Positions 1 to 64,000 of a stretch of 64,000 nt of DNA are shown in pieces. The notes beneath the pieces were generated by a model. It searched no databases. It saw nothing but the letters and a program-made list of their open reading frames with translations, and was not told the origin of the DNA. The translations under genes were made by a program, and so were the position numbers. Origin of the DNA: Mycoplana rhizolycopersici (GTDB lineage Bacteria; Pseudomonadota; Alphaproteobacteria; Rhizobiales; Rhizobiaceae); NCBI RefSeq assembly GCF_013378445.1, contig NZ_JABXYK010000013.1:1-64000 (forward strand), given 5' to 3'. Position 1 is the stretch's first letter. Every line of letters starts with the position of its first letter.

Positions 1-69
1 CCCTGGCTCTCCACCACCGGCTTCCTCGACAAGATCGACGAGAACCTGAAGAAGGCCATGGCCGCCTGA
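1..69 (+). CDS. C-terminal end of an unidentified protein (partial)
   Basis: The first 23 codons are open in frame 1 and end at TGA (67-69). The 22 visible residues end in a charged helix (LDKIDENLKKAMAA). The gene continues to the left of the window. The tail is too short for me to name a family. A GC-rich hairpin with a T run follows within 60 bases, which supports this being a real gene end. Confidence 0.6.
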   Translation, partial: PWLSTTGFLDKIDENLKKAMAA

Positions 70-102
70 ACGGCGACACCGACATAACCACACCATCGGA
101 CG

Positions 103-129
103 GACCCGGCCTCGCGCCGGGTCTTTTCG
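103..129 (+). terminator. Rho-independent terminator after the partial gene
   Basis: An 8-bp perfect stem GACCCGGC (103-110) / GCCGGGTC (116-123) with a 5-nt loop is followed directly by TTTTCGTTT. It lies 33 bases past the stop codon of the left-edge gene and just ahead of the convergent 3' end of the metallo-hydrolase gene. Confidence 0.85.
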
Positions 130-141
130 TTTGCGGGTTGC

Positions 142-894
142 TCAGCCCAACCGTTGGCCTGTCGGACGGTCGCGCTTTGCGTCGAGCCAATGGCGGATCA
201 GTTGCCGGTATCGCGCGCCGTCGAAGCTTGGGAAATGCCCGCCGTGAACCACGCGGACCGGATAGTCCAATAACCGCTTCATGGAGGCCAGATAGTCGGT
301 GGCGTCGGAGTGGTAGGTGTCTTCAATCAGCGGACCGTCATAGAGAATGTCCCCGGAGAAGAGGATACCCGTCCTTTCCTCCCACAGCGCAATCCCTCCG
401 GGCGAATGGCCGGGCGTGTGGACGACTTCGAAATGCCGGTCGCCCAGGTCGATCACGTCGCCGTCCTGCAGGATCCGCGTGGCCGGCGCGGCCATCACGC
501 CGTAGCATTTCGAGCAGTAGGGCTCGGGCGGCAGCGCGTCGAATATGTCGTCGGTGACATAGGGATCGGCGAGCGTATTGGCACGTGTCGGCTGTGCGAG
601 AAGCTCGGCTTCCGCCGCGTGGACCGCCCGGCATTCGAATTCGTGATGGCAGCCTATGTGGTCGAAATGGGTGTGGCTGGCGACTGCAAGCAGCGGGCGC
701 TCGGTAACAAGCGGTACCCATTCCCGCAGCGAGACGACACCCATGCCGCTGTCGACCAGCATGTCGGAATCGCGCCCGCGCACATGCCAAATGTTGCAGC
801 GATAGAACTCCTTGATGTGTGGCTCGCAGATATAGGTAACGTCATCATCGAGACGGGTCACGGCATACCATTTGTCTGCTGGAATTCTCTGCAT
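142..894 (-). CDS. MBL-fold metallo-hydrolase
   Basis: A 250-residue metallo-beta-lactamase-fold protein without signal peptide, so probably cytoplasmic. The HxHxDH metal motif is at residues 74-79 (HTHFDH). Further metal ligands are visible as PGH (161-163), SGD (180-182) and GGH (218-220), so a binuclear site looks complete. Family members hydrolyse thioesters, lactones or phosphoesters; the substrate here cannot be read from sequence. It starts 10 bases after the stop of the ABC ATPase gene and has no promoter gap, so it is the last gene of the polyamine-type transport operon and probably acts on the imported compound or a product of it. Confidence 0.85.
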   Translation of the reverse strand: MQRIPADKWYAVTRLDDDVTYICEPHIKEFYRCNIWHVRGRDSDMLVDSGMGVVSLREWVPLVTERPLLAVASHTHFDHIGCHHEFECRAVHAAEAELLAQPTRANTLADPYVTDDIFDALPPEPYCSKCYGVMAAPATRILQDGDVIDLGDRHFEVVHTPGHSPGGIALWEERTGILFSGDILYDGPLIEDTYHSDATDYLASMKRLLDYPVRVVHGGHFPSFDGARYRQLIRHWLDAKRDRPTGQRLG

Positions 895-904
895 TGCCTC
901 TCCT

Positions 905-1987
905 TTACGCCGCAGCCAGTGCTGTCACGGCGGAGGGATCGAGCGCAAGGGGGATGCGCTCGCCTGGCGTCACCGTGGATGCTTGCGGCATATGCGCGAC
1001 GAGGCTCAACTCATTGGCCGCCATGGGGGCGAGATGACACCTGAAGTGGGTGCCGAAAAACGCGGCGGAGGTGATGTGCGCCTCGCCCAACCGAACCGCC
1101 GAGTGACTGGCTGCTTCGCAGAAATGCTCGGGCCGGATGCACAGCGTCACGTGGTCGCCGGGCGCCGGCTTGCCGCTGATGAAATTCGCGGCGGGGAGGA
1201 CGACGGTTCCGACCGGCGTCTCGACCCGGGCACTGTCATTGGCCGCCTCCCGCACCCTGCCTTGCAGGAAGTTGACCTCGCCCATGAAACCGGCGGAAAA
1301 GAGCGATTTCGGCCGCATATAGATTTCCGACGGCGCGCCCAAGTCCTCCACTTTTCCCTGGTTCATCACCACGATGCGGTCGGCGATGGCCATCGCTTCC
1401 TCCTGATCGTGGGTGACATGGACGAAGGTCGTGCCGACGCGCTTCTGGATTGCCTTCAGTTCGTCCTGCATCTGCCGGCGAAGTTTCAGGTCCAGCGCGC
1501 CAAGCGGTTCGTCCAGCAAAAGCACGTCGGGATCGACGGCAAGGGCGCGGGCGAGGGCTACGCGCTGCCGCTGCCCGCCGGACAGTTCGTGTGGCTTCTT
1601 TCGGGCGGCAGACTTCAGGCCGACGAGATCCAGAAAACCCATCGCCTTGTCGTCCCGCTCGCTCTTCGGCAAGCCACGCATTCGCAGGCCGAAGCCGACG
1701 TTGTCTATGAGACGCATGTGCGGGAAGAGCGCGTAGTCCTGAAACATGGTCGTGGTCGGCCGGCTGGCGGGCGCGACGCCCGCCATATCCTTTCCGCCGA
1801 TCAACACCGATCCGGCGGTCGGCGTGGTGAAGCCGCCCAGGATCGACAGCAGGGTCGTCTTTCCGCACCCGGACGGCCCCAGCAGGACGATGAATTCGCC
1901 GGCATCGATATCGAGCGAAACGTCGTCGAGCGCCTTGAACGGGCCGTAAGTCTTGGTGGCATTGCGGATGGAGACGGATGCGGTCAT
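905..1987 (-). CDS. Spermidine/putrescine-type ABC transporter ATP-binding protein
   Basis: A 360-residue PotA-like ATPase that powers uptake through the two upstream permeases. Walker [10 protein letters not shown] is at residues 37-45, signature LSGGQ at 135-139, Walker B LLLDE at 156-160, and the switch histidine is present in VTHDQEEA. The C-terminal third is a TOBE-type domain. The ATG at 1987 overlaps the stop of the upstream permease (ATGA), which fixes the start; the reading frame is open further upstream but lies inside the permease gene. Length and order (binding protein, two permeases, ATPase) fit the polyamine/opine importer family. Confidence 0.93.
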   Translation of the reverse strand: MTASVSIRNATKTYGPFKALDDVSLDIDAGEFIVLLGPSGCGKTTLLSILGGFTTPTAGSVLIGGKDMAGVAPASRPTTTMFQDYALFPHMRLIDNVGFGLRMRGLPKSERDDKAMGFLDLVGLKSAARKKPHELSGGQRQRVALARALAVDPDVLLLDEPLGALDLKLRRQMQDELKAIQKRVGTTFVHVTHDQEEAMAIADRIVVMNQGKVEDLGAPSEIYMRPKSLFSAGFMGEVNFLQGRVREAANDSARVETPVGTVVLPAANFISGKPAPGDHVTLCIRPEHFCEAASHSAVRLGEAHITSAAFFGTHFRCHLAPMAANELSLVAHMPQASTVTPGERIPLALDPSAVTALAAA

Positions 1988-2832
1988 GATTTGCGGCTCC
2001 TGCCGAAAAGAGCGAGTTCGAGCACCAGCAGCACGGCGACCGAAACCAGGAAGACGAGCGAACCGATGGCGTTCGTCTTCGGGTTCAGGCCGGAGCGAAG
2101 CATGCTCCAGATTTCCACCGGAAGCGTCACGTCGAAGCGCGACAGGAGGAAGGCGATGATGAATTCGTCCCAGCTGAAGGTGACCGAAAGGAAGAACGCG
2201 GCCATGATCGAAGGCATCAGCATGGGCGCGGTAACCAGCGTCATCACCTTGAAGTCGCTGGCGCCGAGATCGCGCGCTGCCCGCTCTATGTTGATGTGAT
2301 GATCGCCCATCGAGGCGTAGATGACGGCAAAGCAGAGCGGCAGGTTGATCACGACGTGCCCGATGCCGACCGTCCACAGCGACAGGCGAATGCCGAACGT
2401 GTTCAGCACCGCGAGCAGCCCGAGCGCGATGATCAGGTAGCTGACCGTCATCGGCGCGATCAGCAGGCCGCGCTGCAATGCCGACCCCGGCAGCTTGTAT
2501 CGCGCCAGCGCATAGGCGGCCAGAAAGCCGAGGGTGCAGGCGACGACGGAGGAGGTCGTCGCGACCAGGAAGGAATTGGCAAGTGCCGCCGTCAGCTTGC
2601 GGTCGGCGAAGACTGCCTCGTACCATTGCAGCGAGAAGCCGTTGAACGGCGGCACCGGCAGCCGCCCGTCCTGGAACGAGAACAGCACCAACACAGCAAC
2701 AGGCAGGAATATGAAACCGTAGATGCAGGCCAGATAGAGCCAGCTCAGGCAGGAGCCGAGCACACGCTTCAGCCTGCCCTGATGAAGCAGAACATCTGAG
2801 GTGCGCGCCTGTTGGTCGAAAGCCATCGTCAT
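1984..2832 (-). CDS. ABC transporter permease, PotC type
   Basis: A 282-residue inner-membrane permease with about six hydrophobic segments and the EAA loop that contacts the ATPase (ERAARDLGASDFK then a proline-rich stretch). It pairs with the neighbouring PotB-type permease to form the channel. The start at 2832 overlaps the preceding stop by 4 bases; an alternative in-frame ATG lies two codons later (2826). It ends inside the start of the ATPase gene, so the three genes are translationally coupled. Confidence 0.92.
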   Translation of the reverse strand: MTMAFDQQARTSDVLLHQGRLKRVLGSCLSWLYLACIYGFIFLPVAVLVLFSFQDGRLPVPPFNGFSLQWYEAVFADRKLTAALANSFLVATTSSVVACTLGFLAAYALARYKLPGSALQRGLLIAPMTVSYLIIALGLLAVLNTFGIRLSLWTVGIGHVVINLPLCFAVIYASMGDHHINIERAARDLGASDFKVMTLVTAPMLMPSIMAAFFLSVTFSWDEFIIAFLLSRFDVTLPVEIWSMLRSGLNPKTNAIGSLVFLVSVAVLLVLELALFGRSRKS

Positions 2833-3698
2833 GCCCTTTCGATCTTCAGCCAGCGCGCGCAAAGCACATAGGCTGCCGTGACGGCGAGCATCAGTATGAT
2901 GGAAAGGGCGGCCGCCATCGGGAAGTCGGCCCGCCGGCCAATCTGCAGCATGATGATCTGCGGGAGGACAAGCTCGTTGTTGCCGCCGAGGATCTGCGGC
3001 GTGATGTAGTCGCCGATGCAGAGCACGAAGGTCAGGAAGGCGCCGGTCATCACGCCGGGCAGCGTCAGCGGCAGGATCACATGCCAGAAGGTCTGGAACG
3101 CATTGGCGCCGAGGTCGGCGGCGGCGCGGCGGTAGTTCGGCGAAAGCTGTATGAGGTTGGAATAGATCGTCAGCGTCAGGAGCATGACGAAGAAATGCAC
3201 GAAGCCGATGACCGTCGCGGTGCGGTTGCTGGCGATTTCGAGCGGTTCGGAGATGAGGCCGATCCCGAGCAGCGCCTGATTGATGACGCCGCCCTTCGAC
3301 AGCAACAGCAGCCAGGAATAGGAGCGGACGACATAGGAGGTCCAGAACGGCAGGATGGCCAGGATAAGCGCCATCCGCTGCCAGCGCTTTGGCACCCGTT
3401 CGGCGATGATCCAGGCCAGCGGATAGGCCAGCAGCACCGAAAGCACCGTCACTGTCAGGGTGATCTCGAGCGAGTTCGTCAATCCCCGGAGCAGGGCACT
3501 TTCGCTGAAGAAGCGGGCGTAGTTGTCGAGGTTCCAAACACGCAGGATATCACGGCCCTGCCGCGACCACAGGCTCATGGCGGCCATGTAGAGAAAGGGA
3601 ATGACGAAGAACGCAACCGTCCAGAGGAGGGCGGGGGCGACGAGGGCCCAGGCCTTGCGGCGTTCCGATTGCTCAAGGGTGGCGGTGGTCATCGTCAT
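2829..3698 (-). CDS. ABC transporter permease, PotB type
   Basis: A 289-residue membrane protein with a hydrophobic segment from residue ~15 (ALVAPALLWTVAFFVIPF), six predicted transmembrane helices and an EAA loop (RRAAADLGANAFQTF). It is the first permease of the importer. It lies 175 bases downstream of the binding protein gene, the gap holding a strong hairpin, and overlaps the next permease by 4 bases. Confidence 0.92.
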   Translation of the reverse strand: MTMTTATLEQSERRKAWALVAPALLWTVAFFVIPFLYMAAMSLWSRQGRDILRVWNLDNYARFFSESALLRGLTNSLEITLTVTVLSVLLAYPLAWIIAERVPKRWQRMALILAILPFWTSYVVRSYSWLLLLSKGGVINQALLGIGLISEPLEIASNRTATVIGFVHFFVMLLTLTIYSNLIQLSPNYRRAAADLGANAFQTFWHVILPLTLPGVMTGAFLTFVLCIGDYITPQILGGNNELVLPQIIMLQIGRRADFPMAAALSIILMLAVTAAYVLCARWLKIERA

Positions 3699-3827
3699 CG
3701 TCCAACTGGTGTCCGCCTGCTATCCCCGGTCGCAATTCTGCTACAGCATCCGCCTCACAGCTTGCGAGAGGTCGGCTATGCTGCTTGTGCAGCCGCACGG
3801 ACAGGGCCTGCACAGGGTTGCGCATAC

Positions 3828-3862
3828 GCCCGCCCCTTCCACGCGAGAAAGGGCAGGCGGGC
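3828..3862 (-). terminator. Hairpin between binding protein and permease genes
   Basis: GCCCGCC (3828-3834) pairs with GGCGGGC (3856-3862), and the inner bases extend the stem with a small bulge. There is no T run. Such hairpins after a binding protein gene usually protect its mRNA or terminate partially, lowering permease and ATPase expression. Part of the space 3699-3873, which otherwise shows no gene. Confidence 0.6.
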
Positions 3863-3873
3863 AGAGGTTCCCC

Positions 3874-4956
3874 TCACTGCTGCATCATGTTGGTCCAGGC
3901 ATCCTGCATCTTCTGGTCCAGTTCCGCCGTCGGGATCGGATAGAGCTGGGTGTTCTTCAGATAGGCGGGCTGGTCGTCCCAGCGCAGCGCCTTCTTCTGC
4001 TCGTCGGCCAGATGCTCGCCGGCCTTCTGGTTGGTCGGCATGCCCCAGTAGCACGACGACGTCGCAAGGCGGGCCTGACCCTCCGGGCTGAGGATGTATT
4101 GCACGAACTTCAGTGCCAGGTCAGGCTTCTTGCTATCCTTCATGACGCCGATGGACTGCGCCCAGCGCATCGCGCCCTGCTTTGGCACGATCCAGTCCAG
4201 GTCCGGCTTGTCCTTTGCGAGCGAGGCGGTGATCCACTCGCCGCCGCCGACGAGAATGTCCACCTCGCCCGTCGCAAGCGCCGTCTGGGAGGAAACCACG
4301 TCGCTTACCTGCTTAGACACGGTCTTCATCGCCGACAGCTTTTCTTCGATGGCCGGCATGTCGGCGTCGGAAAGGTCGGCGGTCTTCTTGCCGAGGCCGA
4401 GCTGCACCAGGCCGATCATGGGCAGATAGTAGTCATAAAGGGCGATGCGGCCCTTGTACTTGTCCGACCATATGACCGAGAGGTCTTCCATGTCCTTTGG
4501 GTCGACCTTGGTCTTGTCGAAGGAAATGGTGTTGTAGCCAAACTTCTCGGTCACGGCATAGGTCTTGCCGTCCTTGGTATTGTTTTCCTCCATGCGGAGT
4601 TCGGGAAAAAGGTCGGCGGTAGGCAGCGCGTCTGCGGGCATCTCTCCGAGCAGCCCCATATCGATCACGCGATGCACGTCGACCGCGTCCACCACCATCA
4701 CGTCCCAGTCGCCGGGCTGCGATTGCTCCAGGATGGAGAGGCCGGCGCCGGTGCCCTCGTATTCCTTCAGGTTGACCTTGACGTCGTTGGCCTTTTCGAA
4801 GGGCTCGATCAGCGCGGGATCGGTGTGATCGCACCACACGAGCGCATTGAGCTCGTCGGCAGCGGCCGCCTGTCCCGCCGCAAGCGCTGCGAGGGTGAAT
4901 GCTGCAACCGAAGAGAATAGCCGGCATGAAGCGGCCCTTGAATGAGATCTGTTCAT
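3874..4956 (-). CDS. ABC transporter substrate-binding protein, spermidine/putrescine type
   Basis: A 360-residue periplasmic binding protein of the PotD-like group. The N-terminus is a Sec signal peptide (charged start, hydrophobic core, cut near AAA/DEL at residue ~33). I chose the ATG at 4956 because it is preceded by AGAGGG at a good distance; the frame continues upstream to 5019 but lies in the AT-rich operator region. It delivers the ligand to the permeases downstream. The ligand class (polyamine, opine or amine) cannot be fixed from sequence. First gene of a five-gene operon divergent from tetR. Confidence 0.92.
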   Translation of the reverse strand: MNRSHSRAASCRLFSSVAAFTLAALAAGQAAAADELNALVWCDHTDPALIEPFEKANDVKVNLKEYEGTGAGLSILEQSQPGDWDVMVVDAVDVHRVIDMGLLGEMPADALPTADLFPELRMEENNTKDGKTYAVTEKFGYNTISFDKTKVDPKDMEDLSVIWSDKYKGRIALYDYYLPMIGLVQLGLGKKTADLSDADMPAIEEKLSAMKTVSKQVSDVVSSQTALATGEVDILVGGGEWITASLAKDKPDLDWIVPKQGAMRWAQSIGVMKDSKKPDLALKFVQYILSPEGQARLATSSCYWGMPTNQKAGEHLADEQKKALRWDDQPAYLKNTQLYPIPTAELDQKMQDAWTNMMQQ

Positions 4957-5008
4957 CGTTCTGCCCTCTGGTTTCGGCGCTCGTTGCGGCGCCTTTACAA
5001 AAAGATTG

Positions 5009-5053
5009 AATGAGTTCATTTTTCAAGTCAATCTGAAAATTGAAGACATTCAA
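5009..5053. promoter_or_regulatory. Operator-like inverted repeats between transporter operon and tetR gene
   Basis: The 112-base divergent space holds three overlapping inverted repeats built from the same half sites: AATGA-gt-TCATT (5009-5020), TTTTCA(8)TGAAAA (5020-5025/5034-5039) and TTGAA-gaca-TTCAA (5040-5053). A cluster of TGAA/TTCA halves between a TetR gene and the operon it faces is the usual arrangement for autoregulation and repression of the neighbour. Binding itself is inference. Confidence 0.6.
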
Positions 5054-5068
5054 ATAAAGGAATGGCGG

Positions 5069-5698
5069 GTGACCGGACTGCGCGCAAGACAGAAGGCCGA
5101 CAAGAACAGGCGCATGCTGGAGGCGGCAACCAGGCTCTTCCGCGAGGTCGGCTACGATGCCGCGCGCATCGAGGACATCGCCGAGCGCGCCGAAGTCTCG
5201 GTCGGAACCTTCTACAATTACTATGAGAACAAGGGCGACATGCTCGTTGCCACCGTTGCCATGGAGGTCGAGGAAGTGCTGGAGGCGGGAGAGCCGATCG
5301 TCGCCAACCCGCCTGCCGATACGCTGGAGGCGCTGTCGGCGCTGATCAACCAGTACTACGACCACTCGCTCGTCTACCTCAGCAAGGACATGTGGCGGAC
5401 GGCGATGGCGATCTCGATCCAGCAGCCCGACACGCCCTTCTCCAGACGTTACACCGAACTGGACCGCGCTCTCTGCCGGCAGGTGTCCACCCTGATCCAG
5501 CGGCTGCAGCAGCGCGGCGTCGTGATAATGGGCGTCGATACGGCCGCAGTCGGCGCCATGTTCTTCAATAATCTCAATATGATGTTCACGGAATTCGTGC
5601 GCGACGAGGCGATGTCGCTGGAACGACTTAAGGACGACGTGGCGCGCCAGAACAGGCCGCTGGCGACCTTGATAAGCGCACCGCAACAGCAGGCATGA
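5069..5698 (+). CDS. TetR/AcrR family transcriptional regulator
   Basis: A 209-residue one-component regulator. The N-terminal helix-turn-helix covers roughly residues 12-58, with the recognition region around EVSVGTFYNYYENKGDM. The rest is an all-helical ligand and dimer domain. I prefer the GTG start at 5069 because AAAGGA lies 7 bases ahead; a TTG at 5006 in the same frame would place translated sequence across the operator repeats. Divergent from the polyamine-type importer, so it most likely represses that operon until the ligand or a metabolite binds. Confidence 0.88.
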   Translation: MTGLRARQKADKNRRMLEAATRLFREVGYDAARIEDIAERAEVSVGTFYNYYENKGDMLVATVAMEVEEVLEAGEPIVANPPADTLEALSALINQYYDHSLVYLSKDMWRTAMAISIQQPDTPFSRRYTELDRALCRQVSTLIQRLQQRGVVIMGVDTAAVGAMFFNNLNMMFTEFVRDEAMSLERLKDDVARQNRPLATLISAPQQQA

Positions 5699-5711
5699 TC
5701 GGGGAGGAACA

Positions 5712-6104
5712 ATGAACTGTGCAATAGACGGCGTAACAGCAGCAGCCGACCGGCTGGTCGGGGCGTTCGGACGCCATGACGTCGAGGCGTATTTTGCAGC
5801 ATTTGCGGAAGATGCCACCTTCATCTTCCACAATCTCGATCGCGTTTTGACAAGTCGTGACGCGTATCGGGCGGAATGGCGGCTTTGGGAGGAGCGCGAT
5901 GGATTTCGCGTGCTCGGGTGCCGTTCGAGCGAGCAGCGGATCCAGCTTGCCGGAGGCACCGCAATCTTCACGCATCGCGTGGAAACACAGGTGGAATTCG
6001 GCGGCGAACCGATGGAGACCGAAGAGCGGGAAACGATCGTGTTCCAGCAGGATCAGCACGGCGCGTGGCTAGCCGTGCACGAGCACCTGTCGAAGGCCGG
6101 TTGA
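5712..6104 (+). CDS. SnoaL-like / NTF2-fold protein
   Basis: A 130-residue protein of the nuclear transport factor 2-like fold (SnoaL/DUF4440 group). It opens with a helical stretch (ADRLVGAFGRHDVEAYFAAF) followed by DATFIFHN and alternating strands ending in WLAVHEHLS, which is the usual pattern. Members are small hydrolases, isomerases or ligand binders; no catalytic residue can be assigned here. It follows tetR by 13 bases with a strong ribosome site (GGGGAGGAAC), so both are probably on one transcript and it likely belongs to the same catabolic module. Confidence 0.75.
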   Translation: MNCAIDGVTAAADRLVGAFGRHDVEAYFAAFAEDATFIFHNLDRVLTSRDAYRAEWRLWEERDGFRVLGCRSSEQRIQLAGGTAIFTHRVETQVEFGGEPMETEERETIVFQQDQHGAWLAVHEHLSKAG

Positions 6105-6256
6105 ATATTGCCTGAAAACCTGGCGGCATCGCCCCGATCGAAGATCGGCGACAGGCCGCCGCTTTTTGACGGGCACGCTTGATTTCCATGCCGGCATGGC
6201 GCATCTGCGAAACGTCGGCACGCTTTGTGCCGGCGCGGTCTCAATGCGGTGGCGGA

Positions 6257-6859
6257 ATGAAACCAAGCGGATTGAACGTACTGGTCATAGACGAGAACCG
6301 GATTCGCGCCGCCATCATCGAAGAGGGACTGCGCGACGCCGGCTACGACCAGATCACGGTGATCGACGAGATGCGTGGACTGGCCCGGCGCATTGCCGAT
6401 CTCAATCCCGACGTCATCGTCATCGATCTCGAAAATCCCAACCGCGATATGCTGGAGAGCTTTTTCCAGATCTCCCGTGCCGTGAAACGCCCGATCGCCA
6501 TGTTCGTCGATAAATCCGACGAGGCCTCGATCGAAGCCGCCGTCGACGCGGGCGTCTCGGCCTACATCGTCGACGGATTGAAGCAGGAGCGCGTCCGGCC
6601 GATCCTGAAAATGGCGATCAGCCGCTTCAACGCCTTTTCGCGGCTCAACCGCGAACTGGAGGAGACCCGGGGCGAGCTGGAAAACCGCAAGCTGATCGAC
6701 AGGGCCAAGGGTTTGCTGATGCGCTCGCGCGGCCTGTCGGAAGACGCCGCCTACGCGCTGCTTCGTCGAACGGCCATGAACCAGAACCGCAAGATCGTCG
6801 AGATCGCACAGAGCCTGCTTACCGCCGCCAGCCTGCTCGATCCGGGAGCCGAGGAATGA
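6257..6859 (+). CDS. nasT: ANTAR-domain antiterminator NasT
   Basis: A 200-residue two-domain protein: a receiver-like domain (residues 6-120, with D12, E13 and D57 in the usual acidic positions) and a C-terminal ANTAR RNA-binding domain (138-190, KLIDRAKGLLMRSRGLSEDA). In related bacteria NasT binds paired hexaloop hairpins in nitrate assimilation leaders and prevents premature termination; NasS holds it inactive without nitrate. The ATG at 6257 is preceded by GGTGGCGGA; an in-frame ATG at 6188 adds residues unlike the family. The stop overlaps the nasS start (ATGA). A matching RNA target lies 2 kb downstream. Confidence 0.92.
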   Translation: MKPSGLNVLVIDENRIRAAIIEEGLRDAGYDQITVIDEMRGLARRIADLNPDVIVIDLENPNRDMLESFFQISRAVKRPIAMFVDKSDEASIEAAVDAGVSAYIVDGLKQERVRPILKMAISRFNAFSRLNRELEETRGELENRKLIDRAKGLLMRSRGLSEDAAYALLRRTAMNQNRKIVEIAQSLLTAASLLDPGAEE

Positions 6860-8070
6860 CGACAACACATCACATCACCGCCGGCTTCCTTCCGCTCCTC
6901 GACAGCGCCCTGCTGGTCGCGGCCAGGGAAAAGGGCTTCGCCGAAGCCCAATCGGTGGAACTCACGCTGGTGCGCGAGCGGTCCTGGGCCACGATCCGGG
7001 ACAGGCTTGCGGTCAGTCATTTCGATGTTGCCCATATCCTTGCGCCGATGCCGATCGCCTGCAATCTCGGCCTCAGCGCCCCGGCACCGAAGATGGTGGT
7101 TCCCATGGCGCTCGGGCTTGGCGGCAATGCCGTCACCGTTTCCGCAGCCCTTTGGGACGCGATGGCGGAATGCGGCGCGACTGACGACCTGGATGCCCGC
7201 ACGAGCGGCGCAGCACTGCGACGGGCCATCGATAGCCGAAAGGGAGAGGCGCTTCGCTTCGGCGTCGTCCATCCCTATTCCGCACACAACTATGAACTGC
7301 GCTACTGGCTGGCAGCGAGCGGCATCGATCCCGACAGCGAGATCGAGATCGTTGTCCTGCCGCCGCCCGACATGGGCGATGCGCTGGCGTCCGGCCTCAT
7401 CGACGGCTATTGCGCCGGCGAACCCTGGAACACGTTCGGCGTGCTGAAGCGCAGCGCTCATCTTGCAACCGTCAAGGCGGCGATCTGGAAGTCCAGCCCG
7501 GAGAAGGTCCTCGGCGTCAATGCGCGCTGGGCGGAAAGCCATGGCGAGGCGCTGGATGCCCTTCTGAGAGCGCTTTACAGCGCGTCGCTCTGGTGCGCGG
7601 AGCCGGAAAATCACGAGGAGCTGGCCAGTCTGCTGGCCGACACGTCCTATGTCGCCCGGCCAGCCGAACTGCTGTTACCGGCGTTGAAGGGGCTCCTGCC
7701 CATCGGCGCCGGGCAAACGCGGGTCGTAAAGGACTTCTTCGTGCCGAACGCCAAGGCGGCCACCTTCCCGTGGAAAAGCCATGCGCTTTGGTTCTACACC
7801 CAGATGGTTCGCTGGCACCAGATCGAACATACGGCGGAACATCAGAAGATTGCGGGCGGAACCTACCGCCCCGACATCTATCGGAACGCCATGAGGTCGC
7901 TCGGCGTAGCACTGCCTTCTGCCAGCGCCAAGGTGGAAGGGGCCTTGCGCGTCGAGACGCCGGTCGGATCGAGCGGCGCCCTGACACTTGGTCCCGACGG
8001 CTTTTTCGACGGCAGCCTGTTCGATCCTGACGACATCACTACCTATATCGCCGCGCAACTGGGATCGTAG
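6856..8070 (+). CDS. nasS: Nitrate/nitrite sensor NasS
   Basis: A 404-residue protein related to the nitrate-binding proteins NrtA/CmpA, but it begins TTTHHITAGFLPLLDSA with no signal peptide and so stays in the cytoplasm. This is how the NasS sensor differs from the periplasmic transporters. Known members bind NasT in the absence of nitrate or nitrite and release it on ligand binding. It overlaps nasT by 4 bases, so the two are made together. A true transport role is unlikely because no NrtB/NrtC partner is nearby; the transporter in this cluster is an MFS protein. Confidence 0.9.
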   Translation: MTTTHHITAGFLPLLDSALLVAAREKGFAEAQSVELTLVRERSWATIRDRLAVSHFDVAHILAPMPIACNLGLSAPAPKMVVPMALGLGGNAVTVSAALWDAMAECGATDDLDARTSGAALRRAIDSRKGEALRFGVVHPYSAHNYELRYWLAASGIDPDSEIEIVVLPPPDMGDALASGLIDGYCAGEPWNTFGVLKRSAHLATVKAAIWKSSPEKVLGVNARWAESHGEALDALLRALYSASLWCAEPENHEELASLLADTSYVARPAELLLPALKGLLPIGAGQTRVVKDFFVPNAKAATFPWKSHALWFYTQMVRWHQIEHTAEHQKIAGGTYRPDIYRNAMRSLGVALPSASAKVEGALRVETPVGSSGALTLGPDGFFDGSLFDPDDITTYIAAQLGS

Positions 8071-8086
8071 GCCGTGCCCAATTTGC

Positions 8087-8097
8087 GTGCATTGCAC
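8087..8097. promoter_or_regulatory. Possible NtrC-type upstream activator site
   Basis: A perfect palindrome GTGCA-t-TGCAC sits about 105 bases ahead of the sigma-54 promoter. NtrC sites are inverted TGCAC-type repeats at such distances. The half-site spacing is shorter than the usual NtrC consensus, so this is a candidate only. Confidence 0.4.
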
Positions 8098-8196
8098 AAA
8101 TTTTGGATCGATTTCTGCATCCGATCGGCTCGGTCCATCGACCACCAAGGGCGCGGCTGCCGCTAAGATCACGTAAAAACAATTACTTGCAGAATC

Positions 8197-8212
8197 TGGC
8201 ACGCACCTTGCT
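8197..8212 (+). promoter_or_regulatory. Sigma-54 promoter of the nitrate assimilation operon
   Basis: TGGCAC-gcacc-TTGCT matches the -24/-12 consensus (TGGCAC N5 TTGCW) exactly, with GG at 8198-8199 and GC at 8210-8211. Transcription would begin near 8222, which places the whole NasT leader RNA inside the transcript. Sigma-54 promoters need an enhancer-binding activator, here most plausibly NtrC. Confidence 0.88.
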
Positions 8213-8221
8213 TTTAACCTA

Positions 8222-8343
8222 GCAGGCCCCCGGGCCACGAATTCGGCGTCCAACGACGGGCGCCTCCAGCAAAGCCGCTGATCAGGATAACTCGCGCGCC
8301 TCTTTGGGTGCATGCGTGGCCTGGCCAGCGGCTTTTTGTTTTT
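8222..8343 (+). promoter_or_regulatory. NasT-responsive antitermination leader (ANTAR hairpins plus terminator)
   Basis: Two tandem hairpins with six-base loops carry the A1/G4 pattern of ANTAR targets: P1 GGCGTCC-AACGAC-GGGCGCC (8245-8264) and P2 CAGC-AAAGCC-GCTG (8267-8280). The P2 loop and 3' strand, AAAGCCGCTG (8271-8280), are also the left arm of a terminator whose right arm is CAGCGGCTTT (8326-8335), followed by TTTTTGTTTTT; CAGG (8283-8286) / CCTG (8320-8323) extend the stem. P2 and the terminator are mutually exclusive, so NasT binding to P1-P2 should allow read-through into the transporter gene. Confidence 0.9.
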
Positions 8344-8391
8344 CAACCCCCAAGTTGGATCGGCACGACCTTGTCGGGCCAGGGAGAAGCC

Positions 8392-9627
8392 ATGCCTGAA
8401 AACACCCAAGCCATGTCCGCCGGCGAACCGGCCAAAGCATTGTGGATGTCCACGCTCGCCTTCACCATCTGTTTCGCCGTCTGGACGATCTTTGCGATCA
8501 TCGGCGTCCGTATCAAGCAGGACCTCAGCCTCACAGAGGCCCAGTTCGGCCTCCTCGTCGGCACCCCGATCCTGACCGGGTCGCTCGTGCGCATCGTGCT
8601 CGGCGTCTGGACGACCCGCTACGGCGGCCGCCTCGTCTACACGCTGACCATGCTCGCCGCGGCGGTGGCGACCTTCCTGCTCTCCTACGCCACCACCTAT
8701 CCGCAGATGCTGCTCGCCGGCCTCGGCGTCGGCCTGGCCGGTGGCTCGTTCGCCGTCGGCGTCGCCTACATCTCGCCGTTCTTCCCGGCACAGAAGCAGG
8801 GCACCGCACTCGGCATCTTCGGCGCCGGCAATGTCGGCGCGGCGGTGACGAAGTTCGCAGCCCCCTTCGTGCTACTCGCCTGGGGATGGCAGGCCGTAGC
8901 CCAGATCTGGGCCGCAGCCCTCGTCGTCATGGCGATCGTCTTCTGGTTCACCACCACCGACGACCCGGCCTACCGCGCCCGCCGCGAGAAGGGTGCCGCA
9001 CCGCGCAGCCTCGCCCAGGAATTCGCCCCGCTGAAGAACGCCCAGGTCTGGCGCTTCTGCCTCTACTACTTCTTCGCCTTCGGCGGGTTCGTGGCCCTTT
9101 CGCTCTGGCTGCCGCGCTATCTCGTCGGCGTCTACGGTTTCGACCTTGCCGTAGCCGGCATGATCGCCGCTGCTTACTCGATCCCCGGCAGCATTTTCCG
9201 CGCCTTCGGTGGCGTGCTGTCCGACAGGAAGGGCGCCCGCAGCGTCATGTACTGGATGTTCGGCGTCTCGGCGGTCTCGACCCTGATCCTGTCGCTGCCG
9301 GCAGGCGTCACGCCCACCGTCTTCATCGTTGTCGTCTTCGTGCTCGGCTTCGTCATGAGCCTCGGCAAGGCGGCCGTCTACAAGCACATCCCCGTCTACT
9401 ACCCCGACAGCGTCGGCGCGGTCGGCGGCGTCGTCGGCATGGTCGGCGGTCTCGGCGGCTTCGTCCTGCCGATCGCCTTCGGGCTTTTGAAGGACGCAAC
9501 CGGCCTGTGGTCGAGCTGTTTCCTGCTTCTCTTCGCCGTCGTCGCCGTCTCGCTGATCTGGATGCACGTTTCGATCAGGCAGATGGAGCGCCGCAGCCTC
9601 TCCGTCTCCGCCGTCGCCGCCACCTGA
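8392..9627 (+). CDS. nasA: Nitrate/nitrite transporter, MFS (NarK/NasA type)
   Basis: A 411-residue major facilitator protein with about 12 hydrophobic segments. The nitrate/nitrite porter signatures are visible: the glycine-rich GLGVGLAGGSFAVG in helix 5 and FGAGNVGAAVTK just after it, plus a second glycine-rich GGVVGMVGGLGGF in the C-terminal half. It brings nitrate into the cytoplasm for reduction. The ATG at 8392 is preceded by AGGGAGAAG and lies 48 bases past the leader terminator, so its expression should depend on NasT. First structural gene of the operon. Confidence 0.93.
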   Translation: MPENTQAMSAGEPAKALWMSTLAFTICFAVWTIFAIIGVRIKQDLSLTEAQFGLLVGTPILTGSLVRIVLGVWTTRYGGRLVYTLTMLAAAVATFLLSYATTYPQMLLAGLGVGLAGGSFAVGVAYISPFFPAQKQGTALGIFGAGNVGAAVTKFAAPFVLLAWGWQAVAQIWAAALVVMAIVFWFTTTDDPAYRARREKGAAPRSLAQEFAPLKNAQVWRFCLYYFFAFGGFVALSLWLPRYLVGVYGFDLAVAGMIAAAYSIPGSIFRAFGGVLSDRKGARSVMYWMFGVSAVSTLILSLPAGVTPTVFIVVVFVLGFVMSLGKAAVYKHIPVYYPDSVGAVGGVVGMVGGLGGFVLPIAFGLLKDATGLWSSCFLLLFAVVAVSLIWMHVSIRQMERRSLSVSAVAAT

Positions 9628-9643
9628 TCCGAGGAGCAGAACT

Positions 9644-12094
9644 ATGACCGAGAAACTTGTCATCATCGGCAACGGCATGGCACCGGGGCGCATGCTCGAG
9701 CACCTGTTCGAAAGGGCGCCCGGCCAGTACCAGGTGACGATCTTCAACGCCGAGCCGCGCGTCAACTACGACCGCATCATGCTCTCGCCGGTGCTCTCCG
9801 GCGAGAAGGACTACGAAGAGATCATCATTCACGGCGACGGCTGGTACATCAAGCACGGCATCACCCTCTACAAGGGGCACAAGATCATCAACATTGATCG
9901 TGCCAGGAAGACCGTCACCTCCGACCACGGCGTCACCGAGAGCTATGACAAGCTGGTGATCGCCACCGGCTCCGTGCCCTTCATCATCCCGGTGCCGGGC
10001 AAGGACCTGCGCGGCGTCATCACCTACCGCGACCTGGACGACGTGCAGGCGATGCTGCTCGCCGCCCAGTCGCGCGAGAAGGCCATCGTCATCGGCGGCG
10101 GCCTGCTCGGGCTTGAGGCTGCAGCAGGCCTTGCAAGCCGCGGCATGGATGTCACCGTGCTGCACGTCATGCCGACGCTGATGGAGCGTCAGCTCGACCC
10201 CGCAGCCGGATATCTGTTGCAGAAAGCAGTCGAAGAGCGCGGCATCAAGGTCATCTGCAAGGCCAACACCAAGGCGATCGTCGGCGATGGCAAGGTGGAA
10301 GGCATCGAACTCGACGATGGCCGCATCATCCCGGCAACGCTGGTCGTCATGGCGGTCGGCATCCGGCCGAGCGTCGGGCTGGCCAAGGAGGCCGGCCTCG
10401 CCGTCAACCGCGGCATCGTCGTCGACGACGGCATGCAAACCTCCGATGGCAGCATCTGGGCGCTCGGCGAGTGCGCGGAAGTCGGTGGCATGGTCTACGG
10501 CCTCGTTGCGCCCCTCTACGAGATGGCGCGCGTCGCCGCCTCGCATCTCGCAGGTGACCATTCGGCCACCTTCGTGCATTCCGATACGCCGACCAAGCTC
10601 AAGGTCACCGGCATCGAGCTCTTCTCGCTCGGCGATTTTGCGGACGGCGACGAGCGCGAGGAGATCGTGCTGCGCGATGCGTCCGCCGGCGTCTACAAGC
10701 GGCTCGTGCTGAAGGACAACAAGATCATCGGTACCGTGCTCTACGGCGAGACGGCCGACGGCGCCTGGTTCAACGACCTGAAGAAGAAGCAGACGGACAT
10801 CTCGCAGATGCGCGAGACGCTGATCTTCGGCCAGGCTTATCAGGGAGGGTCGCCGCTGGACCCTATGGCGGCCGTTGCAGCCTTGCCGGATGACGCGGAA
10901 ATCTGTGGCTGCAACGGCGTCTGCAAGGGCAAGATCACCTCGTCGATCACCTCCAAGGGCTTGACGTCGCTTGATGATGTGCGCGCCCATACCAAGGCAT
11001 CCGCCTCCTGCGGCTCCTGCACGGGTCTCGTCGAGCAGCTGATGACGCTGACGCTCGGCGAGAGCTACAACCCCGCCGCCGTCCAGCCCATGTGCGGCTG
11101 CACCGATCTCGGCCATGACGACGTCCGCCGCCTGATCAAGGCCAAGGGTCTGAAATCCATTCCTGCCGTCATGCAGGAACTGGAATGGAAGACCTCGTGT
11201 GGCTGCGCCAAGTGCCGCCCGGCGCTGAACTACTACCTCGTCTGCGACTGGCCGGACGAATATGCCGACGACTACCAGTCGCGCTTCGTCAACGAGCGCG
11301 TCCATGCCAACATCCAGAAGGACGGCACCTATTCCGTCGTGCCGCGCATGTGGGGCGGTGTCACGAATGCAAAGGAGCTGCGCGCCATCGCCGACGTGGT
11401 CGACAAGTTCGACGTGCCGCTGGTCAAGGTCACCGGAGGGCAGCGCATCGACCTGCTCGGCATCGAGAAGGAAGACCTGCCGGCCGTCTGGGCCGATCTC
11501 GGCAAGGCCGGCTTCGTGTCCGGCCAGGCCTACGCAAAGGGCCTGCGCACGGTGAAGACCTGTGTCGGCTCGGACTGGTGCCGGTTCGGCACGCAGGATT
11601 CGACCGGGCTCGGCATCCGCATCGAAAAGTTCATGTGGGGTTCCTGGACACCGGCCAAGCTGAAGCTGGCCGTCTCCGGCTGTCCGCGCAACTGCGCCGA
11701 GGCGACCTGCAAGGACATCGGCGTGATCTGCGTCGATTCGGGTTTCGAGATCCACTTCGCCGGTGCCGCCGGCCTCGACATCAAGGGCACGGAAGTCCTC
11801 GGCCTTGTCAGGACGGAGGACGAGGCGCTGGAGCACATCGTGGCGCTGACGCAGATGTACCGCGAACAGGCCCGTTATCTGGAGCGCATCTACAAGTGGG
11901 CCAAGCGCATCGGGCTGGAAGAGATCCGCCACCAGATCATGGGCGATGCGGACAAGCGCAAGGCGTACTACGACCGTTTCGTCTTCTCCCAGAAATTCGC
12001 GCAGGTGGATCCCTGGTCGGAGCGCGTCTCCGGCAAGGACAAGCACGAGTTCCAGCCGATGGCATCGGTCGGTTTCAACGAGGCCGCGGAGTGA
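9644..12094 (+). CDS. nirB: Assimilatory nitrite reductase [NAD(P)H], large subunit
   Basis: An 816-residue enzyme reducing nitrite to ammonium. Domain order: FAD/NAD(P)-binding half (GNGMAPGR at the N-terminus, second Rossmann motif GGGLLGLEAA), a BFD-type [2Fe-2S] segment (CGCNGVCKG ... CGSC), then ferredoxin-like and siroheme/[4Fe-4S] domains. The siroheme ligands are C640-x5-C646 and C680-x3-C684 (TCVGSDWC, SGCPRNC). Length matches the family. It follows the transporter by 16 bases and is followed by a repeat-filled gap before nirD. Confidence 0.96.
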   Translation: MTEKLVIIGNGMAPGRMLEHLFERAPGQYQVTIFNAEPRVNYDRIMLSPVLSGEKDYEEIIIHGDGWYIKHGITLYKGHKIINIDRARKTVTSDHGVTESYDKLVIATGSVPFIIPVPGKDLRGVITYRDLDDVQAMLLAAQSREKAIVIGGGLLGLEAAAGLASRGMDVTVLHVMPTLMERQLDPAAGYLLQKAVEERGIKVICKANTKAIVGDGKVEGIELDDGRIIPATLVVMAVGIRPSVGLAKEAGLAVNRGIVVDDGMQTSDGSIWALGECAEVGGMVYGLVAPLYEMARVAASHLAGDHSATFVHSDTPTKLKVTGIELFSLGDFADGDEREEIVLRDASAGVYKRLVLKDNKIIGTVLYGETADGAWFNDLKKKQTDISQMRETLIFGQAYQGGSPLDPMAAVAALPDDAEICGCNGVCKGKITSSITSKGLTSLDDVRAHTKASASCGSCTGLVEQLMTLTLGESYNPAAVQPMCGCTDLGHDDVRRLIKAKGLKSIPAVMQELEWKTSCGCAKCRPALNYYLVCDWPDEYADDYQSRFVNERVHANIQKDGTYSVVPRMWGGVTNAKELRAIADVVDKFDVPLVKVTGGQRIDLLGIEKEDLPAVWADLGKAGFVSGQAYAKGLRTVKTCVGSDWCRFGTQDSTGLGIRIEKFMWGSWTPAKLKLAVSGCPRNCAEATCKDIGVICVDSGFEIHFAGAAGLDIKGTEVLGLVRTEDEALEHIVALTQMYREQARYLERIYKWAKRIGLEEIRHQIMGDADKRKAYYDRFVFSQKFAQVDPWSERVSGKDKHEFQPMASVGFNEAAE

Positions 12095-12097
12095 TCT

Positions 12098-12210
12098 CCT
12101 TCTTCCCGCGGGCGGGGAGAAGGCGCCCGAAGGGCGGATGAGGGGCAGCGGTTCGAGAAATTGCCCCTCACCCTGGCCCTCTCCCCGCAAGCGGGGGGAG
12201 GGGACGAGCA
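12098..12210. repeat. Palindromic intergenic repeat element between nirB and nirD
   Basis: The 141-base gap holds two GC-rich palindromic modules: a GCGGGGAGAAGG type ending in GCGGATGAGGGGCA, and CTCTCCCCGCAAGCGGGG followed by GAGGGGACG. The same modules recur at 12590-12717 and inside cysG at about 15643-15795. They resemble the mosaic palindromic repeats common between Rhizobiaceae genes. They can form stable hairpins in the mRNA between nirB and nirD. Confidence 0.75.
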
Positions 12211-12235
12211 ATCCCATCGACAAGGATCGAGACCC

Positions 12236-12565
12236 ATGAACTGGTATCCCATCGGCAAAATCGAGGACATCCCGCTGCGCGGCGCGCGCTGCGTGAAGAC
12301 GCCGCAGGGCAAGATCGGCGTGTTCCGCACCGTCGAAAACGAGGTCTTCGCCATCGAGGACCACTGCCCGCACAAGGGCGGCCCTCTCACCCAGGGCATC
12401 GTGCACGGCAAAGCCGTGACCTGCCCGCTGCACAACTGGGTGATTTCGCTCGAAACCGGCAAGGCGCTTGGTGCCGACGAGGGCGCCGTCCGGTCGATAC
12501 CCGTGAAGAACGAGGACGGCGCGCTCTCGATCGCGCTCGAAAGCCTTATGATGGCGGCGGAGTGA
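12236..12565 (+). CDS. nirD: Nitrite reductase small subunit (Rieske type)
   Basis: A 109-residue NirD with an intact Rieske [2Fe-2S] ligand set, C44-x-H46 (CPHKGG) and C63-x2-H66 (CPLHNW); some NirD proteins have lost these. It forms a complex with NirB. The ATG at 12236 gives the usual MNWYPIGKIEDIP start; an upstream in-frame ATG at 12161 lies inside the repeat element and would add residues unlike the family. Followed by another repeat element before the nitrate reductase gene. Confidence 0.93.
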   Translation: MNWYPIGKIEDIPLRGARCVKTPQGKIGVFRTVENEVFAIEDHCPHKGGPLTQGIVHGKAVTCPLHNWVISLETGKALGADEGAVRSIPVKNEDGALSIALESLMMAAE

Positions 12566-12589
12566 GGAAGTATGGCGATGGTCACCGCA

Positions 12590-12717
12590 CCTCATCCGGC
12601 TACCGCCACGCTCTCCCCGACTGGACGGGGAGAAGGCCGCTGGAGCATCGACATCGCCACACTCTCCTCCCTGCCTGCGGGGAGAAGGTCCCCGCAGGGG
12701 GATGAGGGGCATGCCAC
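12590..12717. repeat. Palindromic intergenic repeat element between nirD and nitrate reductase gene
   Basis: Contains CTCTCCCCGactggaCGGGGAGAAGG and TGCGGGGAGAAGGTCCCCGCAGGGGGATGAGGGGCA (described here in parts: stem CTCCCCG/CGGGGAG, then a second GCGGGGA/TCCCCGC palindrome with a GGATGAGGGGC tail). These are copies of the same mosaic family as the element after nirB. No gene lies in the gap. Confidence 0.7.
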
Positions 12718-12737
12718 GTTCCCGCAAGGAGCAGCCC

Positions 12738-15434
12738 ATGGCCGTTGAGACGAAGACAACCTGCCCTTATTGCGGCGTTGGCTGCGGCGTGATCGCCCGC
12801 GTCGACGATGACGGCGCCGTCTCCGTCAAGGGCGATCCGGATCATCCGGCGAACCTGGGGCGCCTTTGCTCGAAAGGTTCGGCGCTGGCCGAGACGATCG
12901 ACCTCGATGGGCGCCTGCTCCATCCCGAGATCGATGGCAGGCGGGCCGGCTGGGACGAAGCGCTCGACCGTGTGGTGCAGCGCTTCTCGGCTGTCATCAC
13001 CGAGCATGGGCCTGACGCCGTCGCCTTCTACGTCTCCGGGCAGCTCCTGACCGAAGACTACTACGTCGCCAACAAGCTGATGAAGGGTTTCATCGGCTCG
13101 GCCAACATCGACACCAATTCCCGGCTCTGCATGTCGTCCTCCGTCGCCGGCCATCGCCGCGCCTTCGGTTCGGACACCGTTCCCGGCTGCTACGAGGACC
13201 TTGAGCTGGCCGATCTGGTGGTGCTCACCGGTTCCAACCTCGCCTGGTGCCACCCGGTGCTCTACCAGCGCCTCGCCGCGGCCAAGGCCGCCCGGCCCGG
13301 CATGAAGGTGGTCGTCATCGACCCGCGCCGGACGATGACCGCCGACATTGCCGACCTGCATCTCGCAATCCGCCCCGACGGCGACGTCGCGCTGTTCAAC
13401 GGCCTCCTCGCCCATCTCGCCAAGACGACGGCGATCGACGAGAACTACCTTGCCGCGCACACCGAAGGCTTTGGCGAGGCTTTCGCAGCGGCAAGCGGCA
13501 TGAGCTTTCCGGAGTTGATGGACAGGACCGGGCTTGGCGCCAGCGAACTGCGGCAGTTCTTCGGGCTGTTCGAGCGCACCGAAAAGACGGTCACCTGCTA
13601 TAGCCAGGGCGTCAACCAGTCGTCGTCAGGCACCGACAAGGTCAACGCCATCCTCAACTGCCATCTGGCGACCGGTCGCATCGGTCGGCCCGGCATGGGG
13701 CCGTTCTCGCTGACCGGCCAGCCGAATGCCATGGGCGGACGCGAGGTCGGCGGCCTCGCCAACATGCTGGCGGCGCATATGGCGATAGAAAATGCGGAGG
13801 ATCGGGATCGCGTGCAGCGCTTCTGGGGTTCGCCGACGATTGCCGACCGCCCCGGCCTGAAGGCCGTCGACCTGTTCGAGGCGGTGGCCGAAGGCAGTAT
13901 CAAGGCGCTCTGGATCATGGCGACCAATCCGGTGGTGTCGATGCCGGATGCGGATGCGGTAGAGGCCGCCATCAAGGCCTGTCCTTTTGTCGTCGTATCC
14001 GATGTGTTGAAGACCACGGATACCGCGCGCCATGCGCACGTGCTGCTGCCCTCGCTCGGCTGGGGCGAGAAGGACGGCACGGTGACGAATTCCGAACGCC
14101 GCATATCCCGCCAGCGCTCCGTCCTTCCGGCGCCGGGGGAGGCGCGTGCCGACTGGTGGCAGCTTTCCGAAGTCGCCCGCCGGATGGACTTTTCCGGTTT
14201 CGACTATCGCTCGCCCGCCGAGGTCTTCGATGAGCATGCTGCGCTCTCAGCCTTCGAAAACGACGGCAGCCGCGATTTCGATATCGGCGACTATGCCGGG
14301 CTCGACCGCGAGATCTACGAGACGCTGGCGCCGTTCCAGTGGCCGGCGCCGTTAAATGGCAGCAAAGCCCCCGCCAGCAATCCACCCCTCGGCGGCACGA
14401 AGCCGGACAGCGCCAGACGTTTCTTCGCCAATGGCGGCTTCTACCATCCTGGCGGCCGGGCCCGCTTCGTCGCCGTGACCCCTGCCGAGACCGACCGGAC
14501 GAATGCCGAGTATCCCTTCACGCTGAACACCGGCCGCATCCGCGACCAGTGGCATACGATGACGCGGACGGGGAAGAGCGCACGCCTCTCCTCCCATATT
14601 GCCGAGCCCTACGCCGAGCTTCACCCGCGCGACGCGATAGACATCGGCGTCGGCAATGCCGGTCTGATCGAGATTGCAAGCCCGCATGGCAAAGCGATCG
14701 TGCGCGCGCTGATCACCCAGCGACAGGCGCGCGGCAATATCTTCGTGCCGATGCACTGGAACGACCAGTTCGCGGCCAAGGCCCGCGTCGATGCGCTCGT
14801 GCCGCCACTGACCGACAAGTTTTCCGGTCAGCCGGCCTCCAAGAACGTCGCCGTCAGCGCGCGCCCCTTTTTAGCCTCGTCCTATGGCTTTGCCGTATCG
14901 GTCGAAAAGCCTGTGGCGCCGCAGGCCGACTATTGGGCGATCGCCAGGGCCGAGGGCGGATGGCGGGCCGAACTCGCCTTTGCCCGCGAAGTTGTGGACT
15001 GGCCGGCATGGTGCAGGCAGACCTTTGCGCTGCCCTCCGACGTGGAGCCGCTCGGCTATGCCGACCGCCAGACCGGCGATCTCCGGCTCGCCTTCTTCGA
15101 TGGCGACCGGCTGCTGGCTGCCCTGTTCCTCGCTCGCGAGCCTGTTGCTGTCGCGCGCAACTGGGCGGTCTCGCAGCTCTCGGCCGAGCACGGCAACCTG
15201 CGCAAACGCTTCACTCTCGTCGCCGGACGCCCGGGCGCCGGCAGGCCCGATCCGGGCGCCACCGTCTGCTCCTGCTTTTCTGTTGGCGTCAATCAGATCG
15301 TCGGTGCCGTTCGCAAGGGTTGCCACTCGGTGGAGGCGGTCGGCGAAACGCTGAATGCCGGAACCAATTGCGGCTCCTGCCGCGCGGAGATCAGGGGGAT
15401 CATTGATGGATGTCTTGCAGCAGCGGCGGAATGA
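12738..15434 (+). CDS. narB: Assimilatory nitrate reductase, catalytic subunit
   Basis: An 898-residue molybdopterin (bis-MGD) enzyme reducing nitrate to nitrite. The N-terminal [4Fe-4S] ligands are C9, C12, C16 and C44 (CPYCGVGC ... LCSKG). The molybdopterin oxidoreductase and dinucleotide-binding domains follow. The C-terminus carries a BFD-like [2Fe-2S] domain with C844, C846, C878 and C881 (CSC ... CGSC), as in NasA-type enzymes that take electrons from NAD(P)H partners or ferredoxin. The ATG at 12738, preceded by CAAGGAG, starts just before the cluster motif. The gene overlaps cysG by 29 bases. Symbol usage (narB/nasA/nasC) differs among species. Confidence 0.94.
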   Translation: MAVETKTTCPYCGVGCGVIARVDDDGAVSVKGDPDHPANLGRLCSKGSALAETIDLDGRLLHPEIDGRRAGWDEALDRVVQRFSAVITEHGPDAVAFYVSGQLLTEDYYVANKLMKGFIGSANIDTNSRLCMSSSVAGHRRAFGSDTVPGCYEDLELADLVVLTGSNLAWCHPVLYQRLAAAKAARPGMKVVVIDPRRTMTADIADLHLAIRPDGDVALFNGLLAHLAKTTAIDENYLAAHTEGFGEAFAAASGMSFPELMDRTGLGASELRQFFGLFERTEKTVTCYSQGVNQSSSGTDKVNAILNCHLATGRIGRPGMGPFSLTGQPNAMGGREVGGLANMLAAHMAIENAEDRDRVQRFWGSPTIADRPGLKAVDLFEAVAEGSIKALWIMATNPVVSMPDADAVEAAIKACPFVVVSDVLKTTDTARHAHVLLPSLGWGEKDGTVTNSERRISRQRSVLPAPGEARADWWQLSEVARRMDFSGFDYRSPAEVFDEHAALSAFENDGSRDFDIGDYAGLDREIYETLAPFQWPAPLNGSKAPASNPPLGGTKPDSARRFFANGGFYHPGGRARFVAVTPAETDRTNAEYPFTLNTGRIRDQWHTMTRTGKSARLSSHIAEPYAELHPRDAIDIGVGNAGLIEIASPHGKAIVRALITQRQARGNIFVPMHWNDQFAAKARVDALVPPLTDKFSGQPASKNVAVSARPFLASSYGFAVSVEKPVAPQADYWAIARAEGGWRAELAFAREVVDWPAWCRQTFALPSDVEPLGYADRQTGDLRLAFFDGDRLLAALFLAREPVAVARNWAVSQLSAEHGNLRKRFTLVAGRPGAGRPDPGATVCSCFSVGVNQIVGAVRKGCHSVEAVGETLNAGTNCGSCRAEIRGIIDGCLAAAAE

Positions 15435-17085
15435 CAATACCGCCCGGGTGGAACCACTCGCCACGCTTCCCGTGTTCTGGTCACTGGCAGGCAAACGGGT
15501 AATCGTTGCCGGCGGCTCCGACGCGGCTGCATGGAAGGCCGAACTCTTGGCAGCGTGCGGCGCGGAGGTGCACGTCTACGCAGACGACCTTTCGGAAGGT
15601 TTTGCCAGGCTGGTCGAGGCCGATATCGCTTTGCCCCGCACCCTGTCCCTTTCCCCGCAAGCCCGGAAAGGGGACGCAGCATCTGCACGCGAACAGGCAG
15701 GCGGGAGGAGGGCCGGCGAGAGGGAGGCGTTCGACGGCGGCCAAATCCTCGCCTCTCCCAGCATGCGGCGAGAAGGTGCCGGCAGGCCGATGACGGTGGA
15801 AACCTCACAACGTCACGGCCACTACGTTCACCATCCGCGCTCATGGTCGCCCGAGATTTTCGCCGATGCCGCCCTTGCCATCGCCGACTGCGAGGACGAG
15901 GAGGAGGCGCTTGCCTTCTTTAAAGCCGCACGTTCCGCCGGCGTTCCGGTCAATGTCATCGACAAGCCGGCTTGCTGCCAGTTCCAGTTCGGCTCGATCG
16001 TCAACCGGTCTCCCGTGGTCGTAGCGATCTCCACGGACGGCGCGGCTCCCATCCTGACACAGGCGATCCGCCGCCAGATCGAGACCTTGCTGCCGCGCAG
16101 CCTGAAGAGTTGGGCCGCTCTTGCCCGGTCCATGCGCGACCGCGTCAACGAGAGACTGGCACCGGGCCCGCAACGGCGCGCGTTCTGGGAACGCTTCGTC
16201 GACCGCGTCTTTGCCACAACGGACACGCCGGAGGAGGGCGTCGGCAGGGCGCTTCTTGCAGATGCCGAAAGGCTCGCGGAAGCGCCCGCCACCGGCCGTG
16301 TGACGCTCGTCGGAGCGGGACCGGGCGAGGCCGAGATGATGACACTCAAGGCGGTGAGGGCGCTTCAATCCGCGGATGTGATCCTGTTCGACGATCTCGC
16401 GTCCGACGAGGTGCTGGAACTCGCCCGCCGCGAAGCCAGGCGCATGCTGGTGGGCAAGCGCGGCGGCCGCGAAAGCTGCCGGCAGGAGGAGATCAACGAC
16501 ATGATGGTGACGCTGGCGCGAGCCGGCAAGCACGTCGTGCGGTTGAAATCCGGGGACCCGGCGATCTTCGGGCGCGCCGGCGAAGAAATCGAAAGACTGG
16601 AGCGGGAGGGCATTCCCGTCGAAATCGTTCCCGGCATCACCGCGGCAAGCGCCATGGCCTCGCGTCTTGGCGTATCGCTGACCCATCGCGACTGCGCGCA
16701 GTCCGTCCGCTTCATCACCGGGCACTCCCGTCATGGCGGCCTGCCGGCGGATGTGGACTGGCGCGCGGTGGCAGATCCCCGGACGACGACCATCTTCTAC
16801 ATGGGAGGACGAACGGCATGTCTCATCGCCGAACGGCTTGCAGAGGAGGGCCTGCCTGCGGCAACCCCTGCCGTCATCGTCAGCAACGTCAGCAGGCCGT
16901 CCGAGAAACGCTGGCTGGGCACAGTGGAAAGCATTCCCGCAGGCATCGCGAAAATCGGCTTCGAAAACCCGGTCCTGATCGGCGTCGGTACCGTTTTCGA
17001 GGCCTGTGCGGCGCGATACCAGACCGCGCCGCAACATGCGCCGGCCGGCGTGCAGGAGACGGCAGCCCTGCATGCGCGACGTTAG
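15406..17085 (+). CDS. cysG: Siroheme synthase CysG with an in-frame repeat insertion
   Basis: A 559-residue bifunctional enzyme that supplies siroheme to NirB. The N-terminal part is the precorrin-2 dehydrogenase/ferrochelatase Rossmann domain (VIVAGGSDAAAWKAELL), the C-terminal part uroporphyrin-III methyltransferase (VTLVGAGPGEAEMMTLKAV, then DVILFDDL and KSGDPAIFGR). It is about 80 residues longer than usual. Residues ~78-130 are low-complexity and arginine-rich (QARKGDAASAREQAGGRRAG) and are encoded by the same palindromic repeat seen in the nirB-nirD gaps, read through in frame. Whether the N-terminal activity survives is open; the methyltransferase half looks intact. It overlaps the end of narB. 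Confidence 0.9.
   Translation: MDVLQQRRNDNTARVEPLATLPVFWSLAGKRVIVAGGSDAAAWKAELLAACGAEVHVYADDLSEGFARLVEADIALPRTLSLSPQARKGDAASAREQAGGRRAGEREAFDGGQILASPSMRREGAGRPMTVETSQRHGHYVHHPRSWSPEIFADAALAIADCEDEEEALAFFKAARSAGVPVNVIDKPACCQFQFGSIVNRSPVVVAISTDGAAPILTQAIRRQIETLLPRSLKSWAALARSMRDRVNERLAPGPQRRAFWERFVDRVFATTDTPEEGVGRALLADAERLAEAPATGRVTLVGAGPGEAEMMTLKAVRALQSADVILFDDLASDEVLELARREARRMLVGKRGGRESCRQEEINDMMVTLARAGKHVVRLKSGDPAIFGRAGEEIERLEREGIPVEIVPGITAASAMASRLGVSLTHRDCAQSVRFITGHSRHGGLPADVDWRAVADPRTTTIFYMGGRTACLIAERLAEEGLPAATPAVIVSNVSRPSEKRWLGTVESIPAGIAKIGFENPVLIGVGTVFEACAARYQTAPQHAPAGVQETAALHARR
15643..15795. repeat. Palindromic repeat element inserted inside cysG
   Basis: The stretch has CCCTTTCCCCGCAAGCCCGG with GAAAGGGGACG on its left, matching the module ahead of nirD, and GCATGCGGCGAGAAGGTGCC with GGCAGGCCGATGA on its right, matching the modules between nirD and narB. 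Length keeps the reading frame open, so it adds about 50 residues to CysG. Confidence 0.75.
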
Positions 17086-17129
17086 CGAGCCTTGGCCGGG
17101 CACATGGGTGAATGAACCTTGGGCGCCGT

Positions 17130-18029
17130 CTATTCCGGAAGATGGAAGGCACCTCTGAAATAGGCGCGAAATGCCGACATCTGCGGGGAAAATTCGGTGC
17201 TGCGCCGCCAGGCCAGGCCGACGTCCATCGACGGTATGTCGTCCTGGAGCACCAGCGTCTCGATGCGTCTGCCCTCCAGCGACCACGGCCGGTGCACCAT
17301 GTCCGACAGGATCGCGACGCCCTGGCCATTGGCAACGAGCGAACGGACGGCCTCCACCGAGGAAGTGCGCAGCGATATGCTGGGCTGGTAGGGCGTCTGG
17401 GTCCAGTACTTCAGCGAGGTATGCGAAGCCTCGTCCACCGTCAGCATGATATAGGGTTCCTCGGCGACATCCTTCAGGCCGACCGGCCCCACCGACAGAA
17501 GCCTGTGGCGGGCGGGAAGCCACAGGCGGCGCGGAGAACTCAGCAGTTTCTCCGTCTGCAGCTCGGGATTGAGGATGTTCGAGGTCAGCAGCACCGAAAT
17601 GTCGTAGCGGTTGGTCAGCAGCCCTTCCTCGATCGACTCCCGATTGAGCTCGAAGAGCTGGATGTCGAGCCCCGGGAACTGCCGGCGTAACCGCTCGATG
17701 TGATAGGGCAGGAAATAGCCGATGACGGTGTAGGTCGCCGCGACCGTCAGGCGGCCAGTGACTTCGCTGGTCACCAGGTTGAGCTGCTGGGCCTCGGCGA
17801 CCTTCTTCATGATATCATAGGCATGGCCGAGAAACTGCCGTCCGGCAGACGTCAGGTCCATCCCGTGAGGCGTGCGCTCGAAAAGCTGCGCCCCGACCGT
17901 TTCCTCCAGGTCGCGGATCGCCGTCGTCACCGCAGACTGCGAGATCGACAGGTTGACCGCTGCTTGCGAGACCTGCCCGGATTCCGCTGTCGCGATGAAA
18001 TATCTGACCTGTTTGAGACTGAGCGCCAT
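17130..18029 (-). CDS. LysR family transcriptional regulator
   Basis: A 299-residue LysR protein: winged helix-turn-helix at residues ~1-60 (LKQVRYFIATAESGQVSQAA, then SISQSAVTTAIRDLE) and a periplasmic-binding-like effector domain. The ATG at 18029 (MALSLKQVRYF) is the normal LysR start; the open frame upstream lies in the AT-rich control region. It is divergent from pxp1 and most likely activates it in response to the substrate. It is convergent with cysG, 44 bases apart. Confidence 0.9.
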   Translation of the reverse strand: MALSLKQVRYFIATAESGQVSQAAVNLSISQSAVTTAIRDLEETVGAQLFERTPHGMDLTSAGRQFLGHAYDIMKKVAEAQQLNLVTSEVTGRLTVAATYTVIGYFLPYHIERLRRQFPGLDIQLFELNRESIEEGLLTNRYDISVLLTSNILNPELQTEKLLSSPRRLWLPARHRLLSVGPVGLKDVAEEPYIMLTVDEASHTSLKYWTQTPYQPSISLRTSSVEAVRSLVANGQGVAILSDMVHRPWSLEGRRIETLVLQDDIPSMDVGLAWRRSTEFSPQMSAFRAYFRGAFHLPE

Positions 18030-18300
18030 ATCGTAATTCTGGATATCGATCTTTCGTTTTTCAGATACGAGGCCGAAGCATCGGCTCAATTTCTCTCCAG
18101 CGCACCCTTATTTCCGCGCTAAACACTTGAATCAACAACGGATTGTGGTGCTCAGAAAATGGGCGCCATATTCTGATTTTCAGATAATAAACATGAGAAA
18201 TTCGAATTTTTCAAATGCGAAATTTGCGCGTAGCGTCTCCTGACGAAAACGCGTGCACCATCTTGCATTGCAAAAAATACAAGCAGAATGGGAGAGGCTT
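18030..18300. promoter_or_regulatory. Divergent control region between lysR and pxp1
   Basis: An AT-rich 271-base space. It contains a perfect palindrome AAATTCGAATTT (18198-18209) and an inverted repeat TCTGA-ttt-TCAGA (18172-18184); TTTTCAGATA occurs at 18178-18187 and again near 18057-18066, close to lysR. LysR sites are interrupted palindromes in exactly such spaces. Which element is the operator cannot be settled by reading. Confidence 0.6.
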
Positions 18301-19080
18301 TTGGCTCTCGAGGTAGTAGATATCAATTGCGACATGGGCGAGGCTTTCGGGCGCTGGCACGTCGGCGACACCGACGATGCGAGCCTCATGGGCTACATCA
18401 GTTCCGCCAACATCGCTGCCGGCTTTCACGCCGGCGATCCGAACCTGATGGACCAGACGGTTCGCCTCGCGGTGGAGCATGGCGTCGGTATCGGTGCGCA
18501 CCCCGGCTACAACGACCTGCAGGGCTTCGGCCGTCGCCGCATCAACGGCACCTCCCGCGAACTGGTCAACGACATCGCCTACCAGGTCGGCGCGCTGCGC
18601 GAATTTGCGCGCCGCCACGGCGCCCGCCTTCAGCACGTCAAGCCGCACGGCGCGCTCTACATGGAAATGGCAGTCAATCCGGACTTCGCCCAGCAGTTCA
18701 TCACCTACATGCGGACGGTGGCGCCCAACGCATTCGTCTTCTGCATGGCGGGTTCGGCGACGGAGCGTGCGGCGCACGAGGCGGGGCAGCCCGCGATCCG
18801 CGAGTTCTATGCCGATCGCGACTATGATGAGAGCGGCTCCATCGTCTTTACCCGCGACGCGGGCCGGCCGGACCCGGCCGCGATCGCCCGCAAGGTGGTC
18901 CGCGCCTGCGTCGAGGGCAGGGTGACCGCTGTCACCGGCCGCGATATCGAGGTCCCGTTCGAAAGCATCTGCTTCCACTCCGATACGCTCGGCGCATTGG
19001 ACATTGTACGCCACATGCGCGATGCGCTGCGCGCCGAGGGCATTCGCATCGCCCCGGTATCCGAAATCGTCAAAGTTTAA
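18301..19080 (+). CDS. pxpA: PxpA-like protein (LamB/YcsF family), pxp1 cluster
   Basis: A 259-residue member of the LamB/YcsF family, the PxpA subunit of prokaryotic 5-oxoprolinase. Family motifs are VDINCDMGEAFGRW at the N-terminus, ANIAAGFHAGDP and GAHPGYNDLQGFGRR, and VKPHGALY. PxpA is thought to hydrolyse the activated lactam. The TTG at 18301 is chosen because GGGAGAGG precedes it and translation then starts right at the conserved ALEVVDINCDMGE; upstream in-frame residues are unlike the family. First gene of a five-gene operon with biotin carboxylase parts, unlike classical pxpBCA. Confidence 0.88.
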   Translation: MALEVVDINCDMGEAFGRWHVGDTDDASLMGYISSANIAAGFHAGDPNLMDQTVRLAVEHGVGIGAHPGYNDLQGFGRRRINGTSRELVNDIAYQVGALREFARRHGARLQHVKPHGALYMEMAVNPDFAQQFITYMRTVAPNAFVFCMAGSATERAAHEAGQPAIREFYADRDYDESGSIVFTRDAGRPDPAAIARKVVRACVEGRVTAVTGRDIEVPFESICFHSDTLGALDIVRHMRDALRAEGIRIAPVSEIVKV

Positions 19081-19095
19081 TTTCCGGAGAACATC

Positions 19096-19338
19096 ATGAG
19101 CAAGCTCGAGATCAGATCGCCGCTTCCCGGCACTTTCTACCGCAAGCCGTCTCCGGATGCGCCAAACTTCAAATCCGACGGCGATGCCGTCGCCACCACC
19201 GACGTGGTCGGCCTCATCGAGGTGATGAAGACCTTTCACGAGATTCCGGCGGGCATAGAAGGAAGCCGGGTCACGTTCCTGGTGGACGATGCCGAACCGA
19301 TCATGGCAGGCCAGGTGATCGCAGAGGTCGAGGCATGA
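19096..19338 (+). CDS. Biotin carboxyl carrier protein, pxp1 cluster
   Basis: An 80-residue single-domain biotinyl carrier, half the length of AccB because it lacks the N-terminal linker. The biotin site is EVMKTF with Lys45, a variant of the usual AMKM; the flanking strand pattern (RSPLPGTFYRKPSP ... AGQVIAEVEA) is complete. It would carry carboxybiotin between the biotin carboxylase and the PxpB/PxpC-like transferase. It overlaps the next gene by 4 bases. Confidence 0.9.
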   Translation: MSKLEIRSPLPGTFYRKPSPDAPNFKSDGDAVATTDVVGLIEVMKTFHEIPAGIEGSRVTFLVDDAEPIMAGQVIAEVEA

Positions 19339-20720
19339 CGATCCGCTCGCTGCTGATCGCCAATCGCGGCGAGATCGCGGTGCGGATCATCCGGGCGGCC
19401 AAGGCTCTGGGCATCCGCACCGTGCAGGTGCATTCCGCCGCCGACCACGACATGCTGGCCGTCAAACTCGCCGACGAGGCGATCGACATCGGCCCGCCGT
19501 CTGCCGCAAAGTCATATTTGAAGATCGAGGCGGTGATCGCCGCCGCCAGGCAGGCCGGCGTCGATGCCATCCACCCCGGCTACGGCTTCCTGTCCGAAAA
19601 TGCCGCCTTTGCGCAAGCGGTCGAAGACGCCGGCATGATCTTCGTCGGCCCGAAGGCCGGGGCAATCAGCCTTCTCGGCGACAAGGTCGAGGCGCGCAAG
19701 GTCGCCAAGCGTGCCGGGGTGCCGACGGTGCCAGGCAGCGACGGCCGCGTGGACAGCGTCGAGGTTGCCCGCGAGATCGTCGGAAGGATCGGGTTCCCGA
19801 TCATGATCAAGGCCGCCGCTGGCGGCGGTGGCCGCGGCATCCGGATTGCCGAGACGATGGAGGATTTCGAACGTCACTTCCCGCAGGCCTCAGCCGAGGC
19901 GCTCGCCGCCTTCGGCGACGGCGGCCTCTACATCGAGAAGGTGATCACGCGGGCCCGCCACGTCGAGGTGCAGATCCTCGGCGACGGGGAGAATGCCGTG
20001 CATTGCTTCGAGCGAGAATGCTCGCTCCAGCGCCGTCGCCAGAAGGTCTGGGAGGAGGCGCCATCGCATCTCCTGCCCGAGAATGTGCGCACCGCCCTTT
20101 GCGCCAGCGCAGTGGCGCTTGCCCGGGAGGTGAACTACCGCGGCGCCGGTACCGTCGAATATCTCTACGACGAGGTCAGCGGCGAGTTCTACTTCATCGA
20201 GGTCAACACCCGCATCCAGGTCGAGCATCCGGTGACGGAGATGATCACCGGCATCGACCTCGTGGCTGAGATGATCCGCATCGCCGGCGGCGAAAAGCTG
20301 TCCGTTCGCCAGGAAGACATCAAGGTCCACGGCCATGCCATCGAATGCCGGATCAACGCGGAGGATCCGTCCAAGGGCTTCCTGCCGGGACCGGGCACGG
20401 TGGAGAAGCTGGTGGTGCCGGAAGGCGAGGGCATCCGTTTCGACACCATGCTCTACGAGGGCTACACGGTCCCGCCCTTCTACGACTCGCTTCTCGGCAA
20501 GCTGATCGTCTGGGCGGAGACGCGCGAAGCCTGCCTGAAGCGCCTGCAAGACGCCCTGCGCGGCCTCACGATCAAGGGGCTGCCAACGACGGTTCCGCTG
20601 CACTTGGCACTGGCCGGCGACCCGGCCGTGGCAAACGCGGATTTCCATACGCGCTTTCTTGAACAATGGCTTGAAACGGATTTTCCGGCGGCGCTCGCCG
20701 CCCTCGAGGAGGCTGCCTGA
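19335..20720 (+). CDS. Biotin carboxylase subunit, pxp1 cluster
   Basis: A 461-residue ATP-grasp biotin carboxylase of AccC type. Visible are the N-terminal [18 protein letters not shown], the glycine-rich ATP loop KAAAGGGGRGIRI and the catalytic region [20 protein letters not shown]. It carboxylates the carrier biotin with ATP and bicarbonate. Housekeeping AccC is normally next to accB elsewhere, so this copy serves the local pathway. Starts overlap the carrier stop (ATGA) and its stop overlaps the next ATG (TGATG). Confidence 0.92.
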   Translation: MTIRSLLIANRGEIAVRIIRAAKALGIRTVQVHSAADHDMLAVKLADEAIDIGPPSAAKSYLKIEAVIAAARQAGVDAIHPGYGFLSENAAFAQAVEDAGMIFVGPKAGAISLLGDKVEARKVAKRAGVPTVPGSDGRVDSVEVAREIVGRIGFPIMIKAAAGGGGRGIRIAETMEDFERHFPQASAEALAAFGDGGLYIEKVITRARHVEVQILGDGENAVHCFERECSLQRRRQKVWEEAPSHLLPENVRTALCASAVALAREVNYRGAGTVEYLYDEVSGEFYFIEVNTRIQVEHPVTEMITGIDLVAEMIRIAGGEKLSVRQEDIKVHGHAIECRINAEDPSKGFLPGPGTVEKLVVPEGEGIRFDTMLYEGYTVPPFYDSLLGKLIVWAETREACLKRLQDALRGLTIKGLPTTVPLHLALAGDPAVANADFHTRFLEQWLETDFPAALAALEEAA

Positions 20721-21595
20721 TGCCCATGCGCTATTCATTCGGAGGCGACGAGCACCTGTTTGTCGAATGCAGCGAGGACATGTCGCTCGAGGCCTTCTTC
20801 AACAGCCTGTCAATGACGACCGGCATCAAGGAGGCGGGTATCAAGGGCGTGACCGAGATCTGCCCGGCCAACGCCTCCTTCCAGATCAAGTTCGATCCGG
20901 ATGTCATCCATCCCGACGACGTGCTGAGCGAAGTCAAGGCGATCGAGGCTGCGGCTACGAAGGCGGAGCCCGTTATCACCACCCGCATCGTCGAGATCCC
21001 GGTCTTCTACAACGATCCCTGGACACACGAGACGCTGATGCGTTTCCGCGAGCGCCATCAGGACCCGACGGGCACCGACCTCGACTATGCCGCACGCATC
21101 AACAATTACGCCTCGGTCGACGAGTTCATCAGGGCGCATTCCGGTTCGCCGTGGTTCGTATCGATGGTCGGCTTCGTCTCCGGCCTGCCGTTCATGTACC
21201 AGATGGTCGAGCGCAAGCGGCAGATTCAGGTGCCGAAATACCTGCGCCCGCGCACGGACACGCCGCGCCTCACGGTCGGCCATGGCGGCTGCTTCGGCTG
21301 CATCTACTCGGTGCGCGGCGCCGGCGGCTACCAGATGTTCGGCATCACGCCGATGCCCATCTACGACCCCACCCAGCAGACCAGCTATCTGAAGGATTTC
21401 ATGGTGTTCTTCCGTCCGGGCGACATCGTGAAGTTCAAGCCGGTCGACCGCGACGGCTACGACCAGGCGGTGGAAGACGTGGACAAGGGTCGGTTTGCGC
21501 CCCCGATCCGCGAGGTCAGGTTCGACCTGCGCGAGTTCCAGAACGACATCGACGGCTACAACGCAAAGCTGGAGGGCGTGCTCAATGGCCATTAA
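20720..21595 (+). CDS. PxpB-like carboxyltransferase subunit (AHS1/KipI domain), divergent
   Basis: A 291-residue protein of the AHS1 (KipI/PxpB) family, about 60 residues longer than typical PxpB. The N-terminal half matches the KipI N-domain. In the C-terminal domain the usual GFAPGFAYL is replaced by GFVSGLPFMYQM (151-162), the IPAGSVGIAG region by VGHGGCFGCIY (186-196), and SPGGWQLLG by RGAGGYQMFG (199-208). With its partner it corresponds to the transferase domain of urea carboxylase. The changes suggest a substrate other than 5-oxoproline. Overlaps the next gene by 11 bases. Confidence 0.82.
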   Translation: MPMRYSFGGDEHLFVECSEDMSLEAFFNSLSMTTGIKEAGIKGVTEICPANASFQIKFDPDVIHPDDVLSEVKAIEAAATKAEPVITTRIVEIPVFYNDPWTHETLMRFRERHQDPTGTDLDYAARINNYASVDEFIRAHSGSPWFVSMVGFVSGLPFMYQMVERKRQIQVPKYLRPRTDTPRLTVGHGGCFGCIYSVRGAGGYQMFGITPMPIYDPTQQTSYLKDFMVFFRPGDIVKFKPVDRDGYDQAVEDVDKGRFAPPIREVRFDLREFQNDIDGYNAKLEGVLNGH

Positions 21596-22553
21596 GGTTA
21601 TCCATCCCGGCCTTGCCACGACCGTCCAGGACCTCGGCCGCCCGGGCTATTTCCATCTCGGCATTCCCGAAGGCGGAGCGATGGACCGCTTGTCGCTCAA
21701 GGCGGCAAATCTTCTCGTCGGCAATGACGAGGGCGCCGCCGGCCTCGAGGCCGTGTTCATCGGGCCCAAACTCGAATTCACCCGGGATGCAATGGTTGCA
21801 GTCACCGGCGCGGAGATGCCCATCAAGGTCGATGGCGTCGAACAGCCCGGCTGGACTGCCCTTGCCGTGAAGGCCGGACAGGTACTGACGTTCGATTTCC
21901 TCAAGGGCGGGGCACGCATCTACATCGCCGTATCCGGCGGCATCGACGTTCCCACGGCCCTCGGCAGCCGTTCGACCTATCCGATCGGCGCGCTTGGCGG
22001 CTTCAATGGCCGCGCGATCGCCGCGGGTGACGAATTGCCGGTGGGCGAGGCGCGCAAGGCGACCGAAGGAAAATCGATCCCCGAGGCGCTGCGCCGCAGA
22101 CCGGGCATGCCGGCGGAACTTCGCGTCGTGCCTGGCCTCTACTGGCATCGCATCAGCGAACAGGCTGGCAGGAACTTCTTCGAGGACGAATGGAAAGTGG
22201 CGCCCGAGGCCGATCGCATGGGTTATCGCTTCCGCGGCGGCAGGCCGCTCGATTTCGTGCCGCGCGAGCAGCCGTTCGGTGCCGGATCGGATCCGTCCAA
22301 CATCGTCGACAGCTGCTACCCCTATGGTTCGATCCAGGTGCCCGGCGGCACCGAGCCGATCATTCTGCACCGCGATGCCGTCTCCGGCGGCGGTTATTTC
22401 ATGATCGGCACGGTGATCTCGGCCGACATGGACCTGATCGGCCAGATGCAGCCGCATACGCCGACCCGCTTCGTCAAGGTCGATATCGGGACGGCGCTGC
22501 AAGCCCGCAAGGACCGCGCCGCCCTTCTCGGGCAGATCAAGGCGCTGTTCTAG
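21585..22553 (+). CDS. PxpC-like carboxyltransferase subunit (AHS2/KipA domain)
   Basis: A 322-residue AHS2 (KipA/PxpC) family protein with the canonical start IKVIHPGLATTVQDLGRPGY and GIPEGGAMDRLSLKAANLLV. The C-terminal YPYGSIQVPGGTEPIILHRD and SGGGYFMIGTVISADMD are also family features. It pairs with the PxpB-like protein. The ATG at 21585 lies inside the end of the previous gene. It ends the pxp1 operon; no clear terminator is visible in the 96 bases to the convergent GntR gene. Confidence 0.88.
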   Translation: MAIKVIHPGLATTVQDLGRPGYFHLGIPEGGAMDRLSLKAANLLVGNDEGAAGLEAVFIGPKLEFTRDAMVAVTGAEMPIKVDGVEQPGWTALAVKAGQVLTFDFLKGGARIYIAVSGGIDVPTALGSRSTYPIGALGGFNGRAIAAGDELPVGEARKATEGKSIPEALRRRPGMPAELRVVPGLYWHRISEQAGRNFFEDEWKVAPEADRMGYRFRGGRPLDFVPREQPFGAGSDPSNIVDSCYPYGSIQVPGGTEPIILHRDAVSGGGYFMIGTVISADMDLIGQMQPHTPTRFVKVDIGTALQARKDRAALLGQIKALF

Positions 22554-22649
22554 GAGGATAGGGCGATGGCCGGGACGACTGCGAGAAAAAGCGTTGCGGC
22601 CATCGTCACCCGGCATGCTCCGGAAAGCGCGGGCCGGCAGGCGAGCGCC

Positions 22650-23660
22650 TTACTCCATCACGCGGGTGAGGTAGTCGGCGGTAACGCTCGGCCCCGGAAT
22701 GATCGCCACGATCTTCATCTGGGCGATCGTCCGGTTGACCGAGGCGTCGAGATGGCTTTCGAGCATGGCGGCGGCGGCGGCAACCGCCCCGCGCATCAAC
22801 AGTTCCACCACGAGCCGCAGCTCGGTGATGAGGATAGGCTCGCCGGGCAGGCCGAGACGGCGCAGCAGGCGCTCGGTCGCGGCCACCGGCAGCAGGTTGT
22901 TTGCGATGAGATCGCGCAGCTTCTCGTTCGGCGTCGACAGGACACAGGTTTCGATGAAGCGCGTCTGGATATCCTCAGGGTCGCGCTGGACGTCGAGCGC
23001 ATGCAGCTTCTCAAGTTCGGCGAGGCGATCGAAGAGCCGCTTCAGCGCATCGCGATCGAGGTGCGGCGCACCGGTGATCAGCGCCTGGGGCTCGAGCATC
23101 TTGCGCAGGACGAAATGTTCCTTGACCGTCTGCGCCGTCAGCGGTCCTGCCACCCAGTGGGAACTCTGGTTCTTACGAACCAGGCCCCGTTCGCTCAGGC
23201 GGCCCAGAACGTCGCGCACGACCGTTCGGCTGACGTTGAAGTGGCTGGCAAGCTCGGTTTCGATGATCCTGTACTGCCCGAAGACAACACAGCCGGCGAC
23301 GTCCTTCTCGACCGTGTTGTAGATCCGCTCCCAGGAGGAACGGCTCTGCAGCGCTTCGTCAACGTGCTGGGGAACGACGAGGCCGATCGACTTGATGTCG
23401 ACGCGGTTCGGCTCAACGCGCTCCCCGCCGGGACCGACAAGGAAGCCGCGCCCCTTGAAGCGCGACACCAGTCCCTCGGACTCCAGCGTTTGCAGCGCGC
23501 GCTGCACCGGGGCGCGCGAAATCTGCAGGATCTCGGCAATCGGGCCCTCCAGCAGCACCAGACCGGCCGGAAGCGTGCCCTCGACAATATTCTTCCGCAG
23601 CACGTGCTCGGCAAGTTCGTAGCGACGCTGCGTACTCTGTCCGGTCCGGTTGTCGGCCAT
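22650..23660 (-). CDS. GntR-type regulator with two winged helix domains and FCD-like domain
   Basis: A 336-residue protein (from the ATG at 23660). It holds two GntR winged helices in a row: residues 14-76 (YELAEHVLRKNIVEGTLPAG, ISRAPVQRALQTLESEGLVS) and 110-171 (ERIYNTVEKDVAGCVVFGQY, VSRTVVRDVLGRLSERGLV). A helical FCD-type ligand domain follows (175-325). FadR-family proteins normally have one winged helix and ~230 residues. In-frame ATGs at 23699 and 23720 are possible but no start has a strong ribosome site. Divergent from the long transporter operon, so a likely regulator of it. Confidence 0.82.
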   Translation of the reverse strand: MADNRTGQSTQRRYELAEHVLRKNIVEGTLPAGLVLLEGPIAEILQISRAPVQRALQTLESEGLVSRFKGRGFLVGPGGERVEPNRVDIKSIGLVVPQHVDEALQSRSSWERIYNTVEKDVAGCVVFGQYRIIETELASHFNVSRTVVRDVLGRLSERGLVRKNQSSHWVAGPLTAQTVKEHFVLRKMLEPQALITGAPHLDRDALKRLFDRLAELEKLHALDVQRDPEDIQTRFIETCVLSTPNEKLRDLIANNLLPVAATERLLRRLGLPGEPILITELRLVVELLMRGAVAAAAAMLESHLDASVNRTIAQMKIVAIIPGPSVTADYLTRVME

Positions 23661-24188
23661 GAAATCAAGATACCTTCGCTCTGGCGCCCGAGTGGTCATC
23701 CGTTTGTACGCGATCTGCAATTGAAGTTCGATAGACGACTATAAATGCATTTTGCATACATCATTGACAAGAAGGATTGACGCAATTCGGCGCCGATTGC
23801 GCTGAAAACGGGACATCGCGCCGCGCGCAGAATGCGCGCGGTGCGGATGTGTGCGCGAAATGCGCGCCAAAGAGGCGATAACGTGCGCGTTCTCGAGGCG
23901 CATCGGCGCGTCCGCCGACAAGCCTGCCAACTTCTGCTCCAACAATGCAAAAAATTCAAAAAAGTCTATTGAGTACAAAAATCATTTATGTATTCTAGAT
24001 CACAACAAGCGCGCCGCTCAGAAGCGCGGGGAACTGAACACAGATTTTAACTTTGGTGGAATCATTCGATCGTGCGCGGAACGCCTGCGTGCGAGCGCTA
24101 TCGGCTTGTCGCCGTTCGGTCGTCACTGGCTGAACGAACGGATTGTCGTTGCCGGATGCATGCCGCCTGCAAACTGGCAGGATGAACA
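23661..24188. promoter_or_regulatory. Control region ahead of the long transporter operon
   Basis: About 500 bases without a supported gene. Near the regulator is ATGCA-ttt-TGCAT (23745-23757), an inverted repeat suited to a GntR operator. The middle is rich in GCGC motifs. TTGAGT (23969-23974) and TATTCT (23991-23996) with 16-base spacing could be a promoter for the ABC operon. Nothing coding is supported. Confidence 0.45.
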
Positions 24189-25262
24189 GTGTCGGCCGTG
24201 CTTCAACTTTCCAATGTCGTGAAGACCTATGGTGACCTGAGGGCGCTCGACGGGATCGACCTGTCCCTGCCTGACGATTCCTATGTCTCGCTGCTGGGGC
24301 CGAGCGGCTCCGGCAAGACCACGCTGCTGCGCGTGATCGCGGGTTTCGAACCGCCGGAAGGCGGCACAATCCGGTTTTCCGGCAAGGATGTAACCAACAC
24401 GCCGCCGCACGAGCGTAATATCGGCTTCGTCTTCCAGAACTTTGCCTTGTTTCCGCATCTGTCGGTCTACGACAACATCGCCTTCGGACTGGTCAATCGT
24501 GCAGTGGATCCGGTCACCGACCCGAAGCTGGTGGACAGGAAGGTGCGCGACATGATTTCACTGGTCGGGCTCACGGGTCTCGAAGGCCGCGCCACGACCC
24601 AGATCTCGGGCGGCCAGAAACAGCGCGTCGCGCTTGCGCGCACGCTCGTCACCGAGCCGCAGATGGTCCTGCTCGACGAGCCGCTGGGTGCGCTGGACGC
24701 CAACCTTCGCGCCCGCATGCGCAGCGAACTGCGCATGATCCGCGAACGTTGCGGCGTGACCTTCCTGCATGTGACCGGCAGCGAGACCGAGGCGCTCGCC
24801 ATGGGCGACACCGTGCTCGTGCTCGACCGGGCGCGCATCGCCCAGCAGGGCGATTCCGACACCATCTACAACCGCCCCTGTTCGCCGGCCGTGGCCCGCT
24901 TCCTGAACTGCTACAACCTGTTCTCGGGCAAGATGGCCGATGGCGGATTTGCAACTGCGCAGGGGCTGCTTGGCTTCCAGGGACAGCCGCAAAGGGCTGC
25001 CGATCCTGCCTATGCCATCCGCTACGACCGCGTCGACATCCGCCCGGCAGGGGCGGCTGTGACCGGAGACGAGGTGCAGATCGAGGGCACTTTCATCGCC
25101 AGCGAATACACCGGCTCGGCCGTCAACGCCTTCTTTTCGCTGGACGACGGAAAGGTGTTCGAGGTGGAGGCGCATCTCAGCCACCGGGCGCCGGAAAATC
25201 ACGAACCGCACAGGCGCTACGCGCTGGCCTGGAAGAGGGAGGACGCCCTTGTCTTCGCTTGA
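24189..25262 (+). CDS. Polyamine-type ABC ATPase lacking the switch histidine
   Basis: A 357-residue PotA-like ATPase. Walker A GPSGSGKTT (37-45), Q-loop region FVFQNFALFPH, signature ISGGQKQR and Walker [12 protein letters not shown] are intact. The H-loop is not: the usual VTHDQEEA reads VTGSETEA, with Gly197 in place of the switch histidine, confirmed in the DNA (GTG ACC GGC at 24771-24779). Losing this residue normally cripples hydrolysis. A second, complete ATPase is encoded in the same operon at 30015. A GTG start at 24189 begins the conserved N-terminus. A TOBE-like C-terminal domain follows. Confidence 0.9.
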   Translation: MSAVLQLSNVVKTYGDLRALDGIDLSLPDDSYVSLLGPSGSGKTTLLRVIAGFEPPEGGTIRFSGKDVTNTPPHERNIGFVFQNFALFPHLSVYDNIAFGLVNRAVDPVTDPKLVDRKVRDMISLVGLTGLEGRATTQISGGQKQRVALARTLVTEPQMVLLDEPLGALDANLRARMRSELRMIRERCGVTFLHVTGSETEALAMGDTVLVLDRARIAQQGDSDTIYNRPCSPAVARFLNCYNLFSGKMADGGFATAQGLLGFQGQPQRAADPAYAIRYDRVDIRPAGAAVTGDEVQIEGTFIASEYTGSAVNAFFSLDDGKVFEVEAHLSHRAPENHEPHRRYALAWKREDALVFA

Positions 25263-25310
25263 ACCGAATGCACGCCGCTGCCTCCCAGCCCGTTCGCGGA
25301 GAATTGCGAG

Positions 25311-26210
25311 ATGACCATGACCGCCGTCACCGAAGAAATCAAAACCGAGAAGGCTGCGGCCAAAAGCTCGTCTGGCAAGACGCTGTGGCTGCTTGCGCCG
25401 GGCGTGCTGTGGATGCTGCTCTTCCTCGTCCTGCCGCTCGCGATGATGCTCTATGTGTCGTTCTGGACGCAGACCACCTTCAAGATCGAGCCGACGCTGA
25501 CGCTGAAGAGCTGGATCACCTTCTTCACCTCCGACACCTATCTGGGCGCGCTGTGGACCACCGTGCGGATCTGGCTGATCGTGCTCGCGGCCACGGTCGT
25601 GGTCGGCTATCCGGCAGCCCTTTTCGTCGGGCTGTTCGTCAAGAACAAGACGCTGCAGACCGTCCTGCTGGTGCTGTGCGTCATACCGTTCTGGACCTCG
25701 TTCCTCATTCGCGTGCTGGCCTGGCGGCCGATGCTCGGCAAGGAGGGCGCGATCAACATGATCCTGATGAAGATCGGCATCATCAGCCAGCCGATCGAGG
25801 TGCTGCTCTTCTCCGAGCTCTCCGTCATCATCGGCATGACGCAGATCTACTGCGTTTTCATGGTCGGCCCGATCGCCTTCATGCTCGGCCGCATCGATCC
25901 CTCGATCATCGAAGCCGCCAAGGATCTCGGCGCAGGCTTCTGGCGGATTTTCCGCACCATCATCCTGCCGCTTTCCATGCCGGGCGTCGTGGTCGGCGCC
26001 ATCTTCGTCTCGGTCATGGTTCTCGGTGAATTCGCTACGTCGGCCGCACTTTCGGGCCGCAAGGTGAACCTGCTCGGCAACATCATCGTCACCCAGGTCG
26101 GATCGCTGAAATGGGCCTTCGCGGCGGTCGCCGGCGTCGTCCTCACCATCCTCATGGGCGCAGTCGTCGCGGCTCTCCTGCGGGTCGTCGATCTCAGGAA
26201 GGAGCTCTGA
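25311..26210 (+). CDS. ABC transporter permease, PotB type
   Basis: A 299-residue permease with six predicted membrane helices, first at residues ~25-45 (LWLLAPGVLWMLLFLVLPLA). The ATPase-contact loop is IIEAAKDLGAGFWRIFRTI. It starts 48 bases after the ATPase gene and ends two bases before the second permease, so they are co-translated. Confidence 0.92.
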   Translation: MTMTAVTEEIKTEKAAAKSSSGKTLWLLAPGVLWMLLFLVLPLAMMLYVSFWTQTTFKIEPTLTLKSWITFFTSDTYLGALWTTVRIWLIVLAATVVVGYPAALFVGLFVKNKTLQTVLLVLCVIPFWTSFLIRVLAWRPMLGKEGAINMILMKIGIISQPIEVLLFSELSVIIGMTQIYCVFMVGPIAFMLGRIDPSIIEAAKDLGAGFWRIFRTIILPLSMPGVVVGAIFVSVMVLGEFATSAALSGRKVNLLGNIIVTQVGSLKWAFAAVAGVVLTILMGAVVAALLRVVDLRKEL

Positions 26211-26212
26211 TC

Positions 26213-27058
26213 ATGAACGCAAGCGGCATCAAGTTCGGCCTCGGCGTCTACACCACGCTCTTCCTCGTCTTCCTGTACGGCCCGCTGGTCGTGCTTGCCA
26301 TCCTGTCGTTCCAGACGGGTCCGGAGGGCGGGCCGCAGTTTCCGATCATCGAATGGTCGACCTACTGGTACAAGCATCTCTTCGGCCTCACGCCCCCCTC
26401 GCGCATCGCACCGCTGCCGATCGACCAGGGGCTCGGCCGCTCGATGCTTCTGGCGATGATGACCATGGTGGTTTCCACCATCCTCGGCGTCACCGCAGCA
26501 CAGGCCTTTCGGCGCAGGTTCACCGGTTCCGGCGTGGTCTTCTATCTGATCGTGCTCGGCATGATGGTCCCTGGCGTGCTCGTCGGTCTCGGTATGGCAC
26601 TGGTCGCCAACACGCTCGGCATCGAGCGCCACTGGTGGGGCACGGCGTTCGTCCTGCACGTCGTCTATACGTTCCCCTTCGCCTTCCTGGTGATGCTGGC
26701 AATCTTCAACCGCTTCGATTCCAGCGTCGAGGAAGCCTCCTGGTCGCTCGGCGTCAGCCCGGCCCGCACCTTCAGGAAGATCACCTTCCCGCTGATCTTC
26801 CCGGGCGTCCTGTCGGCAATGCTGTTCGCCTTCACGCTCTCCTATGACGAGTTTTCCCGCACGCTCTTTGCGTCCGGCCGCGACCTGACGCTGCCGCTCG
26901 CCATCTACGGCACCTTCTCGGTGGAGGTGCACCCCAACGTCTTCGCCTTCGGGGTCCTGACCACGCTGTTCTCGTTCGCGCTGCTTAGCGTCTACGCGGT
27001 ACTGATGGGCCTCTCCGTCCGCCGCGCCAAGCGTATCGCCGTCCAGGAGGAAGCATGA
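26213..27058 (+). CDS. ABC transporter permease, PotC type
   Basis: A 281-residue permease with the EAA-type loop SSVEEASWSLGVSPARTFRK. The ATG at 26213 comes two bases after the first permease stop; the frame is open further upstream inside that gene. Its stop overlaps the start of the first SDR gene by 4 bases. The loop differs from that of the partner permease, which would let each permease dock a different ATPase. Confidence 0.92.
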   Translation: MNASGIKFGLGVYTTLFLVFLYGPLVVLAILSFQTGPEGGPQFPIIEWSTYWYKHLFGLTPPSRIAPLPIDQGLGRSMLLAMMTMVVSTILGVTAAQAFRRRFTGSGVVFYLIVLGMMVPGVLVGLGMALVANTLGIERHWWGTAFVLHVVYTFPFAFLVMLAIFNRFDSSVEEASWSLGVSPARTFRKITFPLIFPGVLSAMLFAFTLSYDEFSRTLFASGRDLTLPLAIYGTFSVEVHPNVFAFGVLTTLFSFALLSVYAVLMGLSVRRAKRIAVQEEA

Positions 27059-27795
27059 TGTCCGGCATATCCACCATCGTTACCGGCGCGGGGTCGGGCA
27101 TCGGCCGGGCGATAGCCGAACGGCTTGGCGCCGACGGCTACAGGGTCCTCGTGAACGACCTCTCGCCTGAGCGCGCCGAGACGGTCGCTGCCGGCATCCG
27201 GGCCAGGGGCGGCGCCGCCGTCGCCTTCGCCGGCGATGTCTCTTCGGAGGCGGACACAGCTTCGATCCACACGGCGGCCGTGAAAGCGCATGGCACGGTA
27301 GGCCTTCTGGTCAACAATGCCGGCATCGCCCACCAGGCGCTGTTCGAAAATCTCGAAGTCCGCGACTTCGACCGCATGTTCGCCGTGCATGTCCGTGGCA
27401 CCTTCCTGATGACCAAGGCCGTTCTCGGCCCGATGCTCGCAGCCGGAAAGGGGTCGATCATCAATATCGCCTCGCAGCTCGGCCAGATCGGCGGCATCGA
27501 GCTTGCCCACTATTCCGGTGCCAAGGCGGCGATCATCGGCATGACCAAGTCGCTGGCCCGCGAGGTGTCGAACCGCGGCGTCCGCGTCAATGCCGTGGCA
27601 CCCGGGCCGATCAACACGCCACTGGTGATGGAACTCTCGCCGGAATGGCGCGAGCGCAAGAAATCCGAACTGCCGCTCGGCCGCTTCGGCGAACCGGAGG
27701 AAGTGGCCGCAACCGTCGCGTTCCTCGCGTCCGACGAAGCAAGTCTGTTCGTCGGCCAGACGCTCGGCCCGAACTCCGGCGACGTCATGCTGTGA
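27055..27795 (+). CDS. Short-chain dehydrogenase/reductase
   Basis: A 246-residue classical SDR. Cofactor motif TGAGSGIG (10-17), NNAG (87-90), and catalytic S140, Y153 and K157 (YSGAK) are all present. It would oxidise or reduce an alcohol/ketone with NAD(P). FabG-like annotation is common for such proteins, but the position inside a transport operon points to a catabolic role on the imported compound. Confidence 0.88.
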   Translation: MMSGISTIVTGAGSGIGRAIAERLGADGYRVLVNDLSPERAETVAAGIRARGGAAVAFAGDVSSEADTASIHTAAVKAHGTVGLLVNNAGIAHQALFENLEVRDFDRMFAVHVRGTFLMTKAVLGPMLAAGKGSIINIASQLGQIGGIELAHYSGAKAAIIGMTKSLAREVSNRGVRVNAVAPGPINTPLVMELSPEWRERKKSELPLGRFGEPEEVAATVAFLASDEASLFVGQTLGPNSGDVML

Positions 27796-27808
27796 AGGAA
27801 TGGAAAAC

Positions 27809-28576
27809 ATGTCAGCAAGAGAAAAGCGCATCGTTATCGTCACCGGGGCCGGGATCGGCATCGGTCAGGCCGCAGCAAAGGCGTTCGCCGCGATCGGCGA
27901 CCATGTCGTCGTTACCGACATTCTGGAAAAAGAAGGCAGGGAAACGGTCGATGCGATCACGGCGTCGGGCGGCTCCGCCGAGTTCCAGCACTATGACGTC
28001 CGCTCAACCGAGCGAACCGATGCGTTGGTCGCCGATATCGAGAAGCGGTACGGCAGGATCGACGTCATAGTCGCCAATGCCGGCATCGCCCATAGAACCC
28101 CGCTTGCCCAACTGACGGACGAGAAGTGGGACCTGACCTTCGACATCGACCTGAAGGGCATTTTCCGACTGGTCCGCGCCGCCGCACCCAGCATGCGGGC
28201 CCGCAAGTCGGGCAGCATCGTCGCCCTCTCTTCGATCATGGGCATTGCGTACGGCTGGGACGAGCATGTCCACTATTCGGCAGCCAAATCCGGCGTGATC
28301 GGCCTGGTGCGCGGACTGGCAGTCGAGCTCGCCCGCGACGGCGTGCGCGTCAATGGCATCGCGCCCGGCTACATCCGCACAGCCCAGCTGCTTTCGGAGG
28401 AAAACTCGCTCGGTCCGGCCGGCGCCGAGAAGGCGGCCGAATTCATCCCGATGGGGCGGCTCGGCACGCCCGAGGACATCGCGGATGTCATCGCATTCCT
28501 GGCCTCTGAGGCCGCGAGATACATGACCGGCCAGGTGCTGGTCGTGGATGGTGGCCTCCTCGTGGGGCGGTACTGA
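27809..28576 (+). CDS. Short-chain dehydrogenase/reductase
   Basis: A 255-residue classical SDR with TGAGIGIG near residue 12, NAG, catalytic serine in ALSSIMG (S141/S142) and Y156-x3-K160 (YSAAK). It ends with the usual ...GQVLVVDGGLL. The ATG at 27809 is preferred over 27800 because GAAGGA lies 9 bases upstream. It is distinct from the SDR just before it, so two successive oxidation/reduction steps or two substrates are likely. Confidence 0.88.
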   Translation: MSAREKRIVIVTGAGIGIGQAAAKAFAAIGDHVVVTDILEKEGRETVDAITASGGSAEFQHYDVRSTERTDALVADIEKRYGRIDVIVANAGIAHRTPLAQLTDEKWDLTFDIDLKGIFRLVRAAAPSMRARKSGSIVALSSIMGIAYGWDEHVHYSAAKSGVIGLVRGLAVELARDGVRVNGIAPGYIRTAQLLSEENSLGPAGAEKAAEFIPMGRLGTPEDIADVIAFLASEAARYMTGQVLVVDGGLLVGRY

Positions 28577-28587
28577 ACCGCACTGAA

Positions 28588-28609
28588 GGCCGGAACGGAA
28601 TGTCCGGCC
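28588..28609 (+). other. Hairpin ahead of the binding protein gene
   Basis: GGCCGG (28588-28593) pairs with CCGGCC (28604-28609) across a 10-base loop. A second short hairpin, CGCTCC-gg-GGAGCG, follows near 28630-28643. Neither has a T run. They lie in the 98-base gap before the binding protein gene and may mark an RNA processing or stability boundary. Confidence 0.5.
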
Positions 28610-28674
28610 GGTGACGGCAATCAAGAGGGCGCTCCGGGGAGCGTTCCTGGGAACAACCAAAACTGGAGAAGAGA

Positions 28675-29907
28675 ATGTCCAAGATGGAAATCAATCGCCG
28701 CTCGCTCCTGAAGCGGTCTGCAGGTGCCATGGCGCTCGCCATGGGCGCGGGTACGCCCTTCCTGTCTTCACGCCTGGCCTACGCTCAGGCAGCCGACCTG
28801 GCCAGCCAGCAACTGCGTACGATCGGCCTTTCCACGACCGTTCAGGAACGCATTCTCGAAACCTTCAAGGAGAAGTATGGCGTCGGCTCCGTATCCGGAA
28901 CGGCCTCCACCTTCCCCGATGCGCAGACCAAGATCCTTTCCGGCTCGAGCGACTACGATTGCTGGGAAATCATTGCCGAACGTCTTCCCTCGATCGTCAT
29001 GACCGAAAATGTCGCGCCCATTCCGGCGGCGGAACTGAAGAACTGGAACAGCATCCGCGATACGTTTACCACCGCAAGCGACAAGTGGGACCGCAGCGCC
29101 CAGATCGTCGGCCAGATCTGGACGGACGAGACGCAGACCATGCTGAACATGGTGCCGACCGTCTACAACTACGACTCCATCGGCTACAACCCCGACGTCC
29201 TCTCCGAAGAGGAGGCCAACACCTGGACCGCGATCTTCGATTCCAAGTGGCGCGGCAAGTCCGGCCTGAACACCGATCCGCTGATCGCCATCGGCCAGGC
29301 CATTCTCGCCATGAACTCGCTGGGCATGCTGGAAGCCAAGAACCCCGGCAACCCGACGGCTGAAGAAATCGATGAAGCGGCAGCCTTCCTCATCTCCAAG
29401 AAGAAGGATGGCCAGTTCCGCGCTCTCTGGGGCGATTTCGGCGAACTCGTCAACTTCATGGCTTCGGGCGAAATGGTCGTCTGCGATGCCTGGCAGCCTG
29501 CCGTCATGGCGGTCAAGGCGCAGGGCAAGCCGGCCCGCTATGCGGTTCCGAAGGAAGGCACCCGCGGCTGGGCGATCGGCCCGTCGATGATCGCCTCCAC
29601 CAAGAGCCGCGAGGCCGTCATCGCCTATGCCGACTACTGGCTCTCCGGCGAGCCGGGCATCACCGTCTCCGAGCAGGGCTACTATTCGCCGTCCACCAAC
29701 ATCAAGAACGCGATGTCTCCGGAGAAATATGCGTTCTGGTACGAGGGCAAGCCCTGGGTTGGCGCGGCCGAACGCGGCATCAAGGAAGGCGACCTGCGCG
29801 ACGGCGGTTCGCTCGAAGAGCGCTCGCAGAAGGTCGCCTACTGGCACCAGTGGCCGGATGAATACGACCACCTCGTGCAGAAGTGGGACGAGTTCCTGAA
29901 CGCATAA
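28675..29907 (+). CDS. ABC transporter substrate-binding protein, PotD type, Tat signal
   Basis: A 410-residue periplasmic binding protein. The N-terminus is twin-arginine-like (NRRSLLKRS, R8-R9), followed by a mild hydrophobic core and a cut near AYAQA/ADL at residue ~39, so it is probably exported folded. The remainder is a PotD-like fold. It serves the permeases upstream. Its own flanking hairpins suggest separate mRNA stability. Gap of 107 bases to the next ATPase gene. Confidence 0.9.
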   Translation: MSKMEINRRSLLKRSAGAMALAMGAGTPFLSSRLAYAQAADLASQQLRTIGLSTTVQERILETFKEKYGVGSVSGTASTFPDAQTKILSGSSDYDCWEIIAERLPSIVMTENVAPIPAAELKNWNSIRDTFTTASDKWDRSAQIVGQIWTDETQTMLNMVPTVYNYDSIGYNPDVLSEEEANTWTAIFDSKWRGKSGLNTDPLIAIGQAILAMNSLGMLEAKNPGNPTAEEIDEAAAFLISKKKDGQFRALWGDFGELVNFMASGEMVVCDAWQPAVMAVKAQGKPARYAVPKEGTRGWAIGPSMIASTKSREAVIAYADYWLSGEPGITVSEQGYYSPSTNIKNAMSPEKYAFWYEGKPWVGAAERGIKEGDLRDGGSLEERSQKVAYWHQWPDEYDHLVQKWDEFLNA

Positions 29908-29924
29908 CCAGACTGTGACGGCGG

Positions 29925-29952
29925 CTCCTTCCCCGGTTAACCGGGGGAGGGG
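29925..29952 (+). terminator. Strong hairpin after the binding protein gene
   Basis: A stem of about 12 bp with a TTAA loop: CCCCGG (29931-29936) / CCGGGG (29941-29946), extended outward by TCCTT/GAGGG-type pairs with two wobbles. No T run. It sits 18 bases past the stop, so partial termination or 3' end protection of the binding protein message is likely. Confidence 0.65.
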
Positions 29953-30014
29953 CGTCCAGACGACTTCGCGGCCTGATCCGAGCCGATCAGCATGCGCCAA
30001 TCCGGAGAGCTAGG

Positions 30015-31124
30015 ATGATTTTCGACCTCGAACTGATGAAGGTGGGCAAGGTCTACGACAATGGCACCACCGCTGTCAGCGAATTCGACCTGTCGGTCAG
30101 CAAGGGGGAGTTCATCGCGTTCCTCGGCCCATCCGGCTGCGGCAAGACGACGACGCTGCGCATGATCGCAGGGTTCGAGGGCATCTCGTCCGGCGACATG
30201 ATGATCAAGGGCGTCCGGATGAACGACGTGCCGCCGGAACGCCGCCCCACGTCCATGATCTTCCAGAGCTATGCGCTGTTCCCGCACATGACCGTGCGCC
30301 GCAACGTCGGCTACGGCCTCGAGGTCAAGGGCCTTGCGAAGGCAGAGCGCGACGCCAAGGTCGATCGTATCCTTTCCACGCTCGGGCTTGAGGATATCGC
30401 CGAGCGCAAGACCGACAAGCTGTCGGGCGGCCAGCGCCAGCGCATCGCGCTTGCCCGCGGTCTTGTCGTCGAGCCGGATATCCTGCTGCTGGACGAGCCG
30501 CTGGGCGCGCTCGACGCCAACCTGCGCAAGGCGATCCAGAACGAGCTGAAGCTCCTGCAGAAGACGCTCGGCGTGACCTTCATCTTCGTCACGCATGCCC
30601 AGTCGGAAGCTCTGGCGCTATCCGATCGCATCGTGGTGATGAACCAGGGCCGCGTCGAACAGATCAGCCCGCCGCACCAGCTCTACACCCGCCCGAACAC
30701 TCCCTTTGTCGCCCAGTTCATCGGGCGCAACACCATCTTTTCGGGCGAGGTGCAGAAGGCCGACGGAGAGAACGCCGTCGTGAACACGCCGGCAGGCGCG
30801 CTCACCGGCCGGATCAATGGTGCCGTCGCCAGCAAGGCGAAGGTGAACCTTGTCGTGCCGGCCGAGGCCATCGAAATCCATGGCACCTCGGATACCGATC
30901 GCGGCCGCGCCAGCACCGAGTTCGGCGGCAACGTCATCGATGCGAAGATCACCCGCTCCGACGTCGTCGGCCATCTGGCGCAACTCACGGCGGCACTGCC
31001 GGACGGACGGGCCATTTCGCTCGAGGCGCATATCGACAAGTATCGTCCTGGCGCCTTTGCGACGGGATCCGACGTCCTGCTCTCGTGGAAACCCTCCGAG
31101 GCAACCGTCATCCCGGCCCACTGA
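30015..31124 (+). CDS. Polyamine-type ABC ATPase (complete motif set)
   Basis: A 369-residue PotA-like ATPase, the second in this operon. Walker [10 protein letters not shown], signature LSGGQRQR, Walker [12 protein letters not shown] and the switch histidine (VTHAQSEA) are all present. The C-terminal TOBE domain is ~120 residues. Only one permease pair exists in the operon, so this subunit probably forms a mixed dimer with the ATPase at 24189, supplying the competent site. Alternatively, each ATPase is used under different conditions. Confidence 0.9.
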
Positions 31125-31164
31125 ACATCTCAAACAGAAAAGCACCACAGAAGGAGACTTACCC

Positions 31165-32046
31165 ATGGCGAAGGAAATTTTCTGCAGCTTCGGCATCGAC
31201 GTCGATGCCGTCGCGGGCTGGCTTGGTTCCTATGGCGGCGAGGATTCGCCCGACGACATCTCGCGCGGCCTCTTTGCCGGCGAGGTCGGAAGCCCCCGGC
31301 TGCTGAAACTCTTCGAACGTTTCGGCATCAAGACGACCTGGTTCATCCCCGGACACTCGATCGAAACCTTCCCCGAGCAGATGCAGGCCGTGGCCGAAGC
31401 CGGCCACGAGATCGGCATTCACGGCTACACGCACGAAAATCCGATCGCGATGACGCGCGAGCAGGAAACCGAAGTGCTCGACAAGTGCATCGAACTCGTG
31501 ACCAAGCTCTCGGGCAAGCGGCCGACCGGCTATGTGGCGCCGTGGTGGGAATTCTCCAACGTCACCAACGAACTCCTGCTGGAGCGCGGCATCAAGTACG
31601 ACCACTCGCTGATGCACAACGACTTCACGCCCTACTACGTGCGTGTCGGCGACAGCTGGACCAAGATCGACTACTCCAAGAAGCCCTCGGACTGGATGGT
31701 CCCGCTGAAGCGCGGCCAGGAAACCGATCTCATCGAAATTCCGGCATCCTGGTACCTCGACGACCTGCCGCCGATGATGTTCATCAAGAAGTCGCCGAAC
31801 AGCCACGGTTTCGTCAACCCGCACGATATCGAGCAGATGTGGCGCGACCAGTTCGACTGGGTCTACCGCGAGATGGACTATGCCGTCTTCCCGATCACGA
31901 TCCATCCCGACGTCGCCGGACGCCCGCAGGTTCTGATGATGCTGGAACGGCTCTATGCCTACATGATCAAGCATCCTGGCGTGAAGTTCGTCACCATGAA
32001 CGAGATCGCCGACGACTTCGCCAAGCGCTTCCCGCGCAAGAAGTAA
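31165..32046 (+). CDS. Polysaccharide deacetylase-family (NodB-type) hydrolase
   Basis: A 293-residue cytoplasmic NodB-fold protein. The N-terminal aspartates D12 and D14 (GIDVD) and the zinc-binding H86-x3-H90 (HGYTH) are present. Absence of a signal peptide and the length are like the PuuE-type allantoinases and related amidohydrolases rather than cell-wall deacetylases. It would cleave a C-N bond in the imported compound. The ATG at 31165 follows AAGGAGA. It sits 40 bases after the ATPase gene. Confidence 0.85.
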
Positions 32047-32114
32047 AGATGCACAATGCCGGCTGGCGGTAAATGGCCGCCCGCCGGCCCTTCAATAGAA
32101 TACAGAGGCAGCAC

Positions 32115-32456
32115 ATGTGTTCGCTTTGCGGCATTCTCGGAGGCAACGAGCACTGGGCGGACGCGGTGGCCCGGCCGGGCGTCTACACGCGCAACACCGA
32201 GCGCCTTGACCGCAGGCGCGAACGTGCGAACCGCGTCCACGCCGCCAACAGGGTGCTGTCCTGCTTTGCGCTCAGCCTTTCCGACTGGCAGGGTTCCTCC
32301 TACGTGATCGCGAATCGGACAGGCAAAAGCGAGATGATCGAGGATCTCGGCCATTTATGGCCGGCAGCCGAAAAGATGACGGGACGGCCGCTCGACCCGC
32401 TCGATCCTGACCTGATCGCCCGCATGGAAGCCCTGCATGGAAGCGATGTGCGATGA
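32115..32456 (+). CDS. Small conserved-looking protein with N-terminal CxxC
   Basis: A 113-residue protein that I do not recognise by name. It starts MCSLCGILGG, with cysteines at 2 and 5, then a basic helix (TERLDRRRERANRVHAANRV), then LSDWQGSSYVIANRTGK and an acidic tail. No signal peptide or membrane segment. It overlaps the CobW-type GTPase by 4 bases, so it is probably made with it; a metal- or cofactor-related role is possible because CobW-type proteins are metallochaperones. The ATG at 32115 is in frame with upstream ATG 32073, but the cysteine motif suggests the later start. Confidence 0.75.
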   Translation: MCSLCGILGGNEHWADAVARPGVYTRNTERLDRRRERANRVHAANRVLSCFALSLSDWQGSSYVIANRTGKSEMIEDLGHLWPAAEKMTGRPLDPLDPDLIARMEALHGSDVR

Positions 32457-33529
32457 CTGACCTTCCGCTTTTTACGAGCGTCAATCTGCTGACCGGCTTT
32501 CTCGGATCCGGCAAGACCACGCTGCTCAAGCGTCTGCTCGCCGATCCTTCGCTTGCGGATGCTGCGGTGCTGATCAACGAGTTCGGTGAGACCGGGCTCG
32601 ATCATCACCTCGTCGAACGCATCGACGAGAACATGGTCCTGCTGCAATCGGGCTGCTTGTGCTGCACGGTGCGCGGGGAACTCGCCGACGCCATCCGCGA
32701 TCTTTTGTCCAAGCGTGATCGCGGCATCGTGCCGCCGTTCCGGCGCCTCGTCATCGAAAGCACCGGCCTTGCCGATCCGTTTCCCGTGCTCTCCACCCTC
32801 AAGGCCGACCCGGTCCTGCGTCACCATTTCAAGGCGGGCAGCGTGATTGCAACCGTGGATGCGGTGAACGGCATGAGGTCGCTGGATACCTATCTGGAAT
32901 CCAATCGGCAGGCGGCGGTCGCCGACCGCATCGTCGTGACGAAGACGGACCTTGTGCCGGATACGGAACGGCTCATCGAGCGGCTACGACGCATCAATCC
33001 CGATTGCGCGATCATCGACGCCCGCGATCCCGGTCTGTCGGTCGATGCGCTTCTGAGTGATGTCGGCCGTTCCCCGGGCAGCCGGTCGCAGTCCGCCTCC
33101 GGCTTCTATTGCGAGGAAAGCCTCGACCTGACCGACGCCGAGGGAAATCCGCACAGTGCCCGCTTCCGATCATTCTCGATTTCCGTCGATCGTCCCGTCG
33201 ACTGGACGGCGTTCGGCATCTGGCTGACGATGCTGATCAACCGCTACGGCGAACAGGTGCTCCGCGTCAAGGGCATCCTCAACCTCGCCGGCGAGGAACG
33301 CCCCGTCGCCATTCACGGCGTTCAGCATCTCGTCCATCCGCCGGTCCATATGGAAGCATGGCCGAGCGCGGATCGGCGCTCGCATATCGTTTTTATTGTT
33401 GACGGACTCGACCCGGGCTTGATCAAACGCTCATTTGAGGCCTTCACATTGGTCAAACGTGCAGCAAACGGCGGGCCTCAGCGTGAAGTACCAGACGAGG
33501 GTCCCATGACGGTCGGGGTCGGAGGATGA
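32453..33529 (+). CDS. CobW/G3E-type GTPase (COG0523 metallochaperone family)
   Basis: A 358-residue GTPase. Walker A is GFLGSGKTT (15-23) and the family metal motif is CLCC (C68, C70, C71), with INEFGETGLD between. A C-terminal CobW_C domain is present. There is no histidine-rich linker, so it is not a typical zinc-storage member. Members deliver metals to enzymes such as nitrile hydratase; here a client could be the NodB-type hydrolase or the amidase. Overlaps genes on both sides by 4 bases. Confidence 0.9.
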   Translation: MTDLPLFTSVNLLTGFLGSGKTTLLKRLLADPSLADAAVLINEFGETGLDHHLVERIDENMVLLQSGCLCCTVRGELADAIRDLLSKRDRGIVPPFRRLVIESTGLADPFPVLSTLKADPVLRHHFKAGSVIATVDAVNGMRSLDTYLESNRQAAVADRIVVTKTDLVPDTERLIERLRRINPDCAIIDARDPGLSVDALLSDVGRSPGSRSQSASGFYCEESLDLTDAEGNPHSARFRSFSISVDRPVDWTAFGIWLTMLINRYGEQVLRVKGILNLAGEERPVAIHGVQHLVHPPVHMEAWPSADRRSHIVFIVDGLDPGLIKRSFEAFTLVKRAANGGPQREVPDEGPMTVGVGG

Positions 33530-34746
33530 ACAAGCACCAACCCGCGCCGGACGTCTCCGGCGCACCGGCGCTTCATCTGGGCGGCAAGCCACGGCTGCGC
33601 GTGCTGGGTACGGCCATTTCCCTGCTCGAGGAATTGCGGGTCCAGGCGGAACGGGACCTGGATATTGAGGTCGTCTTCGATAACAACGACTTCCTGACGG
33701 CCCAGACCAAGGCCGCGCAGGAGCCGGAAAGCTACGACATCTACGATCAGTGTTTCCACAACCTCGATATCGTCTGGTACTGGCGCGCCATCCAGCCGAT
33801 CGATATCGGCCGTATAGCATTGTGGGACGAAATCACCGACCTGACGAAAACCGGGCAGATCGCGCCGACGGCGCGGCTGGGCCAGGGCGACGCGCCGGTG
33901 AAAAAGCTGTTCGTACAGTCCAATCTCGCCCTTGGGGAAAAGCCCAGCAGCTTGATCTCCATGCTTCCGACCACGCACAATTTCGACAGCTTCGCCTATC
34001 GCACCGACGTGGCCAGCGCTGCGGAAGTCAACAGCTGGGCGGCCCTGTTCGACGATCGCTGGAATGGGCGCTGCGCGCTGGTGGATGAGCCGGCGATCGG
34101 CATTTTCGATGCGGCGCTCGCGGCCCAATCGGCGGGTCTGCTCAGCTTCGGCAATATCGGCAACATGACGATCGCCGAAATCGACAGCCTCTTCGATCTG
34201 CTCGAAACAAGGAAGAAGGCCGGTTTTTTCCGCGGTTTCTGGCGCACTGCCGAAGAGGCCGCCGAACTGATGGTCAAGGAACAGACCGACATCCAGAGCA
34301 TGTGGTCGACCGGCATCGGCATCCTCAACAGTGCCGGCCTTCCCGTCGAGCAGAGCGTTCCGGCGGAAGGGTACCGTGCCTGGCACGGCGGCCTTTGCCT
34401 CTCGCGCGGGCTGGAAGGACGAATGCTGGACGTGGCCTACGAGTATCTGAACTGGTGGATCTCCGGCTGGCCAGGCGCTGTCGTCGCCCGGCAGGGCTAC
34501 TACATCTCCACCCCCCACCACACGCGCCGGCACATGTCCGAGGCCGAGTGGGACTACTGGTATCGCGGGCTTGCGGCTGCCGAAGACCTGCCGGGGCCGG
34601 ACGGCTCCATGCGCATCAAGGCCGGTTCCGTGCGCAGCGGCGGCTCCTACTGGCAGCGCGCCAACTCGATCGCGCTTTGGAATACGACAATGGACGAGCA
34701 CAACTATCTGGTCCGACGCTGGATGCAGCTCGTCGGACGAAACTGA
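33526..34746 (+). CDS. PotD-like binding protein without signal peptide
   Basis: A 406-residue protein of the same family as the binding protein at 28675 (shared YDIYDQCFHNLD-type and QGYYISTPHHT regions). Its N-terminus is MNKHQPAPDVSGAPALHLGG and then the fold begins (KPRLRVLGTAISL). There is no charged-hydrophobic leader, so it should stay in the cytoplasm. It could be a sensor, like NasS is for nitrate, or a chaperone for the imported ligand. The start is fixed by a 4-base overlap with the GTPase gene and no upstream start would add a leader. Confidence 0.85.
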   Translation: MNKHQPAPDVSGAPALHLGGKPRLRVLGTAISLLEELRVQAERDLDIEVVFDNNDFLTAQTKAAQEPESYDIYDQCFHNLDIVWYWRAIQPIDIGRIALWDEITDLTKTGQIAPTARLGQGDAPVKKLFVQSNLALGEKPSSLISMLPTTHNFDSFAYRTDVASAAEVNSWAALFDDRWNGRCALVDEPAIGIFDAALAAQSAGLLSFGNIGNMTIAEIDSLFDLLETRKKAGFFRGFWRTAEEAAELMVKEQTDIQSMWSTGIGILNSAGLPVEQSVPAEGYRAWHGGLCLSRGLEGRMLDVAYEYLNWWISGWPGAVVARQGYYISTPHHTRRHMSEAEWDYWYRGLAAAEDLPGPDGSMRIKAGSVRSGGSYWQRANSIALWNTTMDEHNYLVRRWMQLVGRN

Positions 34747-34764
34747 TTGCCGAGGAATGACAAG

Positions 34765-36111
34765 ATGAAATCGATCGCCCAGCTTTCAACGCTCATCCAG
34801 GCCGTTCAGTTGGACCCCGTCGCGCTTGCCGAGGAGACCATCGCCGGCATCGAGGCCTATTCCGACAAGGCCGTTTTCACAAGGCTGACCAGGGACCGCG
34901 CACTGGCCGAAGCCCGCGCCGCATCCGCCCGCATCCGCGACGGGCGGTCGCTTGGCGCGCTCGACGGCATTCCGATCGCCTGGAAGGACCTGTTTGCAAT
35001 GGAAGGCCTGCCGACAACGGCTGGATCGAAGGTTCTGGCGAACGACCCTCCCGCCGAGGCCGATGCGGCCGTGGTCGCCTTGCTCAAGGCAGCGGGCATG
35101 GTCAGCGTCGGCCGCGTCAACATGAGCGAGTTCGCCTTTTCCGGCCTCGGTATCAATCCGCACTACGGCACGCCGGCCAATCCCGTATCCAGCGACGGCC
35201 ACCGGCTGCCGGGCGGCTCTTCGTCGGGCTCCGGCGTCGCAGTGGCGGCAGGGCTGGTGCCGGTCTCGATCGGGACCGACACCGGCGGCTCCGTTCGCAT
35301 CCCTGCCGCCTTCAACGGCATTGTCGGTTACAAGGCGACGCGCGGCCGCTATTCGATGCAAGGCGTGTACCCGCTGTCGAAGAGCCTCGATTCGCTTGGT
35401 CCTCTCTGCCGCACGGTCAAGGATGCTGTCCTGATCGATGCCGCAATGCGCGGTCTGACAGCGTCTTCGGTTACGGCGCGCAGCGTTAAGGATCTCGCCC
35501 TGCTGGTCCCGGAAACCGTCATGTTCGACGGTGCCGAGCCCGAAGTCGTCGCCAGTTTCGAAGCCGCCCTGGGGCGCCTCCGGGCGGCAGGCGCAAAGAT
35601 CCGACGGTCTCCGGTGCCGGTTTTTGCCGAGATCTTCGAACTCATGGCGAGGCACGGAGCGCTGGTGACCGCGGAAGCCTATGCGCTGCATCAGGCCCGT
35701 CTTGCAGGCGCGGAAGCGGACGGAATGGATCCGCGCGTCGTGGCGCGCGCGCGGCTGGGCGCCAATATCTCGATGCCCGACTATATTGCCACGCTTGACG
35801 CCCGCGAGCGCCTGATCGCCCGGATGGCCGATATCCTGCGGCCCGGCGAACTGATCGCCTCGCCGACGCTGCCGCACGTTGCGCCGAAAGTGGCGCCGCT
35901 CATTGCCGACGACGATGCCTTCTTCGCGATGAACGGCAAGACCTTGCGCAATACCCTGATCGGCAATTTCCTCGACTGGTGCGGGGTATCGCTGCCGTGC
36001 GGCCACGGTGCGCATGGCATGCCCGTCGGTTTCCTGCTGTCAGGGCTTGCGAACACCGATGAATTGCTGCTCGGCCATGCGCTTGCCGCGGAAGAAATCA
36101 TCCGCGGCTAG
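34765..36111 (+). CDS. Amidase signature family enzyme
   Basis: A 448-residue amidase. The Ser-cisSer-Lys triad is visible: K74 (AWKDLF), serines in GGSSSGSG (150-157) and nucleophile S176 in TDTGGSVRIP. It hydrolyses an amide to acid plus ammonia. It carries no signal peptide. The ATG at 34765 follows GAGGAA. It is the last gene of the operon and the likely ammonia-releasing step for the imported compound. GatA homologues share the fold but lack this context. Confidence 0.9.
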   Translation: MKSIAQLSTLIQAVQLDPVALAEETIAGIEAYSDKAVFTRLTRDRALAEARAASARIRDGRSLGALDGIPIAWKDLFAMEGLPTTAGSKVLANDPPAEADAAVVALLKAAGMVSVGRVNMSEFAFSGLGINPHYGTPANPVSSDGHRLPGGSSSGSGVAVAAGLVPVSIGTDTGGSVRIPAAFNGIVGYKATRGRYSMQGVYPLSKSLDSLGPLCRTVKDAVLIDAAMRGLTASSVTARSVKDLALLVPETVMFDGAEPEVVASFEAALGRLRAAGAKIRRSPVPVFAEIFELMARHGALVTAEAYALHQARLAGAEADGMDPRVVARARLGANISMPDYIATLDARERLIARMADILRPGELIASPTLPHVAPKVAPLIADDDAFFAMNGKTLRNTLIGNFLDWCGVSLPCGHGAHGMPVGFLLSGLANTDELLLGHALAAEEIIRG

Positions 36112-36403
36112 CCTGCAAATCGGGGACGCGCCCCCTGCACGTCGTGCACGATCACCATGTAGCGAGCCTGCCGTCGGGCTTGCGCTGACGGACCTGAAGT
36201 GGCTACCGCGGCGGGTCCTGCTTTCAGCGACGACCAGATCGCCGATGCACTTTCCGGATTCCGGAAAATTATCCTAATTCAGATCGCCATTCTCATTACA
36301 TCAGAATTTTTGTACCAATTTTCTCCCGCAGCGCGTTGAGCCGCGGCGAGAATAATAGTATAGTTATTTTATAGATTAAATGCTTCCGGGAAAGGGATGC
36401 GGC
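36112..36403. other. Intergenic region with palindromes, no gene seen
   Basis: Holds a perfect 13-base palindrome TGCACG-t-CGTGCA (36136-36148) and a hairpin TTTCCGG-att-CCGGAAA (36251-36267) that may end the operon, though its T run is poor. From about 36270 the DNA becomes AT-rich, with a TATAGTTATTTTATAG stretch near 36357-36375 that could hold a promoter for the small genes downstream. Confidence 0.5.
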
Positions 36404-36484
36404 ATGGCGAAAAGCGCGGATTTGACCATTTCGACCGTCATGAACGATGCCCTGGTCGCAAGGCGTTGTCGCCGCTCTAGTTAG
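36404..36484 (+). CDS. Possible very small protein (26 residues)
   Basis: ATG at 36404 preceded by AAAGGG at 7 bases; it encodes MAKSADLTISTVMNDALV and a short basic tail to TAG. The good ribosome site and AT-rich upstream promoter-like sequence favour expression. The tail and the following open stretches look like a longer gene broken by a frameshift near 36458, but this cannot be shown from one sequence. Confidence 0.35.
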   Translation: MAKSADLTISTVMNDALVARRCRRSS

Positions 36485-36546
36485 GCCATCCGCGGCCGTT
36501 AACACGGCTGGATTTGAAACTGAGCAGACATCGGCGGTCAAAGACC

Positions 36547-36735
36547 ATGAACAAGCAAGTCATCGAGCATGCAGGGGTACCTGTGGGCATAGCGATCCCC
36601 GACGAGGGGCAACTGCGGTTCATTGCCGTGAAATTCAGCGTATTCGACCTGGACCAGCGCCGTTTCGAGACGCTCGGCCAGCTACAGAAAACCGTGAGGC
36701 ACCACTTGCTCACGGAGACGGCCCACGCCGCATAG
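36547..36735 (+). CDS. Small hypothetical protein (62 residues)
   Basis: A 62-residue soluble protein starting MNKQVIEHAGVPVGIAIPDE, then LRFIAVKFSVFDLDQRRFE and a helical end. Its strand pattern and normal codon use suggest a real gene. I do not recognise the family. It precedes the alpha/beta hydrolase by 52 bases and may share its transcript. No function can be given. Confidence 0.6.
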   Translation: MNKQVIEHAGVPVGIAIPDEGQLRFIAVKFSVFDLDQRRFETLGQLQKTVRHHLLTETAHAA

Positions 36736-36787
36736 AGGGATTGGCTGGTTCAGAAAATCGAGCAGTGCGCAGCAGAAGGAGGCGCTC

Positions 36788-37420
36788 ATGCCGTCAACCG
36801 ATTTCGCCGTCGACACGCTCATTCTGCCCGGCCTCTACGGTTCGCCTGCCGCCCACTGGCAGCGCCACTGGGCCCGCGACAATCCCGACAGCCGGGTCCT
36901 CGAACAGTCCGACTGGCAATGCCCGGATCGACAAAGCTGGCTGACGCGGCTGGAGCAGGAGATCGACACGATCGGCAATGACGTCTGGCTGGTTGGCCAC
37001 AGTCTCGGCTGCATTCTTGCCGCCAATCTCGCCGAAAGCCGGCTTGCATCCCGAATCCGCGGTGCGCTCCTTGTTGCGCCCTGCGACCTCGATGCGACGG
37101 AGACGCTGCATCCCTCTATCATCAAGTTCGGCGCCATGCCGACCGCGCGGCTGCCTTTCCTCTCGCTCATCATCGGCAGCCTCAATGATCCCTATATGCC
37201 GGTCGACAGGCTTCGCCGCACGGCCCGCAATTGGGGCGGCCACCTTCTGGACATCGGCAATGCCGGCCACATCAACATCGCAAGCGGCTTCGGTCGCTGG
37301 ACGGACGGTTACGATTTCCTCGATCGCCTGAAGTCGAGTGCCGGACGAGAGGCCTTTTCGACGGGGAACGGCACCCGGTTTTTCTCGGCAGCCGTCGCCA
37401 ATACCTGCCTGACGATCTAG
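36788..37420 (+). CDS. RBBP9/YdeN-type alpha/beta hydrolase
   Basis: A 210-residue small serine hydrolase. The oxyanion/N-terminal motif is LPGLYGSPAAHWQ, the nucleophile is S72 in GHSLG, with D134 (GSLNDPYMP) and H161 (GNAGHIN) completing the triad. Members are esterases of unknown natural substrate. It is convergent with the GntR gene at 37457, 36 bases apart, and lies on its own or with the small gene before it. Confidence 0.85.
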   Translation: MPSTDFAVDTLILPGLYGSPAAHWQRHWARDNPDSRVLEQSDWQCPDRQSWLTRLEQEIDTIGNDVWLVGHSLGCILAANLAESRLASRIRGALLVAPCDLDATETLHPSIIKFGAMPTARLPFLSLIIGSLNDPYMPVDRLRRTARNWGGHLLDIGNAGHINIASGFGRWTDGYDFLDRLKSSAGREAFSTGNGTRFFSAAVANTCLTI

Positions 37421-37456
37421 CAACCTTGCCTCGTCATGGTGGCTCGGCCCGCGGTC

Positions 37457-38143
37457 CTAAGCCAACTTTCGAACCTGTCCCTTTTGCCGCTGCAGCGCTG
37501 CCAGCACCGCGCGTTCCGATTTCAGCAGATAGGTCTCCAGCTGGGCCACGGCATCCGCAATCCGCCCCGCTTCCAGGGCGATGACCAGGGATTTGTTCAG
37601 CGCCACATAGGGTTCGTGCAAATGGGCGGTGTCGTCCAGTTGGCCGAAGACAAGCCGCAGTTCGGCCAGCACGAGATCGAAACAGGTGCTTAAGCGCGGG
37701 CTGTCGCAAAGCTCCACCATTGCGCGGTGGAACTCCATGTTCAGCGTGCCCACCTTTTGCCAGTCGCTCAGGCCAAGCGCTGCCTCCGCCTGCGCAACCA
37801 GTTCCCGCATGCGCGCCAGCGCCGGATGGCCAGGACCAGCCGCCATGACGGCACCCCGCTGGATTACCTGCCGCACCCGGTAGATGTCCAGGACGGCCGC
37901 TTCGCCCGGAGCGGCGACGAAGGCACCGCGATTGGGGATGTGCTCGACCAGCCCCTGGCTGCTCAATAGTCGGAAGGCCTCCCGCAGGGTATTGCGCGAA
38001 ACCCCGAACTGCGAAGCGATCTGCTGCTCCGACAGCTTCTCTCGTGGTGAAAAGCCGCCGTCGATCAGCATGTCCCTGATCCGGTCCGCGACCTGAATGG
38101 CGAGCGACTGGTCCTCGGCTGGCAGAACGGGCGTGACGGGCAT
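37457..38143 (-). CDS. GntR family regulator (FCD/FadR type) of pxp2
   Basis: A 228-residue regulator: winged helix at residues ~14-78 (QVADRIRDMLIDGGFSPREK, VSRNTLREAFRLLSSQGLVE) and an FCD ligand domain with EFHRAMVELCDSPRL. It is divergent from pxp2 and the space between holds TTGTTnAACAA palindromes, so it most likely represses pxp2 and itself. It resembles the GntR protein at 45310 (same NTLREA recognition helix and SERxVL tail), which suggests a shared operator. Confidence 0.88.
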   Translation of the reverse strand: MPVTPVLPAEDQSLAIQVADRIRDMLIDGGFSPREKLSEQQIASQFGVSRNTLREAFRLLSSQGLVEHIPNRGAFVAAPGEAAVLDIYRVRQVIQRGAVMAAGPGHPALARMRELVAQAEAALGLSDWQKVGTLNMEFHRAMVELCDSPRLSTCFDLVLAELRLVFGQLDDTAHLHEPYVALNKSLVIALEAGRIADAVAQLETYLLKSERAVLAALQRQKGQVRKLA

Positions 38144-38211
38144 GAACCTTCCTTACGAACTGTGCTTTGCGGCTGCCTCGGGCCAAATTTCGCACCTTCG
38201 GCGGATTTTGT

Positions 38212-38246
38212 ATTGTTGAACAATCTATAATAGGTTATTCAACAAT
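38212..38246. promoter_or_regulatory. GntR operator pair ahead of pxp2
   Basis: A perfect palindrome ATTGTT-g-AACAAT (38212-38224) and a near copy GTTATT-c-AACAAT (38234-38246), 22 bases apart and so on the same DNA face. They lie between the divergent GntR gene and pxp2. The same core TTGTTnAACAA is found ahead of the amino acid binding protein and the second GntR gene. Confidence 0.8.
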
Positions 38247-38281
38247 AATCGACATAAAGCGTGCGTTCAATGGGGTGCGAC

Positions 38282-39055
38282 ATGGCAATCATCGATCTCA
38301 ACAGTGATCTGGGCGAGAGCTTCGGCCCATGGCCGATGGGCGACGATACCGCGATGCTTCAGATCGTCACCAGCGCCAACATCGCCTGCGGTTTCCACGC
38401 CGGCGACCCGGCGGGCATTCTCACCGTTCTTCGCGAGGCGGCAAAGCGCGGGGTGGCGGTCGGCGCCCATGTCGGCTATCGCGACCTCGTCGGCTTCGGG
38501 CGCCGCAACATGGATCCGTCCAGCGCCGAGCTCGTCGGCGACACGATCTACCAGATCGGCGCTCTGCAGGGGCTGGCGCGCGCCGCGGGCACGTCCGTGC
38601 GCTACGTCAAGCCGCACGGCGCGCTGTACAACACCATCGCCGACGACGCGCGGCAGGCTGCGGACGTGATTGCCGCAATCAAGGCGATCGACCCCTCGCT
38701 CGTGCTGATGGCGCTGGCCGGGGCGCCGATCGTCGCGCAGGCGCGGCAAGCCGGGCTTGCCGTGGTCTGCGAGGCCTTTGCAGACCGCGCCTACAATACC
38801 GACGGGAGCCTGGTCAGCCGCCGCCTGCCGGGATCGGTGATCCACGATCCGGCTGCAGTGGCCGCGCGTATGCTGCGCATGGTCACGGAAGGTCGCGTGA
38901 CGGCCATCGACGGCACCGATATCACGCTGGAGGCGCAGTCGATCTGCATTCATGGCGACACGCCGGCAGCCGTTGCCATTGCCCGCACCTTGCGCGAAAC
39001 GCTCGAGGCGCATGGCGTCAAGCTGACATCCTTCGCAGACGCGCCCCATGTCTGA
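38282..39055 (+). CDS. pxpA: PxpA-like protein (LamB/YcsF family), pxp2 cluster
   Basis: A 257-residue LamB/YcsF protein with [46 protein letters not shown] and VKPHGALY. It is a paralogue of the pxp1 PxpA but clearly diverged. The ATG at 38282 starts right at the conserved region; the in-frame ATG at 38270 is possible. It overlaps the fused PxpBC gene by 8 bases. In 5-oxoprolinase this subunit acts with PxpBC on 5-oxoproline. Confidence 0.9.
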
Positions 39056-40679
39056 GCGTCTGCGCTTCCTGCCGGCCGGCAGCGACAGCTTCCTCGTCGA
39101 ACTCGCCGACCTCGAAACGACGCTGACCCTGCTCGATGCGCTCCTTGCCGACATGCCGGAGGGCGTGATCGAGGCAATCCCCGCCGCCAGGACCGTCATG
39201 GTCCGGTTCGACCCACAGGTCACGGACCGGACGCGTCTGACGGCGCGCATATCCCGGTTCGACCTGACGAAACGCAGTTCACGACAGGGCGAGCTGTTCG
39301 AGATCCCGGTCGCCTATGACGGGGAGGACCTTGGCGACGTCGCCGAGCACCTCGGCTGGACGGTCGACGAGGTCGTACGCCGCCACACGGAAGCGACCTA
39401 TACCGTCGCTTTCACCGGCTTTGCCCCGGGCTTTGCCTATATGACCTGTGACGATCCCGGTTTCGACGTACCGCGACGCAAGAGCCCACGCGTGCGCATT
39501 CCCGCCGGCTCGGTCGCCATCGCTGGAAAATTCGGCGGCATCTATCCGTCCGACAGCCCCGGCGGCTGGCAGCTGCTGGGGACGACGCCGCTGAAGATGT
39601 GGGACACGACCCGCACCCGCGCCGCATTGCTCTCACCTGGCGACCGCGTGCGCTTCCGCGACATAGCGAAGGGGGCGGCTGTTCCCGTGGCCGTGCCACA
39701 GAAGCCGGAGCCCGAGCTTGCCGTGTTGGCGAAAGGCCTGCTCGTGACCCGTGCAGACCGGCCGGCACTCTATCAGGATCTCGGGCGCCCGGGTCGCGCC
39801 AGCCAGGGCGTCGCGCAGTCGGGCGCCCTCGACCGAGGTGCGCTGCGAGCAGCAAACCTCTGCCTCGGCAATCCCCGCGATGCGGCTGCGGTGGAGATCA
39901 CCTTCGGCGGGTTTGCCGTGAAGGCCGATCGCCCCGTCACCATGGCCGTGGCCGGCGCGTCTTGCCCGCTCACCATCCGCACGGCTGCGGGGCGGGAGGT
40001 TGTCGCGCCGTTCGCACGCCCCTTTGCGCTCGATGCCGGCGACGAACTGGTTCTCGGGTCCCCGACAGAAGGCATGCGAAGCTATCTGGCGCTTCGCGGC
40101 GGTTTTCTGGTTCAGCCTGTGCTCGGGTCAGCCGCAACGGATACGCTGGCAAAGATCGGTCCCGAGGCCATCCAGGCTGGAAGCGTTCTCGTTCCGGACG
40201 ATCAAACGTCGGGCGCCGTCGACCCGGCCCCACCGGTTCCGCCCCGGCTGCCGCGCTCCGGCGAAGTCGTGACGCTTGACATCGTTCTCGGCCCGAGGAC
40301 CGACTGGTTCACGCAAGACGGCGTCGAGACGCTGCGCACGCAGGAGTGGGAGGTCACCCCGGAATCGAGCCGCGTCGGCATGCGGTTGTCGGGCGCTGTT
40401 GCGATCGAACGCCGCGATCAGGCCGAACTGCCATCCGAGGGAACCGCACTCGGTGCGATCCAGGTGCCGCACACCGGCCAACCCGTGCTCTTCCTCGCAG
40501 ACCATCCGCTGACCGGCGGCTACCCCGTCATCGGCGTCGTGGCGCAGCACCATCTCGATCTGGCCGGACAGATTCCGATCGGCGCGCGCATCCGCTTCAA
40601 TCCGACAAAAGCCTTCGACCCGCAGGAGACTGTTTCCGGCACGGATACCCCGGCACCCGCCGCCCAACAGAAAGACTGA
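39048..40679 (+). CDS. Fused PxpB-PxpC (5-oxoprolinase / urea amidolyase-type carboxyltransferase)
   Basis: A 543-residue fusion. Residues ~1-215 are the AHS1/PxpB part with canonical GFAPGFAYM (124-132), [17 protein letters not shown] and SPGGWQLLG (170-178). From ~225 the AHS2/PxpC part follows ([20 protein letters not shown]). The two halves are separate genes in pxp1. The conserved motifs make a 5-oxoprolinase-like reaction plausible, but the adjoining biotin carboxylase points to a urea carboxylase-like mechanism. Followed after 4 bases by the carboxylase gene. Confidence 0.9.
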
Positions 40680-40683
40680 ACCG

Positions 40684-42393
40684 ATGAAGAAGCTGCTCAT
40701 CGCCAATCGTGGCGAGATCGCCGTCCGCATCATCCGCGCCGCACGCGACTATGGCGTTGCCTCGGTCGCGATCTATTCAGATGCCGATGCCCGCTCGTTG
40801 CATGCCGAACTCGCCGACGAGGCTTATGGCCTCGGCCCCGGCCGTCCGGCGGAGACCTATCTCAACATTGAAAAGGTCCTGGAGATCGCGCGCCGCGCCG
40901 GCGCGGATGCCGTCCATCCGGGCTATGGTTTTCTGTCCGAACGGGCGGAATTTGCCACGGCCGTCATCGATGCCGGCCTGATCTGGGTTGGGCCGGCGCC
41001 GCAGGTCATCACCGCACTTGGCGACAAGGTGGAAGCGCGCCGCATCGCCGAAAAGGTGGGCGCTCCGCTGGTCAAGGGCTCCGACGGCCCGCTGGCGTCG
41101 GCCGCGGAGGCCGTCGCATTCGCGCGCGAGGCGGGTCTGCCGCTTGCCATCAAGGCGGCCTTCGGCGGCGGCGGCCGCGGCATGAAGGTGGCGCATCGAC
41201 TCGACGAGGTCGGAGAACTGTTCGATTCCGCCGTACGCGAGGCGACGGAAGCCTTCGGGCGCGGCGAATGCTATGCCGAGCAGTTCCTCGACAAGCCGCG
41301 GCATATCGAGGCCCAGGTGATCGCGGACAGCCATGGCAACACCGTGGTGCTCGGCACGCGCGACTGCTCGCTGCAGCGGCGCAACCAGAAGCTCGTCGAA
41401 GAGGCGCCTGCGCCTTTCATCACACAGGACCAGCGCAGCCGCATCCACGAGGCGGCCCGCGCGATCTGCGCCGCGGCCGGCTATACCGGCGCCGGAACGG
41501 TCGAGTTCCTGTTGTCGCAGAACGGCGTGATCTCCTTTCTCGAGGTCAACACCCGCCTGCAGGTCGAGCATCCTGTCACGGAGGAAACGACCGGGATCGA
41601 CATCGTCATCGAGCAGCTGCGCGTCGCCGACGGCCTTCCCCTTTCCGTCACCGAGACTCCGGAACCGCTCGGCCACGCATTCGAGTTTCGCATCAATGCC
41701 GAGGATCCGGGCCGCGGCTTTTTGCCCACGCCTGGCCTAGTCACGCAGTTCCGCGCCCCGGGAGGGCCGGGGGTACGCCTCGATACGGGCGTCGAGACGG
41801 GTTCGGAGATCCCCGGCCTCTACGATTCCATGATGGCGAAGCTGATCGTCACCGGAGCGACGCGCGAGGAGGCCCTGATCCGCGCGCGCCGGGCGCTCGC
41901 CGAATTCCGCATCGAGGGTGTCGCCTCGGTCCTCCCCTTTCACCGGGCCGTGCTTCAAGAGCGCGACTTCACGGGCGAGGAAGGGTTCAAGGTCTACACC
42001 AACTGGATCGAGACGGCGTTTCGCGGCATCGAGCCCGCGCCGCGCGTCGATCCGGCCGAAGGCGGCCTGCTGCGCAGCTTCATCGAGATCGACGGCAAGC
42101 GTCACGAGCTCGGACTGCCCGCCGCATTGTTCTCGGGGCTCGGCGCTGCGCAGCCCGCAGCGGCAACACCTCCGAAGGCCGGCGCGGGCGCAGTCACGGC
42201 ACCCATTCCCGGCACGTTACGGCAGTGGCTGGTCGAGGACGGCGCCGAAGTCGCCGAAGGCGAGATCGTGGCGGTGATGGAGGCAATGAAGATGGAGACG
42301 CGCATCCCGGCACCGAAGGCCGGCCGGATCAGCCTTGTGGCGGAAATCGGCGCGACGGTAGGGATCGGCGCGGAACTGGCGACAATAGCCTGA
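40684..42393 (+). CDS. Biotin carboxylase-carrier fusion, pxp2 cluster
   Basis: A 569-residue protein. Residues 1-~450 are ATP-grasp biotin carboxylase ([53 protein letters not shown]) and the C-terminus is a biotinyl domain with EAMKM, Lys536 being the biotin site. Such alpha subunits usually serve acyl-CoA carboxylases, but no CT beta subunit is nearby; the transferase partner is the fused PxpBC just upstream. Last gene of pxp2. Confidence 0.92.
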
Positions 42394-42504
42394 AGGCAAA
42401 AGGGGCAGGCGAGCCCCCGCCACTCAACCATCGCACAAAAAAGAAGAGCGGCAATCGGATGATCGCCGGTTTCTCTTTCCATCGCGCCGGTGATGTTGCG
42501 GCGC

Positions 42505-43995
42505 TCAGCCTTGCAGCATGAAGCGGCGGATGCGGCTGTCGGCGGGTGAGGCTTCGAGCTCAGTGGCGGTCATGTCGGCGACGACGTGACCGTCTTCCAT
42601 CATCACCACCCGATCGCTGACGCGGCTGACGAAGCGCATCTCGTGCGTCACGATGATCATGGTCATGCCATCGCGCGCCAGGCTTTCTATGACCTGCAGC
42701 ACTTCGCCGACCAGTTCGGGATCCAGCGCCGAGGTCGGCTCGTCGAACAGCATGATTTCCGGATCCATCGCCAGCGCCCGGGCGATCGCCACGCGCTGCT
42801 TCTGGCCGCCCGAGAGCTGATGGGGATATTTGTTCGCATGGCTTGCCATGCCGACGCGGGCGAGGTGCCCCATTGCGGCCGCGCGCAGGGCGTCCGTGTT
42901 GCCGCTTCCGTGATAGCGCGGCCCGAAAGTGACGTTCTTCAGAACCGTCATGTGCGGAAACAGATTGAAGGATTGGAAGACCATGCCCAGCCGGGTGACC
43001 CGGTCATGGAAGTCCGCCGCCAGCCGATAATTCCCCTCGGCACTGATCCAGTCCCCGCCATCGAGGACAATGCGACCGGCGTCGATGTCCTGCAGCGCGT
43101 TGATCGTGCGGATCAGCGTCGTCTTGCCGGAGCCCGACGGGCCGATGATGCTGACGACTTCGCCCTTGTTGACCTTCAGCGAGACGTCCGCCAGCGCGCG
43201 TTTGTCACCAAAATCCTTTCGAACGTGATCGAGCGCGACCACGACTTCGTCGCTGACACGGCGCGCGGTCGCCGGCGCCTCGGTGACGACATTCGCAGGC
43301 GCCGTAATCTCCGCGCCCGTCATGCGCGCGATGTCGAGACGCTTTTCGAGCCGCGACAGGAACAGGCCAAAGACCGAAACGACCAGGACATAGTAGAACG
43401 ACACCGCGACGAGCGTTTCAATCACCATGAAGTTACGGGTGTAGAGCCGCTGGCCGACCAGCAGGATTTCGGCAAGCGAGATCACCGAGACCAGCGAGGT
43501 CAGCTTGACGATGGTGATGAACTCGTTGCCGAGAGAGGGCAGGGCGACGCGGATCGCCTGCGGCAGGATGATGTGCCGATACTTTCCGACCGGCCGCACG
43601 CCGAGCGCATGGGCCGCCTCGTGCTGGCCCTGATCAACGGAGATCAGGCCGGCGCGATGGATTTCCGCCAGATAGGCGGTCTCCGAAATGACCAGCGCGA
43701 TGAGCCCCGCCCAGAACGGTACCGACAGCACCGGCGAGAGAGATGGCGCGAACTGCGGCAGGTTGTAGACGAAGATCAGCAGCACCAGCAGGGGCAGGCT
43801 GCGGAACAGCCAGATGTAGGTCTTGGCAAACCAGCGCACCGGACGCAACGCGGATTGGCGCGCCAGCGCCAGCAGGAAGCCGAGCACGGTCCCGATGACC
43901 CAGGTCAATACGCCGAGCCAGGCGACCAGGGCAGTGGCTCGCCAGAAATCGGGATAAAGCGCCAGGCTGAAAAGATAGTTCCAGTCGAAGTTCAT
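42505..43995 (-). CDS. Polar amino acid ABC transporter, permease-ATPase fusion
   Basis: A 496-residue fusion. Residues 1-~220 are a His/Glu/Gln-type permease with the loop HEAAHALGVRPVGKYR (125-140). After a linker (~225-250) comes a full ATPase: Walker A GPSGSGKTT (285-293), LSGGQKQR, Walker B IMLFDEP and H-loop VTHEMRF. Two copies would make a whole importer core. The ATG at 43995 begins the permease; upstream in-frame sequence is proline-rich and unlike the family. Downstream of the binding protein gene on the same strand. Confidence 0.93.
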   Translation of the reverse strand: MNFDWNYLFSLALYPDFWRATALVAWLGVLTWVIGTVLGFLLALARQSALRPVRWFAKTYIWLFRSLPLLVLLIFVYNLPQFAPSLSPVLSVPFWAGLIALVISETAYLAEIHRAGLISVDQGQHEAAHALGVRPVGKYRHIILPQAIRVALPSLGNEFITIVKLTSLVSVISLAEILLVGQRLYTRNFMVIETLVAVSFYYVLVVSVFGLFLSRLEKRLDIARMTGAEITAPANVVTEAPATARRVSDEVVVALDHVRKDFGDKRALADVSLKVNKGEVVSIIGPSGSGKTTLIRTINALQDIDAGRIVLDGGDWISAEGNYRLAADFHDRVTRLGMVFQSFNLFPHMTVLKNVTFGPRYHGSGNTDALRAAAMGHLARVGMASHANKYPHQLSGGQKQRVAIARALAMDPEIMLFDEPTSALDPELVGEVLQVIESLARDGMTMIIVTHEMRFVSRVSDRVVMMEDGHVVADMTATELEASPADSRIRRFMLQG

Positions 43996-44015
43996 GGGAC
44001 CTGCTTCTTCGTTAG

Positions 44016-44033
44016 GCGGCGCCGGAGCGCCGC
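44016..44033 (-). other. Hairpin between amino acid binding protein and permease genes
   Basis: A perfect 7-bp stem GCGGCGC/GCGCCGC around a 4-base loop, in the 96-base gap. No T run. It matches the hairpins seen after the other binding protein genes in the window. Confidence 0.55.
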
Positions 44034-44091
44034 GCAATGCTGCATCGGACAACGGGCCGGACAGGGCGCGAGCCCCGCCGGCAGATACCCC

Positions 44092-44877
44092 TTATTGTGC
44101 GATGGCGGCCTTGAATTCGGCCTCTGTGGACTTCGCCACGCCATATTTGCTGAAGAGCGCTTCGTAGTCCGCGTCTCCTTCGAGGCCGGCCAGCGTTTCG
44201 CGCAGGAAGGTTGCGAGTTGCTCGTTACCCTTCTTCACGCCGAGACCGACGATCACCGGATAGAGCTGTTCGGTCGAGGTCACCTTCAGGCGTCCGTTCA
44301 GCTTGACGGCGGCATCCGCCAGGACAGCGGAGTTTTCGAGCTGCGCGTCGACGCCACCCGACATAACCGCCTGAGTGGCCTCGGGCGAAGTCGGGAACTC
44401 GCGGGAGTCGATCGGATTGCCGGCGCAAGTCGTCGCGTTCAGTTTCTCAAGCTCGGGGATCCAGGCCGCCCCCTTGATCGAGCCGACGCGCTTGCCGCAC
44501 AGTTCCTCCGGCTTGGCGAAGCTCTGGCCGCCGCTTGCGGAGACGGCGATCGACACGCCGGTCTTCATGTAGGGCACATAGTCGATCTGCTGCGCGCGGG
44601 CCGGCGTGACATAGAGCGTCGAGGCGATTACGTCGAACTGCCCGCCGGAAACGCCGAGGATCAGGTTTTCGAAGCGTGTGTCGAGGAACGAGACGTTGCC
44701 GCCGCTCTTCTTGCCGATCAGTTTCATCAGCTCCACGTCGAAGCCGGCAGGCTGGTTGGATTCGTCGAAGTAGTTGTAGGGCGGATAGGTGAGATCCACT
44801 CCGACCCGAAGATCTTCGGCCTGTGCGGTCGTCAGCGATGCCACAAGGAGAATGGCGCCGGCCGTAAATTTTTGCAT
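44092..44877 (-). CDS. Polar amino acid ABC transporter substrate-binding protein
   Basis: A 261-residue SBP of family 3 type. Signal peptide 1-20 (cut near TTAQA/EDLRVG). The mature start VGVDLTYPPYNYFDESNQPAGFDVE is typical (quoted in parts: LTYPPYNYFDE, AGFDVELMKLIG). It binds an amino acid or related compound, perhaps the substrate of pxp2. The ATG at 44877 has GAGAGGAA ahead; the upstream in-frame start would extend across the operator. Confidence 0.92.
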   Translation of the reverse strand: MQKFTAGAILLVASLTTAQAEDLRVGVDLTYPPYNYFDESNQPAGFDVELMKLIGKKSGGNVSFLDTRFENLILGVSGGQFDVIASTLYVTPARAQQIDYVPYMKTGVSIAVSASGGQSFAKPEELCGKRVGSIKGAAWIPELEKLNATTCAGNPIDSREFPTSPEATQAVMSGGVDAQLENSAVLADAAVKLNGRLKVTSTEQLYPVIVGLGVKKGNEQLATFLRETLAGLEGDADYEALFSKYGVAKSTEAEFKAAIAQ

Positions 44878-44908
44878 GATGCATTCCTCTCGATGAATGG
44901 CACCATCT

Positions 44909-44919
44909 TTGTTGAACAA
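44909..44919. promoter_or_regulatory. GntR operator ahead of amino acid importer genes
   Basis: A perfect TTGTT-g-AACAA palindrome 32 bases upstream of the binding protein start. Identical core to the pxp2 operator and to the one ahead of the GntR gene at 45310. Confidence 0.75.
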
Positions 44920-45275
44920 TTTTTAGAATGCAATACCCTTATGATCAGTGCGGCGCGCTTCGTCCCGGCAGACGCGTCCGTGGAGCGGCCGATCCGGATC
45001 AGGATTCCGATAAGAATCAGGCGATTCCCATGACTTTTTTCGTTATTTCTCGCCAAGCTCGCCTGCTTTTCTGCCGCAATCCCTCAATTCCCGCCGCGAA
45101 TTGAGAAAAGTCGAATTGTCTGCGGAATCTCGCCGACCTCACCTCCAAAGCGCCCAATGTTCGACAATCTTGACAGCCGGAAGGGCATCAGCCGCGCCCG
45201 GACTGACCTCACAATCCATCACCATGAGCTTTCTTCGCGGGACGAATTACCAACAATGCGCCTTGACAGGAAAAT

Positions 45276-45288
45276 TTTGTTCAACAAA
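45276..45288. promoter_or_regulatory. GntR operator ahead of the second GntR gene
   Basis: TTTGTT-c-AACAAA, a perfect palindrome 22 bases before the GTG start. Together with the site at 44909 it brackets the 432-base divergent space 44878-45309; the middle of that space holds no gene that I can support. Confidence 0.75.
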
Positions 45289-45309
45289 TTATAGAGCAAG
45301 GAGATACTC

Positions 45310-46005
45310 GTGCCCGAATCCGATCGCCCCCTCGTCCTTTCACAGACCGCTGCCGGACTGCTGCGCGACAAGATTCTGCGCGGGGAGCTGGCGCCGGGCA
45401 CGCCCTTGCGCGAGGTCATCTGGGCGGAAGCGTTGAACGTCTCCCGCAACACCCTGCGCGAGGCGTTGCGCGACCTTGTCGCCGAAGGCCTGATAGAGCA
45501 TCGCCCACACCATGGCGCGACCGTTCGCGCCCTGACGTCGGCCGAGATCAGCGAGATCTATACGATCCGCCTCACGCTCGAGCTTCGGGGCGTGACCTGC
45601 AGCGCCTACGCCTCGAAGGAGGCCATGGCCGAGTTGGTCGAGCGTGTCGAGGCGGTTCAGCGCGCCGCACTCGCGCGCGACTGGAAACAGAGCGGCACGG
45701 CGTCCCTCGAGTTCCACCGCCAGATCGTCAGTTTCATCGGCAGCCCTCGGCTGGATGAGCTGTTTGCTTCGGTCGCCGCGCAAGCGCGGCTTGCTTTTTC
45801 GCTTGCCAGCGACGCCCGCCGTTTCCAGGAGCCTTGGGTGGCGCGCGATGTCGAGATCTGCAGCATGCTCTGCGATGGCGACCGCGCAGGAGCATCCCGG
45901 GCACTTGAGCTCTATCTGCAGGAATCCGAGCGCGTCGTGCTGGAAGCGGCCCGATCCCACGGCCTGCCCCGCCCCTCCAGGACCGCGGCGCCCGCCCCGG
46001 ACTGA
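45310..46005 (+). CDS. GntR family regulator (FCD type)
   Basis: A 231-residue FadR-type regulator. Winged helix at residues ~10-75 (AAGLLRDKILRGELAPGTPL, VSRNTLREALRDLVAEGLIE), then an FCD domain (EFHRQIVSFIGSPRL). The GTG start at 45310 follows AAGGAG at 6 bases. Like the pxp2 regulator it keeps NTLREA in the recognition helix. It sits between the amino acid importer and the DUF1989 gene and likely controls both and itself. Confidence 0.9.
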   Translation: MPESDRPLVLSQTAAGLLRDKILRGELAPGTPLREVIWAEALNVSRNTLREALRDLVAEGLIEHRPHHGATVRALTSAEISEIYTIRLTLELRGVTCSAYASKEAMAELVERVEAVQRAALARDWKQSGTASLEFHRQIVSFIGSPRLDELFASVAAQARLAFSLASDARRFQEPWVARDVEICSMLCDGDRAGASRALELYLQESERVVLEAARSHGLPRPSRTAAPAPD

Positions 46006-46028
46006 CTTAAGACACGGAGAAAACAGGG

Positions 46029-46889
46029 ATGAAACCCCAGCCCATCACCAACGCCCCGCAGGATGCGGCGGCCCGCAAGGCCATCGCGCCCGTCATCTGC
46101 TATCCGGTCGAGACGCTGCCGCGCCCCGATCTGGCGACCTATCGCGCCGCGCGCGAAAAAGTCGAGCTTGTCGATCGCGTCACGGTTCCCGCACGCGATG
46201 CCGCCTGCTGGTCCGTTCCGGCCGGCCACTTCTGCCGTATCCTCTGCAGCGAGGGATCGCAGGTTGGCGACCTCAACCTGTTCAACGCCCACAATCTCAG
46301 TGAACGTCTCTATACCGGCAAGACGCGGGCTCTGAACGGCACCCATGTCGGCCTCGGCGATCAGCTGTTTTCGAACATGCCCTATCTGCGCCCGATCGCC
46401 ACCATCACCCACGACACGCTCGACTGGTATGGTTTCGACGAATTCGGCGGCTCGGTGCATGACGTGATCGGCACGCGCTGCGATCCCTATACCCACAATC
46501 TTCTCAGCCATGGCGGCCAGTATCACCACTGCTGCCACTCGAACCTCACCCGCGCCTTTGCCAAACAGACGGGCAAACCGCTTGCCGAAGCCGCCGACCA
46601 TATCCACGACGTCCTGAACGTGTTCATGTGCACCGGCTTCACCCGTGACACCGGCCAGTATTTCATGAAGGCGAGCCCGGTGCGCCCGGGCGACTATCTG
46701 GAGTTCTTCGCCGAAATCGATCTTCTCGGCTGCATGTCGGCCTGCCCCGGTGGAGACTGCTCGTCGGAGCATTCTTCCGACACGGCCGCCTGCTATCCGC
46801 TCGAAGTGGAGATCTACAGGCCGGCAGCATTGCCGGAAGGCTGGAAGCCGCCGCAGCTGAACGGCTATGACGGCTCGCACGGCGTCTGA
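46029..46889 (+). CDS. DUF1989 / urea carboxylase-associated family protein
   Basis: A 286-residue protein of the DUF1989 (urea carboxylase-associated) family. Typical stretches are VPARDAACWSVPAGHFCRIL, GSQVGDLNLFNAHN, TRCDPYTH and the cysteine motif CMSACPGGDC. Some family members are subunits of carboxyguanidine deiminase, acting after a biotin-dependent carboxylase; those come in pairs, whereas here only one is present. Its closeness to pxp2, 4 kb away, and the shared regulator fit action on a carboxylated nitrogen compound. It lies 23 bases after the GntR gene. A hairpin ends the transcript. Confidence 0.85.
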   Translation: MKPQPITNAPQDAAARKAIAPVICYPVETLPRPDLATYRAAREKVELVDRVTVPARDAACWSVPAGHFCRILCSEGSQVGDLNLFNAHNLSERLYTGKTRALNGTHVGLGDQLFSNMPYLRPIATITHDTLDWYGFDEFGGSVHDVIGTRCDPYTHNLLSHGGQYHHCCHSNLTRAFAKQTGKPLAEAADHIHDVLNVFMCTGFTRDTGQYFMKASPVRPGDYLEFFAEIDLLGCMSACPGGDCSSEHSSDTAACYPLEVEIYRPAALPEGWKPPQLNGYDGSHGV

Positions 46890-46902
46890 GGGTTGAGAAT
46901 TC

Positions 46903-46938
46903 GTGCCCCCTGCCACGCCTTGAGCGGGCAGGGGGCAC
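46903..46938. terminator. Two-way hairpin between convergent genes
   Basis: A perfect 12-bp stem GTGCCCCCTGCC (46903-46914) / GGCAGGGGGCAC (46927-46938) with a 12-base loop, placed between the ends of the DUF1989 gene and the M24 gene. There is no T run on either side, so it may act as a roadblock or 3' end protector rather than a classical terminator. Confidence 0.65.
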
Positions 46939-46961
46939 CACCGGCAAGCGCGGCGAAGGCC

Positions 46962-48089
46962 TCAGGAGGCCTGGCCGCCAAGGATCGCTCGGTCGGTTCG
47001 TGTCAATTTGACGCCACCATCTTTCCCGACCACCACCGTTTCGCTGAAACCCAGGCCCTGCGCGGTTGCATACAGGTGAAAGACCATTCCTTCTTCGAGC
47101 GGCCAGTCCGAGGTGGGGAGGAAGACGCGTGAGAAGTCACTGGTGCGCGGCGTGCGCGTATAGAGGCCGAGCGTATAGGCCGTCACGTTCTCGTAGAGAG
47201 GGCGCAGCCCCTGGCTGAGGGCGCCCTGTCGCATGATCGCGTCCACCTCGCTCGCCAGCACCCCCGCCTTCATCGCTTCGATCTGCCGGTCCTGCAAGGC
47301 GACGAGGCGTTCTGCGGCGGATACGAGTTCGGTAGCCGCCTGACCGACCACGATCGGCCGCATCATGCGCGCGCCGTAGTTTGCGACGCGCGGGATCAGC
47401 TCCACATGCAGTATCTCGCCGGGGCCGATGGCTTCGGTCTTGAAGACGCCGTGCAAGAACTCGTGGCTGCCGCTCGCCTTGACCACAGGACCGACTTCAC
47501 CGGTATCGGCGCCTTCTCGCAGGAAGACGGATGACGCGATCGCAGCTGCCTCCCGCGTGGTGAGGCCCGCCCCTGCCTCGTCGGCAATGGCGCGCATCGC
47601 CTTGTCCGCGATCTGCGACGCCTGCCGCAGGACCGCGACCTCGGCCGGGGATTTGATCCAACGCAGGCTGTCGCTGACACCCGGCATGGGAACAAAGCAT
47701 GCCTGCGGCAGGAGATCGACAAGCCTGGCGAACGTCGCAGCGCTCATGCTGTAGGAATTGGTGTCGAGACCGATCCGCGCCGCCCCGAAGCCACGCGCGC
47801 GGATGCTGTCGGCTATCGCCGTTTGCGGTTCCTCGGTGTCGGCAAAGCCGGCGACGTCGGAAATCCAGCTTTTCTCACGGCAGGGCGCCTCGTCCAGCGC
47901 CCGCAAGGCGAACCAGGCCTTGCCGTCACGCGACAGGAATGCCGCGCGGTACATCGTCTCCGAGACGGTATAGCCGGTGAGCCAGGCTAGCAACTCGCCG
48001 CTGTCCACCAGAAAGAGATCGACATCGGCGGCCGCCATGGCGGCGACCGTCCTTAACACGCGCCGATCATACTCGCCGCGGGAAAACAT
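46962..48089 (-). CDS. M24 family (creatinase/prolidase-type) hydrolase with altered metal site
   Basis: A 375-residue protein with the N-terminal creatinase domain and a C-terminal pita-bread domain. The usual metal ligands DxG...D-T-R are not kept: that region reads ILHVELIPRVANYGARM, and the pattern after it is also changed, though ASGSHEFLHG and the late ETVVVG glutamate remain. Metal-free family members such as creatinase and ectoine hydrolase act on C-N bonds, so it may be such an enzyme rather than a prolidase. Last gene of the peptide operon, two bases after the M20 gene. Confidence 0.85.
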   Translation of the reverse strand: MFSRGEYDRRVLRTVAAMAAADVDLFLVDSGELLAWLTGYTVSETMYRAAFLSRDGKAWFALRALDEAPCREKSWISDVAGFADTEEPQTAIADSIRARGFGAARIGLDTNSYSMSAATFARLVDLLPQACFVPMPGVSDSLRWIKSPAEVAVLRQASQIADKAMRAIADEAGAGLTTREAAAIASSVFLREGADTGEVGPVVKASGSHEFLHGVFKTEAIGPGEILHVELIPRVANYGARMMRPIVVGQAATELVSAAERLVALQDRQIEAMKAGVLASEVDAIMRQGALSQGLRPLYENVTAYTLGLYTRTPRTSDFSRVFLPTSDWPLEEGMVFHLYATAQGLGFSETVVVGKDGGVKLTRTDRAILGGQAS

Positions 48090-48091
48090 GA

Positions 48092-49318
48092 TCAGGCGAC
48101 CTCGCAGATATCGAGGATCGTCAGCATGTAGATCTTGATCATGTCGATGAAGTCAACAATGTCGACGCGTTCGTCCGGCATGGTGTTGTAGCGTCCGCCG
48201 GGGCCGCACACGATCCCTTCCATGCCTGTCTCGTGATAGAGATGACCCGCATCCGTCCCATAGAAGCGCGTCGGCGTGATGGCGCCGGTCGGCTGCGGTT
48301 CGCCGCGCACCGCCTCGTAGGCGGCATTGATCGACTTGACGATCCGCGATTCCGGGGAGACCTCGAAGGGCGGCATCAGGGGACGGCCTTCGATCATTTC
48401 CGGAACGAGCTTGGCCTTCAGGCCGGGGAAGCGCCTTTCCAGTTCGCGCAGTTCGGCGTCGAGATCGGCCAGAACGCCTTCCTGCGTCTGTCCCGGCGCA
48501 TAGCGGCACGAGCCTCTGAGGCGCACGAAATCGGCTACCTGCGGCGGGCGCCATTCTTCGAGCTCGCGGCCGAGCGCGCCATGGACGACGCCGACATGGC
48601 CGCGATTGATGGAGCGATGAACATCGCTTCGCGCGCCGCTGAACGTCATGGCGTTGATGCGCGGGATCAGGTCGCAGGCCGCCGCGATCGCATCGACGGC
48701 TTCCTCACGCTTGGAAAGATGACGGGTATCACCGGTCAGTTCGATCACAAAGCTCAGGGCCGCTGCGTGCATCGTCACGGCGACGAGATCGCTGGGCTCG
48801 CTGTTGATGAAATAGTCCGCCTTCATACCGCCCTTGATCGCGGCAAGGGTGCCCACGCCGCCCTGAAGCTCGCCGACCACGAAGGTGAGGATAACGTCGC
48901 CCTTCAGCCTGATTCCCGCGTCGAGCAGGGTCTTGAGCGCGCAAAAATAGGCCGCGTCGCCCGCCTTCATATTGGATACGCCGATCCCGTAGATGAACTT
49001 GTCGTCCACCAGTCCGCCATAGGGATCGACCGTCCAGCCCTCGGTTACGGGGTTCGTGTCGAGATGACCGTTGAACAGCAGGCTCTTGCCGCCGCCTGTG
49101 CCCTTGAGGCGGCCGATGGTGTTGAACCGGCGCCCTTCGTCGAAGGGCTGCAGCTCCGCCTCGACGCCGATCTTCCTCAGCTCCTCGGCCATGTAGCGCG
49201 CCAACTCGCGCTCGCCCTCGGTTTCGGAATGGCTCTTGTGGCGGACCATCTTCGACAGAAAGTCGAGGCAGGCCTTCTCGTCGATCCATTCGACGAGCGA
49301 TTTCGGGTCCATTTTCAT
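48092..49318 (-). CDS. M20 family peptidase homologue with altered metal site
   Basis: A 408-residue protein of the ArgE/DapE/carboxypeptidase G2 family. H85-x-D87 (GHLDTN) is kept. The bridging aspartate in the usual G-R-G-x-x-D-M-K-G is Asn116 (GVSNMKAG), and the glutamate pair is E150-L151 (VGELQGG), so two metal ligands are lost. NSEPSDLV and TDAGHLYHE are recognisable. The changes suggest a metal-poor or altered enzyme. It follows the fused ATPase gene by 20 bases. Confidence 0.85.
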   Translation of the reverse strand: MKMDPKSLVEWIDEKACLDFLSKMVRHKSHSETEGERELARYMAEELRKIGVEAELQPFDEGRRFNTIGRLKGTGGGKSLLFNGHLDTNPVTEGWTVDPYGGLVDDKFIYGIGVSNMKAGDAAYFCALKTLLDAGIRLKGDVILTFVVGELQGGVGTLAAIKGGMKADYFINSEPSDLVAVTMHAAALSFVIELTGDTRHLSKREEAVDAIAAACDLIPRINAMTFSGARSDVHRSINRGHVGVVHGALGRELEEWRPPQVADFVRLRGSCRYAPGQTQEGVLADLDAELRELERRFPGLKAKLVPEMIEGRPLMPPFEVSPESRIVKSINAAYEAVRGEPQPTGAITPTRFYGTDAGHLYHETGMEGIVCGPGGRYNTMPDERVDIVDFIDMIKIYMLTILDICEVA

Positions 49319-49338
49319 GCTCCTAACATTTGCAAGAA

Positions 49339-50970
49339 TTACGCGGCCGACCCGACAGGGGGCGGGACCGCGTCCAGCAGGCGGCGCGTGTAGTCGGCGC
49401 GCTGCGGGCTATCGATCTGGTCGGCGGGGGCGATCTCGATCAGGTCGCCGCGATACATCACCGCTATGCGATGGGCGATCTGGCGAATGAGGTTGAGATC
49501 GTGGGTGATGAAGAGATAGGCGGTGTTACCCGCCTTCTGCAGCTCCAGCAGCAATTGCACGATCGACGCCTGCACGGAGACGTCGAGCGCGGAGGTGATC
49601 TCGTCACAGATCACCAGCTTCGGCCGGGAGGCGAAAGCGCGTGCAATGGCGACGCGTTGCTTTTCCCCGCCCGACAATTGGTGCGGATAGCGGCTTGCAT
49701 GCGTTCGAGGCAGGCGAACCTGCTCGAGCATGTCGCCGATCTGCTGATCGAGGTTGGCGGCGTCGCCGTAGAGCTTCAGCGGCCGCGACAGGATCTCGCC
49801 GATCCGCTGGCGCGGGTTGAGCGAGGCGTCAGGATGCTGGAAGATGATCTGGACGTCCTTGCGGTAGACCGTGTTCATGTCCTTGAGGCCGGTGATCGGC
49901 CTGCCGTCGAACCAGATCTTGCCCTCGAAGGGGTTCAGGCCCGTCATGGCCTTGGCGAGCGTCGATTTGCCCGAGCCCGATTCGCCCACGATGCCGAGAA
50001 TCTCGCCCTGGTTGACGCTCAGGCTCACGGCACGGTTACCCGTCACCCTCTCATGCTTGCGCCCCGTTAGCGCCGCCAGAAACGGCTTTCTGCCATAGTG
50101 GACGCTGACGTCCTCGACCCTGACCAGAGGCTGGGCATCGGTCGGAACCTGACCTGCGACCAGGCGGCGGCGGGGATCGGGCACCGCGGCGATCAGTTCG
50201 CGCGTATAGTCCTGTCGGGGAGTGGTGAAGATTTCTCCCACGCTCCCCTGCTCGACGAGCTCGCCGCGGCGGATCACGGCCACCCGGCCGGCCGTTCTCG
50301 AAACGAGCGCCAGATCGTGCGAGATGTAGAGGGAGGCGACCCCTGTCTCGGCTTGCAGCTCGACGAACAGGTCCAAAATCTGACGCGACGTTATCACGTC
50401 GAGCGCGGTTGTCGGCTCGTCGAAGATGATGCATTCCGGGTTACAGGCAAAGGCGGTGGCGATGACCACCCGCTGCTTCTCGCCGCCGGAGGCCTCATGC
50501 GGCATACGGTGCATCATCGCCGCCGGTGTCTTCAGCCCGACGCGGGCGAGCATCGCTTCGCCTTCGCTCCAGGCCTGCTTCCTGGTGAGGCCGCGGTGAC
50601 GCACCAGCACTTCCGAAAGCTGCGAGCCGAGTGACAGTGTCGGGTTCAGCGACGTGCTGGGGTCCTGGAACACCATACTGATGCGCTTGCCGCGCATGTT
50701 CTCGATTTCCGAGGACGATTTCTGTGCGAGATCTTCTCCGCTCAAGAGGATCTTGCCGCTCGTCTCGCGCGCATTGCCGGGCAGGTAGCGCATGATCGAC
50801 CATGCAAGCGACGTCTTGCCGGAGCCGGATTCCCCGACGAGGCCGAGGATTTCTCCGCGCGCGATTTCGAGACTGATGTCCTTCAGCGCATGGAACGTTC
50901 CGTTCGCGGTTTTATAGTCGAGCGAGTAGTTCCGCACGTCGAGGACGGCATTTTTGGTGTTGTCTGTCAT
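49339..50970 (-). CDS. Peptide/nickel-type ABC transporter, double ATPase (DppDF-like)
   Basis: A 543-residue protein with two ABC domains. The first has GESGSGKTS (46-54) and ASGGEKQR; the second has GESGSGKST and LSGGEKQR; both have complete Walker B and H-loops (ISHDLALV, ITHDLNLI). One chain therefore supplies both ATPases for the permeases downstream of it in the operon order. The ATG at 50970 is eight bases from the permease stop; the longer open frame upstream lies in the permease gene. Confidence 0.94.
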   Translation of the reverse strand: MTDNTKNAVLDVRNYSLDYKTANGTFHALKDISLEIARGEILGLVGESGSGKTSLAWSIMRYLPGNARETSGKILLSGEDLAQKSSSEIENMRGKRISMVFQDPSTSLNPTLSLGSQLSEVLVRHRGLTRKQAWSEGEAMLARVGLKTPAAMMHRMPHEASGGEKQRVVIATAFACNPECIIFDEPTTALDVITSRQILDLFVELQAETGVASLYISHDLALVSRTAGRVAVIRRGELVEQGSVGEIFTTPRQDYTRELIAAVPDPRRRLVAGQVPTDAQPLVRVEDVSVHYGRKPFLAALTGRKHERVTGNRAVSLSVNQGEILGIVGESGSGKSTLAKAMTGLNPFEGKIWFDGRPITGLKDMNTVYRKDVQIIFQHPDASLNPRQRIGEILSRPLKLYGDAANLDQQIGDMLEQVRLPRTHASRYPHQLSGGEKQRVAIARAFASRPKLVICDEITSALDVSVQASIVQLLLELQKAGNTAYLFITHDLNLIRQIAHRIAVMYRGDLIEIAPADQIDSPQRADYTRRLLDAVPPPVGSAA

Positions 50971-50978
50971 GATCGTCC

Positions 50979-51803
50979 TCACGTCCGCGGATTGAGCGCG
51001 TCGCGCAGGCCGTCGCCAAGCAGGTTGAAGCCCACGGCGACGATTGCGATGGCGGCGCTCGGCCAGATGAGAATGCCGGCGCTCAGGTGCATGTATCTCC
51101 GGGCCTCGGAGACCATCAGCCCCCATTCGGCGGCAGGCGGCTGGGCGCCCAGGCCGAGGAAGCTCAGCGTTGCAAACAGCATCACGGCGAAGGACACACG
51201 GATGGTCATCTCGACCACGATCGGCGCGATGACGTTGGGCAGCATTTCCCGCATCACGATGTAGGAGGAGCCTTCGCCGCGGGCGATCGCCGCATTGACG
51301 TAGTCCTGCTTGCGGACGGCCAGCGCCACGCTGCGGGTGATGCGCGCCATGCCCGGCGCAAAGGCGATCGCGACGGCTACCAGTGCATTGATTGTGCTGG
51401 AGCCGAGCAGGTTGACGATGAGCAGCGCAAACAGCAGGCTAGGGATCGACATGACCGCATCGATCGTGCGCATGATGAATTCGTCGGCGCGCCCGCCCAT
51501 GAATGCCGACGCGGTGCCGACGATGGCGCCGATGAGCGTTCCGACGATGGTGGCGAACACGGCCATGGTGACGGTCGCGCGGGCGCCGATCAGAAGACGG
51601 CTGAAGATGTCGCGGCCGTACTGATCCGTGCCGAGCCAGAAGGCCGTGCTCGGCCCCTTGTAGCGGGCAAGCGGCGACAGCGCCTCGGGATCATGGGGCG
51701 CAAGCGTTGGGCCGAGAACCACGGCCACCAGCACCAGCGCCACCAGCGTGACGCCGATGGCGCCCTGCGGCGTGCGCAGCAGGCGTTTCAGGAACTCAAT
51801 CAT
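50979..51803 (-). CDS. Peptide ABC transporter permease, DppC type
   Basis: A 274-residue permease with the DppC start (MIEFLKRLLRTPQGAIGVTL, then a long first helix) and TDQYGRDIFSRLLIGAR, typical of the family. The ATPase-contact region is YVNAAIARGEGSSYIVMREM. The ATG at 51803 overlaps the DppB stop by 8 bases. Confidence 0.93.
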   Translation of the reverse strand: MIEFLKRLLRTPQGAIGVTLVALVLVAVVLGPTLAPHDPEALSPLARYKGPSTAFWLGTDQYGRDIFSRLLIGARATVTMAVFATIVGTLIGAIVGTASAFMGGRADEFIMRTIDAVMSIPSLLFALLIVNLLGSSTINALVAVAIAFAPGMARITRSVALAVRKQDYVNAAIARGEGSSYIVMREMLPNVIAPIVVEMTIRVSFAVMLFATLSFLGLGAQPPAAEWGLMVSEARRYMHLSAGILIWPSAAIAIVAVGFNLLGDGLRDALNPRT

Positions 51804-52743
51804 ACTGGATCCTCTTGTCGAGCCAGGCATAGAGGATGTCGGCGACGAAATTGACGATGGAGTAGGTGGCGGCCATGATCAGAACACCCGCCTGGATTGC
51901 CGGGAGATCGCGCGCCTGAATGGCGACGATGAGTTGCCGGCCGATGCCAGGGATGGCGAAGATTTCTTCCACCACGATGACCCCGCCCAGCAGATATCCC
52001 ACGTCAAGGGCGACGATCGTGATGGTCGGCAGCAGAGCGTTGCGCAGGGCGTGGCGTCGCAGCACCGTGCCGCCGGATAGGCCCTTCATCCGCGCAGCGC
52101 GGATGTAATCGGTGTGCAGGACATCGACCAGTTCGGAACGCACCATGCGCGAGACATGCGCGATCAGGATGATCGAGATTACGCAGACCGGAAGGACGAG
52201 ATAGCGGATGCCGTCGACGAAATTCTCGGTCAGCGGCACGTAGCCCGTCGGCGGCAGCCACTTCATCAGATCGGCGAAGAACAGGACTGCGAGGGTCGCG
52301 GTGACAAATTCCGGAAGCGACACGCCGGCGTAGGAAACGAGGCTGACGACCATGTCGGCAACCTTGCCGCGCCGGATCGCAGCGATGATGCCGAGCGGGA
52401 TCGCCAGCACCAGCATCAGCCCGATCGACAGCACCGCCAGCAGCAGCGAGCGACCGAGCGCTTCGAACATGATCGGGCCGACCGGCTGGCCGGTGCGCAG
52501 GGACGTGCCGAAATCGCCCTGCAGCAGTGAGCCCAGCCAATGCCCGTACTGCGCCCAGATCGGCGCGTCGAGGCCCATGGATTGACGCAAGGCGTTCAAC
52601 GCCTCGTCCGTCGCGTTTTCACCGAGCATCATCACCGCGGCATCGGCCGGCAGGACCTGCGTGATGGCGAAGACGATGAGCGACACGACGAACAGCGTGT
52701 AGACGATCATCATCAGTCGCTTGAGGATGTAGTTTGGAGACAC
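51796..52743 (-). CDS. Peptide ABC transporter permease, DppB type
   Basis: A 315-residue permease starting MSPNYILKRLMMIVYTLFVV, with GDFGTSLRTGQPV and YIRAARMKGLSGGTVLRRHA, both DppB hallmarks. It forms the channel with DppC. A 64-base gap with a small hairpin (CGCGG-attg-CCGCG, 52773-52786) separates it from the binding protein gene. Confidence 0.93.
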   Translation of the reverse strand: MSPNYILKRLMMIVYTLFVVSLIVFAITQVLPADAAVMMLGENATDEALNALRQSMGLDAPIWAQYGHWLGSLLQGDFGTSLRTGQPVGPIMFEALGRSLLLAVLSIGLMLVLAIPLGIIAAIRRGKVADMVVSLVSYAGVSLPEFVTATLAVLFFADLMKWLPPTGYVPLTENFVDGIRYLVLPVCVISIILIAHVSRMVRSELVDVLHTDYIRAARMKGLSGGTVLRRHALRNALLPTITIVALDVGYLLGGVIVVEEIFAIPGIGRQLIVAIQARDLPAIQAGVLIMAATYSIVNFVADILYAWLDKRIQYD

Positions 52744-52807
52744 GGAACCGTCCTTGCCGGTTGGGAGCCGGACGCGGATTGCCGCGCGCCCGGCCGCTCT
52801 TGTGCAA

Positions 52808-54358
52808 TCAGCCGCGCTTGGGAGCGTCTTCCGTCAGGGAGACGTAGTCGAGGCGGAAAACGGATGCGCGCGGATGCGCCTCGAAGCCCTGCACCCAGCT
52901 GCGCTTTGCCGCAAGGACATCGAAGAAGGCCGGGACGATCGAAGGAACCTCTTCATTCATCAGTTCCTGGGCCTTGGTATAGAGCTCGGAGCGCTTGGCC
53001 TCGTCTGTCGTGGCCCGGGCTTCCGCCACCAGCGCGTCGAAGTCCTTGTTGTTCCAGCGCGTCTCGTTCCACGAGGCATCGGACGTGTAGAGCAGCTTGA
53101 AGATCCCGTCGGGCGTCGGCTGCATGTTGTAGAAGCCGACATAGAAGCTGCCCTTCTTCCAGACCTGCTCCAGATAGGTGGCGTGCGGCATCGTCTGCAC
53201 ATTGATGGTGACGCCTGCCTCCTTGGCCATTTCCTTCAGCGCGACGGCAAGCTGGGTGCGCACGGCGGGACGATCCGAGGCGATCAGCGTGGCTTCGAAG
53301 CCGTCCGGATAGCCCGCTTCAGCGAGGAGCTTCTTGGCTTCCTCGATGTTCTTCTCGCGCCTGGCGATATCCTTGAAGAAGCGGTAGGAGGGGTTCAGCG
53401 GCGTGTCGTTGCCCAGCGTGCCGAAGCCTTCGGTCACGAACTGGAGCATCGCCTCGCGATCGACCGTCAGGGCGATGGCGCGGCGGACGCGGGCGTCGTT
53501 GAAGGGGGCCGTGTCGCAGCCGAAGTTGATGTTGCAGAACTGACCCGAGGCGACGCGCAGGACGTCGACGCCGTCATTGCCGTCAAGACGGAGGTATTCC
53601 GTCGGCTGCAGCGTGGAGATGACGTCGATGTCGCCGGAAATCATCGCCGAGCCTTCGGCCGAGGTGTCGGGGAACACCTGCACCTCGACGCGGTCGAGAT
53701 AGGGGCGCGCCGGGTCGTAGTAGTCCGGGTTGCGCTCGACCGCGATCAGGCGGTCCGGCTCATAGCTTGCAAGCTTGAACGGGCCGGTACCGACCGCCTT
53801 GGACGAAAGGCTCTTCAGGTCGCCATTGGCGATGGCGGCAGGAATGATGCGGGCCGTCGGGTAGGCAACGGCGACGGGAAGATCCGCATAGGCCGTGGTC
53901 AGCTTAAAGAGGACCGTTACAGGATCGACGGCCACGACATCCGCGATCGGGCCGACATTGTTGCGGCCGGGCGAAGCGGTCTCGGGGTTCAGAATCGCCT
54001 TGAAGGTCGCAGCCACATCCTCGGCGGTGAAGGGCGAGCCGTCGTGGAACTTGACGCCGTCGCGCAGCTTGAAGGTCCATTCCGTCAGGGCGTCGTTCGG
54101 CGTCCAGCTCTCCGCCAGATCGGGCTCCAGCGACATGTCGCCCTTCAGGCGCGTCAGGTTGCTGTAGAGCAGTTCGGTGATCATGTATTCCGGATTGACG
54201 CGGGTCAGCAGCGGATGGATGACGCTTGCGGCCTGGTCGATGGAGATGCGCAAGGTGCCGCCCTTGGCCGGCGCTGCGGCCAGGGCGAAGCCTGCGGAAG
54301 GCATCGCCAGCAGGGCTGCGGTTCCTGCGAGGAAGAAGCGGCGGTTCATTTCAAGCAT
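52808..54358 (-). CDS. Peptide ABC transporter substrate-binding protein (family 5)
   Basis: A 516-residue DppA/OppA-type protein. The N-terminus MLEMNRRFFLAGTAALLAMP is a twin-arginine signal (R6-R7), cut near residue ~28. The mature part shows LAESWTPNDALTEWTFKLRD and GVKFHDGSPFTAEDV, family landmarks. Its ATG at 54358 follows a purine-rich site; the upstream open frame is out of character. It delivers peptides or similar compounds to DppBC. Confidence 0.93.
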   Translation of the reverse strand: MLEMNRRFFLAGTAALLAMPSAGFALAAAPAKGGTLRISIDQAASVIHPLLTRVNPEYMITELLYSNLTRLKGDMSLEPDLAESWTPNDALTEWTFKLRDGVKFHDGSPFTAEDVAATFKAILNPETASPGRNNVGPIADVVAVDPVTVLFKLTTAYADLPVAVAYPTARIIPAAIANGDLKSLSSKAVGTGPFKLASYEPDRLIAVERNPDYYDPARPYLDRVEVQVFPDTSAEGSAMISGDIDVISTLQPTEYLRLDGNDGVDVLRVASGQFCNINFGCDTAPFNDARVRRAIALTVDREAMLQFVTEGFGTLGNDTPLNPSYRFFKDIARREKNIEEAKKLLAEAGYPDGFEATLIASDRPAVRTQLAVALKEMAKEAGVTINVQTMPHATYLEQVWKKGSFYVGFYNMQPTPDGIFKLLYTSDASWNETRWNNKDFDALVAEARATTDEAKRSELYTKAQELMNEEVPSIVPAFFDVLAAKRSWVQGFEAHPRASVFRLDYVSLTEDAPKRG

Positions 54359-54384
54359 GTCGAAGTTCCCCTTGTATGGTGGGC

Positions 54385-55704
54385 TTAGTGATTCTGGTTT
54401 TCCGGAGCGAGATCGGAGGCGAAGTCCCGTGCGAGATAGGCGAGAATGCTTTTTGCGAGCGCGATGATGTCTTGCTTCGTGGTGTGCTCTTCCGGGCTGT
54501 GAATGCAGCTTTCCGGACGCCCCAAGCCGCCGAGCAGCACCTCCTGGGCAAACCCGGCCTGCTGGACGTAGCCGAAGTCGGAACAGCTTGCCGCGCCCCA
54601 CTTCCTGAAGTCCTCCGGCTTATAGCCGAAGCCCAGCGACAGGGCCTTCTGCCAGCGCGGCCAGTGCGGTCCATCCGGATCGCTTGTCGGCACGAGGTGA
54701 CCCACGAGATCGACGGAGACGCCGAGGCCCGGGGTCTGCTCGACGCCAGTGCGAATGGCGGCTTCGATTTCGCCGCGCGCGTCCTCGTAGCGCTCCTCGG
54801 GCGCATAGCGCCTGCTGACGAGCAGCTTCACTTCGGCCGGCACCTGGCCGCCAGCCGTTCCGCCCGCAATCGCCGACAGGTTGAGCTGGGGCCTGAGAGG
54901 GCCGCTTGCATGCGGCGGCGGCGCCAGCTTCGATTCCCGGCTTGCAACGACCGGCTTCAATGCGGCCAGGGCATTCAACACCGGCAACGCGCCCTCGATG
55001 GCGTTGATGCCCGCGCCGGTGCGGTTGCCTTCACCGGCATGGACGACATGGCCGCGGATGGTCACCTGCAGATTGAAGATGCCGAAACAGCCGGCCCAGA
55101 CGCGGGGTGCAGCCGAACCGTTGAAGTTCAGGATGTGCCCCTTGAGCATCCTCTGCTCGGCCAGGTAGCGGATGCCGGGGTAAAGGCCACCTTCCTCGTC
55201 CGTGCACAGAAGCAGCATCGGATCGTACAGCAGCTCTACCCCGCACTCGCGCGCGGCCGCGAGTGCCAGCAGGGTCGCCGCAATCGTCCCCTTCATGTCG
55301 GCGGCGCCGAGACCGAAGAGGTCGTCGCCCTCGACGGTGAGCGCCAGGGGATTGCGCGTCCAGCCGGGAGACACCGGCACCGTATCGACGTGGTAGTAGA
55401 GGCCGCATACCGGCTTGCCGGTTTCGCGCTCGGCGACGAGGTTTGTTCTCGGCCCCCAAGCCGGGCCGCCGTCAACACGCCAGAGCTCTTCGGGTACAGT
55501 GACACGCCGGCTTTCGAAGCCGAGCGGCGCGAACAGTTCTTCCATCAGGTCGGCGAAAGCCTCATAGCCCTCGCCAGGCGGAAACGAGGTATCGATCTCG
55601 ATCATGCGGCCGAGCTGCCCCACGGCGGCCTCGACATTGCGCTCAATCGCTGCCATGGCAGTCGAGAGACGAAGTTCAGATGTTTCCTCCAGCAGAGTGG
55701 CCAT
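54385..55704 (-). CDS. M20 family metallopeptidase
   Basis: A 439-residue M20 enzyme. Metal motifs YHVDTVPV, GLGAADMKG and CTDEEGG look intact; the next ligand region reads NFNGSAAPRV where an EPT/EPD motif is usual, so the third ligand is uncertain. It would cleave an N-acyl or peptide bond in the imported compound. First gene of the seven-gene operon, 26 bases before the binding protein gene. Confidence 0.88.
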   Translation of the reverse strand: MATLLEETSELRLSTAMAAIERNVEAAVGQLGRMIEIDTSFPPGEGYEAFADLMEELFAPLGFESRRVTVPEELWRVDGGPAWGPRTNLVAERETGKPVCGLYYHVDTVPVSPGWTRNPLALTVEGDDLFGLGAADMKGTIAATLLALAAARECGVELLYDPMLLLCTDEEGGLYPGIRYLAEQRMLKGHILNFNGSAAPRVWAGCFGIFNLQVTIRGHVVHAGEGNRTGAGINAIEGALPVLNALAALKPVVASRESKLAPPPHASGPLRPQLNLSAIAGGTAGGQVPAEVKLLVSRRYAPEERYEDARGEIEAAIRTGVEQTPGLGVSVDLVGHLVPTSDPDGPHWPRWQKALSLGFGYKPEDFRKWGAASCSDFGYVQQAGFAQEVLLGGLGRPESCIHSPEEHTTKQDIIALAKSILAYLARDFASDLAPENQNH

Positions 55705-55747
55705 TGCGATGTACCCTTGTCAGCGCGACATATCCCGTCGCCATGAC

Positions 55748-55772
55748 CATTAATATAAACTATATAGTAATG
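55748..55772. promoter_or_regulatory. Operator-like palindrome between peptide operon and GntR gene
   Basis: ACTATATAGT (55759-55768) is a perfect palindrome, and CATTA (55748-55752) / TAATG (55768-55772) form a wider inverted pair around it. The AT-rich 115-base space separates the divergent peptide operon and the UTRA-type regulator, whose family binds short AT-rich palindromes. Confidence 0.55.
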
Positions 55773-55819
55773 ATGAGAACTCCGAAGCCGCGAGTCAACT
55801 CCAAATAAGAGGCAAATCA

Positions 55820-56584
55820 TTGTCTAAAATGCCTATTTCTTCAGCAGAACCATTGAGAATGTCGGAACTCTCGTTGCCGCTCTACGAGGTCGTGAAACGG
55901 CAGATCAGCGAAGCCATCATGCTGGGGAAATGGGAGGCCGGCGCGGTGCTTCCGAGCGAAATCGCTCTGTCGCAAACCTACGGCGTTGCCGTCGGAACGA
56001 TCAGGCGCGCGCTCACCGACCTTACCAATGAAGGGCTGCTCAGCCGGAGAAGAAAGACCGGCACCGTCGTCACCGGCCGCACGCCGCAGCACAGTCTGCG
56101 ATTCTTCTTCCAGTACTTCCGCCTTCACGGGCTCGACGGCTCTCTGCAGAAATCGAACACCATCGTCACGTCGCTCGTGAGCGGGCTCTCAACAGAGAGT
56201 GAGCAGGCCAGGCTGCAACTGGAAAATGCCGCTCAGGTCTATCGCTTCCACCGCCTGCGCCTTGTCGACGACAAGCCGATCATGCACGAAACACTGGTGC
56301 TCCCGCAGGAAAGCGTGCCGAATTTTCCGGCGAACAAGGACGAGATCCCGCAACTGTTCTACCTGCATCTCCTGGACAAGTATGGCATTCGCATATCGGC
56401 GGTGCGCGAACAGATCGGCGCCGATCTCGCCACCGAGGAGGATGGGCGCTGGCTTGGTCTGAAGCTGCCTGCGGCCGTGCTGACCATCGACGAGGTCGCC
56501 TATGACCAGTCCGCGGTTCCGGTACTCATCTCGACGCATCGCGCGACCACCGCGAACCATCGCTACGTCCACGAGGTAAAATAG
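55820..56584 (+). CDS. GntR family regulator (HutC/UTRA type)
   Basis: A 254-residue regulator. Winged helix at residues ~15-85 (PLYEVVKRQISEAIMLGKWE, VAVGTIRRALTDLTNEGLLS), then a UTRA effector domain (HRLRLVDDKPIMHETLVLPQ). Divergent from the peptide operon, it most likely represses it and responds to the substrate or a breakdown product. A weak stem CATTTG/CAAATG (56730-56756) before a T6 run may terminate it. Confidence 0.9.
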   Translation: MSKMPISSAEPLRMSELSLPLYEVVKRQISEAIMLGKWEAGAVLPSEIALSQTYGVAVGTIRRALTDLTNEGLLSRRRKTGTVVTGRTPQHSLRFFFQYFRLHGLDGSLQKSNTIVTSLVSGLSTESEQARLQLENAAQVYRFHRLRLVDDKPIMHETLVLPQESVPNFPANKDEIPQLFYLHLLDKYGIRISAVREQIGADLATEEDGRWLGLKLPAAVLTIDEVAYDQSAVPVLISTHRATTANHRYVHEVK

Positions 56585-57020
56585 CCGGCTACGCCGCAGG
56601 CGGATCGTTCGCGATCCCCGTACCAACTCCCGCTGTATCCGCCGCTCGTCTGGAGCGTTTGCCTCGCCCGCTGATCGAAGCACGCGGCTAGATGCACCAT
56701 CCCGGTTCCGCGCCCGGTCTCGAATGCACCATTTGCGCTGCACAATCCAACAAATGCGGGTTTTTTGCGCAATCTAAGCGCGATGCAAGCAGACGAAGCA
56801 ACCAGGCCCCTTCTGACCTGGAAGACGGATGCGGTTAGTGATCCAATAAATAATCAATTTAAAACAACACATTATACCACAAACAGCATTTTCAACAGGC
56901 GTTCTGTTGACAAGCGGGACCCGTTCATGTCGGCATGAATTCAGCATAAGTGAATAATTATCACAAATGCTGATTGCCGAGGAGGGCAATCGTTCATTTG
57001 CTTCAATCCGGGAGGACCGC
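56585..57020. promoter_or_regulatory. Control region of the sugar/polyol operon
   Basis: A 436-base space without a gene. It holds TCAACAG(5)CTGTTGA (56892-56910), a perfect 7-bp inverted repeat suited to a SorC or LacI-type regulator, and, 30 bases on, TCAGCAT (56941-56947) / ATGCTGA (56967-56973) around GTGA...TCAC. The weak terminator of the GntR gene is at its left end. Confidence 0.6.
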
Positions 57021-58004
57021 ATGAAAACCCGTCGTACAATTCTGGCCAGCCTGGCTACCGCAGCTTCTGCCATCGCCATGCTCGCCGTATCCGGTGCAGC
57101 GCACGCCGAGGGGCTCAAGATCGGCTTTAGCCAGGTCACCCTCCAGTCGCCGTTCTACGTGCAGCTGAAGACCGGCGCAGAGGCCGCCGCCAAGGCCTCC
57201 GGCGACACTCTGGTGTTTCTCGACGCCAACGGCGACGTCAGCAAGCAGAACAACGACATTCAGGATCTGATCACCCAGGGCGTCAGCGCGATCATTATCA
57301 ATCCGGTCAACCCGGAAGCTGTGGCGCCCTCGCTTGAAGCGGCCGCGGCTGCCGGAATTCCCGTCATCACCGTCGACCGCCCGGTTACCGGCGGCAAGGT
57401 TGCCGCACATGTCGGTCGCGACAACAAGGTGATGGGCAAGCTCGTCGGTGAGGCTGTCGTCGCCAAGCTCAAGGCCGACGGCATAACGGGTGCGAAGATC
57501 ATCGAGATCCAGGGCGATGCCGGCGGCGCCGTCATGATGGATCGCCGTGACGGCTTCCACGCCGCCATCGAGGGCTCCGGCCATGCCATCACCGAAGGGC
57601 CGTATGCCGAGTACATTCGCGCAAACGCGGTCACCGCGATGCAGGACCTGCTTCAGGCGAATTCGGACGTGAAGGTGGTCTACGCGCACAACGACGACAT
57701 GGCGCTGGGTGCAATGCAGGTGCTCAAGGAAAACGGCCGCGACGACGTGCTGATCGCAGGCGTCGACGGCCTGTCCGAGGCACTGGAAACGATGGCTGCC
57801 GGCGGACAATACGTCGCGACCGCCCTCAACGACCCGCAGTACCTGGGCGACGTCACGATCCAGGTCGCACGCGAGGCGGCGGCCGGCAAGACCGTCCCCG
57901 CCTTCGTCGATGCCGGCACCGCGCTCGTGACGCCTGAAAATGTCGGGCAGTTCCCGCATGCCGCGCTGTTTGCGGAATACCGTCCGCAGATCCTCAACAA
58001 GTAA
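57021..58004 (+). CDS. Sugar ABC transporter substrate-binding protein (RbsB type)
   Basis: A 327-residue periplasmic sugar-binding protein. Signal peptide 1-29 (MKTRRTILASLATAASAIAM ... AHA/EG). KIGFSQVTLQSPFYVQLKTG and NDIQDLITQGVSAIIINPVN are classic RbsB features, as is YAHNDDMALGAMQVL. The ligand is probably a pentose or polyol given the neighbours. The ATG at 57021 follows GGGAGGA. Two hairpins follow the gene. Confidence 0.93.
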   Translation: MKTRRTILASLATAASAIAMLAVSGAAHAEGLKIGFSQVTLQSPFYVQLKTGAEAAAKASGDTLVFLDANGDVSKQNNDIQDLITQGVSAIIINPVNPEAVAPSLEAAAAAGIPVITVDRPVTGGKVAAHVGRDNKVMGKLVGEAVVAKLKADGITGAKIIEIQGDAGGAVMMDRRDGFHAAIEGSGHAITEGPYAEYIRANAVTAMQDLLQANSDVKVVYAHNDDMALGAMQVLKENGRDDVLIAGVDGLSEALETMAAGGQYVATALNDPQYLGDVTIQVAREAAAGKTVPAFVDAGTALVTPENVGQFPHAALFAEYRPQILNK

Positions 58005-58018
58005 CTCCCAAGAAGGTG

Positions 58019-58072
58019 GGAGGGGCCATGTGCCCCTCCTGCTTGACGAACGCCGGCCGATCACGGCCGGCG
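58019..58072 (+). terminator. Two tandem hairpins after the sugar-binding protein gene
   Basis: GGAGGGGC-catgt-GCCCCTCC (58019-58039) and CGCCGGCCG-atca-CGGCCGGCG (58051-58072), both perfect stems without T runs, fill the gap before the dehydrogenase gene. They probably stabilise the binding protein mRNA and reduce read-through. Confidence 0.65.
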
Positions 58073-58104
58073 ACTGCCCAGTCGCATTCAAAGGATCGAT
58101 TTAC

Positions 58105-59127
58105 ATGCGTGCAGCCGTGCTTCACACCCCCGGAGACATTCGCCTGGAAGACGTGGCAAAGCCTGTGGCAGGCCCGGGAGAAGTCCTCCTGCGCGTCGCC
58201 GCCGTCGGCGTTTGCGGGTCGGACCTGCCGCGGATGCTGGTCAAGGGCGCCCACAAGATGCCGATCATTTGCGGTCACGAGTTTTCCGGGCACATCGAGG
58301 AGATCGGCCCCGGTGTCAGCGGTTTTGCCAAGGGCGAGCTCGTGACGGTGCCGCCCATGCTGCCGTGCGGCACCTGCGACCAGTGCGCGACCGGAAACTT
58401 CTCGCGCTGCAGAGATTACGATTACTTCGGTTCGCGCCGTGACGGCGCCTATGCCGAGTGGGTCTGTGCGCCCGTCGAAAACCTCCTGAAGGCCCCGGAA
58501 GGCTGTGATCCCCGTGCCGCCGCCATGGTCGACCCGGCATCGATCGCCCTTCACGCCATCTGGAAGGCGGGCGGGGCGCGCATGGGCGATCGCGGTGCCG
58601 TCATCGGCTGCGGCCCGATCGGGCTTTTTGCGATCCAGTGGATGCTGCTGATGGGCGCGCGCGAGGTGGTGGCGATCGACGTCTCCGAGGAGAAGCTTGA
58701 ACTTGCGCGGCAGGCCGGTGCGACCCAAACGCTGCTGTCGGGCGCCGAGCTGCCGAAAACATTGCTGTCGGATGTGATCGTCGAGGCGGCGGGCCATCCG
58801 AGCTCGATCAACGCCGCGGTGAAGCTCGCCGCTCCCGGCGGGCACGTGGTCTTCATCGGGATACCGGTCGGCGAGGTTCCCCTCTCGAACGCCGCCTTCC
58901 AGCATTTCCTGCGTCAGGAGGTTTCGCTGCATGGTTCATGGAACTCCTTCGGCGCCCCCTATCCGGGCGCGCAGTGGACCGTGACCCTCGACAAGCTTGC
59001 GTCGGGCGCCCTGAAATGGGAATTCATGATCACCCACGAGCTGGGACTGGAGGAGTTGCCCGGCATTTTCGAACGGCTTCGCACCGATCGCGGCTTCTTC
59101 TTCTCCAAGATCATGTTCCGTCCGTGA
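58105..59127 (+). CDS. Zinc-dependent alcohol/polyol dehydrogenase
   Basis: A 340-residue medium-chain dehydrogenase. Catalytic zinc ligands C37 and H58-E59 (GHEFSG) and the structural zinc cysteines C88, C91, C94 and C102 are present; the Rossmann motif is IGCGPIGLFAIQW. Similar to galactitol-1-phosphate and sorbitol dehydrogenases. It would oxidise the imported polyol to a ketose for the kinase downstream. The ATG at 58105 follows AAGGAT. Confidence 0.9.
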   Translation: MRAAVLHTPGDIRLEDVAKPVAGPGEVLLRVAAVGVCGSDLPRMLVKGAHKMPIICGHEFSGHIEEIGPGVSGFAKGELVTVPPMLPCGTCDQCATGNFSRCRDYDYFGSRRDGAYAEWVCAPVENLLKAPEGCDPRAAAMVDPASIALHAIWKAGGARMGDRGAVIGCGPIGLFAIQWMLLMGAREVVAIDVSEEKLELARQAGATQTLLSGAELPKTLLSDVIVEAAGHPSSINAAVKLAAPGGHVVFIGIPVGEVPLSNAAFQHFLRQEVSLHGSWNSFGAPYPGAQWTVTLDKLASGALKWEFMITHELGLEELPGIFERLRTDRGFFFSKIMFRP

Positions 59128-59192
59128 CGATGCGCCCCGGAAGCAGGAGGCCGGGGCCGTCTGAGACGCACGTTTGAGGAGGACATCAGGAC

Positions 59193-60704
59193 ATGGCTCA
59201 TATTCTGAGCTTCGACTTCGGCACAGGGGGCGTGCGGGCGGGTGTCTATGACACCGACCGCCGACAGATGCTGGGACAGGCGGATGCCCCCTATGCCACA
59301 CGTTATCCTCGCGCCGGCTGGGCCGAGCAGTCACCCGACGAATGGCGCACAGCGCTGCGCCTTGCCGGTCGCGCCGTCCTTGAAAAGACCGGGCGCAGGA
59401 CCGTCGATGCGGTGTGCACCGCGACGACCGCCTCGACCGTCGCCGTCTGCCTGCGCGACGGCACGCCGCTCTCCCCGGCCATCCTGTGGATGGATTGCCG
59501 CGCCGAAACCGAAGCGCGTGAAACCGCGCGCTTGACGCATCCGGCCATGCGCTTCTGCGGCGGCTCCGATGCCGTCGAGTGGCTGGTGCCGAAATCGATG
59601 TGGCTCAAGCGCCATCAACCCGAACTATGGTCGAAGGCGGAAGTCGTCTGCGAGGCATTGGACTACGTCAACTTCGACATGACCGGCGAATGGGTCGGCT
59701 CGCGCATGAACGCGGCCTGCAAGTGGAACTACGACAGCGAGGGGCACAGCTTCGTCCCGGAAATCTACGAGAGCCTCGGAATAGCGGACCTCATCGACCG
59801 CCTGCCGCAGCGCATCGTGCCGGTGGGCGGCGTCATCGCCCCGATGCGTGCAGCCATGGCGGCCGACCTCGGCCTTGAAAACCGGCCGATCGTCGCTCAG
59901 GGCGGCATCGATGCCCATATCGGCATTCTCGGCGCCGATACCGTCGAGCCGGGCGGCATGCTGTTCATCGGCGGCACGTCGATCGTGCAGCTCGTTCAAC
60001 TGGCGGAGGAGGCGGACGTCTCCGGCTTCTGGGGACCTTATCCCAACGCCCTCACCGACGGGCACTGGCTCGTCGAATGCGGGCAGGTGGCCGCCGGTTC
60101 GATGCTGAACTGGCTGGCCGGCGAAATGTTCGGCCTCGATCAGGCCGGTCACGCGGCCCTGATCGAGAAGGTTGCGGCATCGCCCGGCCGCTCCGAAGGC
60201 CTTCTCGCGCTCGACTACATGATGGGCAACCGCACGCCTTATCGGGACGCAGCCTTGCGCGGCGCGCTGATGGGGCTGACCCTCGGCCACACGCGGGCGG
60301 ACATCTACGCCGCCGCGGTCGATTCCCTCGCGCTCGGTTCGGCCAACGTCCTGTCCGTGCTGAAGGCGCGCGGCGTGGCGGTGGACCGCGTGATGATGGC
60401 CGGCGGTATCGTGAAGAATGCGGCCTGGCTTCAGGCAACTGTGGACGCGCTGGGCCTGCCGGTCCAGGTGGCGCGCGAGGACAATCTCTCGCTGGTCGGC
60501 ACGGCGGTGGCCGCGGCCGCGGCGATCGGCGTCTTCTCCGACCTGAAGACGGCGGCACGGGCGTGCGCCGCTCCGGCAAGCGAGCTGACCCCAGATCCCG
60601 CGCGGGCCGAATGGTTCTCGCGTACATTGCCCCTCTATCAGGAGGCCACGGAGCAGCTGCGCCCGGTGCTGCACCAACTCGCCCGCCGGCAGATGGGAGG
60701 CTGA
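59193..60704 (+). CDS. FGGY family carbohydrate kinase
   Basis: A 503-residue kinase related to xylulokinase. N-terminal phosphate loop DFGTGGVRAGVYD, WAEQSPDEW, ILWMDCRAE and the C-terminal GGIVKNAAWLQATVDALGLP are FGGY features. It would phosphorylate the ketose made by the dehydrogenase. The following SorC gene begins three bases after its stop. Confidence 0.9.
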   Translation: MAHILSFDFGTGGVRAGVYDTDRRQMLGQADAPYATRYPRAGWAEQSPDEWRTALRLAGRAVLEKTGRRTVDAVCTATTASTVAVCLRDGTPLSPAILWMDCRAETEARETARLTHPAMRFCGGSDAVEWLVPKSMWLKRHQPELWSKAEVVCEALDYVNFDMTGEWVGSRMNAACKWNYDSEGHSFVPEIYESLGIADLIDRLPQRIVPVGGVIAPMRAAMAADLGLENRPIVAQGGIDAHIGILGADTVEPGGMLFIGGTSIVQLVQLAEEADVSGFWGPYPNALTDGHWLVECGQVAAGSMLNWLAGEMFGLDQAGHAALIEKVAASPGRSEGLLALDYMMGNRTPYRDAALRGALMGLTLGHTRADIYAAAVDSLALGSANVLSVLKARGVAVDRVMMAGGIVKNAAWLQATVDALGLPVQVAREDNLSLVGTAVAAAAAIGVFSDLKTAARACAAPASELTPDPARAEWFSRTLPLYQEATEQLRPVLHQLARRQMGG

Positions 60705-60706
60705 AC

Positions 60707-61693
60707 GTGGCCGAACGCAATCCCTATTCGGCGCGGCTGCCGATCAACGAGCAACGTGATCACCTGATGGTTCAGGTGGCCAAGCTCTACTACGATCTCG
60801 ACCGCACCCAGTCCGACATCGCGACGGAACTCGGGCTGACCCGCTGGCAGGTCGGAAGGTTACTGACCGAGGCCAAGGAGGCGGGTATCGTCCGCATCGA
60901 GATCACCCCGCGCGCAGGCCGGCGGACCTCGCTTGAAGTCGAATTGCAGCGCCAGTTCGGCGTCCGCGAAGCGATCGTCGTGCCGATCGGCGACATCGAG
61001 GATCCGAGCCTCATCATCGACAGCGTCGCGCAGGCGGCGGCGACCCATCTTGCCAGCCTGAGCCCCAAGCCGTCCCTGATGGGGGTGAGTTGGGGGCGTA
61101 CCATGGCCGCGGTCGCCCGGGCCCTGCCGAAGGACTGGTGCCCCGGGCTGCATGTGGTTCTGGTCAACGGATCCACGGCTCTGACGACGACGACGAGCCG
61201 CAATTCGGCCGTCGCGGAGGAAATCGCCCAGTCCGCCGGCGGGCGGGCGACGCTGCTGCCAGTCCCCGCCATCATGGGATCGCGTTCGACCAGGGACGCA
61301 CTCGAACAGGATCCGATCATCGACAGGGTGCTGAGCCTGGCCGACGAGGCGCCCGTCATCTGCTTCGGACTCGGCGGGCTGACCCACCAGTCCGTCCTGC
61401 TCGGTTCGGGCTATCTCGACGAGGACGACATCGCGCGGCTGAGAAAGCTGAATTCGGTGGGCGACATCATGGGGCGCTTCGTCGACCGGGAGGGCAGGAT
61501 CGCCGACCCGCATCTGGACGACCGAACCATCGGCCTGCGGCTCGATGCCCTTGTGCGCAAAGAGCGGGTGATCGGGGTCGCAGCCGGCGAAGACAAGCAC
61601 CTGATCGCGGCGGCCTGCCTGCGGGCCGGCTACGTCACCGACCTCGTCACGGACGAGGGGACGGCGCGGCGCATACTGGAGGAGACTGCATGA
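60707..61693 (+). CDS. SorC family transcriptional regulator
   Basis: A 328-residue regulator. Helix-turn-helix at residues ~20-55 (VAKLYYDLDRTQSDIATELG, TRWQVGRLLTEAKEAGIV), then the sugar-phosphate-binding domain (SLMGVSWGRTMAAV, GLGGL, GVAAGEDKHLIAAACLRAG). GTG start at 60707 with GGGAGG 6 bases ahead. It likely senses the phosphorylated sugar and controls this operon. Its stop overlaps the ATPase start (ATGA). Confidence 0.9.
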   Translation: MAERNPYSARLPINEQRDHLMVQVAKLYYDLDRTQSDIATELGLTRWQVGRLLTEAKEAGIVRIEITPRAGRRTSLEVELQRQFGVREAIVVPIGDIEDPSLIIDSVAQAAATHLASLSPKPSLMGVSWGRTMAAVARALPKDWCPGLHVVLVNGSTALTTTTSRNSAVAEEIAQSAGGRATLLPVPAIMGSRSTRDALEQDPIIDRVLSLADEAPVICFGLGGLTHQSVLLGSGYLDEDDIARLRKLNSVGDIMGRFVDREGRIADPHLDDRTIGLRLDALVRKERVIGVAAGEDKHLIAAACLRAGYVTDLVTDEGTARRILEETA

Positions 61694-63183
61694 TGGAGGA
61701 CGTACTGCGCATCGAGCGGCTGTCCAAGCGATTCCCGCCCAACATCGTGGCGCTCGCGGACGCCAATATCTCGGTCCGCAAGGGCGAGGTGCATTGCCTT
61801 TTGGGCGCCAACGGCGCCGGCAAGTCGACGTTCCTGAAGCTGATTGCCGGCGCATTGTCACCGTCCGCCGGCGAAATGCGCGTCGATGGTCACAAAGTGA
61901 GTTTCCGCGCGCCGGCGGAGGCCGCCGCCGCCGGAATATCGATGATCTACCAGGAACTCGACCTGGTGCCGCAGCTGACGGTGGCCGAAAACCTCTTCCT
62001 CGGCCATCCGCCGCAGCGTTTCGGCTTTCTCGACAAGCGGACGCGCCGTGACCGCGCGAAAGAGGCGCTGATCCGCGTCGGCGCGAACTTTTCGCCGGAA
62101 GACCGGGTGGGCAGCCTGTCGATCGCCAACCAGCAGCTGACGGCCATCGCAAGGTCTCTGACCCGCGATGCCAAGGTCATTATCATGGACGAGCCGTCGG
62201 CAGCGCTTAGCGAGACGGAGCTCAAGGCCGTCTTCCGCGTCATCCGCGAACTCACCGCACAGGGCGTGGCCATTCTCTATGTCAGCCACCGGCTCGGCGA
62301 ACTGCGGGAGATCGGCGATCGCGTGACGGTCCTGCGGGGCGGTCAGACGATCGAGACCTTCGATGTCGAAGGCACCCCCGACAGCGCGCTCGTCGAGGCG
62401 ATTCTCGGCCGCAACCGTACGCTCGTCGAGCGTCGCCAACGCCCGCCGGTGACGGGCGATGTCCTCCTCAAGGTCGACCGGCTGACGGCGGCGCAGGGCC
62501 TCGACATCCGCGATTTCGAACTTCGCCGCGGGGAGATTTCGGGGCTGACCGGCCTCAACGGCTCCGGGCGGACCTCGTTCCTCAAGGCGCTTTTCGGCGC
62601 TGAGCTCTGCGAGGCGAAGATGTCGCTCGATGGCCGGCCCTACCGGCCGAAGGCCCCGCGCGACGCGATCAGGGCCGGGCTCGGCCTCGTACCGGAGAAC
62701 CGCAAGACCGAAGGCCTCATTCTCGATGCGCCAATCTATCGAAACGCGACGCTGCCCGCGATGCAAGGCAACTTCCTCGCCCGGCACGGCGAACTGAAGG
62801 CGAAAACCGTCCCCGTCCTCAAGCAGTTGTCCACCAAATACGGCGCACCGGAACAGAAGGTCATCCAGCTTTCCGGCGGCAACCAGCAGAAGGTCGTGCT
62901 GGCGAAGTGGATCATCAAGGGCGCGAGCCTGCTTCTGCTCGACGAACCCTCGCGCGGTCTCGACATCGGCGCCAAGGCAGACCTCTACCGGCTGGTCGAG
63001 GAACTGGCTGCGGACGGTGCCGCGGTGATCGTCGCCTCGTCCGAGCTGGAGGAACTCTACGCGGCCTGCGACACCATCTGGGTCTTCCACGAGGGGCGAA
63101 ACATCGCCCGGTTCGATCCGGCCATCACCAACCAGGACACGATCCTGAAGCATCAGATTCTCGGAGAACATCACCATGACTGA
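61690..63183 (+). CDS. Sugar ABC transporter ATP-binding protein (RbsA type)
   Basis: A 497-residue double ABC ATPase. First domain GANGAGKST near residue 40, second the usual degenerate GLNGSGRTS, with LSIANQQLTAIARSL and LSGGNQQKVVLAKWI signatures. It drives the RbsC-type permease. Two ATGs occur at 61690 and 61693; the first overlaps the SorC stop. Confidence 0.93.
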   Translation: MMEDVLRIERLSKRFPPNIVALADANISVRKGEVHCLLGANGAGKSTFLKLIAGALSPSAGEMRVDGHKVSFRAPAEAAAAGISMIYQELDLVPQLTVAENLFLGHPPQRFGFLDKRTRRDRAKEALIRVGANFSPEDRVGSLSIANQQLTAIARSLTRDAKVIIMDEPSAALSETELKAVFRVIRELTAQGVAILYVSHRLGELREIGDRVTVLRGGQTIETFDVEGTPDSALVEAILGRNRTLVERRQRPPVTGDVLLKVDRLTAAQGLDIRDFELRRGEISGLTGLNGSGRTSFLKALFGAELCEAKMSLDGRPYRPKAPRDAIRAGLGLVPENRKTEGLILDAPIYRNATLPAMQGNFLARHGELKAKTVPVLKQLSTKYGAPEQKVIQLSGGNQQKVVLAKWIIKGASLLLLDEPSRGLDIGAKADLYRLVEELAADGAAVIVASSELEELYAACDTIWVFHEGRNIARFDPAITNQDTILKHQILGEHHHD

Positions 63184-64000
63184 CACCGTGACGGGAGCTC
63201 CGCCCATGCAGCGTTCCGGACGCCGCCTCATCGATCTGGCGATCGAATACAACTTCATCTTCATCTTCCTGGTTGTCGTGGCGATCGCCGCGATCCTGTC
63301 GCCAAACTTCATGACGCCGACCAATATCGCCAACCTGTTTCAGCAGGCAGCCGTCGTCGGCGTGGTCGCGATCGGCATGACCTTCGTGATCCTGACAGGA
63401 AACATCGACCTTTCCGTCGGCTCCGTGGTTGCGCTGTGCGGCATGCTCGTCGCGGTGCTGCTCGCGGGCGGCATGCCGATCCTGCCGGCGATCGCCATCA
63501 CCATCCTGACGGGCGCGGCTGCCGGCGCGACAATCGGACTGATCACGGCGCTGGCGGAAGTACCGAGCTTCATCGTCTCGCTTGCCGGGCTGGTCTCCTT
63601 CCGCGGCATCACCTACCTTTTGACCGACGGCGTGCCGGTCTCCGGGCTGCCGCCAAGCTTCGGAGCGATCTCGTCCACGATGATCCCGCTTTTCCCGGGC
63701 GCGCAGATCAGCTCGATGGGGCTGATCTTCATCGTTCTCTGCATCGCTGCCGGCGCGCTCCTTCGCTTCACGGTCTTCGGGGAATCCGTCTACGCGACGG
63801 GTGGCAATGCCGAGGCGGCCCGCCTTTCCGGCCTGCCGACCAAGCGCATCCTCGTCCTCGTGTTCACCGTTTCGGGCATCATGAGCGCTCTCGGCGGCAT
63901 TCTGCTCACCTCACGCCTGCGCATCGGCCAGCCGACCGCCGCGCAAGGGCTGGAACTCGATGCCATCGCGGCCGTGGTCCTCGGCGGCACTTCGCTCTTC
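63176..64000 (+). CDS. Sugar ABC transporter permease (RbsC type), partial
   Basis: The first 275 residues of an RbsC-type permease; the window ends before the stop. The frame opens at ATG 63176, inside the end of the ATPase gene, and shows a membrane helix from about residue 30, LTGNIDLSVGSVVALCGMLV and, later, GGNAEAARLSGLPTKRILVL, which are permease landmarks. The right edge lies within the LDAIAAVVLGGTSLF region, so about 40-60 residues are missing. Confidence 0.93.
   Translation, partial: MTDTVTGAPPMQRSGRRLIDLAIEYNFIFIFLVVVAIAAILSPNFMTPTNIANLFQQAAVVGVVAIGMTFVILTGNIDLSVGSVVALCGMLVAVLLAGGMPILPAIAITILTGAAAGATIGLITALAEVPSFIVSLAGLVSFRGITYLLTDGVPVSGLPPSFGAISSTMIPLFPGAQISSMGLIFIVLCIAAGALLRFTVFGESVYATGGNAEAARLSGLPTKRILVLVFTVSGIMSALGGILLTSRLRIGQPTAAQGLELDAIAAVVLGGTSLF

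Follow-up and report, generated by a model that had tools for sequence, protein, structure and literature searches.

The fungal genes lamA and lamB of A. nidulans are reportedly both required for the conversion of 2-pyrrolidinone to GABA, a finding that is said to go back to Richardson et al. in 1992. Their biochemistry is to our knowledge unexplained, and we know of no enzymology of LamA or LamB. We take the lamA product to be UniProt entry P38095 and the lamB product to be the LamB/YcsF hydrolase. For PxpA, ring opening is the only action known to us. Urea carboxylase (TIGR02712; K. lactis urea amidolyase, 5I8I, and carboxylase, 3VA7) carboxylates an amide nitrogen, and a passage of the report on the K. 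lactis enzyme names K1605 as the most likely general base (PMC5770610). P38095 is itself called a fungal 'urea carboxylase' of 1,241 aa in a part of PMC3073912. PxpABC (B. subtilis, C. glutamicum, E. coli YbgJK/YbgL) opens a ring in an ATP-dependent manner and, according to an excerpt of PMC13274462, is assumed to phosphorylate its substrate. Lactams, hydantoins and 5-oxoproline are also opened at the expense of ATP by HyuAB/CapAB/OplBA, according to a passage of PMC8453981 that characterizes this family as not similar to PxpABC.

The window (the whole 64,000-nucleotide stretch of Mycoplana rhizolycopersici DNA analysed) carries at 18301-22553 a set of five genes, pxp1, all reading frames of which were found present and open in a frame check. 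We consider it quite probable, from the sequences, that the pxp1 proteins together act as a split hydrolase of cyclic amides (lactams) that depends on biotin and ATP. The genes are as follows.

18301..19080, plus strand: PxpA/LamB-YcsF-family ring-opening hydrolase, 259 aa, TTG start (PF03746, E 3.9e-89; NF003814; start context)
19096..19338, plus strand: stand-alone biotin carboxyl carrier protein, 80 aa, EVMKT biotinylation site (PF00364; NF005457)
19335..20720, plus strand: biotin carboxylase, 461 aa (PF00289/PF02786/PF02785; NF009471; solved relatives)
20720..21595, plus strand: CT_C_D ('PxpB'), carboxyltransferase half C/D of the urea-carboxylase type, 291 aa, K173 at the general-base position (PF02682; TIGR02712 vs TIGR00370; tree; residues; model match)
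21585..22553, plus strand: CT_A_B ('PxpC'), carboxyltransferase half A/B, 322 aa (PF02626, E 3.2e-89; TIGR00724; tree)

Every expected domain of these proteins was recovered by Pfam. The initial annotation spoke of five overlapping genes; three junctions do overlap (by 4, 1 and 11 nt), but the PxpA and carrier genes are separated by a gap of 15 nt. The TTG start of pxpA at 18301 has GGGAGAGG directly upstream. An alternative start, GTG at 18253, is possible.

The protein encoded at 20720-21595 had been taken for a divergent PxpB. It matched the urea carboxylase model TIGR02712 with 116.6 bits, against 67 bits for the PxpB equivalog TIGR00370 (cut-off 145.55). CT_A_B exceeded the cut-off of TIGR00724 (262.3 against 230.2 bits) and failed the PxpC equivalog NF045499 (221.5 bits, cut-off 500). 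The cut-off of the full TIGR02712 model (1303.85) was not reached by the separate genes, which matched it partially with 514.2, 235 and 116.6 bits. In the trees both carboxyltransferase halves were separated from classical PxpBC and placed on the side of urea carboxylase (SH-aLRT 99 and 96), and in the CT_C_D tree pxp1 formed its own clade, apart from the urea carboxylases. The best Foldseek match of the CT_C_D model in the pdb set was K. lactis urea amidolyase/carboxylase, and K173 aligns with K. lactis K1605. This position is Lys in 96/96 rows of the pxp1 group and in 39/39 urea carboxylases, and Arg in 19/19 classical PxpB, a count without L274, the only classical locus with a biotin carboxylase nearby, which gave no CT_C_D row. 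A second system in the window has a biotin carboxylase and a carrier, yet the classical Arg at the place of K173; this pair of proteins is thus not always accompanied by the lysine. Specific to pxp1 are W101-T102 as well as A52 and A201, where the two other groups have Arg and Pro, respectively. Judged from the model scores, the tree and the lysine, CT_C_D is a urea-carboxylase-type carboxyltransferase half and not a variant 5-oxoprolinase subunit. The PxpB core motifs had also been described as changed. They are present as quoted (GFVSGLPF at 151-158, VGHGGCFGCIY at 186-196, RGAGGYQ at 199-205), but they are not idiosyncratic: in an alignment of 39 sequences, that of the window and 38 chosen relatives, G151, F152, G155, L156, P157, G187, G189, G190, F192, G202, G203, Y204 and Q205 were invariant.

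In the lactam hydrolase reading, the biotin carboxylase would first carboxylate biotin on the small carrier, consuming ATP and bicarbonate. The two-subunit carboxyltransferase (20720-21595 and 21585-22553) would then transfer CO2 to the amide nitrogen of the lactam, with K173 as general base. In the last step PxpA would hydrolyse the ring of the activated N-carboxy-lactam, and the resulting N-carboxy amino acid would lose CO2 spontaneously. The net reaction would be lactam + ATP + H2O -> omega-amino acid + ADP + Pi, with CO2 only a recycled activator. N-carboxylation followed by PxpA-type opening, as initially proposed, is retained as the best reading of the urea-carboxylase-type carboxyltransferase, the conserved lysine and the PxpA frame. 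With the parts themselves, their co-conservation and the biotin site, these are the computed features from which we infer the order of reactions and a lactam as substrate.

Since the carboxyltransferase is closest to urea carboxylase, pxp1 might instead be a split carboxylase for urea or open-chain amides or ureides, serving non-lactam amide hydrolysis, or it might act on cyclic ureides, with rings resembling hydantoin or pyrimidine. A haloarchaeal Haladaptatus set adjoins a cytosine permease, an LLM flavin enzyme, a Zn hydrolase and one or more amidohydrolases, and a Methylobacterium set adjoins hydantoinase/oxoprolinase A and B genes; both neighbourhoods would suit such substrates. So would a window amidase at 34747-36111, 12 kb from the set, which has biuret and allophanate hydrolases among its solved relatives. 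With the allophanate hydrolase model TIGR02713 this amidase gave 201.4 bits (cut-off 511.05). Against this explanation, PxpA is present in 75/80 named sets and in 14/14 alphaproteobacterial sets, but in 0/39 urea carboxylase loci; the pxp1 clade is separate from the urea carboxylases, and GABA-pathway genes accompany the set in Grimontia. We therefore regard this alternative as unlikely. The 39 loci, all from Pseudomonadota, comprise 37 of 38 listed places of fused urea carboxylases and two more, and no PxpA was found within about 5 kb of the fused gene. A fused bacterial LamA beside PxpA, considered as a bridge, was dropped on this count. A window deacetylase was likewise considered as a cyclic-imide hydrolase, with allantoinase PuuE among its relatives; this idea was abandoned in view of the near match of the deacetylase to 3QBU/4LY4, described as a 'peptidoglycan deacetylase' and presumably the H. 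pylori protein.

The Grimontia neighbourhood bears on the substrate of the proposed lactam hydrolase. Genes for succinate-semialdehyde dehydrogenase (SSADH, TIGR01780) and GABA transaminase (TIGR00700), both over cut-off, lie directly downstream there with an ATGA overlap. Since the operon runs into these genes, our best guess for Grimontia, and in that sense for at least some lineages, is a gamma-lactam such as 2-pyrrolidinone, which would give GABA. No GABA genes were found among the annotated neighbours in the window. Bacillus sets adjoin a different type of aminotransferase/ALDH and a CO-dehydrogenase-like Mo enzyme. As the neighbourhoods differ by lineage, a single substrate for all loci was rejected and one common substrate is not established. 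With loci that are not independent and flanks searched that differ between sets, a class-III aminotransferase was near 19/94 pxp1 loci against 0/59 controls, and the biotin-transporter gene BioY near 13/94 against 0/59, the latter not significant against classical loci alone (p = 0.12). A relative of the Mo-enzyme large subunit was near 31/94 sets; since it also occurs at 2/20 classical loci (p ~0.06 against classical), this link is only suggestive.

Alternatively, the PxpA, CT_C_D and CT_A_B proteins could form a conventional ATP-dependent 5-oxoprolinase, PxpABC, with the biotin carboxylase and carrier as mere neighbours. The Pfam domains are the same, PxpA exceeds the cut-off of the subfamily model NF003814 (294.5 against 226 bits), and in related loci on plasmids RefSeq gives the first gene the name 5-oxoprolinase PxpA. 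PxpA remains, however, under all three PxpA equivalog cut-offs, and its position 184, Arg in 18/18 classical proteins, is Arg in 0/90 pxp1 proteins (T184 in the window). Arg at 185 in 56/90 pxp1 sequences might partly replace the lost R184. The scores below the PxpB and PxpC cut-offs, Lys instead of Arg at 173 and the position of both carboxyltransferase halves in the trees also speak against 5-oxoprolinase. The proposed comparison of neighbourhoods gave the same direction: all five genes were together in 70/80 named loci, which span archaea and several phyla of bacteria, and in 14/14 alphaproteobacterial loci fetched, whereas classical PxpB loci had a biotin carboxylase in 1/20 and a carrier in 0/20. 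Gene order in the set differs among haloarchaea, actinobacteria, firmicutes and proteobacteria. A 5-oxoprolinase thus appears quite improbable, and the initial suggestion of a substrate other than 5-oxoproline is supported by the sequences.

It is very improbable that the set makes rings or fixes CO2 into a true N-carboxylated metabolite. The carboxyltransferase alone would yield an N-carboxy product, but the PxpA hydrolase frame (N9, D11, E14, H43, D46, H67, D72, H116, H226 and D228) is kept in the window and intact in 90/90 pxp1 PxpA examined, and some loci have catabolic-looking neighbours (transaminase, SSADH, transporters). The pxp1 PxpA sequences form no single clean clade (5 label changes in the tree).

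The EVMKT of the carrier is a normal biotinylation motif, and the biotinylation MK is kept in 92/92 carriers read at 94 related loci. The closest solved structures of the biotin carboxylase are biotin carboxylases. These facts and the co-conservation of both genes uphold the initial view that the set is coupled to biotin. A search of the genome for Carboxyl_trans (PF01039), made for a partner elsewhere, gave four places and no spare acyl-CoA carboxyltransferase for the pxp1 pair: judged by position or size, each of the four probably belongs with a different partner. Two places (C9 and C5) adjoin their own large biotin carboxylase genes, and the other two would resemble AccA and AccD by size and partial profile match; C2 carries an AccC-like biotin carboxylase with its own carrier. 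That carrier and carboxylase are acyl-CoA carboxylase subunits, as their over-cut-off 'acetyl-CoA carboxylase' equivalogs say (NF005457, 123.3 against 87 bits; NF009471, 765.6 against 686), is extremely unlikely given these probable partners and names that rest on family resemblance.

The set is flanked in the window by the following genes.

17130..18089, minus strand: divergent LysR-family regulator (PF00126/PF03466)
22650..23720, minus strand: GntR-family regulator (PF00392/FCD)
24189..29907, plus strand: polyamine-type ABC transporter and two SDR dehydrogenases (Pfam; frames; R. johnstonii pRL12 order), namely
24189-25262, plus strand: ABC ATPase (Pfam)
25311-26210 and 26111-27058, plus strand: ABC permeases (frames and matching order in R. 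johnstonii pRL12)
27055-28576, plus strand: two SDR dehydrogenases (Pfam)
28675-29907, plus strand: ABC binding protein (Pfam)

The LysR gene, which also adjoins pxpA in R. johnstonii, Agrobacterium, Acidiphilium and Methylobacterium plasmids, is the probable regulator of the set. The GntR gene occupies the same place in R. johnstonii pRL12. The transporter may possibly take up the pxp1 substrate.

We lean towards the view that such sets form a separate class of lactam hydrolases that extends from haloarchaea to proteobacteria. CO2 carried on biotin would serve these enzymes as a recyclable activator for breaking an unreactive cyclic amide and would replace the phosphorylation assumed for PxpABC. 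In the open-access literature, judged mostly without full text, we recognised no description of the five-gene set as a biotin-dependent lactamase. Related plasmid records name its genes 5-oxoprolinase PxpA and acetyl-CoA carboxylase, and one is named allophanate hydrolase; the lactam hydrolase reading, if true, would correct a widespread misannotation of this chemistry as 5-oxoproline breakdown or the synthesis of fatty acids. Stable cyclic amides such as 2-pyrrolidinone would gain a further, biotin-dependent route of opening, which bears on nitrogen cycling and on nylon- and solvent-type lactams. Lys or Arg at 173 would then separate carboxylating from phosphorylating PxpBC-like pairs family-wide, and the fungal lamA/lamB biochemistry would become testable in easily expressed bacterial subunits.

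Among the described systems, M. smegmatis MSMEG_0435-0436 (PDB 9YX5, 3MML) has a carboxyltransferase-domain pair like pxp1, bound, according to the title of 9YX5, to a long-chain acyl-CoA carboxylase complex; in contrast to pxp1, it shows the classical Arg opposite K173 in the aligned chain. HyuAB/CapAB/OplBA share ATP-dependent lactam opening with the proposed reaction, but belong to a different protein family and use no biotin. Classical PxpABC combines the PxpA family with a carboxyltransferase-domain pair in ATP-dependent ring opening, as in pxp1, but its loci lack a biotin carboxylase in 19/20 and a pxp1-type carrier in 20/20, and it has Arg at CT_C_D 173 and PxpA 184, where pxp1 of the window has K173 and T184. 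Urea carboxylase has the same parts as pxp1 (biotin carboxylase, CT_A_B, CT_C_D and carrier), carboxylates an amide nitrogen as proposed here, and shares K173 (K1605) with D99, N128, P157, Y174, T179, T181, G187, G202, Y204 and Q205. It is one chain partnered by allophanate hydrolase, whereas pxp1 consists of separate subunits in their own clade and has PxpA instead. By analogy in gene content, the closest precedent for pxp1 is the fungal pair LamA/LamB, a biotin carboxylase-carboxyltransferase-carrier protein and a LamB hydrolase, matched in pxp1 by separate genes. The lactam or amide carboxylase initially called possibly undescribed has in this pair a genetic precedent on 2-pyrrolidinone, although LamA is a fused single fungal chain and pxp1 a set of separate bacterial and archaeal subunits.

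The pxp1 set comprises five adjacent genes on contig C13 of the Mycoplana rhizolycopersici genome (handle G000; 5.6 Mb in 78 contigs), identified by reading frame and domain:

18301-19080, plus strand: PxpA (LamB/YcsF)
19096-19338, plus strand: stand-alone biotin carrier
19335-20720, plus strand: biotin carboxylase (BC)
20720-21595, plus strand: CT_C_D, the PxpB-like carboxyltransferase half
21585-22553, plus strand: CT_A_B, the PxpC-like carboxyltransferase half

The initial annotation described all five genes as overlapping; three junctions do overlap, and one is a 15-nt gap. The pxpA start codon is TTG, preceded by GGGAGAGG, the carrier contains EVMKT, and the motifs quoted in that annotation were found in the CT_C_D protein.

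The label of a divergent PxpB for CT_C_D was abandoned, since the protein groups with urea carboxylase. In a quick LG+G4 tree of 82 rows, a split with an SH-aLRT of 99 separated 22 rows from 60 rows. The former were classical (5-oxoprolinase-type) PxpB, the second biotin-linked system of the window and two plasmid relatives of the latter; the 60 rows were urea carboxylase, pxp1 and eight divergent rows. Together with four neighbouring second copies, pxp1 formed one clade (support 100; pxp1 alone 88), and the window protein fell in an alphaproteobacterial group (100). The window protein scored 116.6 bits on the urea carboxylase model TIGR02712 versus 67 bits on the PxpB model TIGR00370 (cut-off 145.55). 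Its top PDB sequence matches were the K. lactis urea carboxylase (E 8.5e-16) and amidolyase (E 1.6e-15), which were also the closest structures to its AlphaFold model (39 sequences, mean pLDDT 86.7), with a TM by query of 0.79 versus at most 0.59 for PxpB-type proteins. In a CT_A_B tree of the same kind (85 rows), pxp1 and five second copies formed one clade at 100, and pxp1, urea carboxylase and the divergent rows were grouped at 96 with the classical rows outside. The window CT_A_B scored 221.5 bits on the PxpC equivalog, under the cut-off of 500.

Eleven CT_C_D residues are common to pxp1 and urea carboxylase and differ from the classical majority: D99, N128, P157, K173, Y174, T179, T181, G187, G202, Y204 and Q205. 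Counted along the alignment, K173 corresponds to K1605 of the K. lactis urea amidolyase. An excerpt of PMC5770610 describes K1605 in the CT active site as most likely the essential general base, and the K1605A mutation as severely inhibiting the isolated enzyme. Lys was found at this position in all 96 pxp1 rows (one being the second copy of the Bacillota locus L080), in 6/6 further second copies, 8/8 divergent rows and 39/39 urea carboxylases. Arg was found in 19/19 classical PxpB rows (the classical-type locus L274 yielded no row), in 3/3 rows of the second-system kind, and in B. subtilis KipI, P. horikoshii PH0987 and the M. smegmatis chain. Of the individual lines of evidence for carboxylation by pxp1, this Lys is the strongest.

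A second CT_C_D/CT_A_B pair, with lysine at 173 in every case, lies within seven pxp1 loci. In the CT_A_B tree, those of Bacillota (L080, L088, L097, L101 and L117) cluster together; those of actinobacteria (L067 and L075) are nearer to urea carboxylase. Divergent alphaproteobacterial pairs, at 28-37% to the window's protein, occur at L255 and L290-L295, and two of the genomes contain several each. Some of these pairs lie near BC, PxpA, BioY, aminotransferase or aldehyde dehydrogenase (ALDH) genes.

A comparison of gene neighbourhoods with classical pxpBCA, proposed in the initial annotation, showed that BC and carrier accompany pxp1. A GTDB genome scan with an alignment headed by a haloarchaeal member gave at least 585 confirmed relatives among at least 597 stretches. 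The best 80 of these relatives, ranked by similarity to the haloarchaeal member, come from haloarchaea, Actinomycetota, Bacillota, Chloroflexota, Burkholderiales and Grimontia. The complete set was present in 70 of the 80 (at most 10 kb searched per side); four of the other ten were shorter than 12 kb and ended by contig ends. Within the window's class, 16/289 genomes, its own among them, matched strongly (E at or below 1.6e-159), and all five genes were present in 14/14 fetched alphaproteobacterial loci (15 other genomes, G087 omitted). Among close relatives, a match of at least 63% identity occurred in 15/61 genomes, own included, and BC and CT_A_B genes flank it in 14/14 others. Flanks of about 10 kb (80 named loci), 8 kb (alphaproteobacterial and classical) and 5 kb (urea carboxylases) were searched. 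In 20 classical loci, taken from 24 PxpB places above the TIGR00370 cut-off (154 bits or more), PxpA was found in 19/20, BC in 1/20 (L274) and a carrier of the pxp1 kind in 0/20. In the 39 loci of fused urea carboxylases (37 of the 38 from one search, two from the close-relative search), PxpA was found in 0/39 within the 5-kb flanks, and an amidase in 24/39. Gene order is B-C-carrier-BC-A in Bacillota and A-carrier-BC-B-C in Proteobacteria, and BC lies on the opposite strand in several haloarchaea. The association of the five genes is therefore retained despite rearrangement.

The MK biotinylation site was present in all 92 carriers read (94 loci). The biotin transporter BioY lies near 13/94 pxp1 sets versus 0/59 controls; within 8 kb, the comparison with urea carboxylase loci gave p = 0.011 and that with classical loci p = 0.12, the loci being not independent. 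On an Acidiphilium plasmid, bioB adjoins the set. Two NCBIfam "acetyl-CoA carboxylase" models match above their cut-offs, NF005457 on the carrier (123.3 bits; cut-off 87) and NF009471 on BC (765.6; 686). A carboxyltransferase partner for an acyl-CoA carboxylase, which the initial annotation named as a refuting finding, was sought in the own genome, and no spare one was found. Of the four PF01039 places, two adjoin their own BC genes, and the other two resemble AccA and AccD in size and in a partial profile match. The two equivalog models probably misname the carrier and carboxylase of such sets widely.

In the second system (38261-42393), PxpA is accompanied by two fusion proteins, PxpB-PxpC and BC-carrier. 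The CT of this system has the Arg of classical PxpB even though BC and carrier are encoded beside it. In the CT_A_B tree, its sequence is not among the classical rows but adjoins them with that of L274, both on long branches; L274 is the sole classical-type locus among the 20 with BC nearby. In related loci on Klebsiella and Shinella plasmids, the operon also encodes an NRAMP transporter and a putative hydro-lyase, both of which occur in the B. subtilis pxp operon too. The title of PDB entry 9YX5 describes the PxpBC-like M. smegmatis MSMEG_0435-0436 as bound to the long-chain acyl-CoA carboxylase complex, a case of contact between an Arg-type pair and a biotin enzyme.

The polar frame of PxpA (N9, D11, E14, H43, D46, H67, D72, H116, H226 and D228) is kept in 90/90 pxp1 sequences. 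Arg at PxpA position 184 was found in 18/18 classical and 3/3 second-system sequences versus 0/90 of pxp1, where T, E, A, D, V, S or Q replaces it, with the caveat that 56/90 have Arg at 185. R173 of PxpA is lost in 51/90. Loss of Arg 184 may mean that PxpA no longer holds the 5-oxoproline carboxylate. Classical sequences formed one group (90) in a tree of 78 PxpA rows, in which pxp1 required five label changes.

The Grimontia locus (L123) has the order pxpA-carrier-BC-CT-CT-ALDH-aminotransferase, with an ATGA common to the CT_A_B stop and the ALDH start. The ALDH scored 717.3 on the succinate-semialdehyde dehydrogenase model (cut-off 646.35) and the aminotransferase 534.2 on the GABA transaminase model (506.65); locus L083 also holds a GABA transaminase above cut-off (562.2). 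This context fits a route from 2-pyrrolidinone via GABA to succinate, the role of lamA/lamB in A. nidulans. We take accession P38095 to be lamA. An excerpt of PMC3073912 lists P38095 (1,241 aa) as the A. nidulans "urea carboxylase", and the fungus has urease too. A class-III aminotransferase lies near 19/94 sets versus 0/59 controls, with 0/14 among alphaproteobacterial sets; the own genome has a GABA transaminase above cut-off on a contig other than that of pxp1.

One common substrate for all loci is disfavoured because neighbourhoods differ. Bacillus loci (L102) encode an aminotransferase of a different type together with a CO-dehydrogenase-like Mo enzyme; Haladaptatus has cytosine permease, Zn hydrolase, amidohydrolase and flavin enzyme genes; Methylobacterium has hydantoinase/oxoprolinase genes. 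On pRHL2 of Rhodococcus jostii RHA1 (L050), pxp1 adjoins a locus for a bacterial microcompartment, which includes aldehyde dehydrogenase and phosphotransferase genes. Judged by gene order and annotation, R. johnstonii pRL12 has several neighbours in common with the window (LysR, GntR, ABC transporter, two SDRs, deacetylase and CobW/GTP-binding protein), which do not name the substrate. Plasmids of R. johnstonii and Acidiphilium also carry annotated polysaccharide deacetylases close to pxp1. The window's own member of this family (31150-32046) has a strikingly close ungapped match (294 residues, 529.5 bits) to 3QBU/4LY4, titled "peptidoglycan deacetylase" and presumably an H. pylori protein. 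The own genome has three hydantoinase/oxoprolinase A (PF01968) places (G000:C13:117370, C10:123615 and C1:554075), and other enzymes may therefore handle 5-oxoproline or hydantoins.

We recognised no description of the five-gene set in the open-access literature searched. Split urea-carboxyltransferase-like gene pairs had been noted, none of them studied at that time according to an excerpt of Lombard and Moreira 2011 (PMC3199775), and the CapAB lactamases are described as not similar to PxpABC in an excerpt of PMC8453981. In the pathway that we propose, biotin would be carboxylated first, as expected from the protein families. The lactam would next be N-carboxylated, as the CT type and the lysine suggest, and PxpA would open the ring, presumably followed by spontaneous decarboxylation. 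CO2 would be an activator and not a product, in parallel to the substrate phosphorylation assumed for classical PxpABC (excerpt of PMC13274462).
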